Source of the DNA: Bradyrhizobium sp. ISRA464
Lineage (GTDB): Bacteria; Pseudomonadota; Alphaproteobacteria; Rhizobiales; Xanthobacteraceae
Direction of reading: 5' to 3'
Assembly (NCBI RefSeq): GCF_029910095.1
Contig: NZ_CP094526.1
Location: 992,001-1,056,000 of the forward strand
Length of the DNA: 64,000 bases
How positions within the stretch are numbered: position 1 is the first letter of the stretch; every line of letters starts with the position of its first letter. The translations under genes and the position numbers were made by a program. Of this stretch, positions 1 to 64,000 are shown in pieces. The notes below the pieces were generated by a model. That model was not told the origin of the DNA. It did no database searches and saw nothing but the letters and a program-made list of their open reading frames with translations.

Positions 1-184
1 CGCCGAGCTGCTCAAGGAGATCAACAGGAACCACACCATCATGGTGGTCGAGCACGACATGACCTTCGTCCGCGAGCTCGGCGTCAAGGTGACCTGCCTG
101 CACGAAGGCTCGGTGCTGGCGGAGGGGACCATCGACCAGGTGTCGTCGAACGAGCGGGTCGTCGAAGTGTATCTGGGGCGTTGA
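1..184 (+). CDS. urtD: Urea ABC transporter ATP-binding protein UrtD, C-terminal end (partial)
   Basis: Only the last 60 codons are in the window, read from base 2 to the TGA at 182-184. They contain the H-loop region (MVVEHDM, then FVRELG) and the closing segment that is standard for branched-chain-amino-acid/urea type ATPases (VTCLHEGSVLAEG, then SNERVVEVYLG). The next gene, urtE, starts 4 bases after the stop and the urease genes follow, so the identity as UrtD of the urea importer is inferred from context; the family itself (LivG-like ATPase) is clear. The 5' part lies outside the window. Confidence 0.85.
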   Translation, partial: AELLKEINRNHTIMVVEHDMTFVRELGVKVTCLHEGSVLAEGTIDQVSSNERVVEVYLGR

Positions 185-187
185 ACG

Positions 188-883
188 ATGCTGAAGGTCG
201 ACAACATCAACCTCTACTACGGCGCGGCGCAGGCCTTGCGCGGCGTCTCGCTCACCGCCGAGCCCGGCAAGGTGACGTGCGTGCTTGGGCGCAACGGCGT
301 CGGCAAGACCTCGCTGTTGCGCGCCATGGTCGGGCAGTATCCGATCGCCTCGGGCGCGATCAATTTCGACGGCAAGGACATCACCGCGCTGAAGCCCTAT
401 GAGCGGGCGCGGCGCGGCATCGGCTTCGTGCCGCAGGGCCGCGAGATCTTTCCGCTGCTGACCGTGGAAGAGAACCTGAGGACCGGCTTCGGTCCGCTGA
501 AGCGCGAGGACCGCAACATCCCCGACGACGTGTTCTCGCTGTTTCCGGTGCTGGAGACCATGCTCGGCCGCCGCGGCGGCGACCTCTCCGGCGGCCAGCA
601 GCAGCAACTCGCGATCGGCCGTGCGCTGGTGATGCGGCCAAAGCTTCTGCTGCTCGACGAGCCGACCGAGGGCATCCAGCCCTCGATCATCAAGGATATC
701 GGCCGCGCCATCTCCTATCTGCGCAACCTCGGCAACATCGCGATCGTGCTGGTCGAACAATATCTCGACTTTGCCTGCGAACTCGGCGACAGTTTTGCCG
801 TGATGGACCGGGGTGCGGTGAAATATGCCTGCGACCGCGCGAACCTCGATCCCGCCGAGATCAGCCGCCAGATGGCGCTGTAA
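188..883 (+). CDS. urtE: Urea ABC transporter ATP-binding subunit UrtE
   Basis: 231-residue LivF-type ATPase that would power urea uptake together with UrtD and the UrtB/UrtC permeases. Walker A is GRNGVGKT (residues 34-41), the ABC signature is LSGGQQQQ (133-140) and Walker B is LLLLDEPT (153-160); the His switch region follows near LVEQYLDF. Length is normal for the family. It begins 4 bases after urtD and its TAA stop shares a base with the ATG of ureD, so transport and urease maturation genes appear to be one transcript. The signature with four consecutive Gln after SGG is typical for UrtE. The neighbouring urease genes separate UrtE from other LivF proteins. Confidence 0.93.
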   Translation: MLKVDNINLYYGAAQALRGVSLTAEPGKVTCVLGRNGVGKTSLLRAMVGQYPIASGAINFDGKDITALKPYERARRGIGFVPQGREIFPLLTVEENLRTGFGPLKREDRNIPDDVFSLFPVLETMLGRRGGDLSGGQQQQLAIGRALVMRPKLLLLDEPTEGIQPSIIKDIGRAISYLRNLGNIAIVLVEQYLDFACELGDSFAVMDRGAVKYACDRANLDPAEISRQMAL

Positions 884-1866
884 TGCAATCTGACGCCGCA
901 ATGAGCGGCACGGGGATTAAGGGAGCGTCGGGGCGGATGCGGAGCGAGCTCGCGGGAGCGGCTTCAGCGACATTTGCGGCGAACCGCGCCCAGGGCGCGG
1001 TCAGGTTCGGCGTGCACCTCAAGGACGGCGTCACCCGGCGCGGCGACCTGCACGAGTCGGGCTCGCTGCGCGTCCGCTTCCCGTCACCGGAGGACGAGGG
1101 TCTGTCGGCCATGTTCGTCAACACCGCCGGCGGCATTGCCGGTGGCGACCGCTTCGACATCGCGATCTCGGCCGGCGAGGGCGCCCGCGTGACGCTGACC
1201 ACGGCGGCCGCCGAAAAGGTCTATCGCGCATCGGCAGCGTTTTCGAGCGAAGTGGGTACCGGTTCGCGTGAAGAAAACGCGTCCAAACAAAATGAGAGCA
1301 TGGTGCGATCCAACCGGATCGCACCATGCTCGATCGCAGCGGCGCGGCTCGACATCGCGCTGAAGGCCGACACAGGTGCGCATCTGGCCTGGCTGCCACA
1401 GGAGACCATCCTGTTCGACCGCGCCCATATTCACCGCCGCTTCGACATCGACCTAGCCGACGATGCCTCGCTCTTGCTCTGCGAGATCGTGGTGTTCGGC
1501 CGCTCCGCGATGGGCGAGACCATGCGCCATGGCGAATTTGTCGACCGCTGGCGGATGCGCCGCGGCGGCCGGCTGGTGTTTGCCGAGACGGTCCGTCTCG
1601 ACGGCGAGATCGGCGAGAAGCTCGCCAGGCCCGCGATCGCGGGTGGCGGCACGGCGATCGGCACCGCGCTGATCGTACCGGGCGATGCGGCGCTGGTCGA
1701 GCGCATCCGCGAGGCATCGGACAACTTCGGCGGCGAGGTCGGCATCTCCGCCTGGAATGGCTTTGCAATGGCGCGCTTCTGTGCCCAAGATGCCGCCCGG
1801 CTCCGCGCCGACATGATGACGGTGCTGAGCCGCGCCTCCGCCGTGCCGCTGCCGCGGCTCAACTGA
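883..1866 (+). CDS. ureD: Urease accessory protein UreD with an in-frame repeat insertion
   Basis: UreD binds the urease apoprotein and, with UreF and UreG, forms the scaffold through which nickel reaches the active site. Recognisable family segments are MFVNTAGGIAGGDRF (about residues 76-90), the stretch ending in AEKVYR, and LAWLPQETILFDRA further on. The protein has 327 residues, whereas UreD of related bacteria is usually about 270-290. The excess lies between KVYR and the LDIALKADTGA strand: roughly 36 residues encoded by a palindromic repeat (1237-1331) inserted without breaking the frame. The ATG at 883 overlaps the urtE stop; a second ATG at 901 is possible. Whether this insertion is tolerated in the folded protein cannot be read from sequence, but no stop or frameshift is present. 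Confidence 0.9.
   Translation: MQSDAAMSGTGIKGASGRMRSELAGAASATFAANRAQGAVRFGVHLKDGVTRRGDLHESGSLRVRFPSPEDEGLSAMFVNTAGGIAGGDRFDIAISAGEGARVTLTTAAAEKVYRASAAFSSEVGTGSREENASKQNESMVRSNRIAPCSIAAARLDIALKADTGAHLAWLPQETILFDRAHIHRRFDIDLADDASLLLCEIVVFGRSAMGETMRHGEFVDRWRMRRGGRLVFAETVRLDGEIGEKLARPAIAGGGTAIGTALIVPGDAALVERIREASDNFGGEVGISAWNGFAMARFCAQDAARLRADMMTVLSRASAVPLPRLN
1237..1331 (+). repeat. Palindromic repeat (family R1) inserted inside ureD
   Basis: A 95-bp element starting with GCGTTTTCGAGCGAAGTGGG and ending in a perfect 16-bp inverted repeat (1296-1311 and 1316-1331, GAGCATGGTGCGATCC with loop AACC). Its first half matches copies at 21183-21238, 21964-22012 and, in reverse orientation, 26401-26462. 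It is translated in frame within UreD as a segment containing SREENASKQ. Interruption of the UreD family pattern exactly here shows that it is an insertion. Confidence 0.9.
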
Positions 1867-1890
1867 ATTCCTGAACGACAGAGTGCTCGC

Positions 1891-2193
1891 ATGAATTTGT
1901 CTCCCCGCGAAAAGGATAAGCTCCTGGTCTCGATGGCGGCCATGGTGGCGCGCCGCCGGCTCGAGCGCGGCGTCAAGCTGAACCATCCCGAGGCGGTCGC
2001 GTTGATCACCGACTTCATCGTCGAGGGAGCCCGTGACGGGCGCACGGTCGCCGAGCTGATGCAGGCTGGCGCCAAGGTGCTGACCCGCGACCAGGTGATG
2101 GCCGGCATCCCCGAGATGATCCACGACATCCAGGTCGAGGCGACATTCCCCGACGGCACCAAGCTCGTCACCGTGCACGAGCCGATCCGATAG
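1891..2193 (+). CDS. ureA: Urease subunit gamma UreA
   Basis: The smallest structural subunit of urease (urea to ammonia and carbamate), a complete 100-residue protein as in other three-subunit bacterial ureases. Conserved segments are [10 protein letters not shown] at the start, [19 protein letters not shown] in the middle and [18 protein letters not shown] at the end. It starts 24 bases after ureD. A short palindromic repeat separates it from ureB, but both are on the same strand in the usual A-B-C order. Confidence 0.97.
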
Positions 2194-2200
2194 GACAGCC

Positions 2201-2291
2201 GTCATTCCGGGGTGGCCGCAAGGCCGAACCGGAATCCAGCGATTGTTGATCGAGATTCCGGGTTCGATGCCGCGCATCGCCCCGGAATGAC
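2201..2291. repeat. Intergenic inverted-repeat element (family R3) between ureA and ureB
   Basis: Bounded by a perfect 12-bp inverted repeat, GTCATTCCGGGG (2201-2212) and its complement (2280-2291). The same boundary sequence flanks the element at 43601-43697, so this is a dispersed repeat, not a gene-specific structure. It lies in an operon and would be transcribed. Confidence 0.8.
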
Positions 2292-2302
2292 AGGAGAGAC
2301 AG

Positions 2303-2608
2303 ATGATCCCCGGCGAACTCTTCATCAAGGACGGCGAGATCGAGCTCAATGCTGGCCGCAAGACCGTGACGCTGTCGGTCGCCAACACCGGCGACCGGCC
2401 GATCCAGGTCGGCTCGCACTATCATTTCTTCGAGACCAATCCGGCGTTGAAATTCGACCGCAGACGCGCCCGCGGCATGCGTCTCGACATCGCCGCCGGC
2501 ACCGCGGTTCGCTTCGAGCCGGGCCAGACCCGCGACGTCCAGCTCGTGGCGCTCGCCGGCAAGCGCGTGATCTACGGCTTCCGGGCCGAGGTGAAGGGCA
2601 AGTTGTGA
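2303..2608 (+). CDS. ureB: Urease subunit beta UreB
   Basis: 101-residue structural subunit that packs with UreA and UreC in the urease heterotrimer. It opens with [16 protein letters not shown] and contains the family hallmark [19 protein letters not shown] followed by [15 protein letters not shown] and the C-terminal KRVIYGF. Length and motifs are normal. The ATG has an AGGAGA Shine-Dalgarno just inside the end of the upstream repeat. An HD-domain gene and about 200 bases separate it from ureC, which is unusual because ureB and ureC are generally adjacent. Confidence 0.97.
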
Positions 2609-2636
2609 TCCGGCCGAGACCCGCGGTGATGTCGAG

Positions 2637-2730
2637 TGAGGTGAGCACGCTGGCCGGGCTCCCTCCCCCCTCATGTCCGCCGAAGCCTCGGCGAAGGCGG
2701 ATGCGGGGGAGGGCTGGGGAGAGGGGTAAG
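2637..2730. repeat. Intergenic repeat 3' of ureB (family R9)
   Basis: GAGTGAGGTGAGCACGCTG followed by a CT-rich stretch (CCCTCCCCCC) and, after a centre rich in GCCGAAGC, the complementary GGGGGAGG/GGGGAGAGGGG on the other side. A matching left half occurs at 57375-57411 after galU. Interpreted as a dispersed hairpin element; no coding potential. Confidence 0.55.
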
Positions 2731-2816
2731 CCCCGAGCGCCGACCGAAGAGATTCGGCAATCTGGTGCAAAGTGGATTTGCAACGTGCGCTCCTGCCGAG
2801 GAGCACTGTAGCCGTC

Positions 2817-3371
2817 ATGCTCCCCGCGATCCGCCTGATCTCCGAAGCCGCCGAGTTCGCTGCGCGCCGTCACAACGGGATGGCGCGCAAGGGGCGGGGG
2901 AGCGAGCCCTATATCAACCATCTCGCCGAGGTCGCGAACCTGCTCGCCGCCGTCACAGATGGCACCGATGCCGAGCTGGTGGCGGCCGGCTGGCTGCACG
3001 ACACCATCGAGGACGCCGGGACCACGCGCGAGGAGCTTGCGCGTGAATTCAGCGAGCGCGTCGCCTCGCTGGTCGTCGAGTGCACCGACGACATGAGCCT
3101 GCCGAAGGCCGTGCGTCGGCAAAGGCAGATCGAGGATACCCCGCACAAATCACCCGCCGCCAAGCTGATCAAGGCTGCCGACAAGGTCAGCAATATCGGC
3201 GCTCGGATCGTGCCGCATCCAAGCAAGGACGAGCGTGACGACCTCGCCGATTATGCAGCCTGGGCCGAGAAGGTGGTCGCAGGTTGCCGGGGAATCAATC
3301 CGCGGCTTGACCGCATTTTCGACGACACCATTGCGCGCGCGAGGGCTGCGCTGGCTGAAGCAGGGGGCTGA
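2817..3371 (+). CDS. HD-domain phosphohydrolase of the RelA/SpoT-hydrolase (MESH1-like) type
   Basis: About 184 residues. The family pattern of small (p)ppGpp hydrolases/MESH1 is visible: a His-containing helix with [13 protein letters not shown], then [12 protein letters not shown], the metal-binding WLHDTIED, and [17 protein letters not shown]. These supply the H...HD...D metal ligands of the HD superfamily. In SpoT and MESH1 this fold removes the 3' pyrophosphate of (p)ppGpp or acts on NADPH; the substrate here is unknown. An ATG at 2817 gives the best start ([16 protein letters not shown]); a start at 2772 would add 15 residues without similarity to the fold. It is followed one base later by ureC, so it is co-transcribed with urease, an unusual position. 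Confidence 0.8.
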
Positions 3372-3372
3372 C

Positions 3373-5088
<1,716 letters not shown>

Positions 5089-5137
5089 AACCCCTCCCGG
5101 TATCTGAAACCAGAAGAGAAAACCGGGAGGAATTTCC

Positions 5138-5437
5138 GTGATTTACGTCGTTGCCACGCTGACCATCAAGCCCGAGACCCGCGCCGAATTCATCGCCGCG
5201 GCAACGGCCTGCATCAAGGAGACCCGCAAGGAGCCCGGCAACATCGCCTACGACCTGCACGAGAGCGTCACCGACCAAAGCAAGATGGTGTTCGTCGAGC
5301 AGTGGGAAAACGCCGAGGCGCTGGTGCCGCATCGCACCGCCGAGCACATGAAGACGTTCGGCCGGGTCGCGGTGAAATGCATGGCCGCCCCGCCGAGGAT
5401 CGAGGTGATCACCCCGGAGAAGGTTGACGTCCGCTAG
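5138..5437 (+). CDS. Putative quinol monooxygenase, ABM-fold (copy 1)
   Basis: 99-residue single ferredoxin-like ABM (antibiotic biosynthesis monooxygenase, YgiN-like) domain. The family pattern is seen as IKPETRAEF, then KEPGNIAYDLHESV, VFVEQWENAEAL and H....HM near residues 65-71. Such proteins are small cytoplasmic dimers, some oxidising quinols without cofactor; the substrate here is unknown. It has a GGGAGGA ribosome site 6-8 bases before the ATG and lies 49 bases after ureC. The next gene is a same-length paralogue, about 45% identical when aligned by eye without gaps. Their place between ureC and ureE is unexplained. Confidence 0.82.
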   Translation: MIYVVATLTIKPETRAEFIAAATACIKETRKEPGNIAYDLHESVTDQSKMVFVEQWENAEALVPHRTAEHMKTFGRVAVKCMAAPPRIEVITPEKVDVR

Positions 5438-5461
5438 CCAAGAAGAACAAGGAGCCAATCC

Positions 5462-5761
5462 ATGATCTACGTCATTGCCACCACGCCGATGAAGCCGGAG
5501 AGCCGCGAGGACTTCATCAAGGGGCACAAGGCCTGCACGGTCGAGACCCGCAAGGAGAAGGGCTGCATCGCCTATGACGGCCATGTCAGCGTCAACGATC
5601 CCAACCTCTATGTGGTGGTGGAGCGTTGGGAGAGTCGCGAAGATCTCAATGCGCATGCCCGCGCGCCGCACATGAAGGTGTGGCGGGAATATTCGTCGCA
5701 AATGAAGACCGGACCGACGGTGATCGAGATCATCAGCGACGGCAAGGTCGAGAAGATCTAA
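5462..5761 (+). CDS. Putative quinol monooxygenase, ABM-fold (copy 2)
   Basis: 99 residues, tandem paralogue of the preceding gene: MIYVIAT, KPESREDF, ETRKEKGCIAYDGHVSV, VVVERWESREDL and HMKVW align position by position. Starts 24 bases after copy 1 with an AAGGAG ribosome site, so the pair arose by duplication and is co-transcribed. Conserved ABM-fold residues remain in both copies. The reaction is not known and no link to urea metabolism can be derived from the sequence. Confidence 0.82.
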   Translation: MIYVIATTPMKPESREDFIKGHKACTVETRKEKGCIAYDGHVSVNDPNLYVVVERWESREDLNAHARAPHMKVWREYSSQMKTGPTVIEIISDGKVEKI

Positions 5762-5779
5762 TGTGTACCTGTTTGGTGG

Positions 5780-5871
5780 CCTCATGGTTCGAGACGCGCG
5801 GCGGCGCCGCGCTCCTCACCATGAGGGTTTGAGACCTCATCCTGAGGAGGCGCGAAGCGCCGTCGAAGGAT
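5780..5871. repeat. Intergenic repeat upstream of ureE (family R7)
   Basis: Contains the inverted repeat CCTCATGGT (5780-5788) / ACCATGAGG (5818-5826) and then a second part beginning CCTCATCCTGAGGAG and ending CGTCGAAGGATGA. A related stretch (TGCTTCGAGACGCGCG...CAGGATGA) appears near 60410. I recall this as a common Bradyrhizobium intergenic sequence; that is memory, not a search. Confidence 0.65.
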
Positions 5872-5908
5872 GAAGCCACCGAACGCCGGGATATCGAGGC
5901 AGACAAGC

Positions 5909-6553
5909 ATGATCCGCGCGACCAAGGTTCTGGGACAGCACCGCTGGAAGGATACGCCGGCCGACACCGTCGTGCTCGATTTCGACGACCGGCACCGGCG
6001 GCGGATGGCGATGACCGGGACGCGCGGGCTTGAGTTCCTGCTCGATCTCGAGAACGCCGTCGCATTGCGCGGCGGCGATGCGCTGGTGCTGGAGGACGGC
6101 CGCCTCATCGAGGTGGTCGCCGCTCCGGAGCCGCTGGTGGAAATCCGCGGCAGCGATCCGCATCATCTGATCCGGGTCGCCTGGCATCTCGGCAACCGTC
6201 ATCTGCCGACGCAGATCATGCCGAAGGGCCTGCGCATCCGCCGCGATCACGTGATCGAGGCGATGGTGAAGGGGCTCGGCGCCCGCGTCATCGAGATCGA
6301 AGCGCCGTTCGATCCCGAGGGCGGTGCCTATGCAGAGCATGCGCATGCCGAAGAGCCGCACGCACATGGCCATGCCGGGCACGATCACACCCACGGCCAT
6401 GCGCACGATCATGGTCATGAACACCATCATGATCACGGCCATCATCACCACGGTGATGGTCATCTCCATGGTCATGATCATCAGCACGACGCGCATTGCG
6501 GTCACGACCATCATCACCATCAAGACCACTCCCATGCTCATGACCACAAATGA
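5909..6553 (+). CDS. ureE: Urease accessory protein UreE, nickel chaperone with long His-rich tail
   Basis: 214 residues. Residues 1-about 140 form the UreE core ([11 protein letters not shown] start, [31 protein letters not shown] with the conserved nickel-binding His region HLGNRH). The last 70 or so residues are a metal-binding tail with about 35 histidines alternating with Asp and Gly. UreE delivers Ni(II) to the UreDFG complex; tails this rich suggest additional nickel storage. The start at 5909 is preferred because the protein then begins with the family N-terminus; an in-frame codon at 5870 lies in the upstream repeat. The 3' end overlaps ureF by 14 bases. Confidence 0.95.
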
Positions 6554-7271
6554 GCCGGATCGCGCCGCTGTCGGCGACGGGATGACGGAAGGTGAGGCGA
6601 GGGCGCTGTACCGGCTGATGACCTGGCTGTCGCCGTCGTTCCCGGTCGGCGCGTTCTCCTATTCCAGCGGCATCGAATGGGCGGTGGAGGCCGGCGATAT
6701 CACCGATGCCGGATCACTCCGCGGCTGGCTGGCCGCGATCCTGACCGACGGCAGCGGATTTTGCGACGGCGTCTTGCTGGCGCAGAGCCATCGCGCGGTG
6801 TCCGACCAGGATCATGCCGCTTTGAGCGAGATCGCCGAGCTTGCCGCCGCGCTCGTGCCGTCGCGCGAACGGCAGCTCGAGACCACGACGCAGGGGCGCG
6901 CCTTCATCGACATTGCGCAGGCCGCCTGGAATTCGCCCGGCCTCGACACGATCATTGCGGCCTGCGGCGGCCCGATCGTCTATCCGGTCGCCGTCGGCCT
7001 CGTCAGTGCGGCACACGGCATCCCGCTCGCGCCGTCGCTGCACGCCTTCCTCCACGCCGTGGTGTCGAACTGGATTTCCGCAGGCAGCCGGCTGATCCCG
7101 CTCGGGCAAACCGACAGCCAGCGCGTGCTGGCCGATCTCGAGCCCGATGTCGCCGCGACCGCGCGCCGCGCCGAAGGAGCATCGCTCGACGATCTCGGCA
7201 GCGCGACTTTCCGCGCCGACATCGCGAGCTTGCGGCACGAGACGCAATATACGAGGCTGTTCCGGTCATGA
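6540..7271 (+). CDS. ureF: Urease accessory protein UreF
   Basis: 243 residues from the ATG at 6540, which overlaps the end of ureE and is the second of two closely spaced ATGs (6534 and 6540); another is at 6582. All-helical UreF pattern is clear: [22 protein letters not shown], then the helix after [29 protein letters not shown], and the C-terminal [20 protein letters not shown]. UreF acts with UreD as a GTPase-effector of UreG during nickel insertion. A 195-base repeat-containing spacer separates it from ureG. Confidence 0.95.
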
Positions 7272-7310
7272 TGCGCGATCGAGCGATGATGCTGGCGCAG
7301 CGTCCTCAGC

Positions 7311-7452
7311 CGTCGTCCCGGCCTAGTGCGCAATTGCGCACGGGACCGGGGCCCATAACCACAGGCTCTTGTGGTTATCCAGGGCTGGGGCCCCAGCGCG
7401 CTGCCGCAATGAGGTTTGGTGGTAATGGTTCCCGGCCTTCGCCGGGACGACG
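7311..7452. repeat. Nested palindromic element between ureF and ureG (family R5)
   Basis: Outer inverted repeat CGTCGTCCCGGC (7311-7322) / GCCGGGACGACG (7441-7452). Inside are a perfect 16-bp palindrome GTGCGCAATTGCGCAC (7326-7341), an arm pair ATAACCACA/TGTGGTTAT and GGGGCC-type arms. Likely a dispersed intergenic repeat that folds strongly in RNA; it lies in the urease transcript before ureG. Confidence 0.75.
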
Positions 7453-7466
7453 ATGGATGGTGTGAC

Positions 7467-8114
7467 ATGCCCACTTCCCACGGTCCGTTGCGGGTCGGCG
7501 TCGGTGGCCCGGTCGGCTCCGGCAAGACCGCACTGATGGATCTGCTCTGCAAGGCGATGCGCGAGCGCTACGACATCGCGGCGATCACCAACGACATCTA
7601 CACCAAGTGGGATGCCGAGTTTCTGGTGCGCTCGGGCTCGCTGACGTCGGATCGTATCGCGGGTGTCGAGACCGGCGGCTGCCCGCATACCGCGATCCGC
7701 GAGGACGCCTCGATGAACCTGGCCGCCGTCGCCGACATGCGGGCCAAGTTTCCCAACCTCGATCTGATCCTGATCGAATCCGGCGGCGATAACCTTGCCG
7801 CGACGTTCTCGCCGGAATTGGCCGACCTGACGATCTATGTCATCGACGTCGCCGCGGGCGACAAGATTCCCTCCAAGGGCGGCCCCGGGATCACCCGGTC
7901 CGACCTGCTGGTGATCAACAAGATCGACCTCGCCCCCTATGTCGGCGCGTCGCTGGAGAAGATGGATACCGACGCCAGGCGGATGCGCGGCGAGCGGCCC
8001 TTCGTGATGACCAACCTGAAGAAGAGCGACGGCCTCGACCGCATCGTCAGCTTCATCGAGACCAAGGGCGGCCTTCGGTCGCAGGCTCCAGGCAAGGCCG
8101 CCGAGGCAGGCTAG
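7467..8114 (+). CDS. ureG: Urease accessory GTPase UreG
   Basis: 215-residue SIMIBI-class GTPase that couples GTP hydrolysis to nickel insertion into urease. Residues 14-21 are the P-loop GPVGSGKT, residues 72-74 the nickel-binding Cys-Pro-His motif in [11 protein letters not shown], then [11 protein letters not shown] (Walker B region) and the guanine-specificity motif NKIDL. Start at 7467 gives the usual [12 protein letters not shown]-terminus; the in-frame codon at 7416 is inside the repeat. Last gene of the urease cluster here. Confidence 0.97.
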
Positions 8115-8421
8115 CGCGTTAATCATTGTGGCACCGCCCGGCTCTCCCCCGTCATCCCCGCGGCAACGTGACGTTGCCGCGGGAGGTGCGCCGCAAAAAA
8201 GCTGCGCAATCGCCGGAACAATTTCCCAGTTCACCGATTAGCATGCTCTAGCGTCGCCTCAGATCAGCCAGGTGCCGTGGGCGTTAATGTTGCCGAGCAG
8301 CTCTTGTTGCGTACCGATGATCGCTATTCCATATTCCGCTGCGGTTGGCGTTCATCACACCTTGATTTGTTGCCGCCCCGCAGATCTCAGATGAATTCCA
8401 TCCGCTTTTGCCACCCCCTGA
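8115..8421. other. Intergenic region after ureG with a long palindrome
   Basis: About 307 bases without a supported gene. It holds a perfect palindrome with 13-bp arms (8157-8169 and 8171-8183, CCCGCGGCAACGT and its complement around one base). No T-run follows, so it is a weak terminator candidate and may be the end of another dispersed repeat. GGAAC at 8216 followed at 16 bases by GATT is a poor EcfG match. Nothing else recognised. Confidence 0.6.
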
Positions 8422-10101
8422 TTGCCGAGTAAGCGAGTGGTCCGGCTGGGCTTTATCGTTGCCTTGATCGCGCTGATCGGAGTGCTGCTTTCCGGTCTCG
8501 CGGCCTATCGGGTGCACGATCAGGAGCTCGCGCTCGACAGCATCGCACTGGCGCGGGCGATCGACGTCCACGCCAGCCTGGTGCAGGACCGCCTGACCGA
8601 GCGTGAGCTGCTGGCGCGGGTGGCTTCGGGCCTGTTCCGCTCTCCGTCGACGGTGAAGGCCAATATGCTGCAGCCGCTGCGCTCGGCGATCTACGCCTTC
8701 AAGACCGATTTCGTTGTCGCCGCCTGGATTGCGCGGCTCAAGCCGAATGAGCTGTCGGCGGCGGAGGCAGAGTTGAAAGCCGCGGGCTTCACCAACCCGT
8801 CGATCCGCGACTTCGACGATCAGCCGCTTGATCTCAAGGCGCTCGACAGGCCGATCAACGTGCTGATGGATGTCGAGCCGCGCAACCAGGAAACCCTCAG
8901 CATCCCGGGCCGCGCCTTCGATCGCCACTCGGTGGTCGGTCCGATGCTCGCCCGGGCGATGGCGGAGGCCAAGCCGGTTGCGTCGGACCCGATCCCGCTG
9001 CTGCGACAGAATGGCCCGGTTGGCGTCGTGCTCGCGGCGCCGGTGTTCCAGGAGCATGCGTCGGAGCCGGCCGGCTTCATCACGTTCTCGTACGAACTGG
9101 CGTCGCTGATGCTGACCAACGACGACGCTTCGCTGTTTTCGGTGGCGCTGAAGGATCCACGCGATTCCAACGATGAGTTCACCGCCAACGAGCAGGGCGT
9201 CGTCACCTCGCGCGCGGTGCGCCAGGAAGGGCCGGCGCCGTCGATAGTCCGCACGGTGACCTTCGGCGGCCGCGACTGGTCGCTGGACTACTACGCCAAG
9301 AGCAACGCCACGATGCGCGCGCAGCAGACCGCGACGATCGTCGCCGCGATCGGACTGGCGCTGACCGGTATCGTCTGCGGCCTGTTCGGCTATGTCGCCT
9401 ACAACAACCTGCGTCTGAGCCGCGAGATCGAAGTCCGGATCGGCTTCGAGCGCCGGCTGACGGCCGTCATCGACGAGCTCAACCATCGCGTCAAGAACAT
9501 CCTCGCGGTGATCCAGTCGATCGTGACGCGCACGCTGCGCCACGGTTCCGACATCGAGGTCGCGCGCGAGCTTCTGATCGGCCGGATCCACGCAATGTCG
9601 AATGTCGTGACGCTGCTCAGCGAGAGCCAATGGCAGGGCGTCAAGCTGAGGGGCCTATTCGAATCGCGATCGATCCCGCATGCCGACCGTATCGCGGTGA
9701 ACGGCCCCGACATCACCGTCAGCGCCCGCGCGGCGCAATCGCTGTCGCTGTTGTTCTTCGAGCTCGCCTCGCATTCCGACGAGGGCCTGTCGTTGGTCGG
9801 CAAGCACCCGCACATCGTCGCCAATTGGGAAGTCAACGGCGACGGCGCGGACGCGATCTTCCATTTCCGCTGGGAGGAGTTCAACACCAGCGAGGCCACG
9901 CGGCGGTCAGACAGCGACTTCGGCCTGATCCTGCTCGACCGCGTCGCGCCCGAGGCGCTCGGCGGCACCGCGAAGCGCTATTTCACCGACGTCTCCTATG
10001 TCTATGAGCTGATCGCGCCGATGGGCACCGTCGTCGACATGACCGAGCGCGACCGTACCGAGCAGTTCTCCGCCCCGGTTCGCCCCGTCAAGGCAAAGTA
10101 G
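8422..10101 (+). CDS. CHASE-sensor, HWE/HisKA_2-type histidine kinase homologue with degenerate ATP-binding domain
   Basis: 559 residues from a TTG codon (a GTG at 8437 is an alternative). Residues about 8-28 and 303-325 are membrane segments enclosing a periplasmic sensor region resembling CHASE (PGRAFDRHSVVGPML, LLRQNGPVGVVLAAPVF). After the second segment comes a dimerisation helix with the phospho-acceptor box DELNHRVKNILAVIQSI (His355), as in HWE/HisKA_2 kinases. The ATPase part is atypical: where the family has HELATNAxKYGAL the protein reads FELASHSDEGLSL, and the GFG box is DFG. Phosphotransfer may therefore be lost or altered. HWE kinases often act on PhyR, whose gene is 7 kb downstream, but no direct link is shown. 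Confidence 0.75.
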   Translation: MPSKRVVRLGFIVALIALIGVLLSGLAAYRVHDQELALDSIALARAIDVHASLVQDRLTERELLARVASGLFRSPSTVKANMLQPLRSAIYAFKTDFVVAAWIARLKPNELSAAEAELKAAGFTNPSIRDFDDQPLDLKALDRPINVLMDVEPRNQETLSIPGRAFDRHSVVGPMLARAMAEAKPVASDPIPLLRQNGPVGVVLAAPVFQEHASEPAGFITFSYELASLMLTNDDASLFSVALKDPRDSNDEFTANEQGVVTSRAVRQEGPAPSIVRTVTFGGRDWSLDYYAKSNATMRAQQTATIVAAIGLALTGIVCGLFGYVAYNNLRLSREIEVRIGFERRLTAVIDELNHRVKNILAVIQSIVTRTLRHGSDIEVARELLIGRIHAMSNVVTLLSESQWQGVKLRGLFESRSIPHADRIAVNGPDITVSARAAQSLSLLFFELASHSDEGLSLVGKHPHIVANWEVNGDGADAIFHFRWEEFNTSEATRRSDSDFGLILLDRVAPEALGGTAKRYFTDVSYVYELIAPMGTVVDMTERDRTEQFSAPVRPVKAK

Positions 10102-10184
10102 CGGCCGGCGGCATCCTGCAATGCCGCAATCATGGGCTGGCGGGGGCTCATTCCGCGTTGCGGCGATGCCGTTATGAGGTCCTC

Positions 10185-10209
10185 GGAACTTTCCCGCCGG
10201 ACACCCGTC
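10185..10209 (+). promoter_or_regulatory. Weak EcfG-like promoter candidate upstream of the di-heme peroxidase gene
   Basis: GGAAC (10185-10189), 16 bases, CGTC (10206-10209): one mismatch from GGAAC-N16-CGTT. It lies 85 bases before the ATG at 10294. Single-mismatch sites are expected by chance in this much DNA, so this is only suggestive. Confidence 0.3.
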
Positions 10210-10293
10210 GCACTCCCGGTTTTGCAACTCATTGTTAAACCTTCATTGAGCATGCTTGGGGCATATGGAGCAGGATACCGTCTGAGGACCCCG

Positions 10294-11319
10294 ATGAGGC
10301 TTTGGGTCAGCCTGACCTTGCTGGCGGCAATTTTGCCGGCGGGGCTGTCGTTCGCCTTGACCGGGACGGAGACGCCGGACGAGCTTGCGAAGGTCCGTGC
10401 CAGCTATCGCCGGCCGGACGCCGTTCCCTTCCCAAGCAGCAACCCCTATTCCAAGGCGAAATCCGATCTCGGAGAAATGCTATTCTTTGACCCGCTGCTT
10501 TCGCGGTCGAAGACGCACTCATGCGCGTCGTGCCACAACCCAGCCCTCTCCTGGGCCGACGGCCTTCCGCGCGCCATCGGGGAGGATCCCAAAGGGCTGC
10601 CGCTTCGCGCACCAACCCTGATCGACGTGGCCTTCACCGAGCCCCTGGGATGGGACGGCAAGTTCAAGACTCTCGAGTCCGTTGCGTTCGGACCTATCGA
10701 GAGCCCCGCCAACATGAACATGACGGAGCCGGAATTGATCGCCCGCCTCTCGGCGATCCCCGGTTACGTCGACGCGTTCGCCCGTGCCTTTGGCGACGGC
10801 GCGATCACGCGGCCGCGAATCGAAGCGTCACTGGCGACGTTTGAGCGCTCGATCCTGGCCGGCGAGGCGCCGTTCGACCGGTGGATCAAGGGAGACGACA
10901 CCGCCATCAGCGCGTCGGCGCAGCACGGTTTTCGAATTTTCAACGGCAAGGCACGTTGCTCGTCCTGTCACAGCGGCCCGTCCTTCTCGGACGGATCCTT
11001 TCAGGACATCGGTACCGCGAAGGGCAAGGACATCGGGCGGGGCAGTTTCTTTCCGACCTCCGTCAAGCTGCGATACGCGTTCAAGACGCCGACATTGCGC
11101 GACGTTGCGCGTCGCGGGCCCTACATGCACGACGGATCGGTCGCGACTCTGGAAGACGTCATAGAGCTGTACAACAAGGGCGGAATCGATCGGCCGAGCC
11201 GGTCTCCGGACATCAAGCCGCTGTCCCTGACAGCCAGCGAGAAGAAGGACCTCATCGCCTTTCTTCAGACGCTGACCGCATCCGCGCCAGCGTCCGTGGC
11301 GCCAAGGCTGCCGCGATGA
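10294..11319 (+). CDS. Secreted di-heme cytochrome c peroxidase/MauG-family protein
   Basis: 341 residues. The N-terminus MRLWVSLTLLAAILPAGLSFA is a signal peptide, which selects the ATG at 10294 rather than in-frame codons from 10132. Two c-type heme motifs are visible: CASCH (C77, C80, H81) and CSSCH (C222, C225, H226), and GPYMHDGS near the end is the conserved segment of this superfamily. Members reduce peroxide or, in MauG and MbnH, oxidise residues of a partner protein in the periplasm. A membrane protein and a cupredoxin follow within 2 kb, suggesting a copper- or electron-transfer-related partner. Which branch it belongs to cannot be fixed without alignment. Confidence 0.9.
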   Translation: MRLWVSLTLLAAILPAGLSFALTGTETPDELAKVRASYRRPDAVPFPSSNPYSKAKSDLGEMLFFDPLLSRSKTHSCASCHNPALSWADGLPRAIGEDPKGLPLRAPTLIDVAFTEPLGWDGKFKTLESVAFGPIESPANMNMTEPELIARLSAIPGYVDAFARAFGDGAITRPRIEASLATFERSILAGEAPFDRWIKGDDTAISASAQHGFRIFNGKARCSSCHSGPSFSDGSFQDIGTAKGKDIGRGSFFPTSVKLRYAFKTPTLRDVARRGPYMHDGSVATLEDVIELYNKGGIDRPSRSPDIKPLSLTASEKKDLIAFLQTLTASAPASVAPRLPR

Positions 11320-11336
11320 CGGCCGACTGACGCGTG

Positions 11337-11498
11337 TCAGGACACGCTCGGCAGGACGCACCCCAACAGGCCTAGACCCACGATCAGAAGCGCGCCCGCG
11401 CAGGTCTCCAGGGCATCGGTCCGCTCCGGATACCGTTTTGCTCCGAGGGCGAGCACCGAGCCCACCCCGACACTCACGACACTCAACGCTCCGAGCAT
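11337..11498 (-). CDS. Small hypothetical membrane protein
   Basis: 53 residues from an ATG at 11498 that is preceded by AGGGAG at good distance; a GTG at 11534 would give 65 residues. Two hydrophobic stretches (MLGALSVVSVGVGSVLALG and ALLIVGLGLLGCVL) suggest two membrane segments with a short charged loop KRYPERTD. It is convergent with the peroxidase gene, 18 bases from its stop. No family recognised. Confidence 0.5.
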   Translation of the reverse strand: MLGALSVVSVGVGSVLALGAKRYPERTDALETCAGALLIVGLGLLGCVLPSVS

Positions 11499-11719
11499 GC
11501 ATCGGCTCCCTGTCCGCCTTGTCTGCGCTTTCACTACGACAGGTCGAATTGAGGCTCCGTGCCGGAATTAGCTAAAATCCGAGACAATCGGCGGAAAGCG
11601 GCGTAAAGGCGCCTGCCTGTTCATCGTTAACCACGAAACAACCAATGAGTGTTGGCCCGCAAAAATTGTTAAAATTTGATGTAAGATGAACAGATCGTTA
11701 AAGGTGGGCGGTAGTTGAA

Positions 11720-12781
11720 ATGTTCAGTGGATGGGAGCGGGGTGCCAATTCGGCACCGCGTGGGCGCTCCGTCTTCGCCAAGTGCATTCTCGGGATTTTG
11801 TTTTGCGTCATCGCGGCACGAGAGGCCGATGCGCATGTCAAATGGTTTTGTGCCTATAACGTCGCCGGGCAGCCCCGCGGTCTCGAAAATGTCCTGTGCC
11901 AGGATTTCGAACTGCTGCTGGGCGTTGCCGTCTTCTGGCTCTTCGCCGGCTGCCTGATCGAGCCAACTGCTCTGGGCGCGGCAACGATCCGCGTCCTCGA
12001 CCGGATCACCGAGCCGCTGCGGCTGCGCACGGAGACGATGATCCGCGCTGTCTGTGCTTTCTTCTTCATCTCGATCTGGGCCGTCGGCGGAATCCTGCTG
12101 ACCCCTGAGCTGAAGACGACGTCGCCCCTCGTGGGCATGCTGCAGCTTGGCATCGCCGCCGGCATGCTGTCGCGACGCACGCTGCCGCTGTCTGCAGCCG
12201 GGATCGCGATCCTGTTCGGGATCGGCGTGCGCGACTACGGCATCTTTCACCTTGCCGACTATCCGATCTTTCTCGGGATCGCTGCCTACCTGGCGCTTGT
12301 CGGGCTCAAGAAGGACCTGTTCGGAATTTCGCCGCTCGACGTGGTCAGGTGTTCGGCCGGCGTGACGTTGATGTGGGCCTCCATCGAAAAATGGGCCTAC
12401 CCGGAATGGAGCTTCCCGCTGCTCATCGAGCACGCCACCATCACGTTCGGCTTCGACAACGAATTCTACATGCGCGCTGCGGGCATGGTGGAATTCACGC
12501 TCGCCTTCGCGCTGCTGTGGACGCCGCTGATCCGGCGCTGCGCGGCCGTGGTGCTTACCGGGATGTTCATCGGCGCATGCTTCGAATTCGGAAAGATCGA
12601 CGCGATCGGGCACTCGGCGATCGTGGCCGTCCTGCTCGCAATCGTCTGTGACAACCGCACGTCCGCGCGCGATGTTCGTGCGGCGTGGCTTGCGCCCGTC
12701 AGCCTGTGCGCGGCGCTGACCGTGACGCTGTTCGTCTACTATGCCGGTCACGCCGCGCTGTTCAAGACATCGATATTGTAG
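11720..12781 (+). CDS. Polytopic membrane protein of unknown function
   Basis: 353 residues with a signal-like first segment ending in CVIAAREADAHVKWFC and about eight further hydrophobic helices. The pattern (helix pairs, TLMWASIEKWAYPEW) resembles DoxX-like or DUF-type integral membrane proteins, but I do not recognise the family with confidence. It has an AT-rich 185-base upstream region, unlike its neighbours. Lies between a di-heme peroxidase and a cupredoxin gene; a shared role in periplasmic metal or redox chemistry is inferred from position only. Confidence 0.75.
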   Translation: MFSGWERGANSAPRGRSVFAKCILGILFCVIAAREADAHVKWFCAYNVAGQPRGLENVLCQDFELLLGVAVFWLFAGCLIEPTALGAATIRVLDRITEPLRLRTETMIRAVCAFFFISIWAVGGILLTPELKTTSPLVGMLQLGIAAGMLSRRTLPLSAAGIAILFGIGVRDYGIFHLADYPIFLGIAAYLALVGLKKDLFGISPLDVVRCSAGVTLMWASIEKWAYPEWSFPLLIEHATITFGFDNEFYMRAAGMVEFTLAFALLWTPLIRRCAAVVLTGMFIGACFEFGKIDAIGHSAIVAVLLAIVCDNRTSARDVRAAWLAPVSLCAALTVTLFVYYAGHAALFKTSIL

Positions 12782-12808
12782 GACCGCCGGGATCGCTGCC
12801 CGAGACCA

Positions 12809-13207
12809 CTACCTGGCGACGTGGACGGTGAGCTTCATTTTCGGATGAATGCCGCATAACACCGTGTAGTCACCGGATACGGGAAAGGCGACGTCATATT
12901 TGCTGCCCGGCTGCTGATCGCCGGAATCGAAGCTGAACTTGTCCGAGCTCAAATAAGCGTGATGCAGCAGTTCGCCGTCGTCGTTAATGAACCGTAAAGT
13001 CTCGCCACGCCTGATCGAGATCTCCGCGGGTCTGAACTCCCGATCCTTCTGTGAGATGGCATAGGGGCTCGCGCCCAAGGCCGTTCCTGCCAGCGCTCCC
13101 GCGATCATCGCGGCCGCAATCTCCACGCGGCCGAACCTGCCCAGTCGCAAAGCGCACAACCAGCCTGACTGCATTTGACCCCCGCTCGAAAGTCGGACAT
13201 CAGACAT
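12809..13207 (-). CDS. Secreted cupredoxin (blue-copper) domain protein
   Basis: 132 residues. After a membrane/signal segment (AAAMIAGALAGTALGAS) there is one plastocyanin-like domain: FRPAEISIRRGETLRFIND, HHAYL with the first His ligand, and VLCGIHPKMKLTVHV carrying the Cys, His and Met ligands of a type 1 copper site. It would carry electrons or bind copper in the periplasm. Its 3' end faces the membrane-protein gene 28 bases away; its 5' end diverges from the GGDEF-EAL gene. Proteins like this are often labelled methylamine-utilisation proteins, but no methylamine dehydrogenase genes are present. Confidence 0.85.
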   Translation of the reverse strand: MSDVRLSSGGQMQSGWLCALRLGRFGRVEIAAAMIAGALAGTALGASPYAISQKDREFRPAEISIRRGETLRFINDDGELLHHAYLSSDKFSFDSGDQQPGSKYDVAFPVSGDYTVLCGIHPKMKLTVHVAR

Positions 13208-13385
13208 CCTACGGCGTAAATGGTGCCTTCAGGGTTACTTTGTCATGATGATTATCGGCAGTTGATCTTAACGATTTTGGCATGAGTTGTAGTCACAACT
13301 AGCGCAATTTACGCAAGCAGTTTCTTTCCGCTGCGTCAGGTGTTCTGCGTGGCTCGAGTAACGTACACTGCAGCCGGACACGGAC

Positions 13386-16289
13386 ATGGACCTTCTCTTG
13401 AGCCTGAAAACGGGAAGTGTTGCGGTGTTTCGGTTTGTTGCCGGCTGCCTGTCGCGTGTCGCTTTGACCAAAGGCTCAATTCGTACTCAAATTCTCATTT
13501 TCTCCCTTGCGATGAGCGCCATTGCGGTGGCGCTCGGGGGATACTCCGTGCTTGGAATCCGCCATGCCGGCGATCTGGTGGCCAGGACGTTCGACAAGTC
13601 GTTGATGTCGATCAACTACGCCCGCGCTGCGGGCGCGGATTTCGCCGCAATGCGGGTGGCATCGTCACAACGCCTGTTGACCATCGACCCGACGGCCCGC
13701 GCCAGGCTCGACCGCCAGATCGAAGCGCTCGCGAAGACGCTTTCGGAAGATCTGACCGTCGCTGCCGATCGGTCGCAGTCGTCCCGGGCCGCGAAAGCCG
13801 CCGCCAAGGTTCAGGAAGCCGCCGACGCCTGGATGGCGCTGCATCGTCGCGCCGTCGAATCGTCTTCGCAGGAAGCCGCTGCTGCCGGGCCACATGCACC
13901 GGGCACGTCTGTCGGCGACGTCGACCGATACGCCGAGATCGTCAGTCAGCAGGTTGAACTGCTGGTCAACTATACGGCAGGCGACGGCTTTCTGTTTCGG
14001 CAGCGGGCACTCTCGACGATCAAGCGGGATCTGCAGCTCAACGTGGCAGGGCTGACCGCTGCGCTGTTTCTGTCCGCGCTCTTTTCGTGGTTGCTGGCGC
14101 GCCGCATCATTGGACCGGTCGCCATTGCGTCGAAGGCGGCAAGGCGCATCGCCGGCGGCGATCTCGACGCAACGATCCCCAAGGGCGGCACCGACGAACT
14201 CGGCACGCTTCTGACCGCAATGGAAACCATGCGGGACAACATCAGAAGGACGGTCGATCAGGAAGTGTCGCAACGCCGGTCGGCACAGGCCAGGCTGTCC
14301 GATGCGCTGGAAACGTCGCATGAAGGCGTCGTGCTTCTGGGCGCGGACGGCGAAATCGCTCTGGCGAATTCGCGCGCAAGCGAGTTCATCCGCCTCTCCC
14401 CGCGGCTTCTGCGCTCGAATCGACTCGATGCCGCGGCGCCGGCCGACGGCGAGGTCAATGGATTCGCGAGTGAGGCCCAGCTTTCCGATGGACGATGGTT
14501 GCGCGTGAGCCGGAGCGAGACCCAGGAAGGCGGCGTCGTCCTTGTCTACAGCGACATCACCACGCTGAAGCAGCAAAAGGCGGAGCTGCACGCGACCAAT
14601 CTGCGGCTCGATGCGGCGCTGACGCACATGTCGCAGGGCCTGTGCCTCTACGACAGTGACGGACGGCTGCAGGTCGTCAACCCGCGCTTCTGCGAGATCT
14701 TTGATGTTTCGCCCGAATTGATCGTGCCGGGGATGACGCTGGAAGACATCCTCGAGATGAGTGTTGCCGCGGGCAATCATGGCACGCGGACCGTGGCCGA
14801 TCTGCTGGCGGAGCGCGAGCGGTCGATCAACGCGCGCGAGGGAGGCAACTATCTCCAGCATCTGAGCGACGGGCGCATCATTTCGATCGCGCAGCGACCG
14901 ACATCCGACGGCGGGTGGCTTGTCACCTGTGAGGACGTGACCGAGCAACAAAGGGCGGAGTCGCAAATCGCGTTCATGGCCCGGCATGATGCTTTGACCA
15001 AGCTGCCGAATCGAACCTTGCTCGCCGAACGGATTGAGCAGGCGGTTGCGCAGGCCGGCCGGGGCCTCGGCTTTGCCGTGTTCTGCCTGGATCTCGACAA
15101 CTTCAAGCAGGTCAACGACACACTCGGGCACCCGGTGGGTGACGAATTGCTGTGCGCGGTCGCGGACCGCCTGAATGCGTGCGTCCGCGAGGTCGACACC
15201 GTCGCGCGCTTGGGCGGCGACGAGTTCGCGGTCATACAATGCGGCATCCAGAACCCCGAGGACACCGAGCGTCTTGCGCGCCGTATCGTCGAATGTGTCG
15301 CAGCGCCGTACGAGGTGAGCGGGCATCGCGTCGTCGTCGGGTGCAGCGTCGGAATGTCGGTGTCGCCGGGCGACGGCACGACCGGCGAGAAGCTCTTGAA
15401 GAACGCCGACGTGGCGTTGTACCGCGCCAAGATGGAAGGCAGGGGAACCTGGCGGTTCTTCGAGCCTGCGATGGACGCGAGCCTGCAGCGGCGCCGCGCG
15501 CTCGAGCTGGATCTTCGCGAGGCGATGGCCAAGGACGAGTTCGCGCTGTTCTATCAGCCTCTCTATGATCTGCATCTCGACCGCATCTGCGGCTTCGAGG
15601 CTTTGCTGCGCTGGCATCATCCCAAGCGCGGACTCGTGCCGCCCGACCAGTTCATCCCGATCGCGGAAGAGATCGGGCTTATCGTCAAGCTCGGAGAATG
15701 GGTGCTCAATCGTGCCTGCGAACAGGCGGTCACCTGGCCGAGCGAGATGAAGCTTGCGGTCAATGTCTCTGCGGCCCAGTTTCGCGATCCGGGGCTGATC
15801 GACATCATTTCCGGCGCACTCGCAGCTTCAAAGCTGTCGCCGCGCCGGCTTGAGCTCGAGATCACCGAATCCATCTTCCTGGCAAACAGCAGCGAGACGA
15901 TTGCGATGCTCCACGAGCTGAAGGCGCAGGGGCTGCGCATCGCATTGGACGATTTCGGCACCGGCTACTCGTCGCTGAGCTATCTGCGCAGCTTTCCGTT
16001 CGACAAGCTCAAGATCGACAAGTCGTTCGTCCGGGACGCGACGGCGACCCATGGGTCGAAATCGATCGTCCGCGCCGTCATCAGCCTCGGCAGAAGCCTC
16101 GGCATGACGACCATCGCCGAGGGGGTCGAGACGGTCGAGCAACTGGACCATATGAGAGCTGAAGGCTGCAACGAGGCCCAGGGCTTCCTCTTCAGTCCTC
16201 CGGTCCCGGTGACCGAAATCGCGGCGAAGATTCTGGAGCTGAGAAACGGCTTCAAGGCAGACGCGTTCAGGAGTGCGATGGCGAGCTAG
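13386..16289 (+). CDS. Membrane-bound GGDEF-EAL protein with HAMP and two PAS domains
   Basis: 967 residues. Order: membrane segment near 35-55, periplasmic helical sensor region to about 215, second membrane segment near 217-235, HAMP (RRIIGPVAIASKAARRIAGGD), two PAS-type modules (about 305-395 and 400-520, the second with LTHMSQGLCLYDSDGRL), then GGDEF with an intact active site (GGDEF 610-614, preceded by RL) and EAL with intact EAL signature (738-740) plus DDFGTGYSSLSYL. Both diguanylate cyclase and c-di-GMP phosphodiesterase activities are possible. The TAG stop is formed by the first bases of a dispersed repeat, so the C-terminus may have been set by its insertion. Confidence 0.92.
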   Translation: MDLLLSLKTGSVAVFRFVAGCLSRVALTKGSIRTQILIFSLAMSAIAVALGGYSVLGIRHAGDLVARTFDKSLMSINYARAAGADFAAMRVASSQRLLTIDPTARARLDRQIEALAKTLSEDLTVAADRSQSSRAAKAAAKVQEAADAWMALHRRAVESSSQEAAAAGPHAPGTSVGDVDRYAEIVSQQVELLVNYTAGDGFLFRQRALSTIKRDLQLNVAGLTAALFLSALFSWLLARRIIGPVAIASKAARRIAGGDLDATIPKGGTDELGTLLTAMETMRDNIRRTVDQEVSQRRSAQARLSDALETSHEGVVLLGADGEIALANSRASEFIRLSPRLLRSNRLDAAAPADGEVNGFASEAQLSDGRWLRVSRSETQEGGVVLVYSDITTLKQQKAELHATNLRLDAALTHMSQGLCLYDSDGRLQVVNPRFCEIFDVSPELIVPGMTLEDILEMSVAAGNHGTRTVADLLAERERSINAREGGNYLQHLSDGRIISIAQRPTSDGGWLVTCEDVTEQQRAESQIAFMARHDALTKLPNRTLLAERIEQAVAQAGRGLGFAVFCLDLDNFKQVNDTLGHPVGDELLCAVADRLNACVREVDTVARLGGDEFAVIQCGIQNPEDTERLARRIVECVAAPYEVSGHRVVVGCSVGMSVSPGDGTTGEKLLKNADVALYRAKMEGRGTWRFFEPAMDASLQRRRALELDLREAMAKDEFALFYQPLYDLHLDRICGFEALLRWHHPKRGLVPPDQFIPIAEEIGLIVKLGEWVLNRACEQAVTWPSEMKLAVNVSAAQFRDPGLIDIISGALAASKLSPRRLELEITESIFLANSSETIAMLHELKAQGLRIALDDFGTGYSSLSYLRSFPFDKLKIDKSFVRDATATHGSKSIVRAVISLGRSLGMTTIAEGVETVEQLDHMRAEGCNEAQGFLFSPPVPVTEIAAKILELRNGFKADAFRSAMAS

Positions 16290-16337
16290 AGCATGATCCG
16301 GAAAAGTGTGAAGCGGTTTTCCGAAAAGATCATGCTC
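16289..16337. repeat. Repeat of the GAGCATGATC family (R2)
   Basis: Perfect inverted ends GAGCATGATC (16289-16298) and GATCATGCTC (16328-16337) enclosing CGGAAAAGTGTGAAGCGG. Related copies at 18381-18450, 39330-39424 and a degenerate one at 51706-51742. A second hairpin follows immediately (TAAAGCGCGATGA near 16350 with TCATCGCGCTTTA near 16377). Confidence 0.85.
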
Positions 16338-16435
16338 AAACAAGAGGCTAAAGCGCGATGACGATTCAACCCAATCTCATCGCGCTTTAGCGGCGCGTGA
16401 CCGCGCTCGCCGAGTCCCTCTTGCACCCCAAACGA

Positions 16436-16463
16436 AAAGGCGGCCCGGTCGGGCCGCCTTTCC
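16436..16463. terminator. Bidirectional rho-independent terminator between the GGDEF-EAL gene and ecfG
   Basis: Perfect 11-bp stem AAAGGCGGCCC (16436-16446) / GGGCCGCCTTT (16451-16461) with loop GGTC, with A-rich left and T-rich right flanks, located between two convergent genes. Confidence 0.85.
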
Positions 16464-16482
16464 TCATCCGCATGTCTCGCGC

Positions 16483-17031
16483 CTAGCCACCATTGCCGCC
16501 GATCACGGCGCGCACGGTGTTGTCGGGGCCGAAATCCTCGGCGCTGTCGACATAGAGCAGGGCGCTCAGTTTCGAGCGCGCACGGTTGACGCGGCTCTTG
16601 ATGGTGCCAACCGCGCAGCCGCAGATCGCCGCGGCATCCTCGTAGGAGAAGCCCGAGGCGCCGACCAGGATCAATGCCTCGCGCTGGTCCTGCGGCAGCT
16701 TGTCGAGCGCGGCGCGGAATTCCTCGAACTCCAGATGCGCGGCCTGCGACGGCTGGCTCTTCAGCGTCTTGGCATAGTTGCCTTCGGCGTCCTCCACCTC
16801 GCGTCGCCGCTTCCGGTAGTCGGAGCGAAACAGGTTGCGCAGGATGGTGAACAGCCACGCCGGCAGGTTCGAGCCCGGTTGGAACGAGTCGATGTTGGCG
16901 ATCGCGCGCAGCAGGGTCTCCTGCACCAGATCGTCGGCGCGATCGCCATTACCGGAAAGCGAGATCGCGAACGCGCGCAGGCTCGGCACGGACGCCAAGA
17001 TGTCGTCGCGAAGTTCATTCGTGAGAGGCAT
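16483..17031 (-). CDS. ecfG: General stress response ECF sigma factor EcfG
   Basis: 182 residues with sigma region 2 (FAISLSGNGDRADDLVQETLLRAIANIDSFQPGSN, then LPAWLFTILRNLFRSDYRKRRRE) and region 4 (LDKLPQDQREALILVGASGFSYEDAAAICGCAVGTIKSRVNRARSKL). The region 4 sequence and the adjacent nepR and phyR genes identify it as EcfG (ECF15 group), which is held by NepR and released when phosphorylated PhyR captures NepR. The start overlaps the nepR stop (TAATG), so both are translated from one message. It would recognise GGAAC-N16/17-CGTT, and several such sites lie in the next 11 kb. Confidence 0.95.
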   Translation of the reverse strand: MPLTNELRDDILASVPSLRAFAISLSGNGDRADDLVQETLLRAIANIDSFQPGSNLPAWLFTILRNLFRSDYRKRRREVEDAEGNYAKTLKSQPSQAAHLEFEEFRAALDKLPQDQREALILVGASGFSYEDAAAICGCAVGTIKSRVNRARSKLSALLYVDSAEDFGPDNTVRAVIGGNGG

Positions 17032-17246
17032 TAGTCCCCTCCATTGTTCTTGTCAGCATCGCCCCCGGCAACGGCCGCCGCAGCAGCCTCAGGCCCGTCG
17101 AGTTTGCGGATCAATTCCGCAAAGCGGTCGGGCACCCCCTGTCGCACCACGTCGTCGTACATGGCGCGAAGCTGGTGGCCGATTCTTGATTGAATCTCGG
17201 CGTTGAGACCGCCCTGCTTCTTTACTTCCTTCATGATCTGATCCAC
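17031..17246 (-). CDS. nepR: Anti-sigma factor NepR
   Basis: 71 residues with the NepR core: NAEIQSRIGHQLRAMYDDVVRQGVPDRFAELIRKL, two helices that clamp EcfG regions 2 and 4. The rest is low-complexity (alanine run, then DADKNNGGD). It sits directly upstream of ecfG with stop-start overlap and is divergent from phyR, the standard locus arrangement in Rhizobiales. Confidence 0.93.
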   Translation of the reverse strand: MDQIMKEVKKQGGLNAEIQSRIGHQLRAMYDDVVRQGVPDRFAELIRKLDGPEAAAAAVAGGDADKNNGGD

Positions 17247-17330
17247 GCTTCCCCGGGAGTTAAGTCTCTGATTTCCAAGTCGTTTCCTCGAACACAGAGG
17301 TTGGCCGCGTCACCTCGTCGGTTCGGAGCT

Positions 17331-17355
17331 AATGCAAAGTTGCGCAGAAAGTTCC
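17331..17355 (-). promoter_or_regulatory. EcfG-type promoter candidate for nepR-ecfG
   Basis: On the minus strand GGAAC (17351-17355), 16 bases, CATT (17331-17334), one mismatch from the EcfG consensus. About 85 bases upstream of the nepR start, in the divergent nepR/phyR region. Positive autoregulation of this locus is known in the group, which supports the site. Confidence 0.55.
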
Positions 17356-17376
17356 GAAATGCTGGAACTATTTCAC

Positions 17377-17401
17377 GGAACTTTTTCGCCTTTCGCGCGT
17401 A
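17377..17401 (+). promoter_or_regulatory. EcfG-type promoter candidate for phyR
   Basis: GGAAC (17377-17381), 16 bases, CGTA (17398-17401), one mismatch in the -10 element. Located about 100 bases before the phyR ATG. A second GGAAC at 17364 has no matching -10. Confidence 0.5.
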
Positions 17402-17503
17402 GTCCGGCATGCGGGGGAACAGGGGTCGCCTTAGGAGCTTGATACGTCACCCCAGGACAACGTGTTTCAGGCCGATAGGCTCAAGAACAAGGATGGAGTG
17501 GGA

Positions 17504-18313
17504 ATGTCCCGATCGCAGGTCGTTGCTGAACATCTTCCGTTGTTGCGGCGCTATGCGCGCGCGCTGACAGGAAACCAGGCGTCCGGAGACGCCTATGTCG
17601 GGGCCATGCTCGAGGCCCTGCTGCAGGATGGATCATTGCTGGATCAGACGCACGGCCCGCGCGCCGGGCTGTTCCGGCTGTTCACCCAGATATGGAATTC
17701 AGTGTCCGTGAACAACGACAACGCCGATGTGGCGACGTTGTCGCTGCCGCCGGAGCGCAGGCTCTCCAATATCACGCCGTTGCCGCGCCAGGCCTTCCTG
17801 CTGCTTTCGCTGGAAGGCTTCTCGGAAGAGGAGGTGGGTTATATCCTCGGTACCGACATCGCGGAGACGCGCAAGCTCACCGACGCCGCCGGCCGCGAAA
17901 TGGCCGCCGAGATCGCCACCGACGTGCTGATCATCGAGGATGAGACCTTCATCGCGATGGACCTCGAGAGCCTGGTGAAGAATCTCGGCCACAACGTCAT
18001 CGGCGTCGCCCGCACCCATTCGGATGCGGTGGCGCTCGCCAAGAACAAGAAGCCCGGCCTGATCCTCGCCGACATCCAACTCGCCGACGGCTCGTCGGGC
18101 CTCGATGCGGTGAACGAGCTGCTGCGCACCTTTGAGGTGCCGGTGGTGTTCATCACCGCCTATCCCGAGCGCTTCCTGACCGGCGAGCGGCCGGAGCCGG
18201 CGTTCCTGATCTCAAAGCCGTTCCAGCCGGCGATGGTGTCGGCGGTCGCGAGCCAGGCGCTGTTCTTCCAGCGCAACTCGCGCAACCGCACGGCGCGCGC
18301 GGCGTCGGCATGA
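17504..18313 (+). CDS. phyR: Response regulator PhyR (sigma-like output domain)
   Basis: 269 residues. The N-terminal half is the sigma-like domain that mimics EcfG (QVVAEHLPLLRRYARALTGNQASGDAYV; LPRQAFLLLSLEGFSEEEVGYILG), and the C-terminal half is a receiver domain with VLIIEDETFIAMDLE (acidic pocket), the phospho-acceptor Asp in LILADIQLADGSSGLD, FITAYPERFL and the Lys in LISKPF. Phosphorylated PhyR binds NepR and frees EcfG. ATG at 17504 gives MSRSQVVAEHLPLL, the normal N-terminus; a GTG at 17462 would add 14 residues. Divergent from nepR-ecfG and followed by a strong terminator. Confidence 0.95.
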   Translation: MSRSQVVAEHLPLLRRYARALTGNQASGDAYVGAMLEALLQDGSLLDQTHGPRAGLFRLFTQIWNSVSVNNDNADVATLSLPPERRLSNITPLPRQAFLLLSLEGFSEEEVGYILGTDIAETRKLTDAAGREMAAEIATDVLIIEDETFIAMDLESLVKNLGHNVIGVARTHSDAVALAKNKKPGLILADIQLADGSSGLDAVNELLRTFEVPVVFITAYPERFLTGERPEPAFLISKPFQPAMVSAVASQALFFQRNSRNRTARAASA

Positions 18314-18348
18314 TGTCCTGATTCAGATAGGCTGGCAGAACCTGGTAC

Positions 18349-18376
18349 CGGCGCGCCGAAAGGTGCGCCGTTTTTC
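18349..18376 (+). terminator. Rho-independent terminator of phyR
   Basis: Nine-pair stem CGGCGCGCC / GGTGCGCCG (one G-T pair) with a GAAA tetraloop, followed directly by TTTTT. Lies 36 bases after the phyR stop. Confidence 0.88.
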
Positions 18377-18380
18377 TTTA

Positions 18381-18450
18381 GAGCATGATCTTTTCGGGAA
18401 ACCGCTTCACACTTTGCGCTAGCGCGGCCCTCCGGGTCCGGATCATGCTC
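18381..18450. repeat. Repeat of the GAGCATGATC family (R2), second copy
   Basis: Perfect 10-bp ends GAGCATGATC (18381-18390) and GATCATGCTC (18441-18450). Internal AACCGCTTCACACTTTGCGC is the reverse complement of the core of the copies at 16289 and 39330. It sits between the phyR terminator and a DMT exporter gene. Confidence 0.85.
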
Positions 18451-18535
18451 CAGGCGACCTCCGTGCGCGTTTCGCGCGGCCCGACATGCGGCGCAGGCGG
18501 TGGAGCCTCACGTGTCCGCCTGCTAAGCGCATGCC

Positions 18536-19417
18536 ATGGACACAACGCGGCGCGACAGATCGATCGGTTTTCTCTGCCTGGTGGTGACGGCCTCCGGCTG
18601 GGCGCTGAACTGGCCGCTGATGAAGCTGTTGCTGCAGCAATGGCCGCCGCTGTTCGCACGCGGGTTGGCCGGGACTTGCGCGGCGGCGATCCTTGGGCTC
18701 CTCGCACTGGTCCGCGGGCAGTCGCTCGCGGTAGCCCGCGAAGCGATCCCGCGGCTGCTGTTCGCGTCGTTCACCAACGTCTTCGCCTGGATGGGCTTCG
18801 GCACCGTCGCGATGAAGTTCGTCACCGTCGGCGAGGGTGCGCTGCTGGCCTACACGATGCCGATCTGGGCGATGCTGTTCGCCTGGCCGGTCCTGCACCT
18901 CCGCCCGACGCTGCGCGACCTTGCTGCGCTGGTGCTGGGCGTCGCCGGTGTCGCGTTGCTGCTCGGCGGAGCCGGCTTTGCCTTCACCGCCGGCAAGCTG
19001 ACCGGCATTGCGCTCGCGCTCTCCTGCGCGATCCTGTTCGCGCTCGGCAACGTGCTGAACGGCAAGCCGTTGCCGATGCCGCCGCTCACCGTGGTCGCCT
19101 GGCAGGTCGGCATTGGTTGCCTGGTGATGCTGGCGCTGGGCGTGCTGTTCGAGCACCCGACCTACACGGCGATCACGCCGCTCGGCATTGGCTGCTTCGC
19201 CTACATGACGCTGATGCCGATGGGCATCTGCTACCTCACCTGGTTCGAGACCCTGCGCCGTCTGCCGCCGACCTCGGCCTCGACCGGCATGCTGCTGGTG
19301 CCCGTCATCGGCGTGGTCTCCGCCGCGATCATCCTGGGCGAACCTCTGGGCCTGCGCGAACTCGGCGCCGTGGTGCTCACCCTCGGCGGCGTGACACTGG
19401 CGCTGCGGCGGGCCTGA
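18536..19417 (+). CDS. EamA-family (DMT) transporter
   Basis: 293 residues in ten hydrophobic helices arranged as two EamA repeats, each with the family pattern (first: SGWALNWPLMKLLLQQWPPLFARGL; second: ALSCAILFALGNVLNG and LLVPVIGVVSAAIILGE). Members export small metabolites or amino acids; the substrate cannot be inferred. The short distance to the upstream repeat leaves no obvious promoter. ATG at 18536 begins MDTTRRDRSIGFL. Confidence 0.88.
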   Translation: MDTTRRDRSIGFLCLVVTASGWALNWPLMKLLLQQWPPLFARGLAGTCAAAILGLLALVRGQSLAVAREAIPRLLFASFTNVFAWMGFGTVAMKFVTVGEGALLAYTMPIWAMLFAWPVLHLRPTLRDLAALVLGVAGVALLLGGAGFAFTAGKLTGIALALSCAILFALGNVLNGKPLPMPPLTVVAWQVGIGCLVMLALGVLFEHPTYTAITPLGIGCFAYMTLMPMGICYLTWFETLRRLPPTSASTGMLLVPVIGVVSAAIILGEPLGLRELGAVVLTLGGVTLALRRA

Positions 19418-19445
19418 CGCGCGCTCACTCCTGCCGGGTCTGAAG

Positions 19446-19470
19446 GGAACCGACGTCGCTGGGGCGCGTT
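19446..19470 (+). promoter_or_regulatory. EcfG-type promoter, exact match, for the 46-aa peptide gene
   Basis: GGAAC (19446-19450), exactly 16 bases, CGTT (19467-19470). The ATG of the small gene follows at 19495, leaving a leader of about 18 bases that contains AAGGAG. Confidence 0.82.
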
Positions 19471-19494
19471 CTCTGCAAGATAAGGAGCTTGGCC

Positions 19495-19635
19495 ATGCGC
19501 AAGGTACTCGCGCAGCTTGATGAAGAGCAGAAGGCGCAGCTGCTTTATATCGCGGATCTCGGCACGGCGATGTTTACGTCGGCGCTGGTGGTCTGCATCC
19601 TGAAGGGAATCGTGGACCTCTTCAGCGGGGCTTGA
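19495..19635 (+). CDS. 46-residue putative membrane peptide under EcfG-type control
   Basis: Sequence begins MRKVLAQLDEEQKAQLLYIA and continues with a hydrophobic segment (GTAMFTSALVVCILKGIVDLF) to a TGA at 19633-19635. AAGGAG lies 8 bases upstream of the ATG and an exact EcfG promoter motif lies just before that, which together make this short frame a real gene. One membrane helix with an amphipathic, charged N-terminus; family unknown. Probably a small general-stress protein. Confidence 0.72.
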   Translation: MRKVLAQLDEEQKAQLLYIADLGTAMFTSALVVCILKGIVDLFSGA

Positions 19636-19680
19636 GCCAGCGCCGCATCGTGCTCTGGGCACGGACCGCACAACGCGCCG

Positions 19681-19929
19681 TCAATCCTTTGTGGGCGCGT
19701 CCGTTTCCGTCTGCGTGTGCCCCTCAGGCCCTCGATCGAACACACCATATTCGCTGGATTTCACCCCGGCTGCGGCATCGACGGCCGAGCTTGCCAAGCC
19801 GAGCCTGAGCAGCTCGCGGACCGCCGCGGCGCGGGTCGGCATGCGGTGCCTGAATCGGAAATCGTCGACGGCCGTCAGTTCTTCGGGGGAAAGCATGACC
19901 TGGAGACGTTCGGCACGAAGCTCGTTCAT
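19681..19929 (-). CDS. Small protein with ribbon-helix-helix-like N-terminal segment
   Basis: 82 residues starting MNELRAERLQVMLSPEELTAVDDFRFRHRMPTRAAAVRELLRLGL, which fits the strand-helix-helix pattern of RHH DNA-binding proteins; the C-terminal 35 residues are variable and polar. The ATG at 19929 is chosen because the family-like N-terminus begins there and an exact EcfG promoter lies 40 bases upstream. Could regulate stress genes or be a toxin-antitoxin remnant; no partner gene is visible. Confidence 0.68.
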   Translation of the reverse strand: MNELRAERLQVMLSPEELTAVDDFRFRHRMPTRAAAVRELLRLGLASSAVDAAAGVKSSEYGVFDRGPEGHTQTETDAPTKD

Positions 19930-19968
19930 TGCTGACCACCCAAACTTAGTCAGTTGAGCAATTTGCTG

Positions 19969-19993
19969 AACGAACCAAATTGCGTCGGGTTCC
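19969..19993 (-). promoter_or_regulatory. EcfG-type promoter, exact match, for the RHH-like gene
   Basis: Minus strand GGAAC (19989-19993), 16 bases, CGTT (19969-19972). The -10 lies about 40 bases upstream of the ATG at 19929. Confidence 0.82.
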
Positions 19994-20107
19994 TCAAGCT
20001 CAGACAAAAAAGTTAACTTAGTAAAATTACCAAGCAAAATCAATAATTTACATGGATGCAAACGGAACGAATCTGGTGCTCGCGTCTTTCTACTCCGGAG
20101 AGATGTC

Positions 20108-20296
20108 ATGGCCGACAAGCTCAAGCTGCCCCGCAAGCTATCCGAGGAGCCGGCTGCGCCGAAGCCGCTGCGGCCGAGCCACGCGCGGGTCATCGAGCAA
20201 TTGGACCGCTGGGCCAACAGTCCCGGTCTTCAACCGCCAAAGGTAGACGATGCAGAAGACGATGCAGAAAGTGATTCAAAGACGGAAGCGATCTGA
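20108..20296 (+). CDS. Small hypothetical protein
   Basis: 62 residues: basic and proline-rich N-terminus (KLPRKLSEEPAAPKPLRPSH), then RVIEQLDRWANSPGLQPPK and an acidic tail. GGAGA sits 7 bases before the ATG. No known domain. The end overlaps the next small gene by 47 bases in another frame; both frames look protein-like, so I keep both. Confidence 0.55.
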   Translation: MADKLKLPRKLSEEPAAPKPLRPSHARVIEQLDRWANSPGLQPPKVDDAEDDAESDSKTEAI

Positions 20297-20450
20297 GCCC
20301 CATACATTCGAGCAACGCCTGGAAGAGCATCGGGTGCGGCTCGAGCGCGAACTGGTGCGGCTGCCGGCCGGCGCCAAGCGTGAGCAGCTTATCTCGCGCA
20401 TCGAGCAATTGCGGGCCGCAGCCGAGCTGAATGCGATGCTGTCACTATAG
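20250..20450 (+). CDS. Small coiled-coil-like hypothetical protein
   Basis: 66 residues, highly charged: QRRKRSEPHTFEQRLEEH followed by RVRLERELVRLPAGAKREQLISRIEQLRAAAELNAMLSL. Resembles a family of short helical proteins frequent in Bradyrhizobium (pattern: F-E-x-R-L ... L-P-x-G-x-x-R ... R-x-x-Q-x-x-x-A); that is from memory. Start at 20250 lies inside the previous gene; an internal ATG at 20262 is possible. Confidence 0.55.
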   Translation: MQKTMQKVIQRRKRSEPHTFEQRLEEHRVRLERELVRLPAGAKREQLISRIEQLRAAAELNAMLSL

Positions 20451-20480
20451 GCATGAGCGATTGCGCGTGGAGGGGCCGGC

Positions 20481-20972
20481 TTAGCAGCCGCTGCAGATCG
20501 AACGTATGTTGGCGCTGACTTCCGCGCTATCCTTCGAGCTTTCCGTGGGAGGGCCGAGCCATCTGGGGCGTGCCCATCCCGAAGGGCCTTCCCATCCGGG
20601 ACGTTCCCAATCCGGCCTTGCTGGCCTTGCCAGAAAGATAAAGGGTAAGGTGAACTTGAGCGCATCCTCGTCCATTTCTGCGGGCGGTGGCGGAAGGGGT
20701 TGCGCACGTTCGACAATCGCACGCGCTTCGTTGTCGAGCGCGAGAATTCCACTGTTCTCGACTAGCTAGGTCGGCAGCAGCTTGCCCGTCCGGTCGAGGC
20801 GGAAGCCGACTTTGACGGTCGCGGTCTTCCCATCGGGCGGTGTGGACGGCCGCTTGGCGGCGTCCAAGCGCGCTACCAGTTCCTTTCTCCATGCATCGAC
20901 CGCGCGGCTCTGTGCGAACGACGGAGTGGCAGTTGCGATCAACAAAACAACGACAACGATCCGGTGCCACAT
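20481..20972 (-). pseudogene. TonB C-terminal-like secreted protein interrupted by an amber codon
   Basis: Reads from an ATG at 20972 with a signal peptide (MWHRIVVVVLLIATATPSFA), then AWRKELVARLDAAKRP and VKVGFRLDRTGKLLPT, after which there is a TAG (20766-20768). The same frame continues without any further stop for 94 codons: LVENSGILALDNEARAIVERAQPLPPPPAEM, exactly what follows GKL in TonB C-terminal domains. So a single in-frame nonsense codon splits one gene; TCG to TAG (Ser) is the simplest explanation. The C-terminus carries a Trp/Pro/Gly-rich repeat. Either a recent pseudogene or a sequencing error. Confidence 0.8.
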
Positions 20973-21053
20973 GAAAAGACCTAATCAATTCCAATCGACT
21001 TGCCCGTGCGATCCTATTCGCGCGACGATTGATTGCAAGCGACGCCGCTCGTT

Positions 21054-21173
21054 ATGCATCGGCTTTGCCTGCACCGGTGCCGCACCGCCGGGGACTACAT
21101 CGCGGCGTCGGTTGCGCTGCCGATCCTCGCGCTGTTCGGCGGCCTGTTCCTGGTGAGGACGTTCGCGACGTAG
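21054..21173 (+). CDS. Possible 39-residue membrane peptide
   Basis: MHRLCLHRCRTAGDYIAASV followed by a hydrophobic helix ALPILALFGGLFLVRTFAT. No clear ribosome site and no recognised family, so it may be chance. Listed because the hydrophobic part is coherent and the surrounding region holds nothing else. Confidence 0.28.
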   Translation: MHRLCLHRCRTAGDYIAASVALPILALFGGLFLVRTFAT

Positions 21174-21182
21174 CGCTCTGGA

Positions 21183-21238
21183 GCATCTTCGAGCGAAGTG
21201 GATATCTCTTCGCGCGAAACGAACGCGTCGATCAGAGC
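21183..21238 (+). repeat. R1-family palindromic repeat, intergenic copy
   Basis: TCTTCGAGCGAAGTGGATAT, then TTCGCGCGAA and GAACGCGTC align with the ureD-embedded copy. Outer bases GCTCTG (21175-21180) and CAGAGC (21233-21238) form an inverted repeat around it. Confidence 0.75.
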
Positions 21239-21246
21239 CGAAACAG

Positions 21247-21501
21247 CTAGTCGGTCGGGTGCCGGCCGGTGCGTGGGTTCAATGGGTCGGTCGGCCGTCG
21301 CCGCAGTGCCTCGGGGAGGAACGCTTCGCTGCGCTTGGGCGAGGCGTCGGCGCGGACGTCGGCCGCCCATTGTGCGCGTTCGTGCGAGGTCTGGTTGTCG
21401 TCGAATGTCCGCTTCACGTCGGTCCCATCGACCGGATCGTTGACCCCATGCTGACTCACCGGTGCGTTGGTGCCGCTGTGGATATCGCGGGAATCGTCCA
21501 T
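21247..21501 (-). CDS. Small acidic/polar hypothetical protein under EcfG-type control
   Basis: 84 residues, MDDSRDIHSGTNAPVSQHG ... RAQWAADVRADASPKRSEAFLPEALRRRPTDPLN. No known domain; highly hydrophilic. The ATG at 21501 has GGAG 8 bases upstream and an exact EcfG-type promoter (N17 spacing) ends 32 bases upstream, which supports this start over more upstream codons at 21525 and 21552. Confidence 0.6.
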   Translation of the reverse strand: MDDSRDIHSGTNAPVSQHGVNDPVDGTDVKRTFDDNQTSHERAQWAADVRADASPKRSEAFLPEALRRRPTDPLNPRTGRHPTD

Positions 21502-21532
21502 GGCGGGCTCCGCTTGCGGTTTCATCCGGACC

Positions 21533-21558
21533 AACGTTGCCCGTTCGCGCATCGTTCC
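21533..21558 (-). promoter_or_regulatory. EcfG-type promoter, exact match with 17-base spacer
   Basis: Minus strand GGAAC (21554-21558), 17 bases, CGTT (21533-21536), upstream of the small gene starting at 21501. Confidence 0.75.
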
Positions 21559-21681
21559 GAAAATGTGAAGGACTGGCGGCGCGATCCGCTGGCCGGAATC
21601 CTTGGCTCGTGCAGGACCAGTCGGTAGTATGGAACCCGTTTGGGGCCCAAGACCAAGGCAAGACCAAGGAAAGACCAGGGA

Positions 21682-21906
21682 ATGAAGCACGTCGACGTCG
21701 CAGTGATTGCTGCCACCTTGTGGCTGCTGGCGTCGATGGTGCTGGACATCCTGACGCCGAAGTCCATCACCGCGCTGATGATTGCGGGCGCACTCGCCCC
21801 GCCGTTCCTGATCGGGATAGGCATTCATTTCGCGCGCGAATACTTCAAGGCGAAGCGGCGCAGCTACGGGCCGCCGCCCCGATGGGACGAACGCTTCAAG
21901 AACTGA
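21682..21906 (+). CDS. Small two-helix membrane protein
   Basis: 74 residues: MKHVDVAVIAATLWLLASMV, then ITALMIAGALAPPFLIGIGIHF and a basic cytoplasmic tail AREYFKAKRRSYGPPPRWDERFKN. Two membrane helices. ATG at 21682 follows CAAGGAAAGACCAGGGA, a good ribosome site. No family recognised. Flanked by stress-type small genes. Confidence 0.62.
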   Translation: MKHVDVAVIAATLWLLASMVLDILTPKSITALMIAGALAPPFLIGIGIHFAREYFKAKRRSYGPPPRWDERFKN

Positions 21907-21963
21907 GCAGGGCAGGCGTGCGATTGCTGCATTGAACCGCGCCGAGGCGGCTTGCTATAGCGT

Positions 21964-22012
21964 TGCCAAGCGAAGCGAAAACCGCGCGCGAGGAAAACGC
22001 ATCAAGGCAAAG
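21964..22012 (+). repeat. R1-family repeat, diverged copy just upstream of the transglutaminase pseudogene
   Basis: CAAGCGAAGCGAAAACCGCG, CGCGAGGAAAACGCATCAAG and GCAAAGG align with the ureD-embedded copy; translation in one frame gives AREENASRQ, against SREENASKQ in UreD. Confidence 0.6.
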
Positions 22013-22022
22013 GGTTTGCGGC

Positions 22023-22702
22023 ATGGCCGACACGCTCCCCGATACGATCAGCCGCCTCTACACCGACCCCGGCGAATATATCGACAGCGATCATCCCGCG
22101 GTCGAGCAATTCGCCCGTGCCGCCGTCCCTGCCGGTGCGAGCGCGCGTGACAAGGCGAGGCTGTTGTACAAGGCGGTGCGCGACGGCATCCGCTACAACC
22201 CCTATGTCAGCATGCGAACGCCCGAGAGTTACCGGGCCTCCAGCGTGCTCGCCGCCGGCAACGCTATTGCGTCGGCAAGGCGGCGCTCTACGCCGCCGCC
22301 TGCCGCGTCCACGGCATTCCGGCCCGTGTCGGCTTCGCCGATGTCCGCAACCACCTCACCACCGAGAAGCTGCGCCAGAGCATGGGGACCGACCTTTTCA
22401 CCTGGCACGGCTTCACCGAGGTGTTCGTCGACGGCGCCTGGCGCAAGGCGACGCCGACGTTCAACGATACGCTGTGCGCCAAGCTCGGCGTCAAGCCGCT
22501 CGATTTCGACGGCCATTCGGACGCGCTGCTGCATCCCTTCGACGGTGCCGGGCGCGCCTACATGCAGTATGTCAACGACCACGGCACCTATCACGACGTG
22601 CCCGCCAAATTCCTCATGCGCGAGATGGCGCGCGAATATGCCAACATGCATGGCGAGGACCTCTCTGGCCGCGACATGGAGCGCGAGGCTGCGGAGCAGT
22701 AG
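22023..22702 (+). pseudogene. Transglutaminase-like cysteine peptidase, frameshifted
   Basis: Frame one from the ATG at 22023 reads MADTLPDTISRLYTDPGEYI through SYRASSVLAAGNA. At about 22265 a one-base loss (GCTATTGC where GCTTATTGC is expected) shifts the frame; the second frame continues YCVGKAALYAAACRVHGIPARVG, then FTWHGFTEVFVDGAW and KATPTFN to the TAG at 22700. These are the Cys, His and Asp regions of the transglutaminase core, and the shift falls just before the catalytic Cys. The product would be inactive if the sequence is right. A sequencing error is possible because the downstream frame shows no other damage. Confidence 0.85.
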
Positions 22703-22780
22703 CGGGCGGGTGTCTCGGCGGGCGACGGCGCTGACGCAAACCACCTTCGTCGATTGCGCGCCGACTGAGGGGGGCGTGTT

Positions 22781-23707
22781 ATGGATGCGGAGTTGCCGAA
22801 AGCTTCGCTGAGCCGCTCGGCTACGGGCTGGGAGGACGCGGTCGCGCTGATCGGCTTCATCCTGGTTGCCGCCGGGCAAGCCTCCAACCAGGTTCTGGCG
22901 CGCGGCCTTGCCGGCTCGGTGCCGCCGTTTTCGCTGGCCTTCTTCCGCTGGAGCATCATCGCCATCGGGCTGGCGCCCTTTGCGATCGCGGCGATCCGCG
23001 ATGGCAAGATCCCGCTGGCGCAGAACGCTTGGCCAATCCTCGCCGCGGGCTTTCTCGGCATGTTCCTCTGCGGCGGCCCGGTCTATGTCGCCGGCATCAC
23101 GACCACGGCAATCCACATCGCGCTGATCATGGCGCTGTCGCCGATCGTCGTGCTCCTGATATCGGCAGCGCTCGGCATCGAGCATATCGGCCCGCTGCAG
23201 TGGCTCGGGACGGGTCTTGCGCTCGTCGGCGCGCTCCTGATCGTCTCGGGCGGTCACCTGGAAACCTTCACCCAATCGGCGGCGGCATGGGGCGACCTGC
23301 TGGTCGTGTTCGCGATGCTCGGGTGGTCCGGCTACACCCTCCTGCAATCGCGCGTCGCGCCGCGTGCCTCGCTGCTGGCGCGCGTCAGCCTGTTCGCCGC
23401 GGCTGGCGCGCTGTGCTCGCTGCCGCCTGCGATCCGCGAGATGTGGATCGAACCGACACAGGTCTTCAACGCCAGGGCGCTGGAGGCCTACGTCTTCGCC
23501 GGTCTCGTGCCCGGCCTGCTCGCCTACGCCGGCTTCGCATGGCTCGGCGGCAAGTTCGGCTCGGTGCGGACGTCGCTGGTGCTCTACGTCGCGCCGATCG
23601 CGAGCGCGATCCTGTCATGGATCATCCTCGGCGAGCCGCCGACCACGCTCCACGTGCTCGGCGGCGCGCTGATCCTCGGCGGCGTCTGGGCGAGCTTGCG
23701 GAAGTAG
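22781..23707 (+). CDS. EamA-family (DMT) transporter
   Basis: 308 residues, ten predicted helices in two EamA repeats (first with GQASNQVLARGLAGSVPPF and FFRWSIIAIGL; second with LVVFAMLGWSGYTLLQ and LYVAPIASAILSWIILGEPP). Export of an unknown metabolite. Only distantly similar to the exporter at 18536. Begins 79 bases after the pseudogene. Confidence 0.88.
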   Translation: MDAELPKASLSRSATGWEDAVALIGFILVAAGQASNQVLARGLAGSVPPFSLAFFRWSIIAIGLAPFAIAAIRDGKIPLAQNAWPILAAGFLGMFLCGGPVYVAGITTTAIHIALIMALSPIVVLLISAALGIEHIGPLQWLGTGLALVGALLIVSGGHLETFTQSAAAWGDLLVVFAMLGWSGYTLLQSRVAPRASLLARVSLFAAAGALCSLPPAIREMWIEPTQVFNARALEAYVFAGLVPGLLAYAGFAWLGGKFGSVRTSLVLYVAPIASAILSWIILGEPPTTLHVLGGALILGGVWASLRK

Positions 23708-24008
23708 CCGCGGCGCGCGAGAGGCGAGCGCATCAGTCGGCTCTATGCCGCGGGTAATGCAGAAAAAAGCAGGGCGCGACCGGCATCACCACGATCGCGC
23801 CCTACGTCGCCGGTCAATGGGGCAGGGGGAATAACCGGCTGCCGAAATGACGCAGAAACCCCCGGACTCGTTCCGGGCGAGCGAAAATATTTTTTGTACA
23901 CGGTTAAGTGATTGTGGGGGGCCAGAACCCCCCAGCTTTTGTTCGCGTTGTGCCCGGGATCGCCAAGGGAATTTTAAGGGAATTTTTCACGGGGCGAGGG
24001 ACATCACC
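23708..24008. other. Intergenic region with two hairpins before the secreted protein gene
   Basis: No gene seen. Inverted repeat AGGGCGCGA (23771-23779) / TCGCGCCCT (23795-23803) probably ends the exporter transcript. A second hairpin, GGGGGG (23916-23921) / CCCCCC (23928-23933), is followed by AGCTTTT and lies in the likely leader of the next gene. Between them is an AT-rich stretch (GAAAATATTTTTTGTACACGG) that could hold a promoter. Confidence 0.5.
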
Positions 24009-24401
24009 ATGTCACAGATTCATATGGGAATTTTCGGCGTGCTTGCTGTTGGCCTGACGCTCGGAGCCGTCCAGCTCGCGTCGGGCCATGATCTGATCGG
24101 CGGCCAGCAGGTCGCCACGACCCCGGCGCCCGAGAGCGCCGTCAATCGCGCCGCCAAGGCCGACCGTGCTGCGGCGCCGGTGGCCGGTCAGAAGACGAAG
24201 ACCATCGCGTTGAAGTTCGACGGACTTCCAGCCACCTCCGTCGTGGTCCGTGTTCCCGCGGCCAAGGAAGAAGCGCGCAACCGCCCGGTGGCGCCCGCTC
24301 CGGCCCGGCCCGGCGAGGCCCGCAAGGTTGCTTGCGAGCCCGTGGTCAGCGTGCTGACTGACGTCGCCAAGCTCCTGCAACCCGGCCGCTGCGTGACCTG
24401 A
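24009..24401 (+). CDS. Secreted hypothetical protein
   Basis: 130 residues with an N-terminal hydrophobic segment (MGIFGVLAVGLTLGAVQLAS) acting as signal peptide or anchor, an Ala/Pro-rich linker, a strand-like region KTIALKFDGLPATSVVVRVPA and a C-terminus KVACEPVVSVLTDVAKLLQPGRCV with two cysteines that could form a disulfide. No domain recognised. ATG at 24009 chosen for the signal segment. Confidence 0.65.
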   Translation: MSQIHMGIFGVLAVGLTLGAVQLASGHDLIGGQQVATTPAPESAVNRAAKADRAAAPVAGQKTKTIALKFDGLPATSVVVRVPAAKEEARNRPVAPAPARPGEARKVACEPVVSVLTDVAKLLQPGRCVT

Positions 24402-24817
24402 GGCCGATTGCGCTGATCCGTGATCGGTCGGCGCGGCCAGCATCCACGCTCTTGTCAGTCCGGACTCGCGCCAAATGGCGCGCCCCGGAACGACCGGGGC
24501 AATCGCATAAAGCATCACTGGCCTCAGGGGCTAACGTTGTTTCCGCGTCGTCATGGCCGGGACAAGCCATGGACAAGCCCGGGCATGACGAGTTTGCGGT
24601 TAGACCAACCAAACCGCACGCATCGAACGCGCAGCGTGATCTGCATATGCAGTTGCCCTGCCGGAACGACGGTGGAGGATGGAACGCCGCCCCTGGCACT
24701 GATTTGCCCGACGGCGCAAGCCCCTCACGCAAAAATATTTCTGTTTTTCAGAAGCGCAACTCAGTGTATGAATTGCCCGTCTCACCCGCCTGAGGGGCGC
24801 TTCGCGATCGTCACGAG
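24402..24817. other. Intergenic stretch without recognised genes
   Basis: Contains GTCATGGCCGGGACAAGCC ... GCCCGGGCATGACGA around 24550-24591, a degraded inverted repeat similar in style to the other dispersed elements. Reading frames present on both strands have no plausible starts or domains. Confidence 0.5.
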
Positions 24818-25145
24818 TGTTGGGTCGAGATGCGGTGGACGCCGATGTCACGGCTGACGAGCGTGGCAGATAGCGGACGGTAAAGTCGTGCAGGCCTGAC
24901 GCCCTAGTGGCAGGTGTCTCATCAGCAAGAGGCAAGACCTCTCGCTGATGACGGTGACAACAAAGCCCAGTCTCGCCGGGGAGAGCACGTATAAGCCGTA
25001 AACCATCGCGCAGGGAAAGCCGGGATTGCTCCGGTTTCACCTGTGGTCCTACCTCCCGCGTTTTTACTACACGGGACCCATGGGTGCGATCGGCACCCGG
25101 CTTTCCCTGCGCCCTCTGTTCAAGAGAGGGCGAAACGAAATGCAG
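24818..25145 (+). repeat. Long structured repeat, possible non-coding RNA
   Basis: Core is a perfect 17-bp inverted repeat, GCGCAGGGAAAGCCGGG (25008-25024) and its complement (25096-25112), separated by 71 bases that include a smaller hairpin (GGTGC/GCACC). Just 3' is CCCTCT-GTTCA-AGAGAGGG. Upstream parts include AGCAAGAGG...CCTCTCGCT. I recall very similar sequence (with GAGAGCACGTATAAGCCGTA) in many copies in Bradyrhizobium and relatives; this is memory and no second copy is in the window. Extent is approximate. Confidence 0.6.
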
Positions 25146-25198
25146 GCCTCGGACAGATCATGTCGCGAGAATGCGAAGCTGCGTCCCCATCCACTTCT

Positions 25199-25298
25199 GT
25201 CATCGCCCGGCTCGACCGGGCGACCCGGTACGCCGCGGCCTCTCGGTCAAGCTCCACGTCTCTGGAATACTGGATCACCCGCATGCGCGGGTGATGAC
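25199..25298. repeat. Dispersed element of family R6
   Basis: Begins GTCATCGCCCGG and ends CCGCATGCGCGGGTGATGAC, with TACGCCGCGG and CTGGAATACTGGATC inside. The element at 49604-49703 shares these internal blocks and ends. A partial version occurs at 31655-31682. Confidence 0.8.
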
Positions 25299-25386
25299 AC
25301 CGCGCTGTTTGACATTTTAAATCGCTAAATCGAGGTCCATCCGCGACGTCGTTTCCGGCCATCCGCCGGAACAACCGCGCGGGCCG

Positions 25387-25824
25387 CTACTTTTCCGTCG
25401 GCTCGTTGCTGCCGGCAGCGCTGCGGCTTGCCATCAGGCCGAGTGCGAGGCCGCCCACCGCCAGGATCGGGATCAGCCGCTTGGCGCCGATGGCGCGGAC
25501 GATCTGCAAGCCGGTGGCGATCACCACCGGGTCGGTAAGAGCGTTGGCCGCAGCAGCCTTGGCGGCCTTCTCGGCCTGCCGCCGCATCTCGCGCTTGCGT
25601 ACTGTGTACGCTATGGCGGCGATCAGCGTGACCACGAAGAACAGCGCGGCACCGGCAAGGCATGCCTCCACCGGGCCGTAGTGCTGCAGCACGAATACGA
25701 AGGCGGCCGCGCACAGGAAGACGATGGTGATGAACAGCGCAGCCGCGACGGCGCCGGCGAGCGAGGTCAGCCGCAGAGCGTTCCCGGCGGATTGCTTGAC
25801 GTCATCGATCAGCCGCTGAAGCAT
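25387..25824 (-). CDS. Holin-like DUF1469 (YqjE-type) membrane protein
   Basis: 145 residues from ATG at 25824 (a TTG at 25857 is an alternative). MLQRLIDDVKQSAGNALRLTSLAGAV leads into two membrane helices (ALFITIVFLCAAAFVFVLQHYG and ACLAGAALFFVVTLIAAIAY), then a basic helix KREMRRQAEKAAKAAAANAL and a last hydrophobic segment. This matches the phage-holin-superfamily-III/YqjE type. The upstream gene is a DUF883 protein, the same pairing as yqjD-yqjE in enterobacteria. Likely a stress-induced envelope protein. Confidence 0.78.
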   Translation of the reverse strand: MLQRLIDDVKQSAGNALRLTSLAGAVAAALFITIVFLCAAAFVFVLQHYGPVEACLAGAALFFVVTLIAAIAYTVRKREMRRQAEKAAKAAAANALTDPVVIATGLQIVRAIGAKRLIPILAVGGLALGLMASRSAAGSNEPTEK

Positions 25825-25954
25825 TGCGATGCCTTGCCCTGTAAAGTGCTTCGACAAACGACGCGGCGGCGCGCCAGCGTCGCCAACGCGCTATGAGGCG
25901 TGGTTTGTGCATGATTGCCATCGCTGACCTTACTCGCCGGAAGCCATTGGTCGT

Positions 25955-26290
25955 TTACCGGCGCCAGGTGAGGCCGATCAGAAAGCCGAGGCCGAGCGCG
26001 AGGCCGACAGTCGCAAGCGGCCGCTGCGTGATCACCTCTTCCAGTGTCTCCTCGATCGAGGAGGCTGCATCCTGCGCCGCGCCCATCATCGCGCCGCCGC
26101 GCTCCGACATGTCGTCGAGCGCGGATTCCGCGTTGGCGCGCGTCTCGCTGTAGCGGCGGCGGGCCTGCTTGCCGGCATTTCCGGCAAACGAATTGAGCGC
26201 TTGGGTGATCTGTTCGGTGAGGGCGGCGATATCGTTCTTCACGGCGGTGACATCCTTCTCGAGACGTTCGTAGGTCGCTTTGTCCGTCAT
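25955..26290 (-). CDS. DUF883 (ElaB/YqjD-type) membrane-anchored protein
   Basis: 111 residues: MTDKATYERLEKDVTAVKNDIAALTEQI, long helical stretch, then the C-terminal DUF883 signature RPLATVGLALGLGFLIGLTWRR with a single anchor helix. Enterobacterial homologues bind ribosomes at the inner membrane in stationary phase; here function is inferred. ATGs at 26326 and 26290 are both possible, the second giving the common MTDKATYE start. An exact EcfG promoter lies upstream, and a DUF1469 gene follows on the same strand. Confidence 0.85.
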   Translation of the reverse strand: MTDKATYERLEKDVTAVKNDIAALTEQITQALNSFAGNAGKQARRRYSETRANAESALDDMSERGGAMMGAAQDAASSIEETLEEVITQRPLATVGLALGLGFLIGLTWRR

Positions 26291-26359
26291 GTTCTTGATC
26301 CCAAATGCGCTGTCCGTGCCCGACATCGAAAGCACTCCCGGAAAACCCTGCGTTGAAAA

Positions 26360-26384
26360 AACGCCGCGCCATCGCCAATGTTCC
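26360..26384 (-). promoter_or_regulatory. EcfG-type promoter, exact match, for the DUF883 gene
   Basis: Minus strand GGAAC (26380-26384), 16 bases, CGTT (26360-26363). Lies 34-70 bases upstream of the two possible ATGs. Confidence 0.82.
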
Positions 26385-26400
26385 TGCGGTGAAACCGCGC

Positions 26401-26462
26401 ATTCTCGTTTGACGCGTTCTCTTCACGCGAACCGGTGCCCATTTCGCTTGAAAACGCTTCTA
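26401..26462 (-). repeat. R1-family repeat abutting the AI-2E permease stop codon
   Basis: On the minus strand TAGAAGCGTTTTCAAGCGAA, then GGGCACCGGTTCGCGTGAAG and AGAACGCGTCAAACGAGAAT, a close match to the ureD copy. Its first three bases are the TAG stop of the AI-2E-family gene. Confidence 0.88.
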
Positions 26463-27602
26463 GCCTTCAGGCAATTGCGGAGAATTGACCGGCATCAAAT
26501 GTTCTTTCACGATGAGCCCGACGATCAAAAGCGGCGACGACAGAAAGGCGCCCATCGGGCCCCATAGCCAGGTCCAGAACGCCAGCGCGAGGAAGACCGC
26601 GAGCGCATTCAACGACAGCCGGCGGCCGACGATGGTCGGGGTGATGAAATGTCCTTCCAGGAAGGTCACGACCGTGAAGCAGGCCGGCGCGATCAGTCCG
26701 GCAGCGATGGTTGGCAAGGCGATGATTCCGATCACGACCAGCACCACGAACATCGCGACCGGTCCGATGATCGGGATGAAGTTCAGCGTCGCGGCGAGCG
26801 CGCCGAGACCTGCCGGGCTCGGCATGCCCGTCATCGCGCAGATCGCCCCGGTGACGATGCCGACGCCGGTGTTGATCACGGTCACGGTCAGCAGGTAGTT
26901 GCCGAGATGCGTCTCGAGCTCGTTCAGGATCCGCAGCACACGCAGCCGCGCCTGCCGCTCGCGGAAGGTCATGACCAGCGTGCGACGCAGATCCTTCCAG
27001 CTCGCGATGAACAGGATCAGGGTCGCGATGAAAAGCAGGAATTCGGCGAAGGTCGGTGACAGGAATTCCAGCGTCGGCTGCACCCATTCGAACTTCGGGA
27101 GCTGGAAGGCGGGGAGCGTCTCGGAGCCGCCGACCATGCTCTGCAGCTCCTGCCAAAGCGCAAGGAGGGGGTCGAACACGTGCAGCTTTTGCTTCAGGAT
27201 CGCGCCGAGCTCCGGCAACCGCGAGCTCCACTCCACGATCGGCGACGAGATCAGCCCGACCAGGAAGGCAACCGCCGCTCCGACCGCGATCACGAGCAGC
27301 ACCGCACCGAGCGGGCGCGGGATCCGGTAGCGTTCGAGGAAGCTCGCCGCCGGCGACAACATGGTGCCGATGATGAAAGCCATGGTGATCGGCAGGAAGA
27401 ATGCGCGTGCCAGATAGAGCACCACAACGACGACGATCACGAGAAGCGCGACCAGCGCGAAGGCCACGACCTCGGCGCGGCGGATCACTGGCGGCCGTTC
27501 GGCCTTGCTGTCGGGGACCGGGGTGCCCTCCGGCGTATCGGCGAGGAAACGTTCACTTGGAAGGACGCGCACCAGACCTCTCCCGCGCGGGGATAAACAC
27601 AT
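26460..27602 (-). CDS. AI-2E-family (PerM-like) membrane permease
   Basis: 380 residues, eight predicted helices in the PerM/YdiK/TqsA topology: two N-terminal helices (VVAFALVALLVIVVVVVLYLA and FFLPITMAFIIGTML), a large soluble region, and the C-terminal block VTVINTGVGIVTGAICAMTGMPSPAGLGALAATLNFIPIIGP typical of the family. Substrates range from autoinducer-2 to Na+/H+; here unknown. An exact EcfG promoter lies 43 bases before the ATG. The stop codon comes from an adjacent R1 repeat. Confidence 0.88.
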   Translation of the reverse strand: MCLSPRGRGLVRVLPSERFLADTPEGTPVPDSKAERPPVIRRAEVVAFALVALLVIVVVVVLYLARAFFLPITMAFIIGTMLSPAASFLERYRIPRPLGAVLLVIAVGAAVAFLVGLISSPIVEWSSRLPELGAILKQKLHVFDPLLALWQELQSMVGGSETLPAFQLPKFEWVQPTLEFLSPTFAEFLLFIATLILFIASWKDLRRTLVMTFRERQARLRVLRILNELETHLGNYLLTVTVINTGVGIVTGAICAMTGMPSPAGLGALAATLNFIPIIGPVAMFVVLVVIGIIALPTIAAGLIAPACFTVVTFLEGHFITPTIVGRRLSLNALAVFLALAFWTWLWGPMGAFLSSPLLIVGLIVKEHLMPVNSPQLPEG

Positions 27603-27644
27603 CCGCGCCGCGAAGTCGCCCCGCGCGTCGAATTACCAAACGAC

Positions 27645-27669
27645 AACGGTGCATCCGGACGAAGGTTCC
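27645..27669 (-). promoter_or_regulatory. EcfG-type promoter, exact match, for the AI-2E-family permease
   Basis: Minus strand GGAAC (27665-27669), 16 bases, CGTT (27645-27648), with the ATG at 27602. Confidence 0.82.
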
Positions 27670-27727
27670 ATCGCGGAATCGTGAGGCTGCGTGGGTTGAC
27701 AGTCGCGGCTTTGCGACGATTCGCGGC

Positions 27728-27753
27728 GGAACCGCATGGCGGCAACGCGCGTT
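27728..27753 (+). promoter_or_regulatory. EcfG-type promoter, exact match with 17-base spacer, for the L,D-transpeptidase
   Basis: GGAAC (27728-27732), 17 bases, CGTT (27750-27753), 48 bases before the ATG at 27801. It is divergent from the promoter at 27645-27669, about 60 bases away. Confidence 0.78.
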
Positions 27754-27800
27754 TGTCCGCCATCGCATCACCACGATGCGCATCCCTTCAGGGGCAGCAC

Positions 27801-28622
27801 ATGACACAGGAGTCTCTCTTCAGCCGCCGGCTTTCGTCGCGCGCCACGCGCACCCTTGCCCGCACTCTTGCCTTCGCCAGCGTCCTGTTCGTGACGCCAT
27901 TCATCGCCACCAGCGCGGCCAACGCGCAGGCCAATCCCCGGGCGTTTGGCTACGCGTCGACCCAATCAGGCGCGTTTCCGAGCGACGAGGTGTTGAACGA
28001 TCCCGCGACCGAGGACGGTGCTCTGCCGGCGCGCTTCCGCCGCACCACCGTCGCGCTCAACACGACCGAGGCGCCGGGCACCATCATCATCGACACCGGC
28101 AACACCGCGCTCTATTACGTGCTCGGCGGTGGCCGCGCGATCCGCTACGGCGTCGGCGTCGGCCGCGCGGGCTTCACCTGGTCCGGCGTGCAGAGCATCA
28201 GCCGCAAGGCGGAGTGGCCGGATTGGCATCCGCCGGCCGAGATGATCAAGCGTCAGCCCTATCTGCCGCGCTTCATGGCGGGCGGTCCGGGCAATCCGCT
28301 CGGCGCGCGGGCGATGTATCTCGGCTCGAGCGAATACCGTATCCACGGCACCAACGATCCGACGACGATCGGCAAGTTCGTGTCGTCGGGCTGCATTCGC
28401 CTGACCAATGAGGACGTCACCGATCTGTTCAGCCGCGTCAATGTCGGGACCAGGGTTGTGGTGCTGCCGAAGAACGGGCCGCATGTCGCCGCACGCGAGC
28501 TCGGTCCGACGACGACCGAGATCTCGGTGCGCCCGGCTCCGATGCCGCCGCGACCTACGGTGATGACGCAGCGCTCGGGTCGCCAGGCGATGAACATCCC
28601 GGTCTCGTCCGCGCTGTATTGA
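27801..28622 (+). CDS. Periplasmic L,D-transpeptidase (YkuD domain)
   Basis: 273 residues. Signal peptide in the first 43 residues (RTLARTLAFASVLFVTPFIATSAANAQA). The YkuD catalytic segment is complete: YRIHGTNDP, then FVSSGCIRLTNEDV with the active Cys and Arg. It makes 3-3 peptidoglycan crosslinks or attaches proteins to the wall. The ATG at 27801 with AGGGG upstream is chosen over in-frame codons from 27681 because it starts the signal peptide. Preceded by an exact EcfG promoter; the DUF2865 gene follows with 8 bases between stop and start. Confidence 0.92.
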   Translation: MTQESLFSRRLSSRATRTLARTLAFASVLFVTPFIATSAANAQANPRAFGYASTQSGAFPSDEVLNDPATEDGALPARFRRTTVALNTTEAPGTIIIDTGNTALYYVLGGGRAIRYGVGVGRAGFTWSGVQSISRKAEWPDWHPPAEMIKRQPYLPRFMAGGPGNPLGARAMYLGSSEYRIHGTNDPTTIGKFVSSGCIRLTNEDVTDLFSRVNVGTRVVVLPKNGPHVAARELGPTTTEISVRPAPMPPRPTVMTQRSGRQAMNIPVSSALY

Positions 28623-28630
28623 GGATCGGC

Positions 28631-29272
28631 ATGGTGAAATGGAATACCAAGCGGTGGGTGCGCGGGACGGTCGCATTGTTCGGCCTCTCGCTCGCACCCG
28701 CCGCGCAGGCCCAGGACTTTTTCTCGGAGCTGTTCGGCGGCCTGATGCAGGGACGCCCGCCGCTCATCCGCGTGCCGTTCGACGACGGCAACGCGCCCGT
28801 CGCGCCGCGGGTCGAGCGTCCCCGCTATGGCAGCACTGGCGGCGGCCAGGCCTATTGCGTGCGGACCTGCGACGGCCGCTACTTCCCGATCTCGACCTCC
28901 GGCAAAGTGAGCAAGGCGGAGATCTGCAACAGCTTCTGCCCGGCGAGCGAGACCAAGGTCGTCTACGGCAGCAGCATCGACAATGCCGCCGCCGAAAACG
29001 GACAGCCATACTCCGAACTGCCCAACGCATTCCGCTATCGCGACGAGATTGTCGCGGGCTGCACCTGCAACGGCAAGGATTCGGTCGGGCTGGCCGCGGT
29101 CAAGATCGAGGACGATCCGACCCTGCGCAAGGGCGACATCGTCGCCGGCAAGGATGGGCTGATGTCGGTTGGCCGCGGTGCGGACCGGCGTGGAGCGCAG
29201 CTCAACTTCACGCCGGTGCCGGAGCGTATCCGTGCCAGGTATGGGTATCCGCCTGTGGTGGCGCGGGAGTAG
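28631..29272 (+). CDS. Secreted DUF2865 protein
   Basis: 213 residues with signal peptide (VRGTVALFGLSLAPAAQAQ) and a cysteine-containing domain: AYCVRTCDGRYFPIS, then ICNSFCPASETKVVYGSSIDNA and CTCNGKDSVG. This cysteine pattern marks DUF2865, an alphaproteobacterial periplasmic family without assigned function. ATG at 28631; a TTG at 28619 overlaps the previous stop. Probably co-transcribed with the L,D-transpeptidase, so perhaps involved in envelope stress adaptation. Confidence 0.85.
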   Translation: MVKWNTKRWVRGTVALFGLSLAPAAQAQDFFSELFGGLMQGRPPLIRVPFDDGNAPVAPRVERPRYGSTGGGQAYCVRTCDGRYFPISTSGKVSKAEICNSFCPASETKVVYGSSIDNAAAENGQPYSELPNAFRYRDEIVAGCTCNGKDSVGLAAVKIEDDPTLRKGDIVAGKDGLMSVGRGADRRGAQLNFTPVPERIRARYGYPPVVARE

Positions 29273-29310
29273 CGGACGTCGGTGCCTGCCGGAAGGGTAT
29301 CTCCAACAAA

Positions 29311-29340
29311 AAAGCCCCGGCTTCACGCCGGGGCTTGTGC
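29311..29340. terminator. Bidirectional terminator between the DUF2865 gene and glcB
   Basis: Perfect 10-bp stem AAGCCCCGGC (29312-29321) / GCCGGGGCTT (29327-29336), loop TTCAC, with a run of A on the left that serves the minus-strand glcB transcript; convergent genes on both sides. Confidence 0.85.
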
Positions 29341-29366
29341 TTGTCACGTTGTCGCGGGCGCGCAAA

Positions 29367-31529
29367 TCAGCCCGCGGCCTTGGCCTCGCGGCGGCGCGCG
29401 GTGAGGATGTATTCGGTGTAGCCGTTCGGCTGCTCGCGGCCCTTGAACACGAGGTCGCAGGCGGCCTTGAAGGCGACGCCGTCGAACGAGGGCGCCATCG
29501 GCCGGTAGAGCGGATCGCCGGCATTCTGCTTGTCGACCACGACGGCCATGCGCTTCAAGGACTCCATCACCTGGTCCTTCGTGATGACGCCCTGATGCAG
29601 CCAGTTCGCCAGATGCTGGCTCGAGATGCGCAGGGTGGCGCGGTCTTCCATCAGGCCGACATCGTGGATGTCGGGCACCTTGGAGCAGCCGACGCCCTGG
29701 TCGATCCAGCGCACGACATAGCCGAGGATGCCCTGGCAGTTGTTGTCGATCTCCTGCTTCACGTCATCGGGCGCCCAGTTCGACTGCGACACCGGGATGG
29801 TGAGGATGTCGGAGAGCTTGGCGCGTTGGCCGCCCTTGGCGATCTCCTGCTGCCGGGCGATCACGTTGACCTGGTGGTAATGCAGCGCATGCAGCGTCGC
29901 CGCGGTCGGCGACGGCACCCAGGCGGTGGTGGCGCCAGCCTGCGGGTGGCCGAGCTTTTGTGTGAGCATGTCCGCCATCTTGTCGGGCGCCGCCCACATG
30001 CCCTTGCCGATCTGGGCGTGGCCGGGCAGGCCGTCGATCAGGCCGATGTCGACGTTCCAGTCCTCATAGGCCTTGATCCAGGGCTGCGCCTTCATGTCGT
30101 TCTTGCGGATCATCGGACCTGCTTCCATCGAGGTGTGGATCTCGTCGCCGGTGCGGTCGAGGAAGCCGGTGTTGATGAACATGATGCGCTTGGACGCGCG
30201 CTGGATGCAGGCCTTGAGGTTGACCGTGGTGCGGCGCTCCTCGTCCATGATGCCGACCTTCAGCGTGTTCTCCGGCAGTCCGAGCATCTTCTCGACTTCG
30301 GCGAACAGGTCGCAGGTGAGCTGCACCTCGTCGGGGCCGTGCATCTTCGGCTTGACGATGTAGGCCGAGCCGGTGCGGCTGTTCTTGACCTTGGAGTTGC
30401 CCTTGAGGTCGTGGATTGCGAGCAGGCCGGCCACGGCGGCGTCCAGAATGCCTTCCGGAATCTCTTCGCCCTTGGCGTCGAGCACGGCGTCGGTGAACAT
30501 GTGGTGGCCGACATTGCGCATCAAGAGCAGGCTGCGGCCGTGCAGCTTCAATTCGCCGCCAGCGGGCGTCTTGTAGACGCGGTCGGGATTGAGCGAGCGG
30601 GTCATGGTCTTGCCGCCCTTCTCGAAATCCGCCGACAGCGTGCCGTTCATCAGGCCGAGCGTGTTGCGATAGACCAGCACCTTGTCCTCGGCATCGACGG
30701 CGGCGACCGAGTCTTCCATGTCGAGGATGGTGGAAATGGCGGCTTCCATGATCATGTCGGCGACACCGGCCGGATCGTCCTTGCCGATCGGATTGTTGCG
30801 GTCGATCTTGATCTCGACATGCAGGCCGTTGTTGACGAGCAGGATCGCGCTGGGTGCGGCGGCATCGCCCTGGTAGCCGGCGAACTGCGCGCCGTTCTTC
30901 AGCGCGGTGGCACTGCCGCTCTTCAGCTTGGCGGAGAGCTGGCCGGAGACTACGGTGTAGGAGGTGACATCGGTGTGGCTTCCGGTCGCAAGCGGCGCCG
31001 CGGCATCGAGGAAAGTCTTGGCCTTGGCGATCACCTTGTCGCCGCGCGCCTTGTTGTAGCCCTTGCCGGACTCGCTCGGATCATGCGGGATCGCGTCGGT
31101 GCCGTAGAAGGCGTCGTAGAGCGAGCCCCAGCGCGCGTTCGCGGCGTTCAGCGCGTAACGGGCATTGGTGAGCGGCACCACGAGCTGCGGGCCGCAGATC
31201 TTGCCGATCTCCTCGTCGACATTGGCGGTCTCGACCTTGTGGGTCGCCGGCTCAGGCAGGAGATAGCCGATCTCCTTCAGGAATGCGGTGTAGGCGTTGA
31301 TATCGAAGGCCTTGCCCTTGTGGGCGCGATGCCAGTCGTCGATCTTGGCCTGCAGCGTGTCGCGGACGGCTAGCAGCTCGCGGTTCCGCGGCCCGAGCTT
31401 CTGGATGATGGCGGCCAGTCCGGCCCAGAACGCATCAGGCGCGATCCCGGTTTTGGGTGTCGCCTCCTTGGCGATGAAATCGAACAGGACAGGGGCGATC
31501 TTCAATCCGTGGGCGTCGACACGAGTCAT
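29367..31529 (-). CDS. glcB: Malate synthase G
   Basis: 720 residues, condensing glyoxylate with acetyl-CoA to malate in the glyoxylate shunt. Isoform G is shown by the length and segments such as [41 protein letters not shown], the active site [17 protein letters not shown], and [23 protein letters not shown] at 31529 ([19 protein letters not shown]) is the usual start; codons upstream are not conserved. Single-gene unit here, with terminators on both sides. Confidence 0.96.
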
Positions 31530-31597
31530 GATGGGCTTTCTCAAAAGAACCGGGCGTTTCGAGGCCGTTTTCAAGCGAAAACAGCAAAAAACGCGCC

Positions 31598-31625
31598 AAA
31601 GGGCCGCGTTCACGGCCCTTTTAGC
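31598..31625. terminator. Rho-independent terminator downstream of cysNC
   Basis: Stem AAAGGGCCG (31598-31606) / CGGCCCTTT (31613-31621), loop CGTTCA. On the minus strand the hairpin is followed by GGCGCGTTTTTTG, so it can end cysDNC transcription before glcB. Confidence 0.7.
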
Positions 31626-31654
31626 CCTAAAAACACGGCTCTGAGAAGGCCCCT

Positions 31655-31685
31655 TCGTCGCCCGGGCGCGCCGGGCGACGACAGG
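31655..31685. repeat. Truncated R6-type hairpin
   Basis: CGTCGCCCGG (31658-31667) and CCGGGCGACG (31671-31680) around GCG; matches the ends of the R6 elements but lacks their middle. Confidence 0.5.
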
Positions 31686-31694
31686 TCGAAGACG

Positions 31695-33614
31695 TCAGAT
31701 ATTCGCCGCCAGATCGGTCAGTTCGTCGAACACAATGCCGGTCCTGGCCAACATCCGCTCGATCTCGTCGGTGGCGTCCGCGACCGAGCGGTTCGAGGTG
31801 TCGATGGTCAGCTCGTTGCCGGTCGGCGGCTGATAGTCGTTGGCGATGCCGGTAAAGCCCTGCAGCGCGCCCGAGCGGGCCTTGGCGTAATGGCCCTTGG
31901 GGTCGCGGGTCTCGCAAACCTCGGCCGGCGTCGCAACGTAGATCTCGCGGAACGCGCTGTCGGCGATGCGACGCGCTGCCGCACGATCGGCTGCCGATGG
32001 CGACACCGCGGCGACGATCGCGATATGGCCGTTGCGGGCGAGATGGGTCGCGACCTCGGCGAGACGGCGGATGTTCTCAGCTCGATCCTGCGGCGAGAAG
32101 CCGAGATCGCCGTTGAGCCCGGCACGCAGCGTGTCGCCGTCGAGCAGGATCGGCGAGCCACCATTGCCGAACAGCCGCCGCTCCAGCGCACGCGCCAGCG
32201 TCGACTTGCCGGAGCCGGGCAGGCCGGTTAGCCAGATCACCGCGCCGTTGTGGCGATAGCGCGCGGAGCGCTCGTCGGGGCGCAGCGCGGATTCGACCGG
32301 CACGATGTCGACAGGCACGGCAGGACGGCCGGCGTCGACCGACAGCACGAGGCCGCCGCCGGCGATGCGGCCGTTGACCTCGATCACCAGGCGGCCGGTG
32401 CGCGGATTCTCGGTGTAGGGATCGGTGGCGACCGGCTGTGCCAGCGAGATGTCGATCTCGCCGACATGGTTGCGCGCGATCGCCGCATTCTCCTCATTCG
32501 ACAGCGCGCCGGGATCGATCGCCTTCTCGATCGCGACGACGGTGGCGCGGCTCTCCCTGGTGCCGAGGCGGATCAGGATCTGCTCGCCCTTGGTGAGCGG
32601 CTTGTCGTGCAGCCAGAAGATGCGCGCGCGGATGCGGCGGGTGTCGCGCGGGCTCTGTCCGGGATGGCCGATGATGTCGCCGCGTTCGATGAACAGCTCG
32701 CGGTCGAGCGTGATGCCGACCGAACGTCCCGCGGTCTGCGGACCGTCCACCGGCGTCACCGGCCAGCTCTCGACCGTCTTGATCCTGGCGATCTTGCCAG
32801 CCGGCATGATCACGATCTCGTCGCCCGCCTTGAGGCTGCCGGACTCGATGCGACCTGCGATGATGCGGCGGTCGTCGAACTTGTAGATCGCCTGCGCCGG
32901 CAGCCGCAGCGGAAGCTGCGCTAGCGGCCGCGCTGGCTCGAGCGCATCGAGGGCCTCGACGACGCTTGGTCCGGAGTACCAGCCGATCCGCGGGGTATGC
33001 TCGGCGACGCCGTCGCCGTCGCGTGCGGAGATCGGGATCACCGCGGACGGTGTAACGCCGAGGCCGATCAGGTGCGCCGAAATCTCGTCGCTGATCTCCT
33101 TGAACCTGATGGCGCTGAAATCGACCCGGTCCATCTTGTTGACGACCACCGCAACCTGCTTCACGCCGAGCAGATGCAGCAGATAGCCGTGCCGCCGCGT
33201 CTGGTCCCGCACGCCTTCCAGCGCGTCGATGATCAGCACCGCGCCGTCGGCTTGCGAGGCACCGGTGATCATATTGCGCAGGAATTCGGCGTGACCGGGC
33301 GCGTCGATCAGCACGACGTCGCGCGAGCGGGTGCGGAAGCGGATCTGTGTGGTGTCGATGGTGATGCCCTGGTCGCGCTCGGTCTGCAGCGCATCCAGCA
33401 GGAACGACCATTCGAACGGCATGCCGCGCCGCGCGCTGACCGCCTTCAGCATTTCCAGCTTGCCGTCGGGCAGGCTGCCGGTCTCATGCAGCAGGCGGCC
33501 GACGAGAGTGGATTTGCCGTGATCGACATGGCCGACGATGACGATGCGAACCTGCGGCCGCGTGGTGCCGTTGGGCGTTGCCGAAATCGAGGCGGTGGGA
33601 AGGATCATGTTCAT
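31695..33614 (-). CDS. cysNC: Bifunctional sulfate adenylyltransferase subunit 1 / APS kinase (CysN-CysC fusion)
   Basis: 639 residues. The N-terminal part is an EF-Tu-like GTPase (P-loop GHVDHGKST 28-36, [24 protein letters not shown]) that drives ATP sulfurylase with CysD. After about residue 440 comes APS kinase (P-loop [42 protein letters not shown]). This is the NodQ/CysNC architecture. It makes APS and PAPS. Lies 24 bases after cysD on the same strand. Confidence 0.96.
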
Positions 33615-33638
33615 CGAAACGCTCGCGCCAATGTGAGA

Positions 33639-34538
33639 TCAGAGATAACCGGCGACACGCAGCCGCTCGAACGCATCCTCGGTCTCGTGGTCGAGCGCGC
33701 GGCCGGCGCGTTCTGGGATCTTGGTGCCGTCGAGCTCGGTCAGGATTTCGTCGATGTTGGATGCGGTGGATGCGACCGGGAAGGTGATGTCGGCATCGCC
33801 CAGCGAGCGATAGCGCTTGCCGTCCCTGGCGAGATAGAGCGGGATGATCGGGATGTTCTCGCGCTTGGTGTAGGCCCAGATGTCGGCCTCGGTCCAATGC
33901 AGGATCGGATGAATGCGCAAGTGCGCACCCTGTGGCGGCGAGGCATTGAAATGATCCCAGAATTCCGGCGGCTGGTCGCGCACGTCCCATCCACCCTCGA
34001 CGGCGCGCGGCGAGAACACGCGCTCCTTGGCGCGCGTCGCCTCCTCGTCGCGGCGGATGCCCGCGATCAGTCCGTCAAAGCCGTGCTTGACCAGCGCCAG
34101 TTTGAGGCCTTCGGTCTTGCGCGCGGCGGAGCGCGCGGCCGGCGGCAGGGTCGGATCGACGCTGTCGATCGGCGGGCAGGGCTCGACGCGCAGGTCGAGG
34201 TCCCATTCCTTTCCGAAGTGATCGCGGAACGCATACATCTCCGGAAACTTCTTGCCGGTGTCGACATGCAATGCCGGGAACGGGACGCGGCCGAAGAACG
34301 CCTTCCGTGCCAGCCAGATCATCACGTTCGAATCTTTGCCGAGCGACCACAGCAGGGCGAGCTTCTTCAGCCGCGCGAACGCCTCGCGCAAAATGTAGAT
34401 GCTCTGCGCCTCGAGCTCGTCGAGGTGATCCATCGTCGGCGCATCCCGCCCGGCCGAAAAATTCGGCACGGAAGATGCTTTCGGAAGGGCTGCGGGCCGC
34501 GATCCGGCGGCGGCGGATTCGTTGTCGAGAAGATGCAT
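33639..34538 (-). CDS. cysD: Sulfate adenylyltransferase subunit 2 CysD
   Basis: 299 residues of the PP-loop (adenine nucleotide alpha hydrolase) fold: LLWSLGKDSNVMIWLARKAF is the SxGKDS loop, followed by PFPALHVDTGKKFPEMY, GLIAGIRRDEEATRAKERVFS and HPILHWTEADIWAY. Catalyses ATP + sulfate to APS with CysN. The N-terminal 35 residues are low-conservation; an ATG at 34433 (MDHLDELEAQSIYI) would trim them and is a realistic alternative start. Divergent from cysG. Confidence 0.94.
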   Translation of the reverse strand: MHLLDNESAAAGSRPAALPKASSVPNFSAGRDAPTMDHLDELEAQSIYILREAFARLKKLALLWSLGKDSNVMIWLARKAFFGRVPFPALHVDTGKKFPEMYAFRDHFGKEWDLDLRVEPCPPIDSVDPTLPPAARSAARKTEGLKLALVKHGFDGLIAGIRRDEEATRAKERVFSPRAVEGGWDVRDQPPEFWDHFNASPPQGAHLRIHPILHWTEADIWAYTKRENIPIIPLYLARDGKRYRSLGDADITFPVASTASNIDEILTELDGTKIPERAGRALDHETEDAFERLRVAGYL

Positions 34539-34594
34539 CTATCGGCCCTTGGCCCGTGGGGGTGAAAATTCTAAAGTTGCGCCGCAATAGAGAA

Positions 34595-34648
34595 GAAATA
34601 ATTTTCTCTTTATCGGCCTTGATCGAGAGATAAATAGAAAATAATTTC
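34595..34648. promoter_or_regulatory. Paired AT-rich near-palindromes in the cysD/cysG divergent promoter region
   Basis: GAAATAATTTTC (34595-34606) and GAAAATAATTTC (34637-34648) have centres 42 bases apart, four helical turns, in an otherwise GC-rich genome. Consistent with a dimeric or tetrameric regulator such as a CysB-like LysR protein serving both operons. No such regulator gene is in the window; assignment is inference. Confidence 0.45.
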
Positions 34649-34681
34649 AGTCAACCCCCAAGTTGGGGAAGCGAGTGTCTG

Positions 34682-36118
34682 ATGCGATACCTGCCCGTCT
34701 TTTTGGATCTGCAACGCGGCAAAGTGCTGCTCGTCGGAGCTGGCGAGCTTGCGCGCGCCAAGTTGCGCCTGCTCGTGGCTGCGGGCGCCGACGTCCGCTG
34801 GTATGCGACCGACGGCGATCGTGATCTCGCGGGCCTCGCAGCAGGCGAAGCGGCGCGCATCGAACGCGTCGAGGGTGATCCGCTCGCCGCCGATCTCTCC
34901 GATGTCATCGCCATTCTGTGCGCCGGTGCGGGCGACGTCGGCGTCGCGATGTCGGCACGTGCGAAGGCGGTTGGCCTGCCGGTCAACGTGATGGACGACC
35001 TCGCGCATTCCAGTTTCATCTTCCCGGCGATCGTCGATCGCGGCGATGTCGTCGTTGCGGTCGGGACCGGCGGCGCGTCGCCCGTGGTGGCTCGCCGCGT
35101 GCGCGAGCGCATCGAGGCGGTGCTGCCGGCGCGCATCGGCGATCTCGCCGGTTTCATCGGGCGCTTCCGCAAGTCGATCCACGCCCATATTCCTGAGTTT
35201 TCGCTCCGCCGCCGCTTCTGGGAGCGCATTGTTGACGGTCCGATTGGCGCACTCGTGCTGGCCGGCCGCAACGACGAGGCCGAGCAGGCGCTGACCGCCA
35301 TCGCCGATCCCGCCGCATTTGCCGGCGCGAATAATGAAGGACAGGCCGAGGGCCATGTGACGCTGGTCGGCGCCGGTCCGGGCGATCCCGATTTGCTCAC
35401 CGTCAAAGCGCTGCGCGCGCTGCAGGACGCCGACGTCGTGTTCTACGACGAGCTGGTGTCGCCAGAGATTCTGGACCGGATCAGGCGCGATGCCGCGCGC
35501 ATTCCGGTCGGCCGCCGTGTCGGCAAGCCCGGCATCGGCCAGGACGCCATCAACAAGCTGATGATCGAGGCTGCGAAGTCGGGCCAGCGCGCGGTGCGGC
35601 TGAAGGGCGGCGATCCCTTCGTGTTCGGCCGCGGCGGCGAGGAGATCGAGGCGCTGCGCGACGCCGGCATTGCCTTTTCCGTCGTTCCCGGCATCACGGC
35701 CGGCCTCGGCGCTGCTGCGCAGTTCGAGGCACCGCTGACCTATCGGCACGAGGCGCTGCGCATCACCTTTCTCACCGCGCACAAGGCGCGCGACGCTGAA
35801 GTCGTCGATTGGTCGGTGCTGACCGACAGGAAGATGACTGTCGTCGTCTACATGGGCACGACCGCGGCGCCCTCGATCCGCGCCGGCCTGCTCGCCGCAG
35901 GGCGCTCGCCGGAAACGCCGGTCGGCGTGTTCGCGCGCGTGACGCGCCCGGACGCCAAGGCCGCGGTCGGCACGCTCGCGCGGCTGCCCGAGCTGGTCAA
36001 GAAAATCGATGGCGGTCCCGCCATCCTCATCATTGGCGACGTGGTCGCGCATTCCGCGCCCTGGCGTCAATCCAACCTCAACCAAGTCATCACAGAACTG
36101 CTGGAAGCTGCCCAATGA
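34682..36118 (+). CDS. cysG: Siroheme synthase CysG (multifunctional)
   Basis: 478 residues. Residues 1-about 205 form the precorrin-2 dehydrogenase/ferrochelatase half (LLVGAGELARAKLRLL Rossmann loop, NVMDDLAHSSFIFPAI, VGTGGASPVVARRVRERIE), and residues about 225-460 the uroporphyrinogen-III methyltransferase half (TLVGAGPGDPDLLTVKALRAL, RVGKPGIGQDAINKLM, VRLKGGDPFVFGRGGEE, VVPGITAGLGAAA). Supplies siroheme to the sulfite reductase encoded next. The stop overlaps the start of the DUF2849 gene (ATGA). Confidence 0.95.
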   Translation: MRYLPVFLDLQRGKVLLVGAGELARAKLRLLVAAGADVRWYATDGDRDLAGLAAGEAARIERVEGDPLAADLSDVIAILCAGAGDVGVAMSARAKAVGLPVNVMDDLAHSSFIFPAIVDRGDVVVAVGTGGASPVVARRVRERIEAVLPARIGDLAGFIGRFRKSIHAHIPEFSLRRRFWERIVDGPIGALVLAGRNDEAEQALTAIADPAAFAGANNEGQAEGHVTLVGAGPGDPDLLTVKALRALQDADVVFYDELVSPEILDRIRRDAARIPVGRRVGKPGIGQDAINKLMIEAAKSGQRAVRLKGGDPFVFGRGGEEIEALRDAGIAFSVVPGITAGLGAAAQFEAPLTYRHEALRITFLTAHKARDAEVVDWSVLTDRKMTVVVYMGTTAAPSIRAGLLAAGRSPETPVGVFARVTRPDAKAAVGTLARLPELVKKIDGGPAILIIGDVVAHSAPWRQSNLNQVITELLEAAQ

Positions 36119-36432
36119 CCTCTCCGCTCGAACAAAAGAAAATCAGGATCACTGGGCCGTCGGTGGTGACCGCCAACCGCACCTGGGACGGCGCCGTGGT
36201 GTACCGCACCGCGCAGAAGGGCTGGTCGACCGATCTGCCCGACGCGGCGATCGTGAGCACGTCCGACGATGCACGTGCCCTGCTGGCCGACGCGGTGGCC
36301 GACGATGTCGGCGCGGTCGGCGCCTATATCGCGCCGGTCGAGCTCAAGGACGGCGGCAAGATCAAGCCCGGTAATCTCCGCGAACACATCCGCGCCAAGG
36401 GCGTCACCATCGACCTCCGGGTGCCGGCGTAA
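36115..36432 (+). CDS. DUF2849 protein of the sulfite reductase operon
   Basis: 105 residues: PSVVTANRTWDGAVVYRTAQKGWSTDLPDAAIV, then LREHIRAKGVTIDLRVP. Family DUF2849 is found in alphaproteobacteria between cysG and the sulfite/nitrite reductase gene; function unknown. Translationally coupled to cysG by a 4-base overlap and 12 bases from cysI. Small, soluble, probably accessory to siroheme enzyme assembly or electron delivery (inference). Confidence 0.85.
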   Translation: MTSPLEQKKIRITGPSVVTANRTWDGAVVYRTAQKGWSTDLPDAAIVSTSDDARALLADAVADDVGAVGAYIAPVELKDGGKIKPGNLREHIRAKGVTIDLRVPA

Positions 36433-36444
36433 GGTTCATCGATC

Positions 36445-38100
36445 ATGTATGCATATGACGAACTCGACCGCACGCTCATCAACGAGCGCGTTTCGGAATT
36501 CCGCGACCAGGTGAAGCGCCGCCTCTCCGGCGAGCTCACCGAGGACGAATTCAAGCTGCTGCGGCTGCAGAACGGCGTGTATTTGCAGCTGCATGCCTAC
36601 ATGTTCCGCGTCGCGATCCCCTACGGCACGCTGTCGTCGAAGCAGCTGCGCCGGCTCGCCCATGTCGCGCGCCGCTATGACCGCGGCTACGGCCACTTCA
36701 CCACGCGGCAGAACATCCAGTTCAACTGGATCAAGCTCGCCGAGCTGCCGGATGCGCTCGCCGATCTCGCCGAGGTCGGCATCCATGCGATGCAGACCTC
36801 CGGCAACAACATGCGCAACGTCACCTCGGATCAGTGGGCCGGCGTCGCGCCGGGCGAGATCGAGGATCCCCGCATCTGGTCGGAGCTCTTGCGCCAGCAC
36901 ACCACGCTGCACCCGGAGTTCTCGTTCCTGCCGCGCAAGTTCAAGATCGCGATCACGGCCTCCGAGCATGACCGCGCCGCGATCAAGATTCACGATATCG
37001 GCCTGCGTCTGCACAAGAATGCCGACGGCGAGACCGGCTTCGAGGTGCTGGTCGGCGGCGGCCTCGGCCGCACGCCGTTCATCGCCAAGTCGATCAAGCC
37101 GTTCGTGCACGGCCGCGACATTCTGAGCTATGTCGAGGCGATCCTGCGCGTCTACAACCAGTACGGCCGCCGCGACAACATCTACAAGGCGCGCATCAAG
37201 ATCCTGGTGCACGAGCTCGGCATCGAGAAGTTCGCGCGCGAGGTCGAGGAGGAATGGCAGCAGATGGGCGATGTCGGGCTCGCGCTCGATCGTGCCGCCA
37301 TCGAGGAAGTCCGCTCCCGCTTCTCCTATCCGACCTACGAGAAGCTGCCGCACATGCCGGACGAGCTGAAGCGGGCCGCGGCTGATCCGCTGTTCGAGCG
37401 CTGGCGCAAGAATTCGGTGGCGCCGCACAAGGTGCAGGGCTATTCGATCGTGACGCTGTCGCTGAAGCCGGTCGGCGGCCCGCCCGGCGATGCCACCGCC
37501 GAGCAGATGGACGCGATCGCCGACCTCGCCGACAGATATTCGTTCGGAGAAATTCGCGTCGGCCACGAGCAGAACCTGGCGCTGCCGCATGTCGCCAAGC
37601 GCGACCTGCCGGCGCTGTTCAAGGCGCTCGACCGGCTCGGCCTCGCCACGCCGAACGTCAACCTCGTCACTGATATCATCGCCTGCCCCGGGCTGGATTA
37701 CTGCTCGCTGGCGAACGCCCGCTCGATCCCGATCGCGCAGGAGCTGACGCGCCGCTTCGCCAACCATGACACCGCCGACCTGATCGGCCGGCTGCACATC
37801 AACATCTCCGGCTGCATCAATGCCTGCGGCCATCACCATGTCGGCCATATCGGCATTCTCGGCGTCGAGAAGAACGGCGAGGAATTCTACCAGATCACGA
37901 TCGGCGGCCGCGCCGACGAGAACGCGCAGATGGGCACGCTGATCGGCCCGGCCGTTCCGTTCGCTGAAGTGGCTGACGTGATCGAAGACATTGTTGAAGC
38001 CTATCTCGCGCTGCGCGACCGTCCCGAGGAATTGTTCGTCGATACGGTGAAGCGTCTGGGCGTCGAGCCTTTCAGGGAGCGCGTCTATGCCACTCGTTAA
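36445..38100 (+). CDS. cysI: Ferredoxin-type sulfite/nitrite reductase hemoprotein
   Basis: 551 residues with two ferrite-reductase half repeats (RLQNGVYLQLHAYMFRVAIPYG; RYDRGYGHFTTRQNIQFNWI) and the siroheme/4Fe-4S cysteines: CPGLDYC and GCINACGHH. Reduces sulfite to sulfide with six electrons. No flavoprotein cysJ follows, so the donor is likely ferredoxin. Position between cysG and cysH marks it as the assimilatory sulfite enzyme, though some homologues reduce nitrite. Its last 14 bases overlap the DUF934 gene. Confidence 0.93.
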   Translation: MYAYDELDRTLINERVSEFRDQVKRRLSGELTEDEFKLLRLQNGVYLQLHAYMFRVAIPYGTLSSKQLRRLAHVARRYDRGYGHFTTRQNIQFNWIKLAELPDALADLAEVGIHAMQTSGNNMRNVTSDQWAGVAPGEIEDPRIWSELLRQHTTLHPEFSFLPRKFKIAITASEHDRAAIKIHDIGLRLHKNADGETGFEVLVGGGLGRTPFIAKSIKPFVHGRDILSYVEAILRVYNQYGRRDNIYKARIKILVHELGIEKFAREVEEEWQQMGDVGLALDRAAIEEVRSRFSYPTYEKLPHMPDELKRAAADPLFERWRKNSVAPHKVQGYSIVTLSLKPVGGPPGDATAEQMDAIADLADRYSFGEIRVGHEQNLALPHVAKRDLPALFKALDRLGLATPNVNLVTDIIACPGLDYCSLANARSIPIAQELTRRFANHDTADLIGRLHINISGCINACGHHHVGHIGILGVEKNGEEFYQITIGGRADENAQMGTLIGPAVPFAEVADVIEDIVEAYLALRDRPEELFVDTVKRLGVEPFRERVYATR

Positions 38101-38602
38101 GAACGGACGGATCACCACCGATCTCTTCGTCCATGTCGCCGACGGCGCCGAGCTGCCGGGCGACGGGGCGATTCTGGTCACGGCGGAGCGGTTCCTCACC
38201 GATCCGGAGGCGCTGCTGCGCCGCTCCGGCAAGACCGGCGTGGTCTGGCCGAACAACCGCGATCTCGACGAGCTGGTGCCGTATCTCGATCGTCTCGCGG
38301 CGGTCGCGCTGGTGTTCCCGACCTTCCGCGACGGCCGCGCCTACAGCCAGGCGCGCCTGTTGCGCGAGCGTCACGGCTATGACGGCGAGCTGCGCGCCAC
38401 CGGCCAGGTGCTGCGCGACCAGTTCGTGTTCATGACACGCGCCGGCTTCGACGCCTTCGAGGTGAAGAAGGAGGCGGACGCCGATGCCTTCGCCGAGACC
38501 ATGAAGCGTTATTCGGTGTTCTACCAGCCGACCGGCGATGGCCGCGTCACCGCGCTCAACCGCCGCATGCAGCTCCGCCACTCGGAGAGTGCTGGCCAGT
38601 GA
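38087..38602 (+). CDS. DUF934 protein of the sulfite reductase operon
   Basis: 171 residues. Characteristic segments are KTGVVWPNNRDLDELVPYLDRLAAVALVFPTFRDGRAYSQARLLRERHGYDGELRATGQVLRDQ and FMTRAGFDAFEV. DUF934 proteins accompany sulfite reductase in many proteobacteria; a role in electron transfer or assembly has been proposed but not proven to my knowledge. It overlaps cysI at the start and cysH (GTGA) at the end, so the three are coupled. Confidence 0.9.
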   Translation: MPLVKNGRITTDLFVHVADGAELPGDGAILVTAERFLTDPEALLRRSGKTGVVWPNNRDLDELVPYLDRLAAVALVFPTFRDGRAYSQARLLRERHGYDGELRATGQVLRDQFVFMTRAGFDAFEVKKEADADAFAETMKRYSVFYQPTGDGRVTALNRRMQLRHSESAGQ

Positions 38603-39330
38603 GCATCGTCGCACCAGAGTTGACGTCGCCGCAGCCCGGCACGTTGCCATCAGCCGATGCGCTCAATCAAGCGCTGCGCGCGGCCTCGCCCGCCGAGGTG
38701 ATCGCCACCGCGCTGAAGACAGTCGGCCGCGAGCACTTAGCGCTGGTGTCGTCGTTCGGCACCGAGTCCGCCGCGCTGCTCAAGGTGATGGCGGATGTCG
38801 ATCCGTCGATCCCCGTTGTGTTCCTCGATACCGGCTGGCTGTTCGAGGAGACGCTCGCCTACCGCGACACGCTGATCGCAACGCTCGGCCTCACCGATGT
38901 GCGCTCGATCAAGCCGCTCGAAGAGACGCTGTCGCGCGAGGATCCCGACCGCGAGCTGTGGTTCACCGATCCCGACGCTTGCTGCCGGATCCGCAAGGTC
39001 GAGCCGTTGGCGCGGGCGTTGAAGCCGTTCTCGGCCTGGATCAATGGCCGCAAGCGGTTCCAGGGCGGTGCCCGTGCCGACATCCCGGTCGTCGAGGACG
39101 ACGGCGCGCGGCTGAAGTTCAACCCGTTCGCCAACGTCTCGCGCGAGGAGATCGAGGCGATCTACACGCTCGGCAAGCTGCCACCGCATCCACTTGTCGC
39201 ATCGGGTTATCTCTCGGTCGGGTGTATGCCTTGCAGCAGCCGGTCCGCACCCGGTGAGGATGCACGTGCCGGCCGCTGGCGTGGCCGGGCGAAGACGGAA
39301 TGCGGCATCCATACGGCCAAGATTTCGTAG
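38599..39330 (+). CDS. cysH: Assimilatory adenylyl-sulfate (APS/PAPS) reductase CysH
   Basis: 243 residues from a GTG overlapping the DUF934 stop. PP-loop fold with VSSFGTESAALLKVM. Cysteines in DACCRIRKVEPL and GCMPCSS make the CC...CxxC set that binds a 4Fe-4S cluster in APS-type reductases, and the catalytic Cys lies in KTECGIH. So APS is the probable substrate, although CysC activity upstream could also provide PAPS. The TAG stop is supplied by the first bases of an R2 repeat directly after ISF-type residues, leaving the normal C-terminus nearly complete. Confidence 0.93.
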   Translation: MSIVAPELTSPQPGTLPSADALNQALRAASPAEVIATALKTVGREHLALVSSFGTESAALLKVMADVDPSIPVVFLDTGWLFEETLAYRDTLIATLGLTDVRSIKPLEETLSREDPDRELWFTDPDACCRIRKVEPLARALKPFSAWINGRKRFQGGARADIPVVEDDGARLKFNPFANVSREEIEAIYTLGKLPPHPLVASGYLSVGCMPCSSRSAPGEDARAGRWRGRAKTECGIHTAKIS

Positions 39331-39424
39331 AGCATGATCCGGACCCGGAGGGCCGCGCTCGCGCAAAGTGTGAAGCGGTTTTGCCTCGCGACAAACACAA
39401 AGCGTTTGCGCGGAGATCATGCTC
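39330..39424. repeat. R2-family repeat after cysH
   Basis: Ends GAGCATGATC (39330-39339) and GATCATGCTC (39415-39424). Core contains GCGCAAAGTGTGAAGCGGTT as in the copy at 16289. The rest of the 260-base gap before the sulfate-binding protein (39425-39590) shows only a GC-rich partial inverted repeat (CGCAGCGCGACGG ... GCTGCGCTGCG) and no gene. Confidence 0.85.
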
Positions 39425-39590
39425 AAACGAAGCGTCACACGACAAAGACTTCGCAGCGCGACGGCTCCGTAGCACAGCTGCGCTGCGCGGCCGCAAACAA
39501 TGAAAAGCGGTTTCGTTGACTTAGGGCCACTTCACCGCGAGTTATGTCCGGGCGTGTTCCCCGACATTCTCGGGTTGAATGGAGAGAGAA

Positions 39591-40580
39591 ATGATCCGTC
39601 GTATCCTGCCGCTGGTTGTGGGATTGTTGTGGGCAAGCTCGGCCTTCGCCGCCGACTATTCGCTGCTCAACGTGTCCTATGATCCGACGCGTGAGCTCTA
39701 CGTCGATTTCAACAAGGCGTTCGCCGCGGCGTATCACAAGGAAACCGGCAAGACCGTCGAGATCAAGCAGTCGCATGGCGGATCCGGCTCGCAGGCGCGT
39801 TCCGTGATCGACGGGTTGCAGGCGGATATCGTCACGCTGGCGCTCGCCTACGACATCGATGCGATTGCATCGAAGGGCCTTCTCGCCGCCGATTGGCAGA
39901 AGCGGCTGCCGCTCAACGCCTCACCCTACACCTCGACCATCGTGTTCCTGGTGCGCAAGGGCAATCCCAAAGGGATCAAGGATTGGGATGATTTGATCAA
40001 GCCCGGCGTTGCCGTGATTACGCCGAACCCGAAGACATCGGGCGGTGCGCGCTGGAACTATCTGGCCGCCTGGGGCTACGCACAGAAGAAATACGGATCA
40101 GTCGAGAAGGCGAAGAAGTTCGTCGCCGATCTCTACCAGAACGTTCCCGTGCTCGACACCGGTGCGCGCGGCTCGACGGTGACCTTCGTCGAGCGCGGCG
40201 TCGGCGACGTGCTGCTCGCATGGGAGAACGAAGCCTTCCTGGCGCAACGCGAATTCGGCCAGGACAAGTTCGAGATCGTGGCGCCGCCGCAGTCGATCCT
40301 CGCCGAGCCGCCGGTCGCCGTGGTCGATAAGGTTGCCGACAAGAAGGGCACGCGCGCCGTCGCCGAAGCCTATCTGAAGTATTGGTACACCAAGGAAGGC
40401 CAGGAGATCGCCGCCCGCAATTCCTATCGGCCGCGCGATCCCGAGATCGCCAAGGAGTACGAAAAATCCTTCGCCAAGGTTGAACTTTTCACCATCGACG
40501 ACGTTTTCGGCGGTTGGACCAAGGCGCAGAAAGATCACTTCGCCGAGGGCGGCATCTTCGATCAGATCTACAAGAACTGA
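39591..40580 (+). CDS. sbp: Periplasmic sulfate-binding protein
   Basis: 329 residues. Signal peptide [20 protein letters not shown], then the family opening [44 protein letters not shown], and the [20 protein letters not shown] segment that contacts sulfate. Captures sulfate (or thiosulfate) for the CysTWA importer. ATG at 39591 preceded by GAGAG. First gene of the transporter operon. Confidence 0.95.
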
Positions 40581-40616
40581 TCGGCTGACCCGAAGCACTG
40601 GCCAACAGGGGGATTT

Positions 40617-41453
40617 GTGAGCATAGCGGTCGCACGGCGCAGCACCTTGCCGGGGTTCGGTCTCACCATGGGACTGACCCTGACATGGCTGTCCGTCATC
40701 ATCCTGATCCCGCTGGCCGGCCTGTTCCTGAAAACTTTCGAGCTCAGCCTCGATCAGTTCTGGGGCATCATCACTAGCCGCCGCACCCTGAGCGCGTTGA
40801 AGATTTCGTTCGGTCTGTCGTTTGCCGCAGCCTGCGTCAATCTGGTGATGGGCACCATCATCGTCTGGGCGCTGGTGCGGTACCGCTTTCCGGGCCGGCG
40901 GCTGTTCGATGCCATCGTCGACATTCCGTTCGCTTTGCCGACAGCGGTTGCCGGCGTCGCGCTGACGCAGCTGTTCGCGCAGAAGGGCTGGCTCGGCGCG
41001 CCGCTCGCCGAGCTCGGCATCAAGGTCGCCTTCACACCGATCGGCATCTTCGTCGCGATGATCTTCATCGGCATCCCCTTCGTCGTGCGCACGGTGCAGC
41101 CGGTCTTGATCGATCTCGATCCCGAGATCGAGGAGGCCGCGGCAAGCCTCGGGGCCAACCGCTGGCACACCGTGTTCCGCGTCATCCTGCCGAGCCTGAT
41201 CCCGGCGTTGCTCACCGGCTTCGCGCTCGCCTTTGCCCGCGCCATCGGTGAATATGGCTCGGTGATCTTCATCGCCGGCAATCTGCCCAATGTCTCCGAG
41301 ATCGCGCCGCTTCTGATCGTGATCCGGCTGTCCGAATTCCGCTATGCCGACGCCACCGCGATCGCGGTCGTGATGCTGGTGGCCTCGTTAATGATCATCT
41401 TCCTGATCAACTGCCTGCAGCGTTGGGCGCAGGCCCGCATTCCCGTGCATTGA
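40617..41453 (+). CDS. cysT: Sulfate ABC transporter permease CysT
   Basis: 278 residues from a GTG with GGGGG upstream. Six membrane helices with the permease EAA loop [30 protein letters not shown] and the family segment [26 protein letters not shown]. Forms the channel with CysW. Located 36 bases after sbp and 11 before cysW. Confidence 0.95.
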
Positions 41454-41464
41454 GGGACTCCGCG

Positions 41465-42427
41465 ATGTCGTTGCAAGCGGGACTGGTCTCCTCGACGCCG
41501 CAGTTGCGGACCTACGCGCCCGCGACCGACGTCGGCGTGGCGGCTCCGGCGCCGCGCCTGGAGATTGCGCGCGCCCAGCCGGTCACCGCGCCGCGCAATC
41601 TGCGCACCGAGCCGGGACCGGTGCGCTTCATCATCATCGCGCTGGCGTTGACCTTCCTCAGCGTGTTCGTCGTGCTACCGCTGGTCGTTGTATTTGCCTC
41701 GGCTTTCTCGAAGGGCATCGGCGCCTATCTCGCCGCGCTGGCCGAGCCCGAGGCGCTGGCGGCGATCTGGCTGACGCTGCTGATCGCTGCGATCTCGGTC
41801 ACGCTCAACCTCGTGTTCGGCGTGATCGCGGCCTGGGCGATCTCGAAATTCGAATTCACCGGCAAGACCTTCCTGATCACACTGATCGACCTGCCGTTCT
41901 CGGTCTCTCCCGTGATCTCGGGCCTCGTCTTCGTGCTGCTGTTCGGCGCGCAGGGCTACTTCGGCCCGTGGCTGCAGGCGCACGACGTCCATATCCTGTT
42001 CGCGGTGCCCGGCATTGCGCTGGCGACGGTGTTCGTCACCTTCCCGTTCGTGGCGCGCGCGCTGATCCCGCTGATGCAGGAGCAGGGCACGCAGGAAGAG
42101 GAGGCGGCGATCTCGCTCGGCGCATCGGGCCTGCAGACCTTCTTCCGTGTCACATTGCCCAACATCAAATGGGGCCTGCTCTACGGCGTCCTGCTCTGCA
42201 ACGCGCGCGCGATGGGCGAATTCGGTGCGGTGTCGGTGGTCTCGGGTCACATTCGCGGCGAGACCAACACGATGCCGCTCCTGGTCGAGATTCTCTACAA
42301 CGAATATCAGTTCGTATCGTCGTTCGCGATCGCGTCGCTGCTCGCGATGCTGGCGCTGATCACGCTGGTGGTGAAGACCATCCTCGAGCGGCGGCTGGAT
42401 GAAGGTGAGGCGCCCGATGGCGATTGA
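41465..42427 (+). CDS. cysW: Sulfate ABC transporter permease CysW
   Basis: 320 residues. An extended, proline-rich N-terminus of about 55 residues precedes six helices; EAA loop [31 protein letters not shown] and [28 protein letters not shown] are characteristic. Pairs with CysT. The last 11 bases overlap cysA. The start at 41465 ([11 protein letters not shown]) is supported by spacing to cysT; no earlier conserved sequence. Confidence 0.94.
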
Positions 42428-43466
42428 AGTCAGGAACATCGTGAAGAGGTTCGGCAGCTTTGCCGCGCTCGACAATGTCGATCTCAAGGTTGCCGACGGC
42501 GAGCTGTTGGCGCTGCTCGGGCCCTCCGGCTCCGGCAAGACGACGCTGCTGCGGATCATCGCCGGGCTGGACTGGCCTGATACCGGCGAGGTCGCGATAG
42601 ACGGCGAGAATGCGCTGACCCGCGGTGCCAGCGAGCGCCAGGTCGGCTTCGTGTTCCAGCACTACGCGCTGTTCCGCCACATGACGGTGTTCGAGAATGT
42701 CGCCTTCGGCTTGCGCGTGCAGCCGCGCGCGATCCGCAAGGACGAGGCGACGATCCGCGCCCGCGTCAAGGAGCTGCTCGATCTGGTGCAGCTCGATTGG
42801 CTCGCCAACCGCTATCCCAATCAATTGTCCGGCGGCCAGCGTCAGCGCATTGCACTGGCGCGCGCGCTCGCGATCGAGCCGCGGATCCTGCTGCTCGACG
42901 AACCCTTCGGCGCGCTCGATGCCAAGGTGCGCAAGGAGCTCAGGCAATGGCTGCGCTCGCTGCACAACGAGATCCATGTCACCTCGATCTTCGTCACGCA
43001 CGATCAGGAGGAAGCGCTCGAGGTCGCCAACCGCGTGGTCGTGATGGACAGGGGCCGGATCGAGCAGATCGGCTCGCCCGGCGACGTCTATGACAATCCG
43101 GCGACCGCCTTCGTGCACGGCTTCATCGGCGAATCCATCGTGCTCCCGGTCGATGTCAGCGGCGACGCTGTGCGGCTGGATGGCCGCCCGCTGAACCTCC
43201 TGGCCCATGGTGTAGCGCCGGGCGCGGCGAGGCTGTTCGTCCGCCGCCATGACATGGCGATCGGTCCGGCGGGAGCCGGCGCGCTGGAAGGCGCCATCCG
43301 GCATGTCCGCTCATTCGGCCCGATCCAGCGCGCCGAGGTCACGCTGGCCGGGAGCGAGGGCAAGACCGTGATCGAGATCGACGCCCCCCGCGATCGCGAG
43401 CTCCAGGCCGGCGAAATCGTCTCGCTGCAGCCCCGCCGCTACCGGATCTTCGCGGCCCAGGGGTAG
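42417..43466 (+). CDS. cysA: Sulfate/thiosulfate ABC transporter ATP-binding protein CysA
   Basis: 349 residues. Walker [20 protein letters not shown]-loop [21 protein letters not shown], signature [16 protein letters not shown], Walker [13 protein letters not shown]-loop [14 protein letters not shown], then a C-terminal TOBE-type regulatory domain ([11 protein letters not shown]). Drives sulfate import with CysTW. Starts inside the end of cysW. Confidence 0.95.
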
Positions 43467-43490
43467 CCTCCATCGGACATCCGTAAGCCT

Positions 43491-43576
43491 GTAGCCCGGA
43501 TGGAGCGAAGCGAAATCCGGGACGATCCAGCCGCGTGGCGTGGTCCCCGGATTGCGCTTCGCTCCATCCGGGCTAC
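43491..43576. repeat. Long perfect inverted repeat after cysA (family R4)
   Basis: 22-bp arms at 43491-43512 and 43555-43576 (left arm starts GTAGCCCGGATGGAGCG) are perfectly complementary. The sequence type (TAGCCCGGATGGAGCGAAGCG) is, from memory, widespread in bacterial genomes as an intergenic element. May also end the sulfate operon transcript. Confidence 0.85.
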
Positions 43577-43600
43577 GGGCTTGCTCAAGATGATACACTC

Positions 43601-43697
43601 GTCATTCCGGGGCGATGCGCCAGCATCGAACCCGGAATCTTGAGATTCCCCGATGCGCAAATGCGCATCTGAGGTTCGCTTCGCGCCCCGGAATGAC
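43601..43697. repeat. R3-family element, second copy
   Basis: Bounded by GTCATTCCGGGG and CCCCGGAATGAC like the element between ureA and ureB. Interior holds GATTCCCCGATGCGCAAATG and GCGCATCTGAGGTTCGCTTC. Together with R4 it fills the gap between cysA and the lipoprotein gene. Confidence 0.85.
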
Positions 43698-43785
43698 GGC
43701 AGCTCCTGGCTGAAAATGAGCCCCTGTTCACCATTCAGCCACGGTTGGCATGCAACAACGGCCCGCCAACCTTGGGGGGTTCTCA

Positions 43786-44283
43786 GTGAAACGGACGATC
43801 GTCGCCCTTTTCGGGCTTCTGGTGCTTGCCGGCTGCGCCGTTGAGACCAAGATCCCGGAAGAGCCAGCCATGTATATGAACATGGCTCAGCCCGGCGCGG
43901 TCCTGGACACCCAGGCAGCGGCTATCATGTTCTCCCAATACCGCCAGAACAACGGGCTCGGCACTGTCGTGGTGGATCCGGACCTGGTCAGGCTCGCGGA
44001 GCAGCAGTCGCAGGCGATGGCGGCGCGCAACAAGATGGATCACGACGTGAAGGCCCCGCTCGGCAAGCGGCTGGAGGCCGGGGGGTATCCCGCGACGGTC
44101 GCGGTTGAAAACATCTCCGCCGGCTACCACACGCTCGCGGAAGCGTTTTCGGGTTGGCGCGATTCACCGCCGCACAAGGCCAACATGCTGAAGAGCGGTG
44201 TCACAAAGATCGGCATTGCGGCGGTCTATGCTCCGAACACCAAATACAAGGTGTTCTGGACGCTCATTCTCGCGGCAACCTGA
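43786..44283 (+). CDS. CAP/SCP-domain lipoprotein
   Basis: 165 residues from a GTG at 43786, chosen because it begins a lipoprotein signal peptide (KRTIVALFGLLVLAGC, lipobox Cys); an ATG at 43750 would add a non-signal stretch. After processing, the protein shows a CAP (SCP/PR1-like) pattern: MFSQYRQNNGLGTVVVDPDLVRLAEQQSQAMAARNKMDHD, then VAVENISAGYHTLAEAFSGWRDSPPHKANMLKSGVTKIGIA. Function in bacteria is mostly unknown; outer-membrane or periplasmic location expected. Confidence 0.85.
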   Translation: MKRTIVALFGLLVLAGCAVETKIPEEPAMYMNMAQPGAVLDTQAAAIMFSQYRQNNGLGTVVVDPDLVRLAEQQSQAMAARNKMDHDVKAPLGKRLEAGGYPATVAVENISAGYHTLAEAFSGWRDSPPHKANMLKSGVTKIGIAAVYAPNTKYKVFWTLILAAT

Positions 44284-44388
44284 TCTCGATAAATTCCGCG
44301 TGATCCAACGTCGCATCTGACCGATTGACGCCGCGGCGAACAGCCGCCACGGTGTGGCCGAAGTCATTCCCTGACCGAACGGTTTCGA

Positions 44389-45558
44389 ATGAGCATATCG
44401 GACTCCGCGCCAGCCTCTGCGCCGGCGCATGCGCAGCGCGTGCTGGTTCTCCAGGGCGGCGGTGCGCTCGGCTCCTACCAGGCCGGCGCCTTCCAGGCGC
44501 TCTGTCACGCAGGCTTCGAGCCGGAATGGATCGCGGGCATCTCGATCGGCGCCATCAATGCCGCGATCATCGCCGGCAACGAGCCCAACAAGCGGGTGCC
44601 GCGCTTGAAGGAATTCTGGGAGATGGTGTCATCGCCGGTGCCCTGGAATCCAGTCTCGAACCATCAGCGCGCCCGCTCGCTGTTCAACGAGACCAGCGCC
44701 GCGATCATCGCGACCTTCGGCGTGCCGGGCTTCTTCACGCCGCGCATTCCGCCGGCGCCGCTGTGGCCGCCCGGCAGTTCGCAATCGCTGAGCTATTACG
44801 ACACCGCGCCGCTGAAGAAGACGCTAGAGCGCCTGGTCGATTTCGATCGCATCAACGATCTGAAGACCCGCCTGTCGGTCGGCGCGGTCGGCGTCACCTC
44901 GGGCAACTTCCGCTACTTCGACAATTACGAGTTCAAGAAGCTGGGCAAGAAAATCGGCCCGGAGCACATCATGGCGTCCGGCGCGTTGCCCCCGGGCTTT
45001 CCCGCCGTCGTCATCGAAGGCGAGTATTACTGGGACGGCGGCATCGCCTCCAACACGCCGCTCGATTTCGTGCTCGACGAGGAGGTCAACCGCGATCTCC
45101 TGATCTTCCAGGTCGACCTGTTCAGCGCGCGGGGCCAGCTGCCGGAGACGTTGCTGGAAGCTGCCGAGCGCGAAAAGGACATCCGCTATTCCAGCCGGAC
45201 GCGGATGAACACCGACAAGAACAAGCAGATCCACAACGCCCGCATGGCGGTGCGCGACCTGATCAGCAAGTTGCCGGACTACCTGAAGAACGATCCCTCG
45301 GTCGAGCTGTTGCGCAAGGCCTCGAAGGAGAACACCGTCACGGTGGTTCACCTGATCTACAAGAGCAAGAACTACGAGACCAATTCCAAGGACTACGACT
45401 TCTCCCATGTCGCCATGGTCGAGCACTGGAACGCCGGCGTCCGCGACGTCCATTTGTCGATGCGTCACAAAGAATGGCTAGAACGGCCGCAGTCCGGGGA
45501 AACGATGGTGACTTACGACCTCACGGGGGACGAACCCAAGCCCCCCGAAAGCAGATAG
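44389..45558 (+). CDS. Patatin-like phospholipase with DUF3734 tail
   Basis: 389 residues. Patatin active-site elements are complete: oxyanion loop GGGALGSYQAG, nucleophile elbow GISIGA, and DGG with the catalytic Asp in YYWDGGIASNTPL. The C-terminal 120 residues (RMNTDKNKQIHNARMAVRDL ... HWNAGVRDVHLSMRHKEWLERP) match the DUF3734 extension common in Rhizobiales. Hydrolyses a lipid or polyester ester bond. The following gene, 12 bases away, is 3-hydroxybutyrate dehydrogenase, so a role in polyhydroxybutyrate turnover is plausible but unproven. Confidence 0.88.
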   Translation: MSISDSAPASAPAHAQRVLVLQGGGALGSYQAGAFQALCHAGFEPEWIAGISIGAINAAIIAGNEPNKRVPRLKEFWEMVSSPVPWNPVSNHQRARSLFNETSAAIIATFGVPGFFTPRIPPAPLWPPGSSQSLSYYDTAPLKKTLERLVDFDRINDLKTRLSVGAVGVTSGNFRYFDNYEFKKLGKKIGPEHIMASGALPPGFPAVVIEGEYYWDGGIASNTPLDFVLDEEVNRDLLIFQVDLFSARGQLPETLLEAAEREKDIRYSSRTRMNTDKNKQIHNARMAVRDLISKLPDYLKNDPSVELLRKASKENTVTVVHLIYKSKNYETNSKDYDFSHVAMVEHWNAGVRDVHLSMRHKEWLERPQSGETMVTYDLTGDEPKPPESR

Positions 45559-45570
45559 GAGCGAACAAGA

Positions 45571-46359
45571 ATGGGTACGCTGACAGGCAAGACCGCCGTT
45601 GTGACAGGCTCGACCAGCGGCATCGGATTGGCTTATGCGCGCGCCTTCGCCGGCGCCGGCGCCAACATCGTCCTCAATGGCATGGGCGTTCCGGCCGACA
45701 TCGAGAAGGAACGCTCCGGCATCGAGACCGATTTCAAGGTGAAGGCCGTGCATTCGCCGGCCGACATGACCAAGCCGGCGGAGATCGCCGAAATGGTCGC
45801 GCTCGGCGAGAGGACCTTCGGCTCGGTCGACATTCTCGTCAACAATGCCGGCATCCAGTTCGTCTCGCCGATCGAGGAGTTTCCGCCGGAGAAGTGGGAA
45901 GCGATCATCGCGATCAACCTGTCGTCCGCCTTCTACGGCATCCGCGCTGCGGTGCCCGGCATGAAGAAGCGCGGTTGGGGCCGCATCATCAACACCGCCT
46001 CGGCGCATTCGCTGGTGGCCTCGCCGTTCAAGTCGGCCTATGTATCGGCGAAACATGGCATCGCCGGCCTCACCAAGACGGTCGCGCTCGAGGTCGCGCA
46101 GCACAAGATCACCTGCAACTGCATCAGCCCCGGCTACGTCTGGACGCCGCTGGTCGAGCACCAGATCCCGGACACGATGAAGGCGCGCAACATGACCAAG
46201 GAGCAGGTCATCAAGGACGTGCTCTTGGCCGCGCAGCCGACCAAGGAGTTCGTGACCTCCGAGCAGGTCGCAGCCCTCGCGCTGTTCCTGTGCAGCGACG
46301 ACGCCGCGCAGATCACCGGCGCCAACCTCTCGATCGACGGCGGCTGGACTGCGGAGTAG
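45571..46359 (+). CDS. bdhA: 3-Hydroxybutyrate dehydrogenase
   Basis: 262-residue SDR. NAD-binding TGSTSGIG, NNAGIQ, catalytic Ser in NTASAHSLVAS and YVSAKHG, with GYVWTPLVEHQIPDTMKARNMTKEQVI, which is typical for BdhA (3-hydroxybutyrate + NAD to acetoacetate). GGAGCGAACAAG precedes the ATG. Terminal gene of a two-gene unit with the patatin. Confidence 0.92.
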   Translation: MGTLTGKTAVVTGSTSGIGLAYARAFAGAGANIVLNGMGVPADIEKERSGIETDFKVKAVHSPADMTKPAEIAEMVALGERTFGSVDILVNNAGIQFVSPIEEFPPEKWEAIIAINLSSAFYGIRAAVPGMKKRGWGRIINTASAHSLVASPFKSAYVSAKHGIAGLTKTVALEVAQHKITCNCISPGYVWTPLVEHQIPDTMKARNMTKEQVIKDVLLAAQPTKEFVTSEQVAALALFLCSDDAAQITGANLSIDGGWTAE

Positions 46360-46400
46360 TCCTGCCGCGCAAATGGACGCGGGATTTGTGAGCTACACGG

Positions 46401-46436
46401 AGCCGGCTCTGATTGGATCAGGGCCGGCTTTCGCTT
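46401..46436. terminator. Terminator between bdhA and the flippase gene
   Basis: AGCCGGCTCTGAT (46401-46413) pairs with ATCAGGGCCGGCT (46417-46429), one G-T pair, loop TGG, then TTCGCTTG. Lies between convergent genes. Confidence 0.75.
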
Positions 46437-46452
46437 GTGGCCGGCGGAAAAG

Positions 46453-47844
46453 CTATGGCGCTGGCCGCGCCTTGCCGAAGGCCAGCACATGCAGTCCGAG
46501 GCGGGAGCGCACGACGTAGAACAGCAGGATTGTCTCGAATGTCAGCGACAGCGAGGTCGACGCCGCTGCGCCCATGCCGCCGTAGCGCGGCACCAGCGCG
46601 ACGCACAGCCCGACATTCATCAGGAAGGCCACGGCATAGGCGGTCGCGCAGATACGCTGTTGGCCGAGCATGTTGAGCAGCCGCTCCACCGGCCCGATCG
46701 CCGAGCGGACGACGAGCCCGATCGCGGCGACCAGCATGATGTCGTAGCCACCCACGAAATTCCGGCCGAACAGCCACAATAGCGGCTTGCCGAACGTCAG
46801 GAGTGTGACCGTCGCGAGCAGCGAGGGCCAGAACGTCCAATTGATCGCATGCGCGACATAGGCCGACAGCCGGTCCTTGTCGCCGAGCGCGTGGTATTCG
46901 GCAAAGCGGTGCGCCGTCGTCGCCGACATCGCATAATGGATGAAGGAGACCAGCGCGAGCGTCTTCACCACGGCAAAGTAGATGCCGACCTCCTCGGAGG
47001 GGCGGAACTGCTGCAGCATCAGCACGTCGGTGTAGGACAGCAGCATATAGAAGCTTTCGACCAGCAGGATCGGCAGCGAGATCGCGAGCCAGCCCCTGAC
47101 ATCATAGGCCTTCTCGCCGGGTTCGATATGCGCGGCGAGGCGGCGGTTCAGCACGATCATCTGGCCGATCGCGGCGATGTACACCGCCGCCGCGCTCGCG
47201 GCCATCGCGACGGTTGCGCCGAGGTGGAGGCCGAGCGCCAGCGCCCCGGCGGTGAGGCCGATGATCAGTCCCTGGCGCACGACGAACTGCGGCATCAGGC
47301 CGAGCTGCATCCAGTCATGCGCACGCGAGATTCCGTCCTGCGTGTTGGCGACGACGAAGGGCGGCAGCGTCAGGCAGCCGATATAGAGCGGCACGATCGT
47401 ATTGGCGTCGATCCAGGGCGACAGCAGCCGGATCAGACCCGCGAGCAGCAGCGCCACGACGGTGGACGCGCCAAGGGTCATCCAGCGGCTGCCGGCGAGG
47501 AAGCCGCGCAGCAGGGCGTGGTCGCCGCTGGTTCGGTACTCGGGGATGATCTTCTGCGCAGAGGCCGCGATACCGAAATCCATCGTGCTGCCGAGCAACA
47601 GCACCCAGGTCCAGACATAGACATAGATGCCGTAGTCCGAGCCGCTCATCCAGCGCGCCAGCAGGATCTGTGCGAGATAGGCAATGGCGGCGCTGATCAC
47701 GCGGATGATGAAGATGGTTCCGGCAAGCCGCTTGGTGACGGAGGCCTCGTTGGTGCCGCCCAGCATGCGCGAGGTGACGCCGCGCAGACGTGCGATCGGG
47801 CCTGACGGCGCAGTGGTTGCGGGCTGGGTATCCATCACGGCCAA
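46453..47844 (-). CDS. Polysaccharide flippase family membrane protein (Wzx-like)
   Basis: 463 residues with about twelve to fourteen membrane helices in the MATE/MVF flippase pattern. N-terminus TKRLAGTIFIIRVISAAIAYLAQILLARWMSGSDYGIYVYVW is typical of the O-antigen/exopolysaccharide translocase group, followed by SAQKIIPEYRTSGDHALLRGF and repeated SYTDVLMLQQF, IYFAVVKTLALV segments. Would move lipid-linked oligosaccharide across the inner membrane. No glycosyltransferase genes are next to it, so the glycan is unknown. Confidence 0.87.
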   Translation of the reverse strand: MAVMDTQPATTAPSGPIARLRGVTSRMLGGTNEASVTKRLAGTIFIIRVISAAIAYLAQILLARWMSGSDYGIYVYVWTWVLLLGSTMDFGIAASAQKIIPEYRTSGDHALLRGFLAGSRWMTLGASTVVALLLAGLIRLLSPWIDANTIVPLYIGCLTLPPFVVANTQDGISRAHDWMQLGLMPQFVVRQGLIIGLTAGALALGLHLGATVAMAASAAAVYIAAIGQMIVLNRRLAAHIEPGEKAYDVRGWLAISLPILLVESFYMLLSYTDVLMLQQFRPSEEVGIYFAVVKTLALVSFIHYAMSATTAHRFAEYHALGDKDRLSAYVAHAINWTFWPSLLATVTLLTFGKPLLWLFGRNFVGGYDIMLVAAIGLVVRSAIGPVERLLNMLGQQRICATAYAVAFLMNVGLCVALVPRYGGMGAAASTSLSLTFETILLFYVVRSRLGLHVLAFGKARPAP

Positions 47845-47955
47845 AGCAGGAAATTCCTGGAACGCCGCGAGGCGGCGGCAATGGCCCGATCTATCAACGA
47901 AACGTTAAGATTGGGTTGGGCGCGGGCACCCCGCGCCGCGGAAGGACCCCTCGGG

Positions 47956-48795
47956 TCAGTTCAAATTGATGTTGAACTCGTAGCTCTTGTCGCCGCCGAC
48001 CAGGGTGAGCTTGAGCGCGGCGCCTTCCGGATTGGCGCCGGGGGGCAGGCCGTCGAGCGCGAAGGCAAAGCGCTTCACCCCGGGCGGGGAGTGCTCGACC
48101 AGCTTCGGCACCGGCAGTGTCCAGTCGGGCGTCGGCCCCTCGACGAACAGGCTGAGATCCTTGGTCTCGGGGGCCGTGACATCGACCAGCACGTTGTTCC
48201 CGTTCCGCTTGACGTCGCGGATCGTGATCGGGTTGGGATCGCCGATATTGGCGGGCTTCGGCACCGCGTTGAGGGCCTCCGACAGCGCGCCGTCCTCGGT
48301 GCTGGCGACGCTCGCGAACGCCAGCTCGGCCTTCGCTTCCACGGGTACGCAGAGCTTCTCGCACACCGCATAGTTGATGTCGGCGCGCAGCGTCAGCGGC
48401 TTGTCAGGATTCTTGGCGACGATGCGCAGCGGCAGCACCACCTGATGCTTGTAGCCGAGCGAGGTTCCGCCGGCGCCGTCGTCGAATTGCCGCGGTGCCG
48501 GCCACATCACGGTCACGGCCTCGACATTGTTCGACTTCGAGAAGTCGAACCTTGGCGGTACCCCGGAATCGCCGGGCGTCCGCCAATAGGTCTTCCAGCC
48601 GTCCTGGAGCTGGAAGGCGATGCCGCCGAGCAGCACCGCACCGCTGCGCGATCCCGCCAGCAGCCTGACCGCGGAATGCGCATCCTGCTGCCACGGCGAG
48701 GCGTCGTCGGCACGAACCTGCGTTGCCATGCATGCGACGGATAAAATTAAGGCGGCAAAGCCAAATGCGGCCCGTAATGGAACTATGACGATCAT
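47956..48795 (-). CDS. DsbD N-terminal-like (DsbD_N) secreted protein
   Basis: 279 residues with a signal peptide (FGFAALILSVACMATQVRA). Segments HSAVRLLAGSRSGAVLLGGIAFQLQDGWKTYWRTPGDSGVPPRFDFS, YKHQVVLPLRI and NYAVCEKLCVPVEAKAELAF match the alpha domain of DsbD/ScsB, here as a stand-alone protein with the CxxxC cysteines (CEKLC). It would be a periplasmic thiol partner. No transmembrane thiol reductase gene is adjacent. Divergent from the YqgE gene. Confidence 0.82.
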   Translation of the reverse strand: MIVIVPLRAAFGFAALILSVACMATQVRADDASPWQQDAHSAVRLLAGSRSGAVLLGGIAFQLQDGWKTYWRTPGDSGVPPRFDFSKSNNVEAVTVMWPAPRQFDDGAGGTSLGYKHQVVLPLRIVAKNPDKPLTLRADINYAVCEKLCVPVEAKAELAFASVASTEDGALSEALNAVPKPANIGDPNPITIRDVKRNGNNVLVDVTAPETKDLSLFVEGPTPDWTLPVPKLVEHSPPGVKRFAFALDGLPPGANPEGAALKLTLVGGDKSYEFNINLN

Positions 48796-48901
48796 GAGAC
48801 GTCTTTACCTGCAACTTTCGTTGCAAACCATTGAATTGCTTGTGATGCATTGCCGCGCCCGCCGCGGAGGTTGATTGACAGAACCGCCACCCAATATCAG
48901 G

Positions 48902-49582
48902 ATGACGGATCAGCAGGAAAGGCCTCTGCCGATGAGCCCTGAAGGCAAAACACGCAAGACCGCCACGGGCAGAAGCGCCGGCATCGGTCACAACGCAGCC
49001 GATGATGGCTACCTTGATGGGCAGTTGCTGATCGCGATGCCGGTGATGAGCGACCCGCGCTTCGAACGCTCGGTGATCTACCTGTGCGCCCACTCGTCCG
49101 AGGGCGCCATGGGCATCATCGTCAACCGCCCGGCGGGCAGCATCGACTTCCCCGGGCTGTTGGTGCAGCTCGACATCATCAAGAAGGCGGACCAGATCAA
49201 GCTGCCCGAGAATGCCGAGATGATGAAGGTGATGAAGGGCGGCCCGGTCGACACCGGCCGCGGCTTCGTGCTCCATTCCAGCGACTTCTACATCCAGGAT
49301 GCAACGCTGAACATCGACGACGGCATCTCGCTGACAGCGACCGTCGACATCCTCAAGGCGATCGCCAAGGGCGCCGGTCCGAGGCACGCGATCCTCGCGC
49401 TCGGCTATGCCGGCTGGGCGCCGGGTCAGCTCGAGAACGAGATCCAGCACAATGGCTGGCTGCACTGCGACGCCGATCCGGATCTGATCTTCGGCGACGA
49501 TGTCGACGAGAAGTACGCGCGCGCGTTGCGCAAGATCGGCATCGATCTCGGCATGCTCTCGAACGACGCCGGGCACGCGTAG
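48902..49582 (+). CDS. YqgE/AlgH family protein
   Basis: 226 residues from ATG 48902 (a TTG at 48875 and an ATG at 48932 are alternatives). Conserved core: [63 protein letters not shown], and [20 protein letters not shown]. The N-terminal 40 residues are variable, as often in Rhizobiales. Function is not established for the family. Confidence 0.9.
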
Positions 49583-49603
49583 CTCGTACGCCGCTCTCTC
49601 CGT

Positions 49604-49703
49604 GTCATGCCCCGCGAAGGCGGGGCATTCAGTACGCCGCGGCCCGTCCGCAAACCACAAATGTCCTGGAATACTGGATCGCCCGGTCAAGCCGGGCGAT
49701 GAC
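49604..49703. repeat. Dispersed element of family R6, second copy
   Basis: Begins GTCATGCCCCGC and ends GGTCAAGCCGGGCGATGAC; the internal blocks CAGTACGCCGCGG and CTGGAATACTGGATCG are shared with 25199-25298. Lies between yqgE-like and the dioxygenase genes, which converge. Confidence 0.85.
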
Positions 49704-49730
49704 GGCATGGATATTGCGGCGTCGGCGCGC

Positions 49731-50618
49731 TTATGCCGCCGCGTCCTGCGCCACCGTCGACGCCGTTCCTGCCACCGTGGCGCGGCGCATGTCGCGGGGT
49801 TGCGACTGGTCGTAGCGGCGGACGCGGTGCACGGTCTGCCGGTTGTCCCACATCACGAGGTCATGCACGGTCCATTTGTGCACATAGACGAACTCGGGCT
49901 GGGTGGCGTGCTCGGTGAGATCGCGCAGCAGCAGCCGCGCCTCCGGTACGCTCATGCCCTTAATCGCGCCGGCGTGGGATGAGAGGTACAGCGACTTGCG
50001 GCCGTGTACCGGATGCGTGCGCACCAGGCGCTGCAGCACCGGCTTGAACATCTCCTTCTCCTCGTCGGAGTAGTCGAGGAAGCCAAGCGAGCCGCGCGAA
50101 TACATCAGCGAGTGCTCGCAGATCAGGTCCTCGATCTCCGCTTTGGTCTCGTCGTCGAGCGCGTCATAGGCGGCGCGCATGTCGGCGAATTCGGTGTTGC
50201 CGCCCTTCGGGTTCACCACGCGCGCTGACAAGAGCGAGAACTTAGCCGGTATGGCGCGGAACGAGCTGTCTGAATGCCACAGGCAGTTGCCGAGGTTAAA
50301 CAAATGAGTGCGGTGATCCTTCGGCAGCGGCTTGCCGTCCTTGCCGAGATTGGACACGTCGTTGAGCCCGGAGGAGAGGCGATAGTCCTCCTTCTTGGTC
50401 ACCGTGCCGCCGCGGGATTTTTCCCGCTCGCCGAAATTCAGCGCGAAGGCGAGTTGCTGCTCGTCTGATATGTCCTGGCCGTGGAACACCAGCACCGCGT
50501 ACTTGTCCATGCCGGCCTCGATGTCGATCGCTTCTTGCTTCGTCAGCGGCTTGCGCAGATCGACGCCGGATACTTCGCCGACGAAATGCTTGTGAAGCTG
50601 CCGGATCAGGACCGTCAT
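49731..50618 (-). CDS. TauD/TfdA-family Fe(II)/2-oxoglutarate dioxygenase
   Basis: 295 residues. Iron ligands are the HxD in LWHSDSSF and the distal His in NRQTVHRVRRYD; the 2-oxoglutarate Arg is in DMRRATV. N-terminus HFVGEVSGVDLRKPLTKQEAIDIEAGMDKYAVLVFHGQ is standard. Members open aromatic ethers (2,4-D), taurine or alkyl sulfonates; closeness to TfdA (VSGVDLR, ...RAAYDALD) suggests an aryloxyalkanoate- or similar substrate, but this is uncertain. Monocistronic; no flanking transport genes. Confidence 0.88.
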   Translation of the reverse strand: MTVLIRQLHKHFVGEVSGVDLRKPLTKQEAIDIEAGMDKYAVLVFHGQDISDEQQLAFALNFGEREKSRGGTVTKKEDYRLSSGLNDVSNLGKDGKPLPKDHRTHLFNLGNCLWHSDSSFRAIPAKFSLLSARVVNPKGGNTEFADMRAAYDALDDETKAEIEDLICEHSLMYSRGSLGFLDYSDEEKEMFKPVLQRLVRTHPVHGRKSLYLSSHAGAIKGMSVPEARLLLRDLTEHATQPEFVYVHKWTVHDLVMWDNRQTVHRVRRYDQSQPRDMRRATVAGTASTVAQDAAA

Positions 50619-50803
50619 GGCGTATCTCCCCGTGCGTTGCGGGCGGTTTACCCGCTTTCGTTTGCGGGAAGGCTACTCCCGGCGCGCGGCCTGTCAACGC
50701 ATCGTACCGCATGCGGGGTTGCGCAGATTTGTGTCTGCGATGCAGCGGAAGTGTCTTCCGGCGTTGAAGCGCCGGGCTCGCGCTCTGAGCTATGGCGCCC
50801 GCA

Positions 50804-51583
50804 TCAAGCGTTCCTGGCCATCAGGCCACCGTCCACCGGAATGACCGCGCCGGTCAGGAAGGAGGCGGCGGGCAGGCACAGGCTCAGCGTCATATGCGCG
50901 ACCTCTTCCGGATCGCCGTAGCGGGCGAGCGCGGTGCGGCGCTTGGCGTAGATCGTCTTGTGCTCCTCGGAGATGCGGTCGGTGATCCCGGTGCGGATCG
51001 GTCCTGGGCAGATGCAGTTCACGGTGATGCCTTCGCGCCCGAGCTCCACCGCGAGCGAGCGGGTCAGGCTGGTGACGCCGCCCTTTGCCGCAGAGTAGGG
51101 GCTGTGCAGCGCGGTCGCGCCGAGCGCTTCGGTCGAGGCGATGTTGACGATGCGCGGCGAAGCCGACTTGCGCAGATATGGCAGCGCGGCGCGGATGATG
51201 CGCGGATGCGCCGTCAGCATCACCGCGATGCCCTTCGCCCAGGCGTCCTCGTAAGCGGGATCGTCGATCGGCACGCGCACCGAGATGCCGGCATTGTTGA
51301 CGATGATGTCGAGCCCGCCGAAATGCGCGGCAACGTCATTGACAACCTTCGTGATCGCGTCGCGGTCGGCAACGTCGAGCACCCAGGCTTTTGCCGAACC
51401 GCCCGCCGCGGTGATCTCGTTGGCCACGGCCTGCGTGCCTTCCGCCGTGAGGTCGGTGACCGCGACATTGGCGCCTTCATCGGCGAACACGCGTGCGGTG
51501 GCGCGGCCCATGCCGCTGGCGGCGCCGGTGACGAGGATGGTGAGGCCCTTCACCGAACGGCTGAGCTGCTTGAATTCGGACAT
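50804..51583 (-). CDS. Short-chain dehydrogenase/reductase
   Basis: 259 residues. NAD(P) motif TGAASGMG, NNAGIS, active site with Ser in NIASTEALGATALHSPYSAAKGG (Tyr and Lys present), C-terminal CICPGPIRTGI and FLTGAVIPVDGGL. ATG at 51583 starts MSEFKQLSRSVKGLTILVTG. Substrate unknown. Divergent from another SDR gene 184 bases away. Confidence 0.88.
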   Translation of the reverse strand: MSEFKQLSRSVKGLTILVTGAASGMGRATARVFADEGANVAVTDLTAEGTQAVANEITAAGGSAKAWVLDVADRDAITKVVNDVAAHFGGLDIIVNNAGISVRVPIDDPAYEDAWAKGIAVMLTAHPRIIRAALPYLRKSASPRIVNIASTEALGATALHSPYSAAKGGVTSLTRSLAVELGREGITVNCICPGPIRTGITDRISEEHKTIYAKRRTALARYGDPEEVAHMTLSLCLPAASFLTGAVIPVDGGLMARNA

Positions 51584-51705
51584 GATCGTACTCGCGGAAG
51601 GATGCTTGATGCGTTGTGAGACCGACAAGGCTGGCACCGATCCGCAAATACGTCAAACCGGTGATCGGATCCGAGCGCGTCGGCAGCGCATTAACGCAAG
51701 TCCGC

Positions 51706-51742
51706 CGGGGGCTTTTCGAAAAGGATCATACTCAATCAAGAA
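51706..51742. repeat. Degenerate fragment of an R2-family repeat
   Basis: GGCTTTTCGAAAAGGATCAT followed by ACTCAATCAAG corresponds to GGTTTTCCGAAAAGATCATG and CTCAAACAAG at 16315-16344. Only the right half is present, 24 bases upstream of the next SDR gene. Confidence 0.6.
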
Positions 51743-51766
51743 AACAGCAAACGGGAGAGGAACGCG

Positions 51767-52501
51767 ATGAACGAACTCGATTTCTCAGGCAAGCAGGTGT
51801 TGGTGGTCGGCGGCTCCAGCGGGATCGGCAACGGCATCGCGCAGGCGTTCCGCGCCAAGGGCGCGCGCGTCGCCGTCTGCGGCACGCGTGCGCAGGCGAG
51901 CGATTATGCCGCCGAGGACGGCTCGCAGCTCGAAGGCCTCGCCTATGCGCAGCTCGATGTCAGCAATCCGCAGGCGATCGACGCGTTCAAGCCGTCCTTC
52001 GACCGGCTCGACGTGCTGGTGCTGGCGCAAGGCGCGGTGATTTACCGCCGCGGGGAATTCGCGATGGATGGCTTCCGCAAGGTGATGGAGGTCAACCTGA
52101 TGAGCCTGATGGCCTGCGCGACCAAATTCCATGACATGCTCAGCGCGAGCAACGGATCGCTGATCATCGTGAGCTCGACCGCGGCCTATCACTCCACCAT
52201 GGGCAATCCGGCCTACAACGCCTCGAAGACCGGCGCGGTCGGGTTGACGCGCACGCTCGGCGAGGCGTGGGCCGAGGACGGCATCCGCGTCAACGGCATC
52301 GCGCCCGGCCTCGTCGACACCAAGATGACCAAGGTGACGACGGCAAATCCGAAGCGTCTCGAAGGTGCGCTCGAGCGCATTCCGCTGAAGCGCCTCGGCA
52401 CGCCTGCCGACATGGCCGGCGCCGCGCTGTTTCTGGCCTCGCCGCTGGCGTCCTACATCGTCGGTCAGACCATCGTCGTCGACGGCGGGCTGATCCTCTA
52501 G
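51767..52501 (+). CDS. Short-chain dehydrogenase/reductase
   Basis: 244 residues. NAD(P) loop GGSSGIG (residues 12-18), catalytic SSTAAYHSTMGNPAYNASKTG with Ser, Tyr and Lys, APGLVDTKMTKV and the common C-terminus VGQTIVVDGGLIL. GGGAGAGGAACGCG precedes the ATG. Different in sequence from the neighbouring SDR. Substrate unknown. Confidence 0.88.
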   Translation: MNELDFSGKQVLVVGGSSGIGNGIAQAFRAKGARVAVCGTRAQASDYAAEDGSQLEGLAYAQLDVSNPQAIDAFKPSFDRLDVLVLAQGAVIYRRGEFAMDGFRKVMEVNLMSLMACATKFHDMLSASNGSLIIVSSTAAYHSTMGNPAYNASKTGAVGLTRTLGEAWAEDGIRVNGIAPGLVDTKMTKVTTANPKRLEGALERIPLKRLGTPADMAGAALFLASPLASYIVGQTIVVDGGLIL

Positions 52502-52822
52502 AGTGCAATGAATTTGGATCGAATCGGTTCGGCCACCTCTCCCCGACGGGGAGAGGTCGATTTGCGCAGCAAATCGGGTGAGGGGCGCGGCTCCAACGAG
52601 AGACCGTAATCCCTCACCCGGCGCTACGCGCCGACCTCTCCCAAGGGAGAGGTGAACCGCCGCCGCTCCATCTCAACCTAATCTCGGGTTGGCAACGCGC
52701 AGCCCGCCACGACTGAGCTCACGCGTCAGAGTTCATCGGCGGATTTGCCTTCGACTCATCCGCCCTGCAATTTTCCATCAATCATACGGGTGCGCGTGTC
52801 GCGCGGCGTAACCGCCACACGC
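52502..52822. repeat. Gap with hairpin repeats (family R8)
   Basis: Two hairpins with closely related stems: ACCTCTCCCC (52535-52544) / GGGGAGAGGT (52548-52557) and ACCTCTCCC (52634-52642) / GGGAGAGGT (52645-52653), separated by GATTTGCGCAGCAAATCGGGTGAGG and its approximate mirror. One composite dispersed repeat of about 130 bases. The remaining part (52660-52822) shows nothing recognisable. Confidence 0.75.
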
Positions 52823-54511
52823 TTACTGCACGGGGTTGCGCGGCGGCACCGACGCGGATCGGCCGACATTGGCTGGCGGTCGCGGCGGCCGTGGCGGCGT
52901 CACCAGCGGGCGCTGCTGCGGTGCGCCGAAACCGAAGAACTCGCGGAACCAGGGCTGCGGCTGCGGCGGCGGTTGCGTCTGGGCCGGACGGAACACCCGC
53001 TTCGGCTTGTGCGGTGCCGTGATGATCGAGCCGTCGGGCGCGATCGCCGTGGTCGTGGGCGGCGGATTGGCTGGCGTCGCCGGTGCGGTCGGCGTGGTCG
53101 CGGCGACCGGCACGTCGCCCTTCGCCGGCTCGCGTTCGATCTCGCGCCGCGGCCAGATGAAATCGTCGGCGCGGCCGGCGGGCGGCGCCAGCGCCTCGCC
53201 CTTCACCAGCGTGCGCGCGGCGAGCGGATCGACGGCGGCGGGCCGCGAGCCCGGTCCGCCGAGCAATTGATCAGTGCCGACCGAGGAGGCGACCAGGGGC
53301 AGCACCGGTCCGGCCAGCGGACGCGGCGCGGGCTTGCCGGGTTCGGCGCTGGTGTCCGGCGTTGCAGGTTCGTTCGGCAGCGCGATCGGACCCGAGCGTG
53401 CGGCTAGCAGGCGGTTGATCTCGCGCTCGACATAATGGGCGAGCTTGCGCGCGCCGGCCTTGGTGAAGAACACGCCGTCATAGGTGCGCAGCACGCGGAT
53501 CTGGCCTTCGAAGTCGGGGCCCTTCTGCAGGTAGCGGCCGGACTCGTCGACGAACCCGTCCCAGACGTCGACATAGGTGATGCCGGCCTTGCCGGCCGCG
53601 TCGCGATAGAGCGCGTCGAGGAACAGCATGTCCGAGGTGCCCTTCTGGCCGCGGATCGCGGGCAGGCCGACCCACAGCACCGGCACGCCCTTGCTCTTCA
53701 GCACGTTGATCATCTCCTCGATCTTCTTGCTGTAGAGCTCGACCCAGCGCTCGTCGCGGAATTCGTAAAGGCCGTTCGGCGAGCGCGCGGTCTTCGCGGG
53801 CACGGCCTGTGCTGCGTCGCTCTCATCGTCGGGCGACAATTCGGAGTCGGTCGGCTTGTCGTCAGGCTTGGCTGCGGAGTCCTGCTTGGCATCGCCGGGC
53901 TTCGCGTCCGGCTTGGCGCGTGCGTCTTTTTTCTCGTCCTTCTTGTCGGCCTTCTTCTCGGCGACAGGTTCGCGGATCGCGGTGCGGTCGCTGAGGCCGA
54001 GCATGACGACGATCGCATCGGGATTCTCGTTGGCGAGAATGCCCTTGGCGGCGGCGGCCCAGTCCGCGGGCTCGCCCTTGGGCTGATAGCGGATCAGGCC
54101 CGACACCGTCTTGTGCTTGCGGATCACGCCCATGTCGGGCTGGTCGGAATAGGCATCCTCGAGGCCGTAGGCGAGCCAGTCGGCCATGGCGTCGCCGAGC
54201 ACCAGCACATTGCGCTCGGCCGCGGCCTCCCGCTTGGCCGGCGGCGGGGCGCGTGAGAAATCCTCGCGCGGCCGCTGCGGCTGGGCCTGTTGCGGCAGCT
54301 GGTGCTGGAACGGTGCGAAGAAGTCCGACCCGAACCAGCCGCCGCGGTGTTGCGGGGCCGGGCGCTGGGGCGGTCCGCCGAAGCCCGGGAAGTTGAAGAA
54401 CTGGGCCGAGGCGGGGGCGGCGAGGCCGAGCAACAGCACGATCGCGACCGTCAGCGCGACCAGCGGGCCGGCTTCGGTGAAGATGCGCAAAAAGGATCTC
54501 GGCTTCGGCAT
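52823..54511 (-). CDS. Secreted SGNH/DUF459-like protein lacking catalytic residues
   Basis: 562 residues. Signal peptide LVALTVAIVLLLGLAAPASA, proline/glutamine-rich linker, then an SGNH-hydrolase-like domain (RNVLVLGDAMADWLAYGLEDAY; DAIVVMLGLSDR; VPVLWVGLPAIRG; YDGVFFTKAGARKLAHYVE) interrupted by a long Lys/Asp-rich low-complexity insert (about residues 190-240). The nucleophile Ser of GDSx is Ala and the C-terminal DxxH histidine is Phe, so esterase chemistry is unlikely. C-terminal 170 residues are Pro-rich. ATG at 54511; codons further upstream are in repeat DNA. Likely an envelope glycan-binding or scaffold protein. Confidence 0.82.
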   Translation of the reverse strand: MPKPRSFLRIFTEAGPLVALTVAIVLLLGLAAPASAQFFNFPGFGGPPQRPAPQHRGGWFGSDFFAPFQHQLPQQAQPQRPREDFSRAPPPAKREAAAERNVLVLGDAMADWLAYGLEDAYSDQPDMGVIRKHKTVSGLIRYQPKGEPADWAAAAKGILANENPDAIVVMLGLSDRTAIREPVAEKKADKKDEKKDARAKPDAKPGDAKQDSAAKPDDKPTDSELSPDDESDAAQAVPAKTARSPNGLYEFRDERWVELYSKKIEEMINVLKSKGVPVLWVGLPAIRGQKGTSDMLFLDALYRDAAGKAGITYVDVWDGFVDESGRYLQKGPDFEGQIRVLRTYDGVFFTKAGARKLAHYVEREINRLLAARSGPIALPNEPATPDTSAEPGKPAPRPLAGPVLPLVASSVGTDQLLGGPGSRPAAVDPLAARTLVKGEALAPPAGRADDFIWPRREIEREPAKGDVPVAATTPTAPATPANPPPTTTAIAPDGSIITAPHKPKRVFRPAQTQPPPQPQPWFREFFGFGAPQQRPLVTPPRPPRPPANVGRSASVPPRNPVQ

Positions 54512-54869
54512 TTGAATTTCGGTCGCGATCAGCTGGAAGTGCCAGCATATTAGCGGAATCGGGCCGCAAGCGGGCAGCTTTTCCACCACCATAAATCGGG
54601 CCTGTCCGGCCGCCGTCAAGGCGCGGGGCGGATGGCTGATTTCAGGGTTACTTTTGGAGGCGGGGAAAGTCCGAAGGTGTCGCCGCGACGATGGTGCACT
54701 CCCTCTCCCTCTTCCGGGGGAGGGCTGAGGTGGGGTGTTGCCGCAAACGGGGCTTTCGAAAGGGTCTTTGAGCGGAGAAAGCCCCCACCCGCCGTGCTCT
54801 TCGAGCACGGCGACCTCCCCCGCACGCGGGAGAGGTGGAGAGCGCCCGTGAACCGAGCGATAGGACGGA
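54512..54869. repeat. Gap between two envelope genes, mostly repeat DNA
   Basis: Contains CCCTCTCCCTCTTCCGGGGGAGGG and, 130 bases on, CGGCGACCTCCCCCGCACGCGGGAGAGGTGGAG, the two halves of a composite repeat of the R8/R9 style, with GCCGTGCTCTTCGAGCACGGC as an internal hairpin. No gene supported. Confidence 0.6.
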
Positions 54870-56246
54870 TCACCGCCCCCGCAGCCGGTCCAGCACCTCG
54901 GAGGTGGCAAACCCGTCGGCGGGCGCCCCGATCGACACCTGGAAGCCGCGCAGGGCCTCGCGGGTCAGGCCGCCGATCTGGCCGTCGGGGGTGCCCTTGT
55001 AGAAGCCCCGTTGGGCGAGGAGCTGCTGCAATTCCAGCCGTTCGGCGCGCGACAGCACCCGTTCCTGGCGCGGCCAGGGCTGCACGAAAGGCGGTCCGCC
55101 GCGCAGGCGATCGGCAAAGTGGCCGATGGCGAGCGCATAGGCTTCCGCCGGGTTGTACTTCATGATCACGCGGAAGTTCTGCAGCATCAGGAAGCCCGGG
55201 CCCTCGGCACCGGCCGGCGCCAGCAGATAGGCCTTTTCGGAGGGCCGCGGGAACGGATGGTTGTTGGCGCGCTTCAGGCCGAGACGCGCCCATTGCGATA
55301 GCGGCATCGCCTTGGCGCGGTCGGCCAGCATGTAGTTGAAGCCCTGGGGAACCACGACCTCGTAGCCCCAGCTCGCGCCGCTCTGCCAGCCGTCCTTCTT
55401 CAGGTTGTTGGCGGTCGAGGCGATCAGGTCGGCCGGATTGTCGACGACGTCGCGGCGGCCGTCACCGTCGGCGTCGACGGCGTAACGCTTGAAGGCGGTC
55501 GGCATAAACTGGGTCGGGCCGAAGGCGCCGGCCCAGGAGCCGCGCATCTGCTCTGGCCTGAGATCGCCGCGGTTCAGGATCTCCAGCGCCGAGAGAAACT
55601 CGTCCTTGAAATAGGCCTGGCGGCGGCCGATGCAGGCCAGTGTCGCGGTCGACTGCACCACGCTGCGGTCGCCCATCTGGGTCGAGTAGTTCGACTCGAT
55701 GCCCCAGATCGCCGCGATGATGTAGCGGTCGACGCCGTAGGCCCGCTCGGCTGCATCGAACTGCGGCTTGTACTTCGCGAGGATCTCGCGGCCCTTGGCG
55801 AGCCTGGCGTCGCTCACGAGAATGTCGAGATAGTCCCAGATCGCCTTGGTGAACTCCGGCTGCGAATCCAGGAGGTCCATGATGCGCAGGTCGGGCTGCA
55901 GGCCCGCCGTGAAGCGCTCGTAATTCTCCTGGCTGATGTTTCGCCGTGCGGCATCTGGCCACATCTGCGCGATGCAGTTCGGAAAATTCGCCGCCGCCTC
56001 ACGGATCGCGGCGGCAGTCATCAGCGGATGGCCCGAGGCGCCGTCTTCCCCGCTCCAGGGCGGCGCGGCGCCGTCCGGTCCCGTCGCGGCTTGCGGCGGC
56101 TGGTTCGCTCTCGAGAAGATGCTGTCGATCAGGTCAGTCAGTCCGTTGCTCGCCGATTGGGCAAGGGCGCTGCCGGGGATCAGCAGCGACAGCGCGATCG
56201 TGATCGCGCCGATCCGGTTGGTTCTCGATGTTCCCGTCGACCGCAT
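54870..56246 (-). CDS. Lytic murein transglycosylase (MltB family) with peptidoglycan-binding domain
   Basis: 458 residues, secreted (IGAITIALSLLIPGSALAQS). SLT_2-type catalytic domain: NYERFTAGLQPDLRIMDLLDSQPEF, catalytic Glu in IWGIESNYSTQMG, and SWAGAFGPTQFMPTAFKRYAVDADGDGRRD, all standard MltB signatures. C-terminal 60 residues are a PG_binding_1 domain (LQQLLAQRGFYKGTPDGQIGGLTREALRGFQ). Cleaves glycan strands to 1,6-anhydro products. ATG at 56246 chosen; a TTG at 56264 is less likely. Divergent from galU. Confidence 0.93.
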   Translation of the reverse strand: MRSTGTSRTNRIGAITIALSLLIPGSALAQSASNGLTDLIDSIFSRANQPPQAATGPDGAAPPWSGEDGASGHPLMTAAAIREAAANFPNCIAQMWPDAARRNISQENYERFTAGLQPDLRIMDLLDSQPEFTKAIWDYLDILVSDARLAKGREILAKYKPQFDAAERAYGVDRYIIAAIWGIESNYSTQMGDRSVVQSTATLACIGRRQAYFKDEFLSALEILNRGDLRPEQMRGSWAGAFGPTQFMPTAFKRYAVDADGDGRRDVVDNPADLIASTANNLKKDGWQSGASWGYEVVVPQGFNYMLADRAKAMPLSQWARLGLKRANNHPFPRPSEKAYLLAPAGAEGPGFLMLQNFRVIMKYNPAEAYALAIGHFADRLRGGPPFVQPWPRQERVLSRAERLELQQLLAQRGFYKGTPDGQIGGLTREALRGFQVSIGAPADGFATSEVLDRLRGR

Positions 56247-56468
56247 AGTGATGCGCCTGCCCAAAAAACTGCCGTTTCAGAAGGCCCTGTCACGGTTTCC
56301 AATCGCTTAACAAAGGCGAGATTTTGATGCCGCTGCATCTCGCCGGCTGGAACGGCGGAAATATGCCGCACTCATACATCTGCCTTTCATCTGCCTTTGT
56401 TCGCGGCTGCAAACGAGCTACCAAGGGCTGATTGCCCTCCCACCCGTTTGAAGGCTTCCGATAGTCCC

Positions 56469-57344
56469 ATGAAAATCCGTAAAGCCGTCTTCCCCGTCGC
56501 CGGTCTCGGTACCCGCGTGCTGCCCGCCACCAAGGCGATGCCGAAGGAGATGTTGACCATCGTCGACAAGCCTTTGATTCAGTACGTCGTCGACGAAGCC
56601 AGGGAAGCCGGCATCGAGCACTTCGTGTTCGTGACCGGTCGCAACAAGGGCGTGATCGAAGACCATTTCGATCGCATGTTCGAGCTCGACACCACGCTCG
56701 CGCAGCGCGGCAAGAAGGCCGAGCAGGAGATCCTGGCGCAGAACCAGCCCGAAGCCGGTGCGATGAGCTTTACCCGGCAACAGGCCCCGCTGGGCCTTGG
56801 CCATGCGGTGTGGTGTGCGCGCGACATCGTCGGCAACGAGCCGTTCGCCGTGGTGCTGCCCGACGAGCTGGTGCTGAACACCCCGGGCTGCCTCAAGCAG
56901 ATGATCGAGGCGGCAGCCAAGCTCGGCGAGAAATCGAATGTGCTCGCGGTCGAGGCAGTGCCCGATCATCTGACCCATCAGTACGGCATCTGCGGCGTCG
57001 GCAAGCGCACCGGCAAGATCTTCGAGGTCGACGGCATGGTGGAGAAGCCGCCGAAGGGCACGGCACCCTCCAACCTCTCGATCACCGGCCGCTACATCCT
57101 GCAGCCGGAGATCTTCGATATCCTGGCGACGCAGGAGCGCGGCGCCGGCGGCGAAATCCAGCTCACCGATGCCATGATCGGACTTGCGAAGACGCAGAAG
57201 TTCTACGGCGTCGAGTTCGAGGGCGAGCGTCACGATTGCGGCTCGAAGGCCGGCTTCCTGCGCGCCAACATCGCCTTCGGCCTCAAGCGCGACGATCTGC
57301 GCGAGGGCCTGCGCGCCGACATGAAGAAGTATCTCGAGAAGTGA
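56469..57344 (+). CDS. galU: UTP-glucose-1-phosphate uridylyltransferase GalU
   Basis: 291 residues, complete. Nucleotidyltransferase signature GLGTRVLPATKAMPKEMLTIVDKPLIQYVVDEA, then QQAPLGLGHAVWCAR, VLPDELVL, EKPPKGTAPSNLSITGRYIL and the Lys in HDCGSKAGFLRAN. Makes UDP-glucose for exopolysaccharide, lipopolysaccharide and trehalose synthesis. Starts at 56469 (MKIRKAVFPVAG); earlier in-frame codons are not conserved. Confidence 0.96.
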   Translation: MKIRKAVFPVAGLGTRVLPATKAMPKEMLTIVDKPLIQYVVDEAREAGIEHFVFVTGRNKGVIEDHFDRMFELDTTLAQRGKKAEQEILAQNQPEAGAMSFTRQQAPLGLGHAVWCARDIVGNEPFAVVLPDELVLNTPGCLKQMIEAAAKLGEKSNVLAVEAVPDHLTHQYGICGVGKRTGKIFEVDGMVEKPPKGTAPSNLSITGRYILQPEIFDILATQERGAGGEIQLTDAMIGLAKTQKFYGVEFEGERHDCGSKAGFLRANIAFGLKRDDLREGLRADMKKYLEK

Positions 57345-57374
57345 CGCTTGAGGCGCTGTCGTTGTGAACGGGGG

Positions 57375-57411
57375 GTGAGGTGAGCACGCTGCTTGGGTTC
57401 CCTCCCCCTTG
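57375..57411. repeat. R9-type repeat fragment after galU
   Basis: TGAGGTGAGCACGCTG followed by CTTGGGTTCCCTCCCCCTT matches the left half of the element after ureB (2637-2673). Confidence 0.55.
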
Positions 57412-57468
57412 TGTGTGTTCAGACAAGGGCGGTGGCGGAGTTGCGGAGCATCATCTCCGCATCATCTG

Positions 57469-59079
57469 TCACATCCGCATCACCGCTTGCCGGTCGATCT
57501 TGCCGGTGCCGGTCTTCGGCAGCTCGTCGACGAACTTCACCTCGCGCGGATATTTGTAGGGCAACAGCTTCGTCTTGACGTAATCCTGCAGCCGCCGCGT
57601 CGCTTCGTTGGTGTCGAAGCCGGCTTGGTTCATCACCACCACCGCCTTCAGCGTCATGCGGCGGTCCGGCAATTCGGCGGCATAGACGGCGCATTCGCGG
57701 ACGTCGGGATGGTCGGCGAGGCAGAGCTCGACCTCGAGCGGATAGACCCACTGGCCGGAGATCTTGACCAGGTCGTCAGCGCGGCCGCGGAAGAAGTGGA
57801 AGCCGTCGCTGTCGCGCATGAAGCGGTCGCCGGTGTAGATCCAGCCGTCCTCGCGCACGGTCTCGGCGGTCTTGTCCGGCCGGTTCCAGTAGAGCGGGGT
57901 CGCGGAATCGCCGCGCACCCACAGGATGCCTTCCTCGTTGTCGCCGATCTCGCGGCCGTCGCTGTCGCGCAGCATGATCTCGTAACCGGGCACGCGCAGG
58001 CCGGCGGCGCCGAGCTTTTTCTTCTCCGCGCGATTGCAGAGATAGATGTGCAGCACCTCGGTGGAGCCGAGGCCCTCGATGATCTCGAGCCCGGTGAGCC
58101 GCTTCCAGCCGTTGAAGACATCGGCCGACAGCACCTCCGCGGCCGAGATCGCCATCCGCAGCGAGGAGAAGTCGGTTCGCTCGGCGGCCTCGGCCTTGGT
58201 CAAGGAGATGTAGAGTGTCGGCAGACCGAAGAACACGGTCGGGCGATAGGTCTCGATCGCGGCAAAGATCGCCGCCGGCTTCGGCTGGCCCGGCAGCAGC
58301 AGCGTGGCGGCGCCGACCGAGAACGGGAAGGTGATCGAGTTGCCGAAGCCATAGGCGAAGAAGATCTTCGGCACCGAAAAGCAGATGTCGTCAGGCGAAA
58401 GCTTCAGCACGTTGCGCGCGAAGGCGAGCTCGCTATAGGCCATGTCGTGCTGCAGATGCACGATGCCCTTGGGGCGGCCGGTCGAGCCTGACGAGTACAT
58501 CCAGAACGCCATCTCGTTGCGATGGGTGTCGGCTTCATCGAGCTCGCCGGGAAATCCCGGCAGCCATTCGCTGGCGTTGCGCGCCTCTGCCACGGCATGG
58601 TCGCCGGCTGTGCCGTTGACCACGATCAGCGTGCGCAGCGGCGTGTCCTTGCAGGCCTCCGTATTGAATCGCGAGCAGAACTCGGCATCGGTGACCGCGA
58701 CCTGCGCGCCGGCGTCGGACAGGTAGAATTGCAGCAGCTCCGGCGTCGTCAGCGTGTTGATCAAAAGCGGCACGAAACCGGCGCGCACCGCGCCGAAGAA
58801 CGCGGCCGGGTAGGCCGGCGTGTCGTCGAGGAACAGCAGGATGCGATCGCCGCGCTTCAGTCCCAGCGACCGGAAGCCATGGCCCCAGCGCGCGGCCTCG
58901 GCGCAAAGCTCGCGATAGGTCCGCGTGCCGGCCGGGCCGGTCAGCGCCATGCGCTCGGCATTGCCGTTCGCGAGATTGTCGAACAGGATGCGGCTTGCAT
59001 TGTAGCGCTCCGGGATCGTGAAGCCGATCTCGCGCGCGCCGGGATTCTCTGGAGGAACCTGGTCGGCAATCTCGGTCAT
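57469..59079 (-). CDS. Benzoate-CoA-ligase-family aryl-CoA synthetase
   Basis: 536 residues of the acyl-adenylate superfamily. AMP motif YSSGSTGRPKGIVH, FFAYGFGNSITFPFSVGAATLLLPGQ (typical of benzoate-CoA ligase relatives), EGLGSTEVLHIYLCN, GWIYTGDRF and the C-terminal Lys in PKTGTGKIDRQ. Activates an aromatic acid such as benzoate, 2-aminobenzoate or salicylate as its CoA ester. It overlaps by four bases with the upstream FAD monooxygenase gene, so the two act in one pathway; the precise acid cannot be read from sequence. Confidence 0.9.
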   Translation of the reverse strand: MTEIADQVPPENPGAREIGFTIPERYNASRILFDNLANGNAERMALTGPAGTRTYRELCAEAARWGHGFRSLGLKRGDRILLFLDDTPAYPAAFFGAVRAGFVPLLINTLTTPELLQFYLSDAGAQVAVTDAEFCSRFNTEACKDTPLRTLIVVNGTAGDHAVAEARNASEWLPGFPGELDEADTHRNEMAFWMYSSGSTGRPKGIVHLQHDMAYSELAFARNVLKLSPDDICFSVPKIFFAYGFGNSITFPFSVGAATLLLPGQPKPAAIFAAIETYRPTVFFGLPTLYISLTKAEAAERTDFSSLRMAISAAEVLSADVFNGWKRLTGLEIIEGLGSTEVLHIYLCNRAEKKKLGAAGLRVPGYEIMLRDSDGREIGDNEEGILWVRGDSATPLYWNRPDKTAETVREDGWIYTGDRFMRDSDGFHFFRGRADDLVKISGQWVYPLEVELCLADHPDVRECAVYAAELPDRRMTLKAVVVMNQAGFDTNEATRRLQDYVKTKLLPYKYPREVKFVDELPKTGTGKIDRQAVMRM

Positions 59080-60206
59080 GATTGTTCCTTCTCAGCTTCG
59101 TAGCGTGCCATGAAGGCCGGCGACATTGTGCGCAACCGCGCGTCGTCGATCCGGCCTGAGCGGGTGATGTAGCTGTAGGCGAAATCCATCAGCCCGAGCT
59201 TCATGTGCTCGGGGAAACGCTCGTACCAGTCGGCGCTGGTGCGTGCAGCGGTCACGAGCTTCTTCACGATCGGCTTGCGCTCGCTCTCGTAGCGCGCGAG
59301 CGCCGACGGGATCCCGTTTTCTCCTTCCAGCGCCTTGGTCAGCGCGATCGCATCCTCGATCGCGAGCCGGGTACCCGAACCGATCGAGAAGTGCGCCGAA
59401 TGCAGCGCATCGCCGATCAGCACCATGTTTCCGTGCGACCAGCGCTCGTTCCAGATCCACGGGAAGTTGCGCCATACCGATTTGTTCGAGATCAGCCGGT
59501 GGCCGTCCAGGGTTGCGGCGAACACTTGCTCGCAGATCGCCTGCGATTCCTCGATCGTCCTGTCGGCAAAACCGTAGGCCGCCCAGGTCGCCGCGTCGCA
59601 CTCGACCAGGAAGGTGCTCATATCCTTTGCATAGCGATAGTGATGGGCGTTGAAGCTGCCGCGCTCCGTTGCCACGAAGGTCTGCGACAGCGTCGCGAAG
59701 GTCTTCGTCGTGCCGTACCAGGCGAACTTGTTGGTCGAATGCGACACCGACGCGCCGAACGCGCTCTCGAAGCTGCGGCGGACCATCGAGTTCAGCCCGT
59801 CGGCGGCGACGATCAGATCGTAGCCTTCGAGCTGGTCGACCGATTGCACGACCGTGTCGAAGCGCGGCGTAACGCCGACGCTGCGCACCCGCTGCTGCAG
59901 GATCGTCAAAAGCGCGAGCCGGCCGATCGAGGAAAAGCCGACGCCGTCGATCTCGACGCTTTCGCCGCGCAGATTGAGCGTGATGTTCTTCCAGCTCTCC
60001 ATCTGCGGCGCGATGACATCGACCGTCTCGGGGTCGTCGGCGCGCAGGAAGTCCAGCGCCTGCTCGGAGAACACCACGCCGAAGCCCCAGGTCGCGTCGG
60101 CGGCGTTCTGTTCGAACAGGTCGATCTCGGCGTCCGGGTGACGCTTCTTCCAGAGATAGGCGAAGTAAAGCCCGCCGGGCCCTCCGCCGATCACGGCGAT
60201 CCGCAA
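59076..60206 (-). CDS. FAD-dependent aryl-CoA monooxygenase (salicylyl-CoA/2-aminobenzoyl-CoA hydroxylase-like)
   Basis: 376 residues from a TTG codon with a near-perfect GGGAGG ribosome site six bases upstream. FAD-binding GGGPGGLYFAYLWKK, DG motif VAADGLNSMVRRSF and GDALHSAHFSIGSGTRLAIEDAIAL. The opening sequence and the WGFGVVFSEQALDFLRADDPET stretch resemble, from memory, the monooxygenase part of salicylyl-CoA 5-hydroxylase and 2-aminobenzoyl-CoA monooxygenase/reductase. With the overlapping CoA ligase it suggests a CoA-dependent route for an ortho-substituted benzoate. Only the monooxygenase domain is present. Confidence 0.82.
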   Translation of the reverse strand: MRIAVIGGGPGGLYFAYLWKKRHPDAEIDLFEQNAADATWGFGVVFSEQALDFLRADDPETVDVIAPQMESWKNITLNLRGESVEIDGVGFSSIGRLALLTILQQRVRSVGVTPRFDTVVQSVDQLEGYDLIVAADGLNSMVRRSFESAFGASVSHSTNKFAWYGTTKTFATLSQTFVATERGSFNAHHYRYAKDMSTFLVECDAATWAAYGFADRTIEESQAICEQVFAATLDGHRLISNKSVWRNFPWIWNERWSHGNMVLIGDALHSAHFSIGSGTRLAIEDAIALTKALEGENGIPSALARYESERKPIVKKLVTAARTSADWYERFPEHMKLGLMDFAYSYITRSGRIDDARLRTMSPAFMARYEAEKEQS

Positions 60207-60463
60207 CGTTAGCCTCCCAGATTGACAGTGTACTTACTATTTGGAGCGAGACTAGCCGCCCTCCGGCGGGAACGCCAGAGGGAAAATTGTCGTCCCTCAT
60301 GGTCGGGAGCGCCAACGGGTCCGCGCAAGGCGCGGCCCGATGACAGGCTCCGTACGTCTCTGGACGATGCTTCGCATCGCCAGGCGAACCAGGCCTGTCT
60401 GTGGCCTACGTGCTTCGAGACGCGCGTTCCGCGCTCAGGATGACCGGATTGAGAGCACTTGTG
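60207..60463. promoter_or_regulatory. Promoter-containing gap upstream of the aryl-CoA operon, plus repeat remnant
   Basis: Close to the TTG start lies AGTAAGTACACTGTCAA (minus strand, about 60222-60238), an imperfect palindrome that could be an operator for a MarR- or TetR-type regulator; no such gene is nearby. The rest (60290-60445) contains fragments of dispersed repeats, including TGCTTCGAGACGCGCG related to the R7 element. No gene seen. Confidence 0.35.
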
Positions 60464-61465
<1,002 letters not shown>

Positions 61466-61614
61466 GGTGGTGTCTCCCCTCGCATTGGTCGTTCTTAAGG
61501 CAAGTGATTGCGCGGCAGCCGCGTCGTTGCACGCATCGTGCGCCGCGTGAACGCTAGTCCGCACGCCGGCATTCCACAACGTGAACATTTCGGCAAAGTC
61601 CCGCCAAACGCGAA

Positions 61615-61827
61615 GCGTGTTGTGGGCATCCTCGTTATGGTCGGCTTTATCGTGATCGGGCCGCGCTACAGCCATCTGTTGCGGCTGATCCGCGAGCCCC
61701 TGATGATCGCGTTCTCGACCGCCTCGTCGGAGGCGGCCTATCCGAAGACGCTGGAGGGGCTGAACCGGTTCGGCGCCTCGTCGCGGATCTCGTCCTTCGT
61801 GCTGCCGCTCGGCTACTCGTTCAACCC
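61615..61827 (+). pseudogene. Fragment of a dicarboxylate/amino-acid:cation symporter (DctA-like)
   Basis: One frame reads GFIVIGPRYSHLLRLIREPLMIAFSTASSEAAYPKTLEGLNRFGASSRISSFVLPLGYSFN, the central SSEAAYPKT and VLPLGYSFN segments of DctA-type symporters (about 65 of some 430 residues). Both ends are missing: upstream is the MDR promoter region and downstream the reading runs into an unrelated gene remnant at about 61828. A deletion scar. Confidence 0.82.
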
Positions 61828-61832
61828 AGTCC

Positions 61833-62555
61833 AACCGGCCGATCGGCTACAGCCTCGAACTGTGCGACGCCATCGTCGACGAGATCGGGGTCGAGGTCGA
61901 CGACGCCAACCTCAAGGTCGAGTACGTCAAGGTCACCTCCGACGACCGCATTCCGGCGGTCGTCGACAACAAGATCGATCTCGAATGCGGATCGACCACG
62001 GCGAACGCCGAGCGGTCCAAGCAGGTGGCGTTTTCGCCGCTGATGTTCGTGGCCGGCACCAAGCTGATGGTGCCGAAGGCCTCCAGCGTCACCCAGGTCG
62101 CCGACCTCAAGGGCAAGACCGTGGTGGTGACCAAGGGCACCACCAACGAGCAGGCGATGCACAATGTCGACGCCAGGCAGTCGCTCGGGCTCAGGATCGT
62201 CACCGCCGAGGATCACGAGCAGTCCTACCAGATGCTGGCGGACGGCAAGGCCGACGCGTTCGCGACCGACGACATCCTGCTCTACGGCCTGATCGCGCGG
62301 CACAAGTCGCAGGACAGGTTCCGCGTCACCGGCGACTATTTGTCCTACGATCCCTACGGCATCATGTACCGCAAGGGCGAGCCGCAGATGAAGGACGTGG
62401 TCGAGCGCGCATTCCGCAAGCTCGCCACCAACCACGACATCATCCCGCTCTACAACAAGTGGTTCGTCGCCCGCCTGCCGACCGGCGAGAAGCTCAACGT
62501 CGCGCTCTCGCCGCAGCTCGAAGAGGCCTTCAAGGTGCTCGACGAGAACGAGTGA
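61833..62555 (+). pseudogene. 5'-truncated glutamate/aspartate-type ABC substrate-binding protein (GltI-like)
   Basis: The frame opens at the junction and continues RPIGYSLELCDAIVDEIG, VEYVKVTSDDRIPAVVDNKIDLECGSTTANAERSKQVAFSPLMF, then KGTTNEQAMHN and YDPYGIMYRKGEPQMKDVVERAF to a TGA at 62553. These are GltI/AatJ segments. The signal peptide and first 40-60 residues are absent and there is no start codon in the frame before a GTG at 62025, so it cannot be exported. No internal stops, so the truncation looks recent. Confidence 0.84.
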
Positions 62556-62637
62556 CTTGTCACGAACGAGCGTCCTGAACTCCACCTCTCCCACAAGGGA
62601 GAGGCGAAGTGGGATACGCGGCGACCGCGTGCGGAAA

Positions 62638-63573
62638 TTACGCAAACGCCTCGTCCATCGCGGCCCAGTACGCGGCCTCGACCAGCTCCGGATGCCGCCT
62701 GCCCAGCGCTTCCATCTTCACCCCGGAATTGACCTCGAGGATCTGCCACGCGCCATCGGCGTGCACGACGTCGATCGAGGCGAAGCGGATGCGAAGCGCC
62801 TGTGCCGCCTTGATCGCAAGCGCAATGCAGGCTTCGCGTGTCGCGCCGTCCGCCAGCAGCACCGGGGCGGCACCGGAATCGAGATTGTGCCGCCAGTTGA
62901 GAATGCGCCGCTCGCCGGCAGGCGGGACGGCGTCGAGCTCGGCGGCATCGAAGTCGTCGGCCATTGTCTCGAGCTGCTCGGTCGGCACGGTGCGCCGCGC
63001 CAGCTCGCGCAGCGAATGGACGCCGTCGCCCGTCACCTGCGGGCGCATCTTGCTGTAGACGATCAGCGCGCGGTCATCGAGCAGCACGACGCGCACTTCG
63101 TCGGCGATCTCGACATAGGGCGAGATCGCAAGACTCGGGTGCTCGGCAAGGATGCGCGCGACAGCCTGCTCCAGTTGCGCCCTGGTCGTGACGCGGACGA
63201 CCAGCTCGCCCGATGTGCCTTCATTCGGCTTGACCACGAGGCCGCGCGGATGGGCATCGAGAAGCCGCAGCATCGCCTCCATCGATCCCGATCCCGGGAT
63301 ATGCGGGCTCAGCCTCGCGCAGAGAAACAAAGTGTGCGGGATCGCGGCGACGCCGGCCGTTGCCAACACCTCGGCGCAGGCCGCCTTGTCGTTGGCGATC
63401 TGATGCGCAACCGCGCTGTTCAGCCCGACGTCGTAGCCGATCGCAAGCCGCCGCTCCGCGCCCCGCTGCATGATGACCAGCCAGCCGCCGGACCTGATCT
63501 CGATCGCGATATTGTGCGCGAGACAATATTTTTTGATAGTTTCCAGAAAAAGACGCTGGCTGATGAGGACCAC
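62638..63573 (-). CDS. ATP-grasp domain protein (RimK/cyanophycin-synthetase-like)
   Basis: 311 residues from a GTG at 63573 (AAGGGA 10 bases upstream; a TTG at 63609 is an alternative). ATP-grasp signatures: RGLVVKPNEGTSGELVVRV (Lys and Gly-rich loop), ISPYVEIADEVRVVLLDDRALIVYSK, and the metal site IDVVHADGAWQILEVNSGVKME. Ligates a carboxylate with an amine or thiol; substrates unknown. A His- and Tyr-containing N-terminal domain precedes it. Monocistronic. Confidence 0.82.
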   Translation of the reverse strand: MVLISQRLFLETIKKYCLAHNIAIEIRSGGWLVIMQRGAERRLAIGYDVGLNSAVAHQIANDKAACAEVLATAGVAAIPHTLFLCARLSPHIPGSGSMEAMLRLLDAHPRGLVVKPNEGTSGELVVRVTTRAQLEQAVARILAEHPSLAISPYVEIADEVRVVLLDDRALIVYSKMRPQVTGDGVHSLRELARRTVPTEQLETMADDFDAAELDAVPPAGERRILNWRHNLDSGAAPVLLADGATREACIALAIKAAQALRIRFASIDVVHADGAWQILEVNSGVKMEALGRRHPELVEAAYWAAMDEAFA

Positions 63574-63871
63574 TGAATCATTTTCCCTTCGCCGCGGTTT
63601 TCGTAGCAATTATTTGCCAGATCGGCGGAGATCTCAGCAAGTAAATTGCGTCTATTACGGCGGGTTAACGCTGTCGTGGCTGAACCCCATCCGCGAAATC
63701 GAGCGACTGCCATCCTGAGATCGCAATTGCACGCCACGTGATCTTGACTATCTGATGCATCGGCGCAATGGAAACGCGAGATATTCAATGATTTCGGCCA
63801 CTTCCGAGTCGTCGCGGGCAGCCTGAAAATCAAGCCATTCTAAATCTGGTCAATCGAGAAAACGAAAACAC
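63574..63871. other. Divergent intergenic region between the ATP-grasp and fpr genes
   Basis: About 298 bases with lower GC (TCGTAGCAATTATTTGCC, AAATCAAGCCATTCTAAATC). Probably holds promoters for both genes. No exact EcfG site, repeat or small frame with a ribosome site was found. Confidence 0.45.
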
Positions 63872-64000
63872 ATGAGCGCGTTCTATCGAGAGAAAGTTCT
63901 TTCCGTTCGCCACTGGACCGATACGCTTTTCAGCTTCCGAGCCACCCGCGATTCCGGTTTCCGTTTCCAGAATGGCCAGTTCGCCATGATCGGCCTCGAG
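63872..64000 (+). CDS. fpr: Ferredoxin-NADP reductase, N-terminal part (partial)
   Basis: 43 codons at the window edge: MSAFYREKVLSVRHWTDTLF, then SFRATRDSGFRFQNGQFAMIGLE. The W-x-x-x-L-F-x-F-x-x-x-R and F-x-N-G-Q-F-x-M-I-G pattern is that of bacterial Fpr (class I), in which the second part begins the FAD-binding barrel. It could pass electrons to ferredoxin-dependent sulfite reductase (inference). The rest is outside the window. Confidence 0.88.
   Translation, partial: MSAFYREKVLSVRHWTDTLFSFRATRDSGFRFQNGQFAMIGLE

Follow-up and report, generated by a model that had tools for sequence, protein, structure and literature searches.

Predicted EcfG promoters of two gene sets beside the ecfG-nepR-phyR locus in Bradyrhizobium sp. 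ISRA464

We analysed 64,000 nucleotides of the genome of Bradyrhizobium sp. ISRA464 (NZ_CP094526.1, positions 992,001 to 1,056,000), referred to here as the window. The genes encoding an EcfG-type sigma factor, NepR and PhyR are adjacent in it, as in an EcfG core locus, and two further units lie on one side of phyR: the small-protein unit, comprising smp46, rhh and small ORFs, and the envelope module, comprising DUF883-(holin-like)-AI-2E permease and a gene for an L,D-transpeptidase. The features are as follows, with counts referring to relatives unless stated otherwise.

16483..17031, minus: ecfG, general-stress ECF sigma factor (Pfam Sigma70_r2/r4; NCBIfam NF009192, 388.8 bits, cut-off 307)
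17031..17246, minus: nepR, anti-sigma factor (PF18557, 58.3 bits, cut-off 25.7)
17331..17355, minus: predicted nepR-ecfG promoter, GGAAC-N16-CATT, off-consensus -10, one mismatch
17377..17401, plus: predicted phyR promoter, GGAAC-N16-CGTA, off-consensus -10, one mismatch
17504..18313, plus: phyR, anti-anti-sigma response regulator (PF22029, PF22233, Response_reg; NF006623, 365.6 bits, cut-off 240)
19446..19470, plus: EcfG site of smp46, predicted promoter (exact in 18/20)
19495..19635, plus: smp46, 46-aa membrane peptide without a Pfam family
19681..19929, minus: rhh, 82-aa RHH-like protein (46/198 genomes of the family, 18/47 genera)
19969..19993, minus: EcfG site of rhh, predicted promoter (exact in 11/20, one mismatch in 9/20)
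20064..20089, plus: seventh EcfG site, predicted promoter, before orf62/orf66 (one mismatch in this strain)
20108..20296, plus: orf62, small protein encoded divergently from rhh (20/80 loci)
20250..20450, plus: orf66, small protein overlapping orf62 (20/80 loci; third-position share of changes 0.54)
21247..21501, minus: orf84, 84-aa protein without a Pfam family (scanned as a 92-aa form; third-position share 0.56)
21533..21558, minus: EcfG site of orf84, predicted promoter (exact in 9/14, one mismatch in 5/14)
25387..25824, minus: holin-like membrane protein (PF07332, 18.4 bits, below the cut-off of 28.4)
25955..26290, minus: DUF883 (ElaB/YqjD-like) protein (PF05957, 24.8 bits, just below the cut-off of 25.4)
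26360..26384, minus: EcfG site of DUF883, predicted promoter (exact in 24/24)
26460..27602, minus: AI-2E family permease (PF01594, 120.7 bits, above the cut-off of 34.3)
27645..27669, minus: EcfG site of the AI-2E permease, predicted promoter (exact in 9/14, one mismatch in 3/14)
27728..27753, plus: EcfG site of the L,D-transpeptidase, predicted promoter (exact in 13/13)
27801..28622, plus: L,D-transpeptidase, YkuD (PF03734, 85.8 bits, above the cut-off of 23.4)

EcfG, NepR, PhyR, the AI-2E permease and the YkuD protein pass their Pfam cut-offs; against the NCBIfam NepR model, NepR scores 33.3, under the cut-off of 100. The DUF883 protein also falls short on a second Pfam score (22.6 vs 27 bits) and matches the ElaB model NF007709 at E 1.3e-6, below the model cut-off. 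As the Phage_holin_3_6 gathering score was missed, we term the neighbouring gene holin-like only; it likely sits downstream in the DUF883 operon, and an exact site of its own was found in 0/25 of its upstream regions in relatives.

The original prediction listed six exact matches to GGAAC-N16/17-CGTT, and their coordinates and strands are all correct: each site precedes a gene in the matching orientation, the site before orf62 adds a seventh with one mismatch, and the window contains no further exact match. It had also expected about one chance match per 64 kb. The 8.46-Mb genome has 171 exact matches (~1.3 per 64 kb), and shuffled windows gave a mean of 0.81 and a maximum of 4. Across the genome the bare motif shows no enrichment (171 exact matches vs 181 for the reversed-motif control), and the case for these sites therefore rests on conservation. 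The genome-wide count is inflated by palindromic overlaps. Among the 158 sites with coordinates (13 N16 sites beyond ~7.55 Mb were left out), the six, which span 8.4 kb, are the most closely packed group. In 20,000 random placements of 171 sites, six in 8.4 kb were never reached, and the maximum of five occurred 90 times. The cluster adjoining ecfG-nepR-phyR is thereby confirmed.

Of the 125 orthologs of seven cluster genes in relatives, 100 have an exact site in the 200 bp upstream, compared with 0/192 upstream regions of control genes (one-mismatch sites in 4/192) and 0/1,250 shuffled test upstreams; alignments starting after query residue 25 and upstreams shorter than 100 bases were dropped, and orf66 did not serve as a control, since the orf62 site falls inside its upstream 200 bp. 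The sites are kept in close relatives above background, and the original prediction, which had named absence of such conservation as grounds for its refutation, passes on this point. Motif columns are better conserved than spacers at 9/9 sites tested (1.00 vs 0.40 at the DUF883 site), with alignments starting after residue 12 and upstreams short of the full 140 bases dropped. The 80 named loci of relatives (1.55 Mb) contain 125 exact sites, compared with 14 matches to the reversed-motif control.

Both one-mismatch sites that had been reported before nepR and phyR are present. The CATT form of the nepR-ecfG site occurs in 48/80 relatives, the other 32 being one mismatch from it (identity 0.96 for the motif vs 0.67 for the spacer), and the CGTA form of the phyR site in 63/80, including 29/30 of the japonicum clade (0.74 vs 0.40); these counts follow the window's own variants and stand without a shuffled control. 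As the off-consensus -10 elements are conserved, the promoters of the regulators may be set to a lower strength than those of the effectors.

In the small-protein unit, smp46 was found in 30/146 genomes of the genus and in 1/47 genera of the family sample. Third codon positions account for a share of 0.48 of its changes, and changed codons are nonsynonymous vs synonymous in 204 vs 126 cases for smp46 and 235 vs 194 for orf62, an excess that counts against the proposed reading. Among 14 smp46 copies with neither rhh nor phyR in the fetched 1.5-kb flanks, six have an exact site, four a one-mismatch site and four no site; no site was found upstream of smp46 at loci L019 and L020. The suggestion that standard callers may miss such small genes stands in part, as not all are missed: 46-aa homologs are present in public sets as 'hypothetical protein'. 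The seventh site is exact in 16/20 relatives and has one mismatch in 2/20, and this candidate promoter is degraded in the present strain. We found orf62 near rhh at 14/30 loci (6/22 outside Bradyrhizobium). The orf84 site ends 7 bp from an upstream ATG at 21525, which makes the 84-aa start at 21501 likelier. A NepR-like feedback protein was looked for among smp46, rhh, orf62, orf66 and orf84, and none has a Pfam NepR match.

A family-wide search for the rhh site (30 loci, window included) gave 7 exact and 16 one-mismatch sites, against 4 and 20 in 600 shuffles; allowing up to one mismatch, the site is present at 23/30 loci and at 15/22 outside Bradyrhizobium (24/600 in shuffles). The assignment of its product to the RHH fold is weak. 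No RHH family was matched in Pfam, HTH_3 being found in 2/23 members (best E 0.039); the NCBIfam NikR model gave E 0.17; and among PDB sequences the top match was unrelated (E 0.13), with MazE9 at E 1.2. The AlphaFold model has a pLDDT of 61, and the 14 Foldseek matches, NikR and ArtA among them, all have E >2. Names of homologs vary by source, from RHH/CopG to HigA antitoxin.

For the envelope module, we examined a second, overlapping set at the AI-2E loci of the best 30 of 146 Bradyrhizobium genomes (alignments starting after residue 40 dropped), with the promoters of loci L192-L194 checked in addition, and a set outside Bradyrhizobium (alignments starting after residue 60 and upstreams shorter than 120 bases dropped). 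The DUF883 site is exact in 29/29 of the second set (window included) and in 13/14 outside the genus, and the L,D-transpeptidase site in 28/29 and 13/19. The AI-2E site is exact in 22/30 of the second set, with one mismatch in 8/30, and outside Bradyrhizobium is exact in only 1/25, with one mismatch in 12/25. At these 25 loci outside the genus, the fetched flanks contained a DUF883 match at only 14 and an L,D-transpeptidase match at 19.

Among 114 non-Bradyrhizobium genomes searched, 22 have an AI-2E match of at least 58% identity, and linkage was scored in these (the other 92 have matches of at most 47% identity, or none). These 22 represent eight genera; in 20 of them no more than 20 kb separates the AI-2E gene from ecfG, and in the other two the genes are on different contigs. 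Outside the scored set, genomes G223 and G238 have AI-2E and EcfG-match genes within ~5 kb. Of the 146 Bradyrhizobium genomes, the 34 on a single contig were scored for linkage, and in 20 of these the AI-2E gene is far from phyR. Five fetched AI-2E copies lie on the contig of phyR and more than 20 kb from it (73 kb in L127, at least 0.55 Mb in L132, L136, L138 and L193), and of their 15 DUF883, AI-2E and L,D-transpeptidase sites 14 are exact and one has one mismatch. The distant copies checked thus retain their predicted promoters. In the midpoint-rooted PhyR tree, for which loci were taken as 10-kb flanks up to contig ends and 'none' labels include truncated loci, the cluster beside phyR is absent in 29/30 rows of the japonicum clade. 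The small-protein unit lies beside phyR in one Bradyrhizobium PhyR clade: smp46 is there in 21/22 rows of that group (support 99/97), the exception being a 4.4-kb contig, and in none of the rows elsewhere in the tree. The linkage of the envelope module is probably older than Bradyrhizobium and would then have been broken in the B. japonicum clade; as that clade has the module elsewhere, adjacency is not required. The original prediction did not include the seventh site, the linkage seen outside Bradyrhizobium or the unlinked arrangement of the B. japonicum clade.

We consider it highly probable that the window holds a general-stress core locus with two adjoining gene sets driven by EcfG itself. 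A cluster picked post hoc could instead reflect the random occurrence of a short motif in a genome rich in GC, as the genome-wide comparison with the reversed control, with its inflated count, would allow; the random placements and the conserved motifs amid diverged spacers make this extremely improbable, and the conservation tests contradict a chance origin. Several ECF groups share related -35 elements, and a search of this genome with EcfG gives 12 matches (E<=0.001), including other ECF sigma factors, so that genuine promoters might belong to several EcfG paralogs, or to a different ECF sigma factor that recognises a similar motif. We regard this as unlikely, given that the motif is that published for R. 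etli EcfG1, GGAAC-N16-CGTT (PMC3892343), and that in 20/22 selected genomes of other genera the best EcfG match has the AI-2E gene beside it.

Whether the adjacency itself has regulatory meaning is an even question: the genes may be EcfG targets that sit here through inherited order and through insertion in a plastic region on the 3' side of phyR. This reading is compatible with control by EcfG; the disagreement concerns only what the linkage means. It fits the variable spacing between phyR and the smp46 site (~0.9 to 8.8 kb among relatives' loci) and the unlinked japonicum clade with its distant, promoter-bearing copies; against it stand two separate EcfG-driven units on one side of phyR and the recurrence of envelope-module linkage in eight other genera.

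Site conservation supports the original proposal of a regulator with part of its own regulon alongside. From established EcfG biology we infer dependence on EcfG: PhyR phosphorylated under stress would sequester NepR and free EcfG, which would transcribe nepR-ecfG and phyR from the conserved off-consensus promoters, giving limited positive feedback. From near-perfect promoters, it would also transcribe the envelope module (DUF883, holin-like, AI-2E permease and L,D-transpeptidase), with a presumed role in envelope reinforcement, and the small proteins (smp46, RHH-like, orf62-orf66 and orf84). A more speculative extension, which we think doubtful, is a self-contained stress circuit of graded promoter strength, in which the imperfect -10 elements of the regulators (CGTA, CATT) cap feedback while neighbouring effectors have perfect ones, and smp46 and the RHH-like protein act as new feedback or second-tier regulators, as NepR2 does in Sphingomonas.

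In B. diazoefficiens USDA 110, more than 100 genes make up the EcfG (ECF15) regulon, and otsCB/otsA and treS are reported to be under EcfG control (PMC8092242, citing Gourion 2009). Regulator and genus are the same here; the parts of that paper we drew on describe no phyR-adjacent gene cluster, and the japonicum clade mostly lacks the cluster beside phyR. A word search of the main text of the USDA 110 TSS paper found EcfG in the reference list only. In R. etli, the EcfG1-dependent ncRNA ReC64, from the ecfG1-phyR region, has a GGAAC-N16-CGTT promoter with a start mapped by 5' RACE (PMC3892343); the present sites resemble it in motif and position near ecfG-phyR, whereas ReC64 is one ncRNA and the units here are protein-coding. 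Sphingomonas melonis NepR2, a feedback protein, is encoded by an EcfG-dependent gene adjoining ecfG (PMC6599016) and is NepR-like, unlike the five small proteins here. The E. coli DUF883 proteins ElaB and YqjD are C-tail membrane proteins under RpoS (PMC6389858). The likeness lies in a DUF883-kind membrane protein under a general-stress sigma factor, here by prediction. RpoS is a sigma factor of a different type from EcfG, and elaB is not known to adjoin rpoS. Our literature search returned nothing linking EcfG with DUF883, although the Gourion 2009 target list may include some of these genes, and nothing joining PhyR, EcfG and ribbon-helix-helix proteins. Two papers combine three or more of EcfG, AI-2E, transpeptidase and Bradyrhizobium.

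Support for a local EcfG regulon beside its regulator is good, and the system belongs to a known kind. The regulon gives a gene-by-gene prediction that includes several uncharacterised small proteins, and would place a DUF883-like protein under the alphaproteobacterial general-stress sigma factor, parallel to ElaB/YqjD under RpoS in E. coli. Natural pairs of genomes with the module near to or far from phyR would also allow one to ask how distance from the sigma factor gene affects induction.

The original prediction of six exact matches to GGAAC-N16/17-CGTT, the putative EcfG promoter, holds at every position, and the window contains exactly six:

19446-19470, +, before smp46 (46-aa membrane peptide)
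19969-19993, -, before rhh (82-aa RHH-like protein)
21533-21558, -, before orf84 (84-aa protein)
26360-26384, -, before the DUF883 protein gene
27645-27669, -, before the AI-2E permease gene
27728-27753, +, before the L,D-transpeptidase gene (LDT)

Shuffles give a chance expectation of 0.81 exact matches in the window. The organism's own genome (8.46 Mb, one contig) has 171, against 181 for a reversed-motif control; thus, a match to these nine bases is not by itself the mark of a promoter. The window's six sites span 8.4 kb and form the densest group among the 158 genome sites printed; when 171 sites were placed at random 20,000 times, no 8.4-kb stretch received more than five. Palindromic GGAACG...CGTTCC stretches at genome positions 732504, 985801 and 4276407 are hit on either strand, which pushes the motif count up. 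Elsewhere in this genome, exact sites precede a PRC-barrel-like gene (L141) and an Hva1-like small-protein gene (L157), both named by appearance, and a second AI-2E-family protein of about 650 aa (L159), named from its AI-2E match.

We examined 80 named PhyR loci of relatives (77 Bradyrhizobium, four of them metagenome bins, and three unclassified alphaproteobacterial bins), some of which end at contig ends. These contain 125 exact sites and 14 reversed-motif matches. With the window excluded, an exact site lies within 200 bp upstream of 100 of the 125 orthologs of seven cluster genes, bearing out the expected conservation: smp46 (18/20), rhh (11/20), orf62 (16/20), orf84 (9/14) and, near phyR, DUF883 (24/24), AI-2E (9/14) and LDT (13/13). 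Seven control genes in the same loci have none in 192 upstreams, and four with one mismatch; shuffling gave 0/1,250 for test and 2/1,920 for control upstreams. Compared with the window, motif positions are 0.74-1.00 identical and spacer positions 0.30-0.67, as expected of a putative binding footprint.

Profile matches confirm the predicted identities of EcfG, NepR and PhyR. The phyR promoter has the form GGAAC-N16-CGTA in 63 of 80 relatives, and the nepR-ecfG promoter GGAAC-N16-CATT in 48, the other 32 being one mismatch from the CATT form; the three japonicum-group rows printed have AATT at the nepR-ecfG -10. Because these off-consensus forms are conserved while neighbouring promoters keep CGTT, the sequences suggest tuned-down feedback at both promoters. 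A HAMP-PAS-GGDEF-EAL protein gene (13386-16289, +) lies 3' of ecfG.

The envelope module comprises the genes for DUF883, a holin-like protein, AI-2E and LDT. The 30 AI-2E loci that rank best among 146 Bradyrhizobium genomes, a set that contains the window, carry an exact site for DUF883 in 29/29 cases, for LDT in 28/29 and for AI-2E in 22/30, the other eight having one mismatch. Among the 22 non-Bradyrhizobium genomes (8 genera) with an AI-2E match of at least 58% identity, AI-2E and the best EcfG match are no more than 20 kb apart in 20; in the remaining two the genes are on separate contigs. At the 25 non-Bradyrhizobium loci retrieved, the site is exact for DUF883 in 13/14 and for LDT in 13/19 (each gene being unmatched in the rest), and for AI-2E in only 1/25, with one mismatch in 12. 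Among 34 single-contig Bradyrhizobium genomes, AI-2E is within 20 kb of phyR in 14 and not in 20, and in the japonicum group of the PhyR tree the module falls inside the fetched flank in 1/30 rows. The five retrieved AI-2E copies that share a contig with phyR but lie more than 20 kb from it (L127, L132, L136, L138, L193) have 14 of 15 module sites exact. The parsimonious reading of these sequences is that the linkage is old and was broken in the japonicum clade. AI-2E and phyR are 1.6-2.2 Mb apart in 18 of the 20 unlinked genomes, and in 14 the shorter path between them crosses contig coordinate 1; such a layout might result from an inversion that spans the origin and breaks between the two genes, sizes being rounded and circularity assumed.

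Within one PhyR group (support 99/97), 21 of 22 rows have the small-protein unit (smp46, rhh, orf62-orf66) adjoining phyR; none of the remaining rows of the 81-row tree does. Of these genes rhh is older, being present in 18/47 genera of the family sample; in that sample smp46 was found only in Bradyrhizobium (4/198 genomes, 1/47 genera). Upstream of rhh, a site with at most one mismatch to the EcfG consensus is present at 23/30 loci, compared with 24/600 shuffles, and at 15/22 outside Bradyrhizobium; orf62 is matched near rhh at 14/30 loci, and at 6/22 outside Bradyrhizobium. The RHH assignment of the rhh product is weak. The third-position share of changes is 0.48-0.56 for smp46, orf62, orf66 and orf84, which falls within what known genes nearby show (LDT and DUF2865, 0.49 each), and nonsynonymous changed codons outnumber synonymous ones in smp46 and orf62. 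At one locus (L107) an smp46 homolog lies distant from phyR and close to a DUF883 match; therefore, unit and module can associate elsewhere. A transglutaminase-like gene (21963-22811, +), so named by appearance and without a profile match, seems to occupy at least two reading frames, in ORFs at 21963-22811 and 22382-22702, its second piece being strongly conserved (third-position share 0.80).

Precedents for an EcfG-dependent gene adjoining ecfG are described for ReC64 of R. etli (PMC3892343) and nepR2 of S. melonis (PMC6599016). Our search, mostly title-level and without the Gourion 2009 target list, found no published report of multi-gene EcfG-driven linkage across several genera, or of the small-protein members.

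In the PhyR-NepR-EcfG partner switch, EcfG is freed under stress. L,D-transpeptidases act in peptidoglycan cross-linking. On this established partner-switch biology, stress-freed EcfG would induce the envelope module. Given that cross-linking activity, and since ElaB and YqjD of E. coli are described as RpoS-dependent membrane proteins (PMC6389858), the module's putative role is likely envelope hardening.
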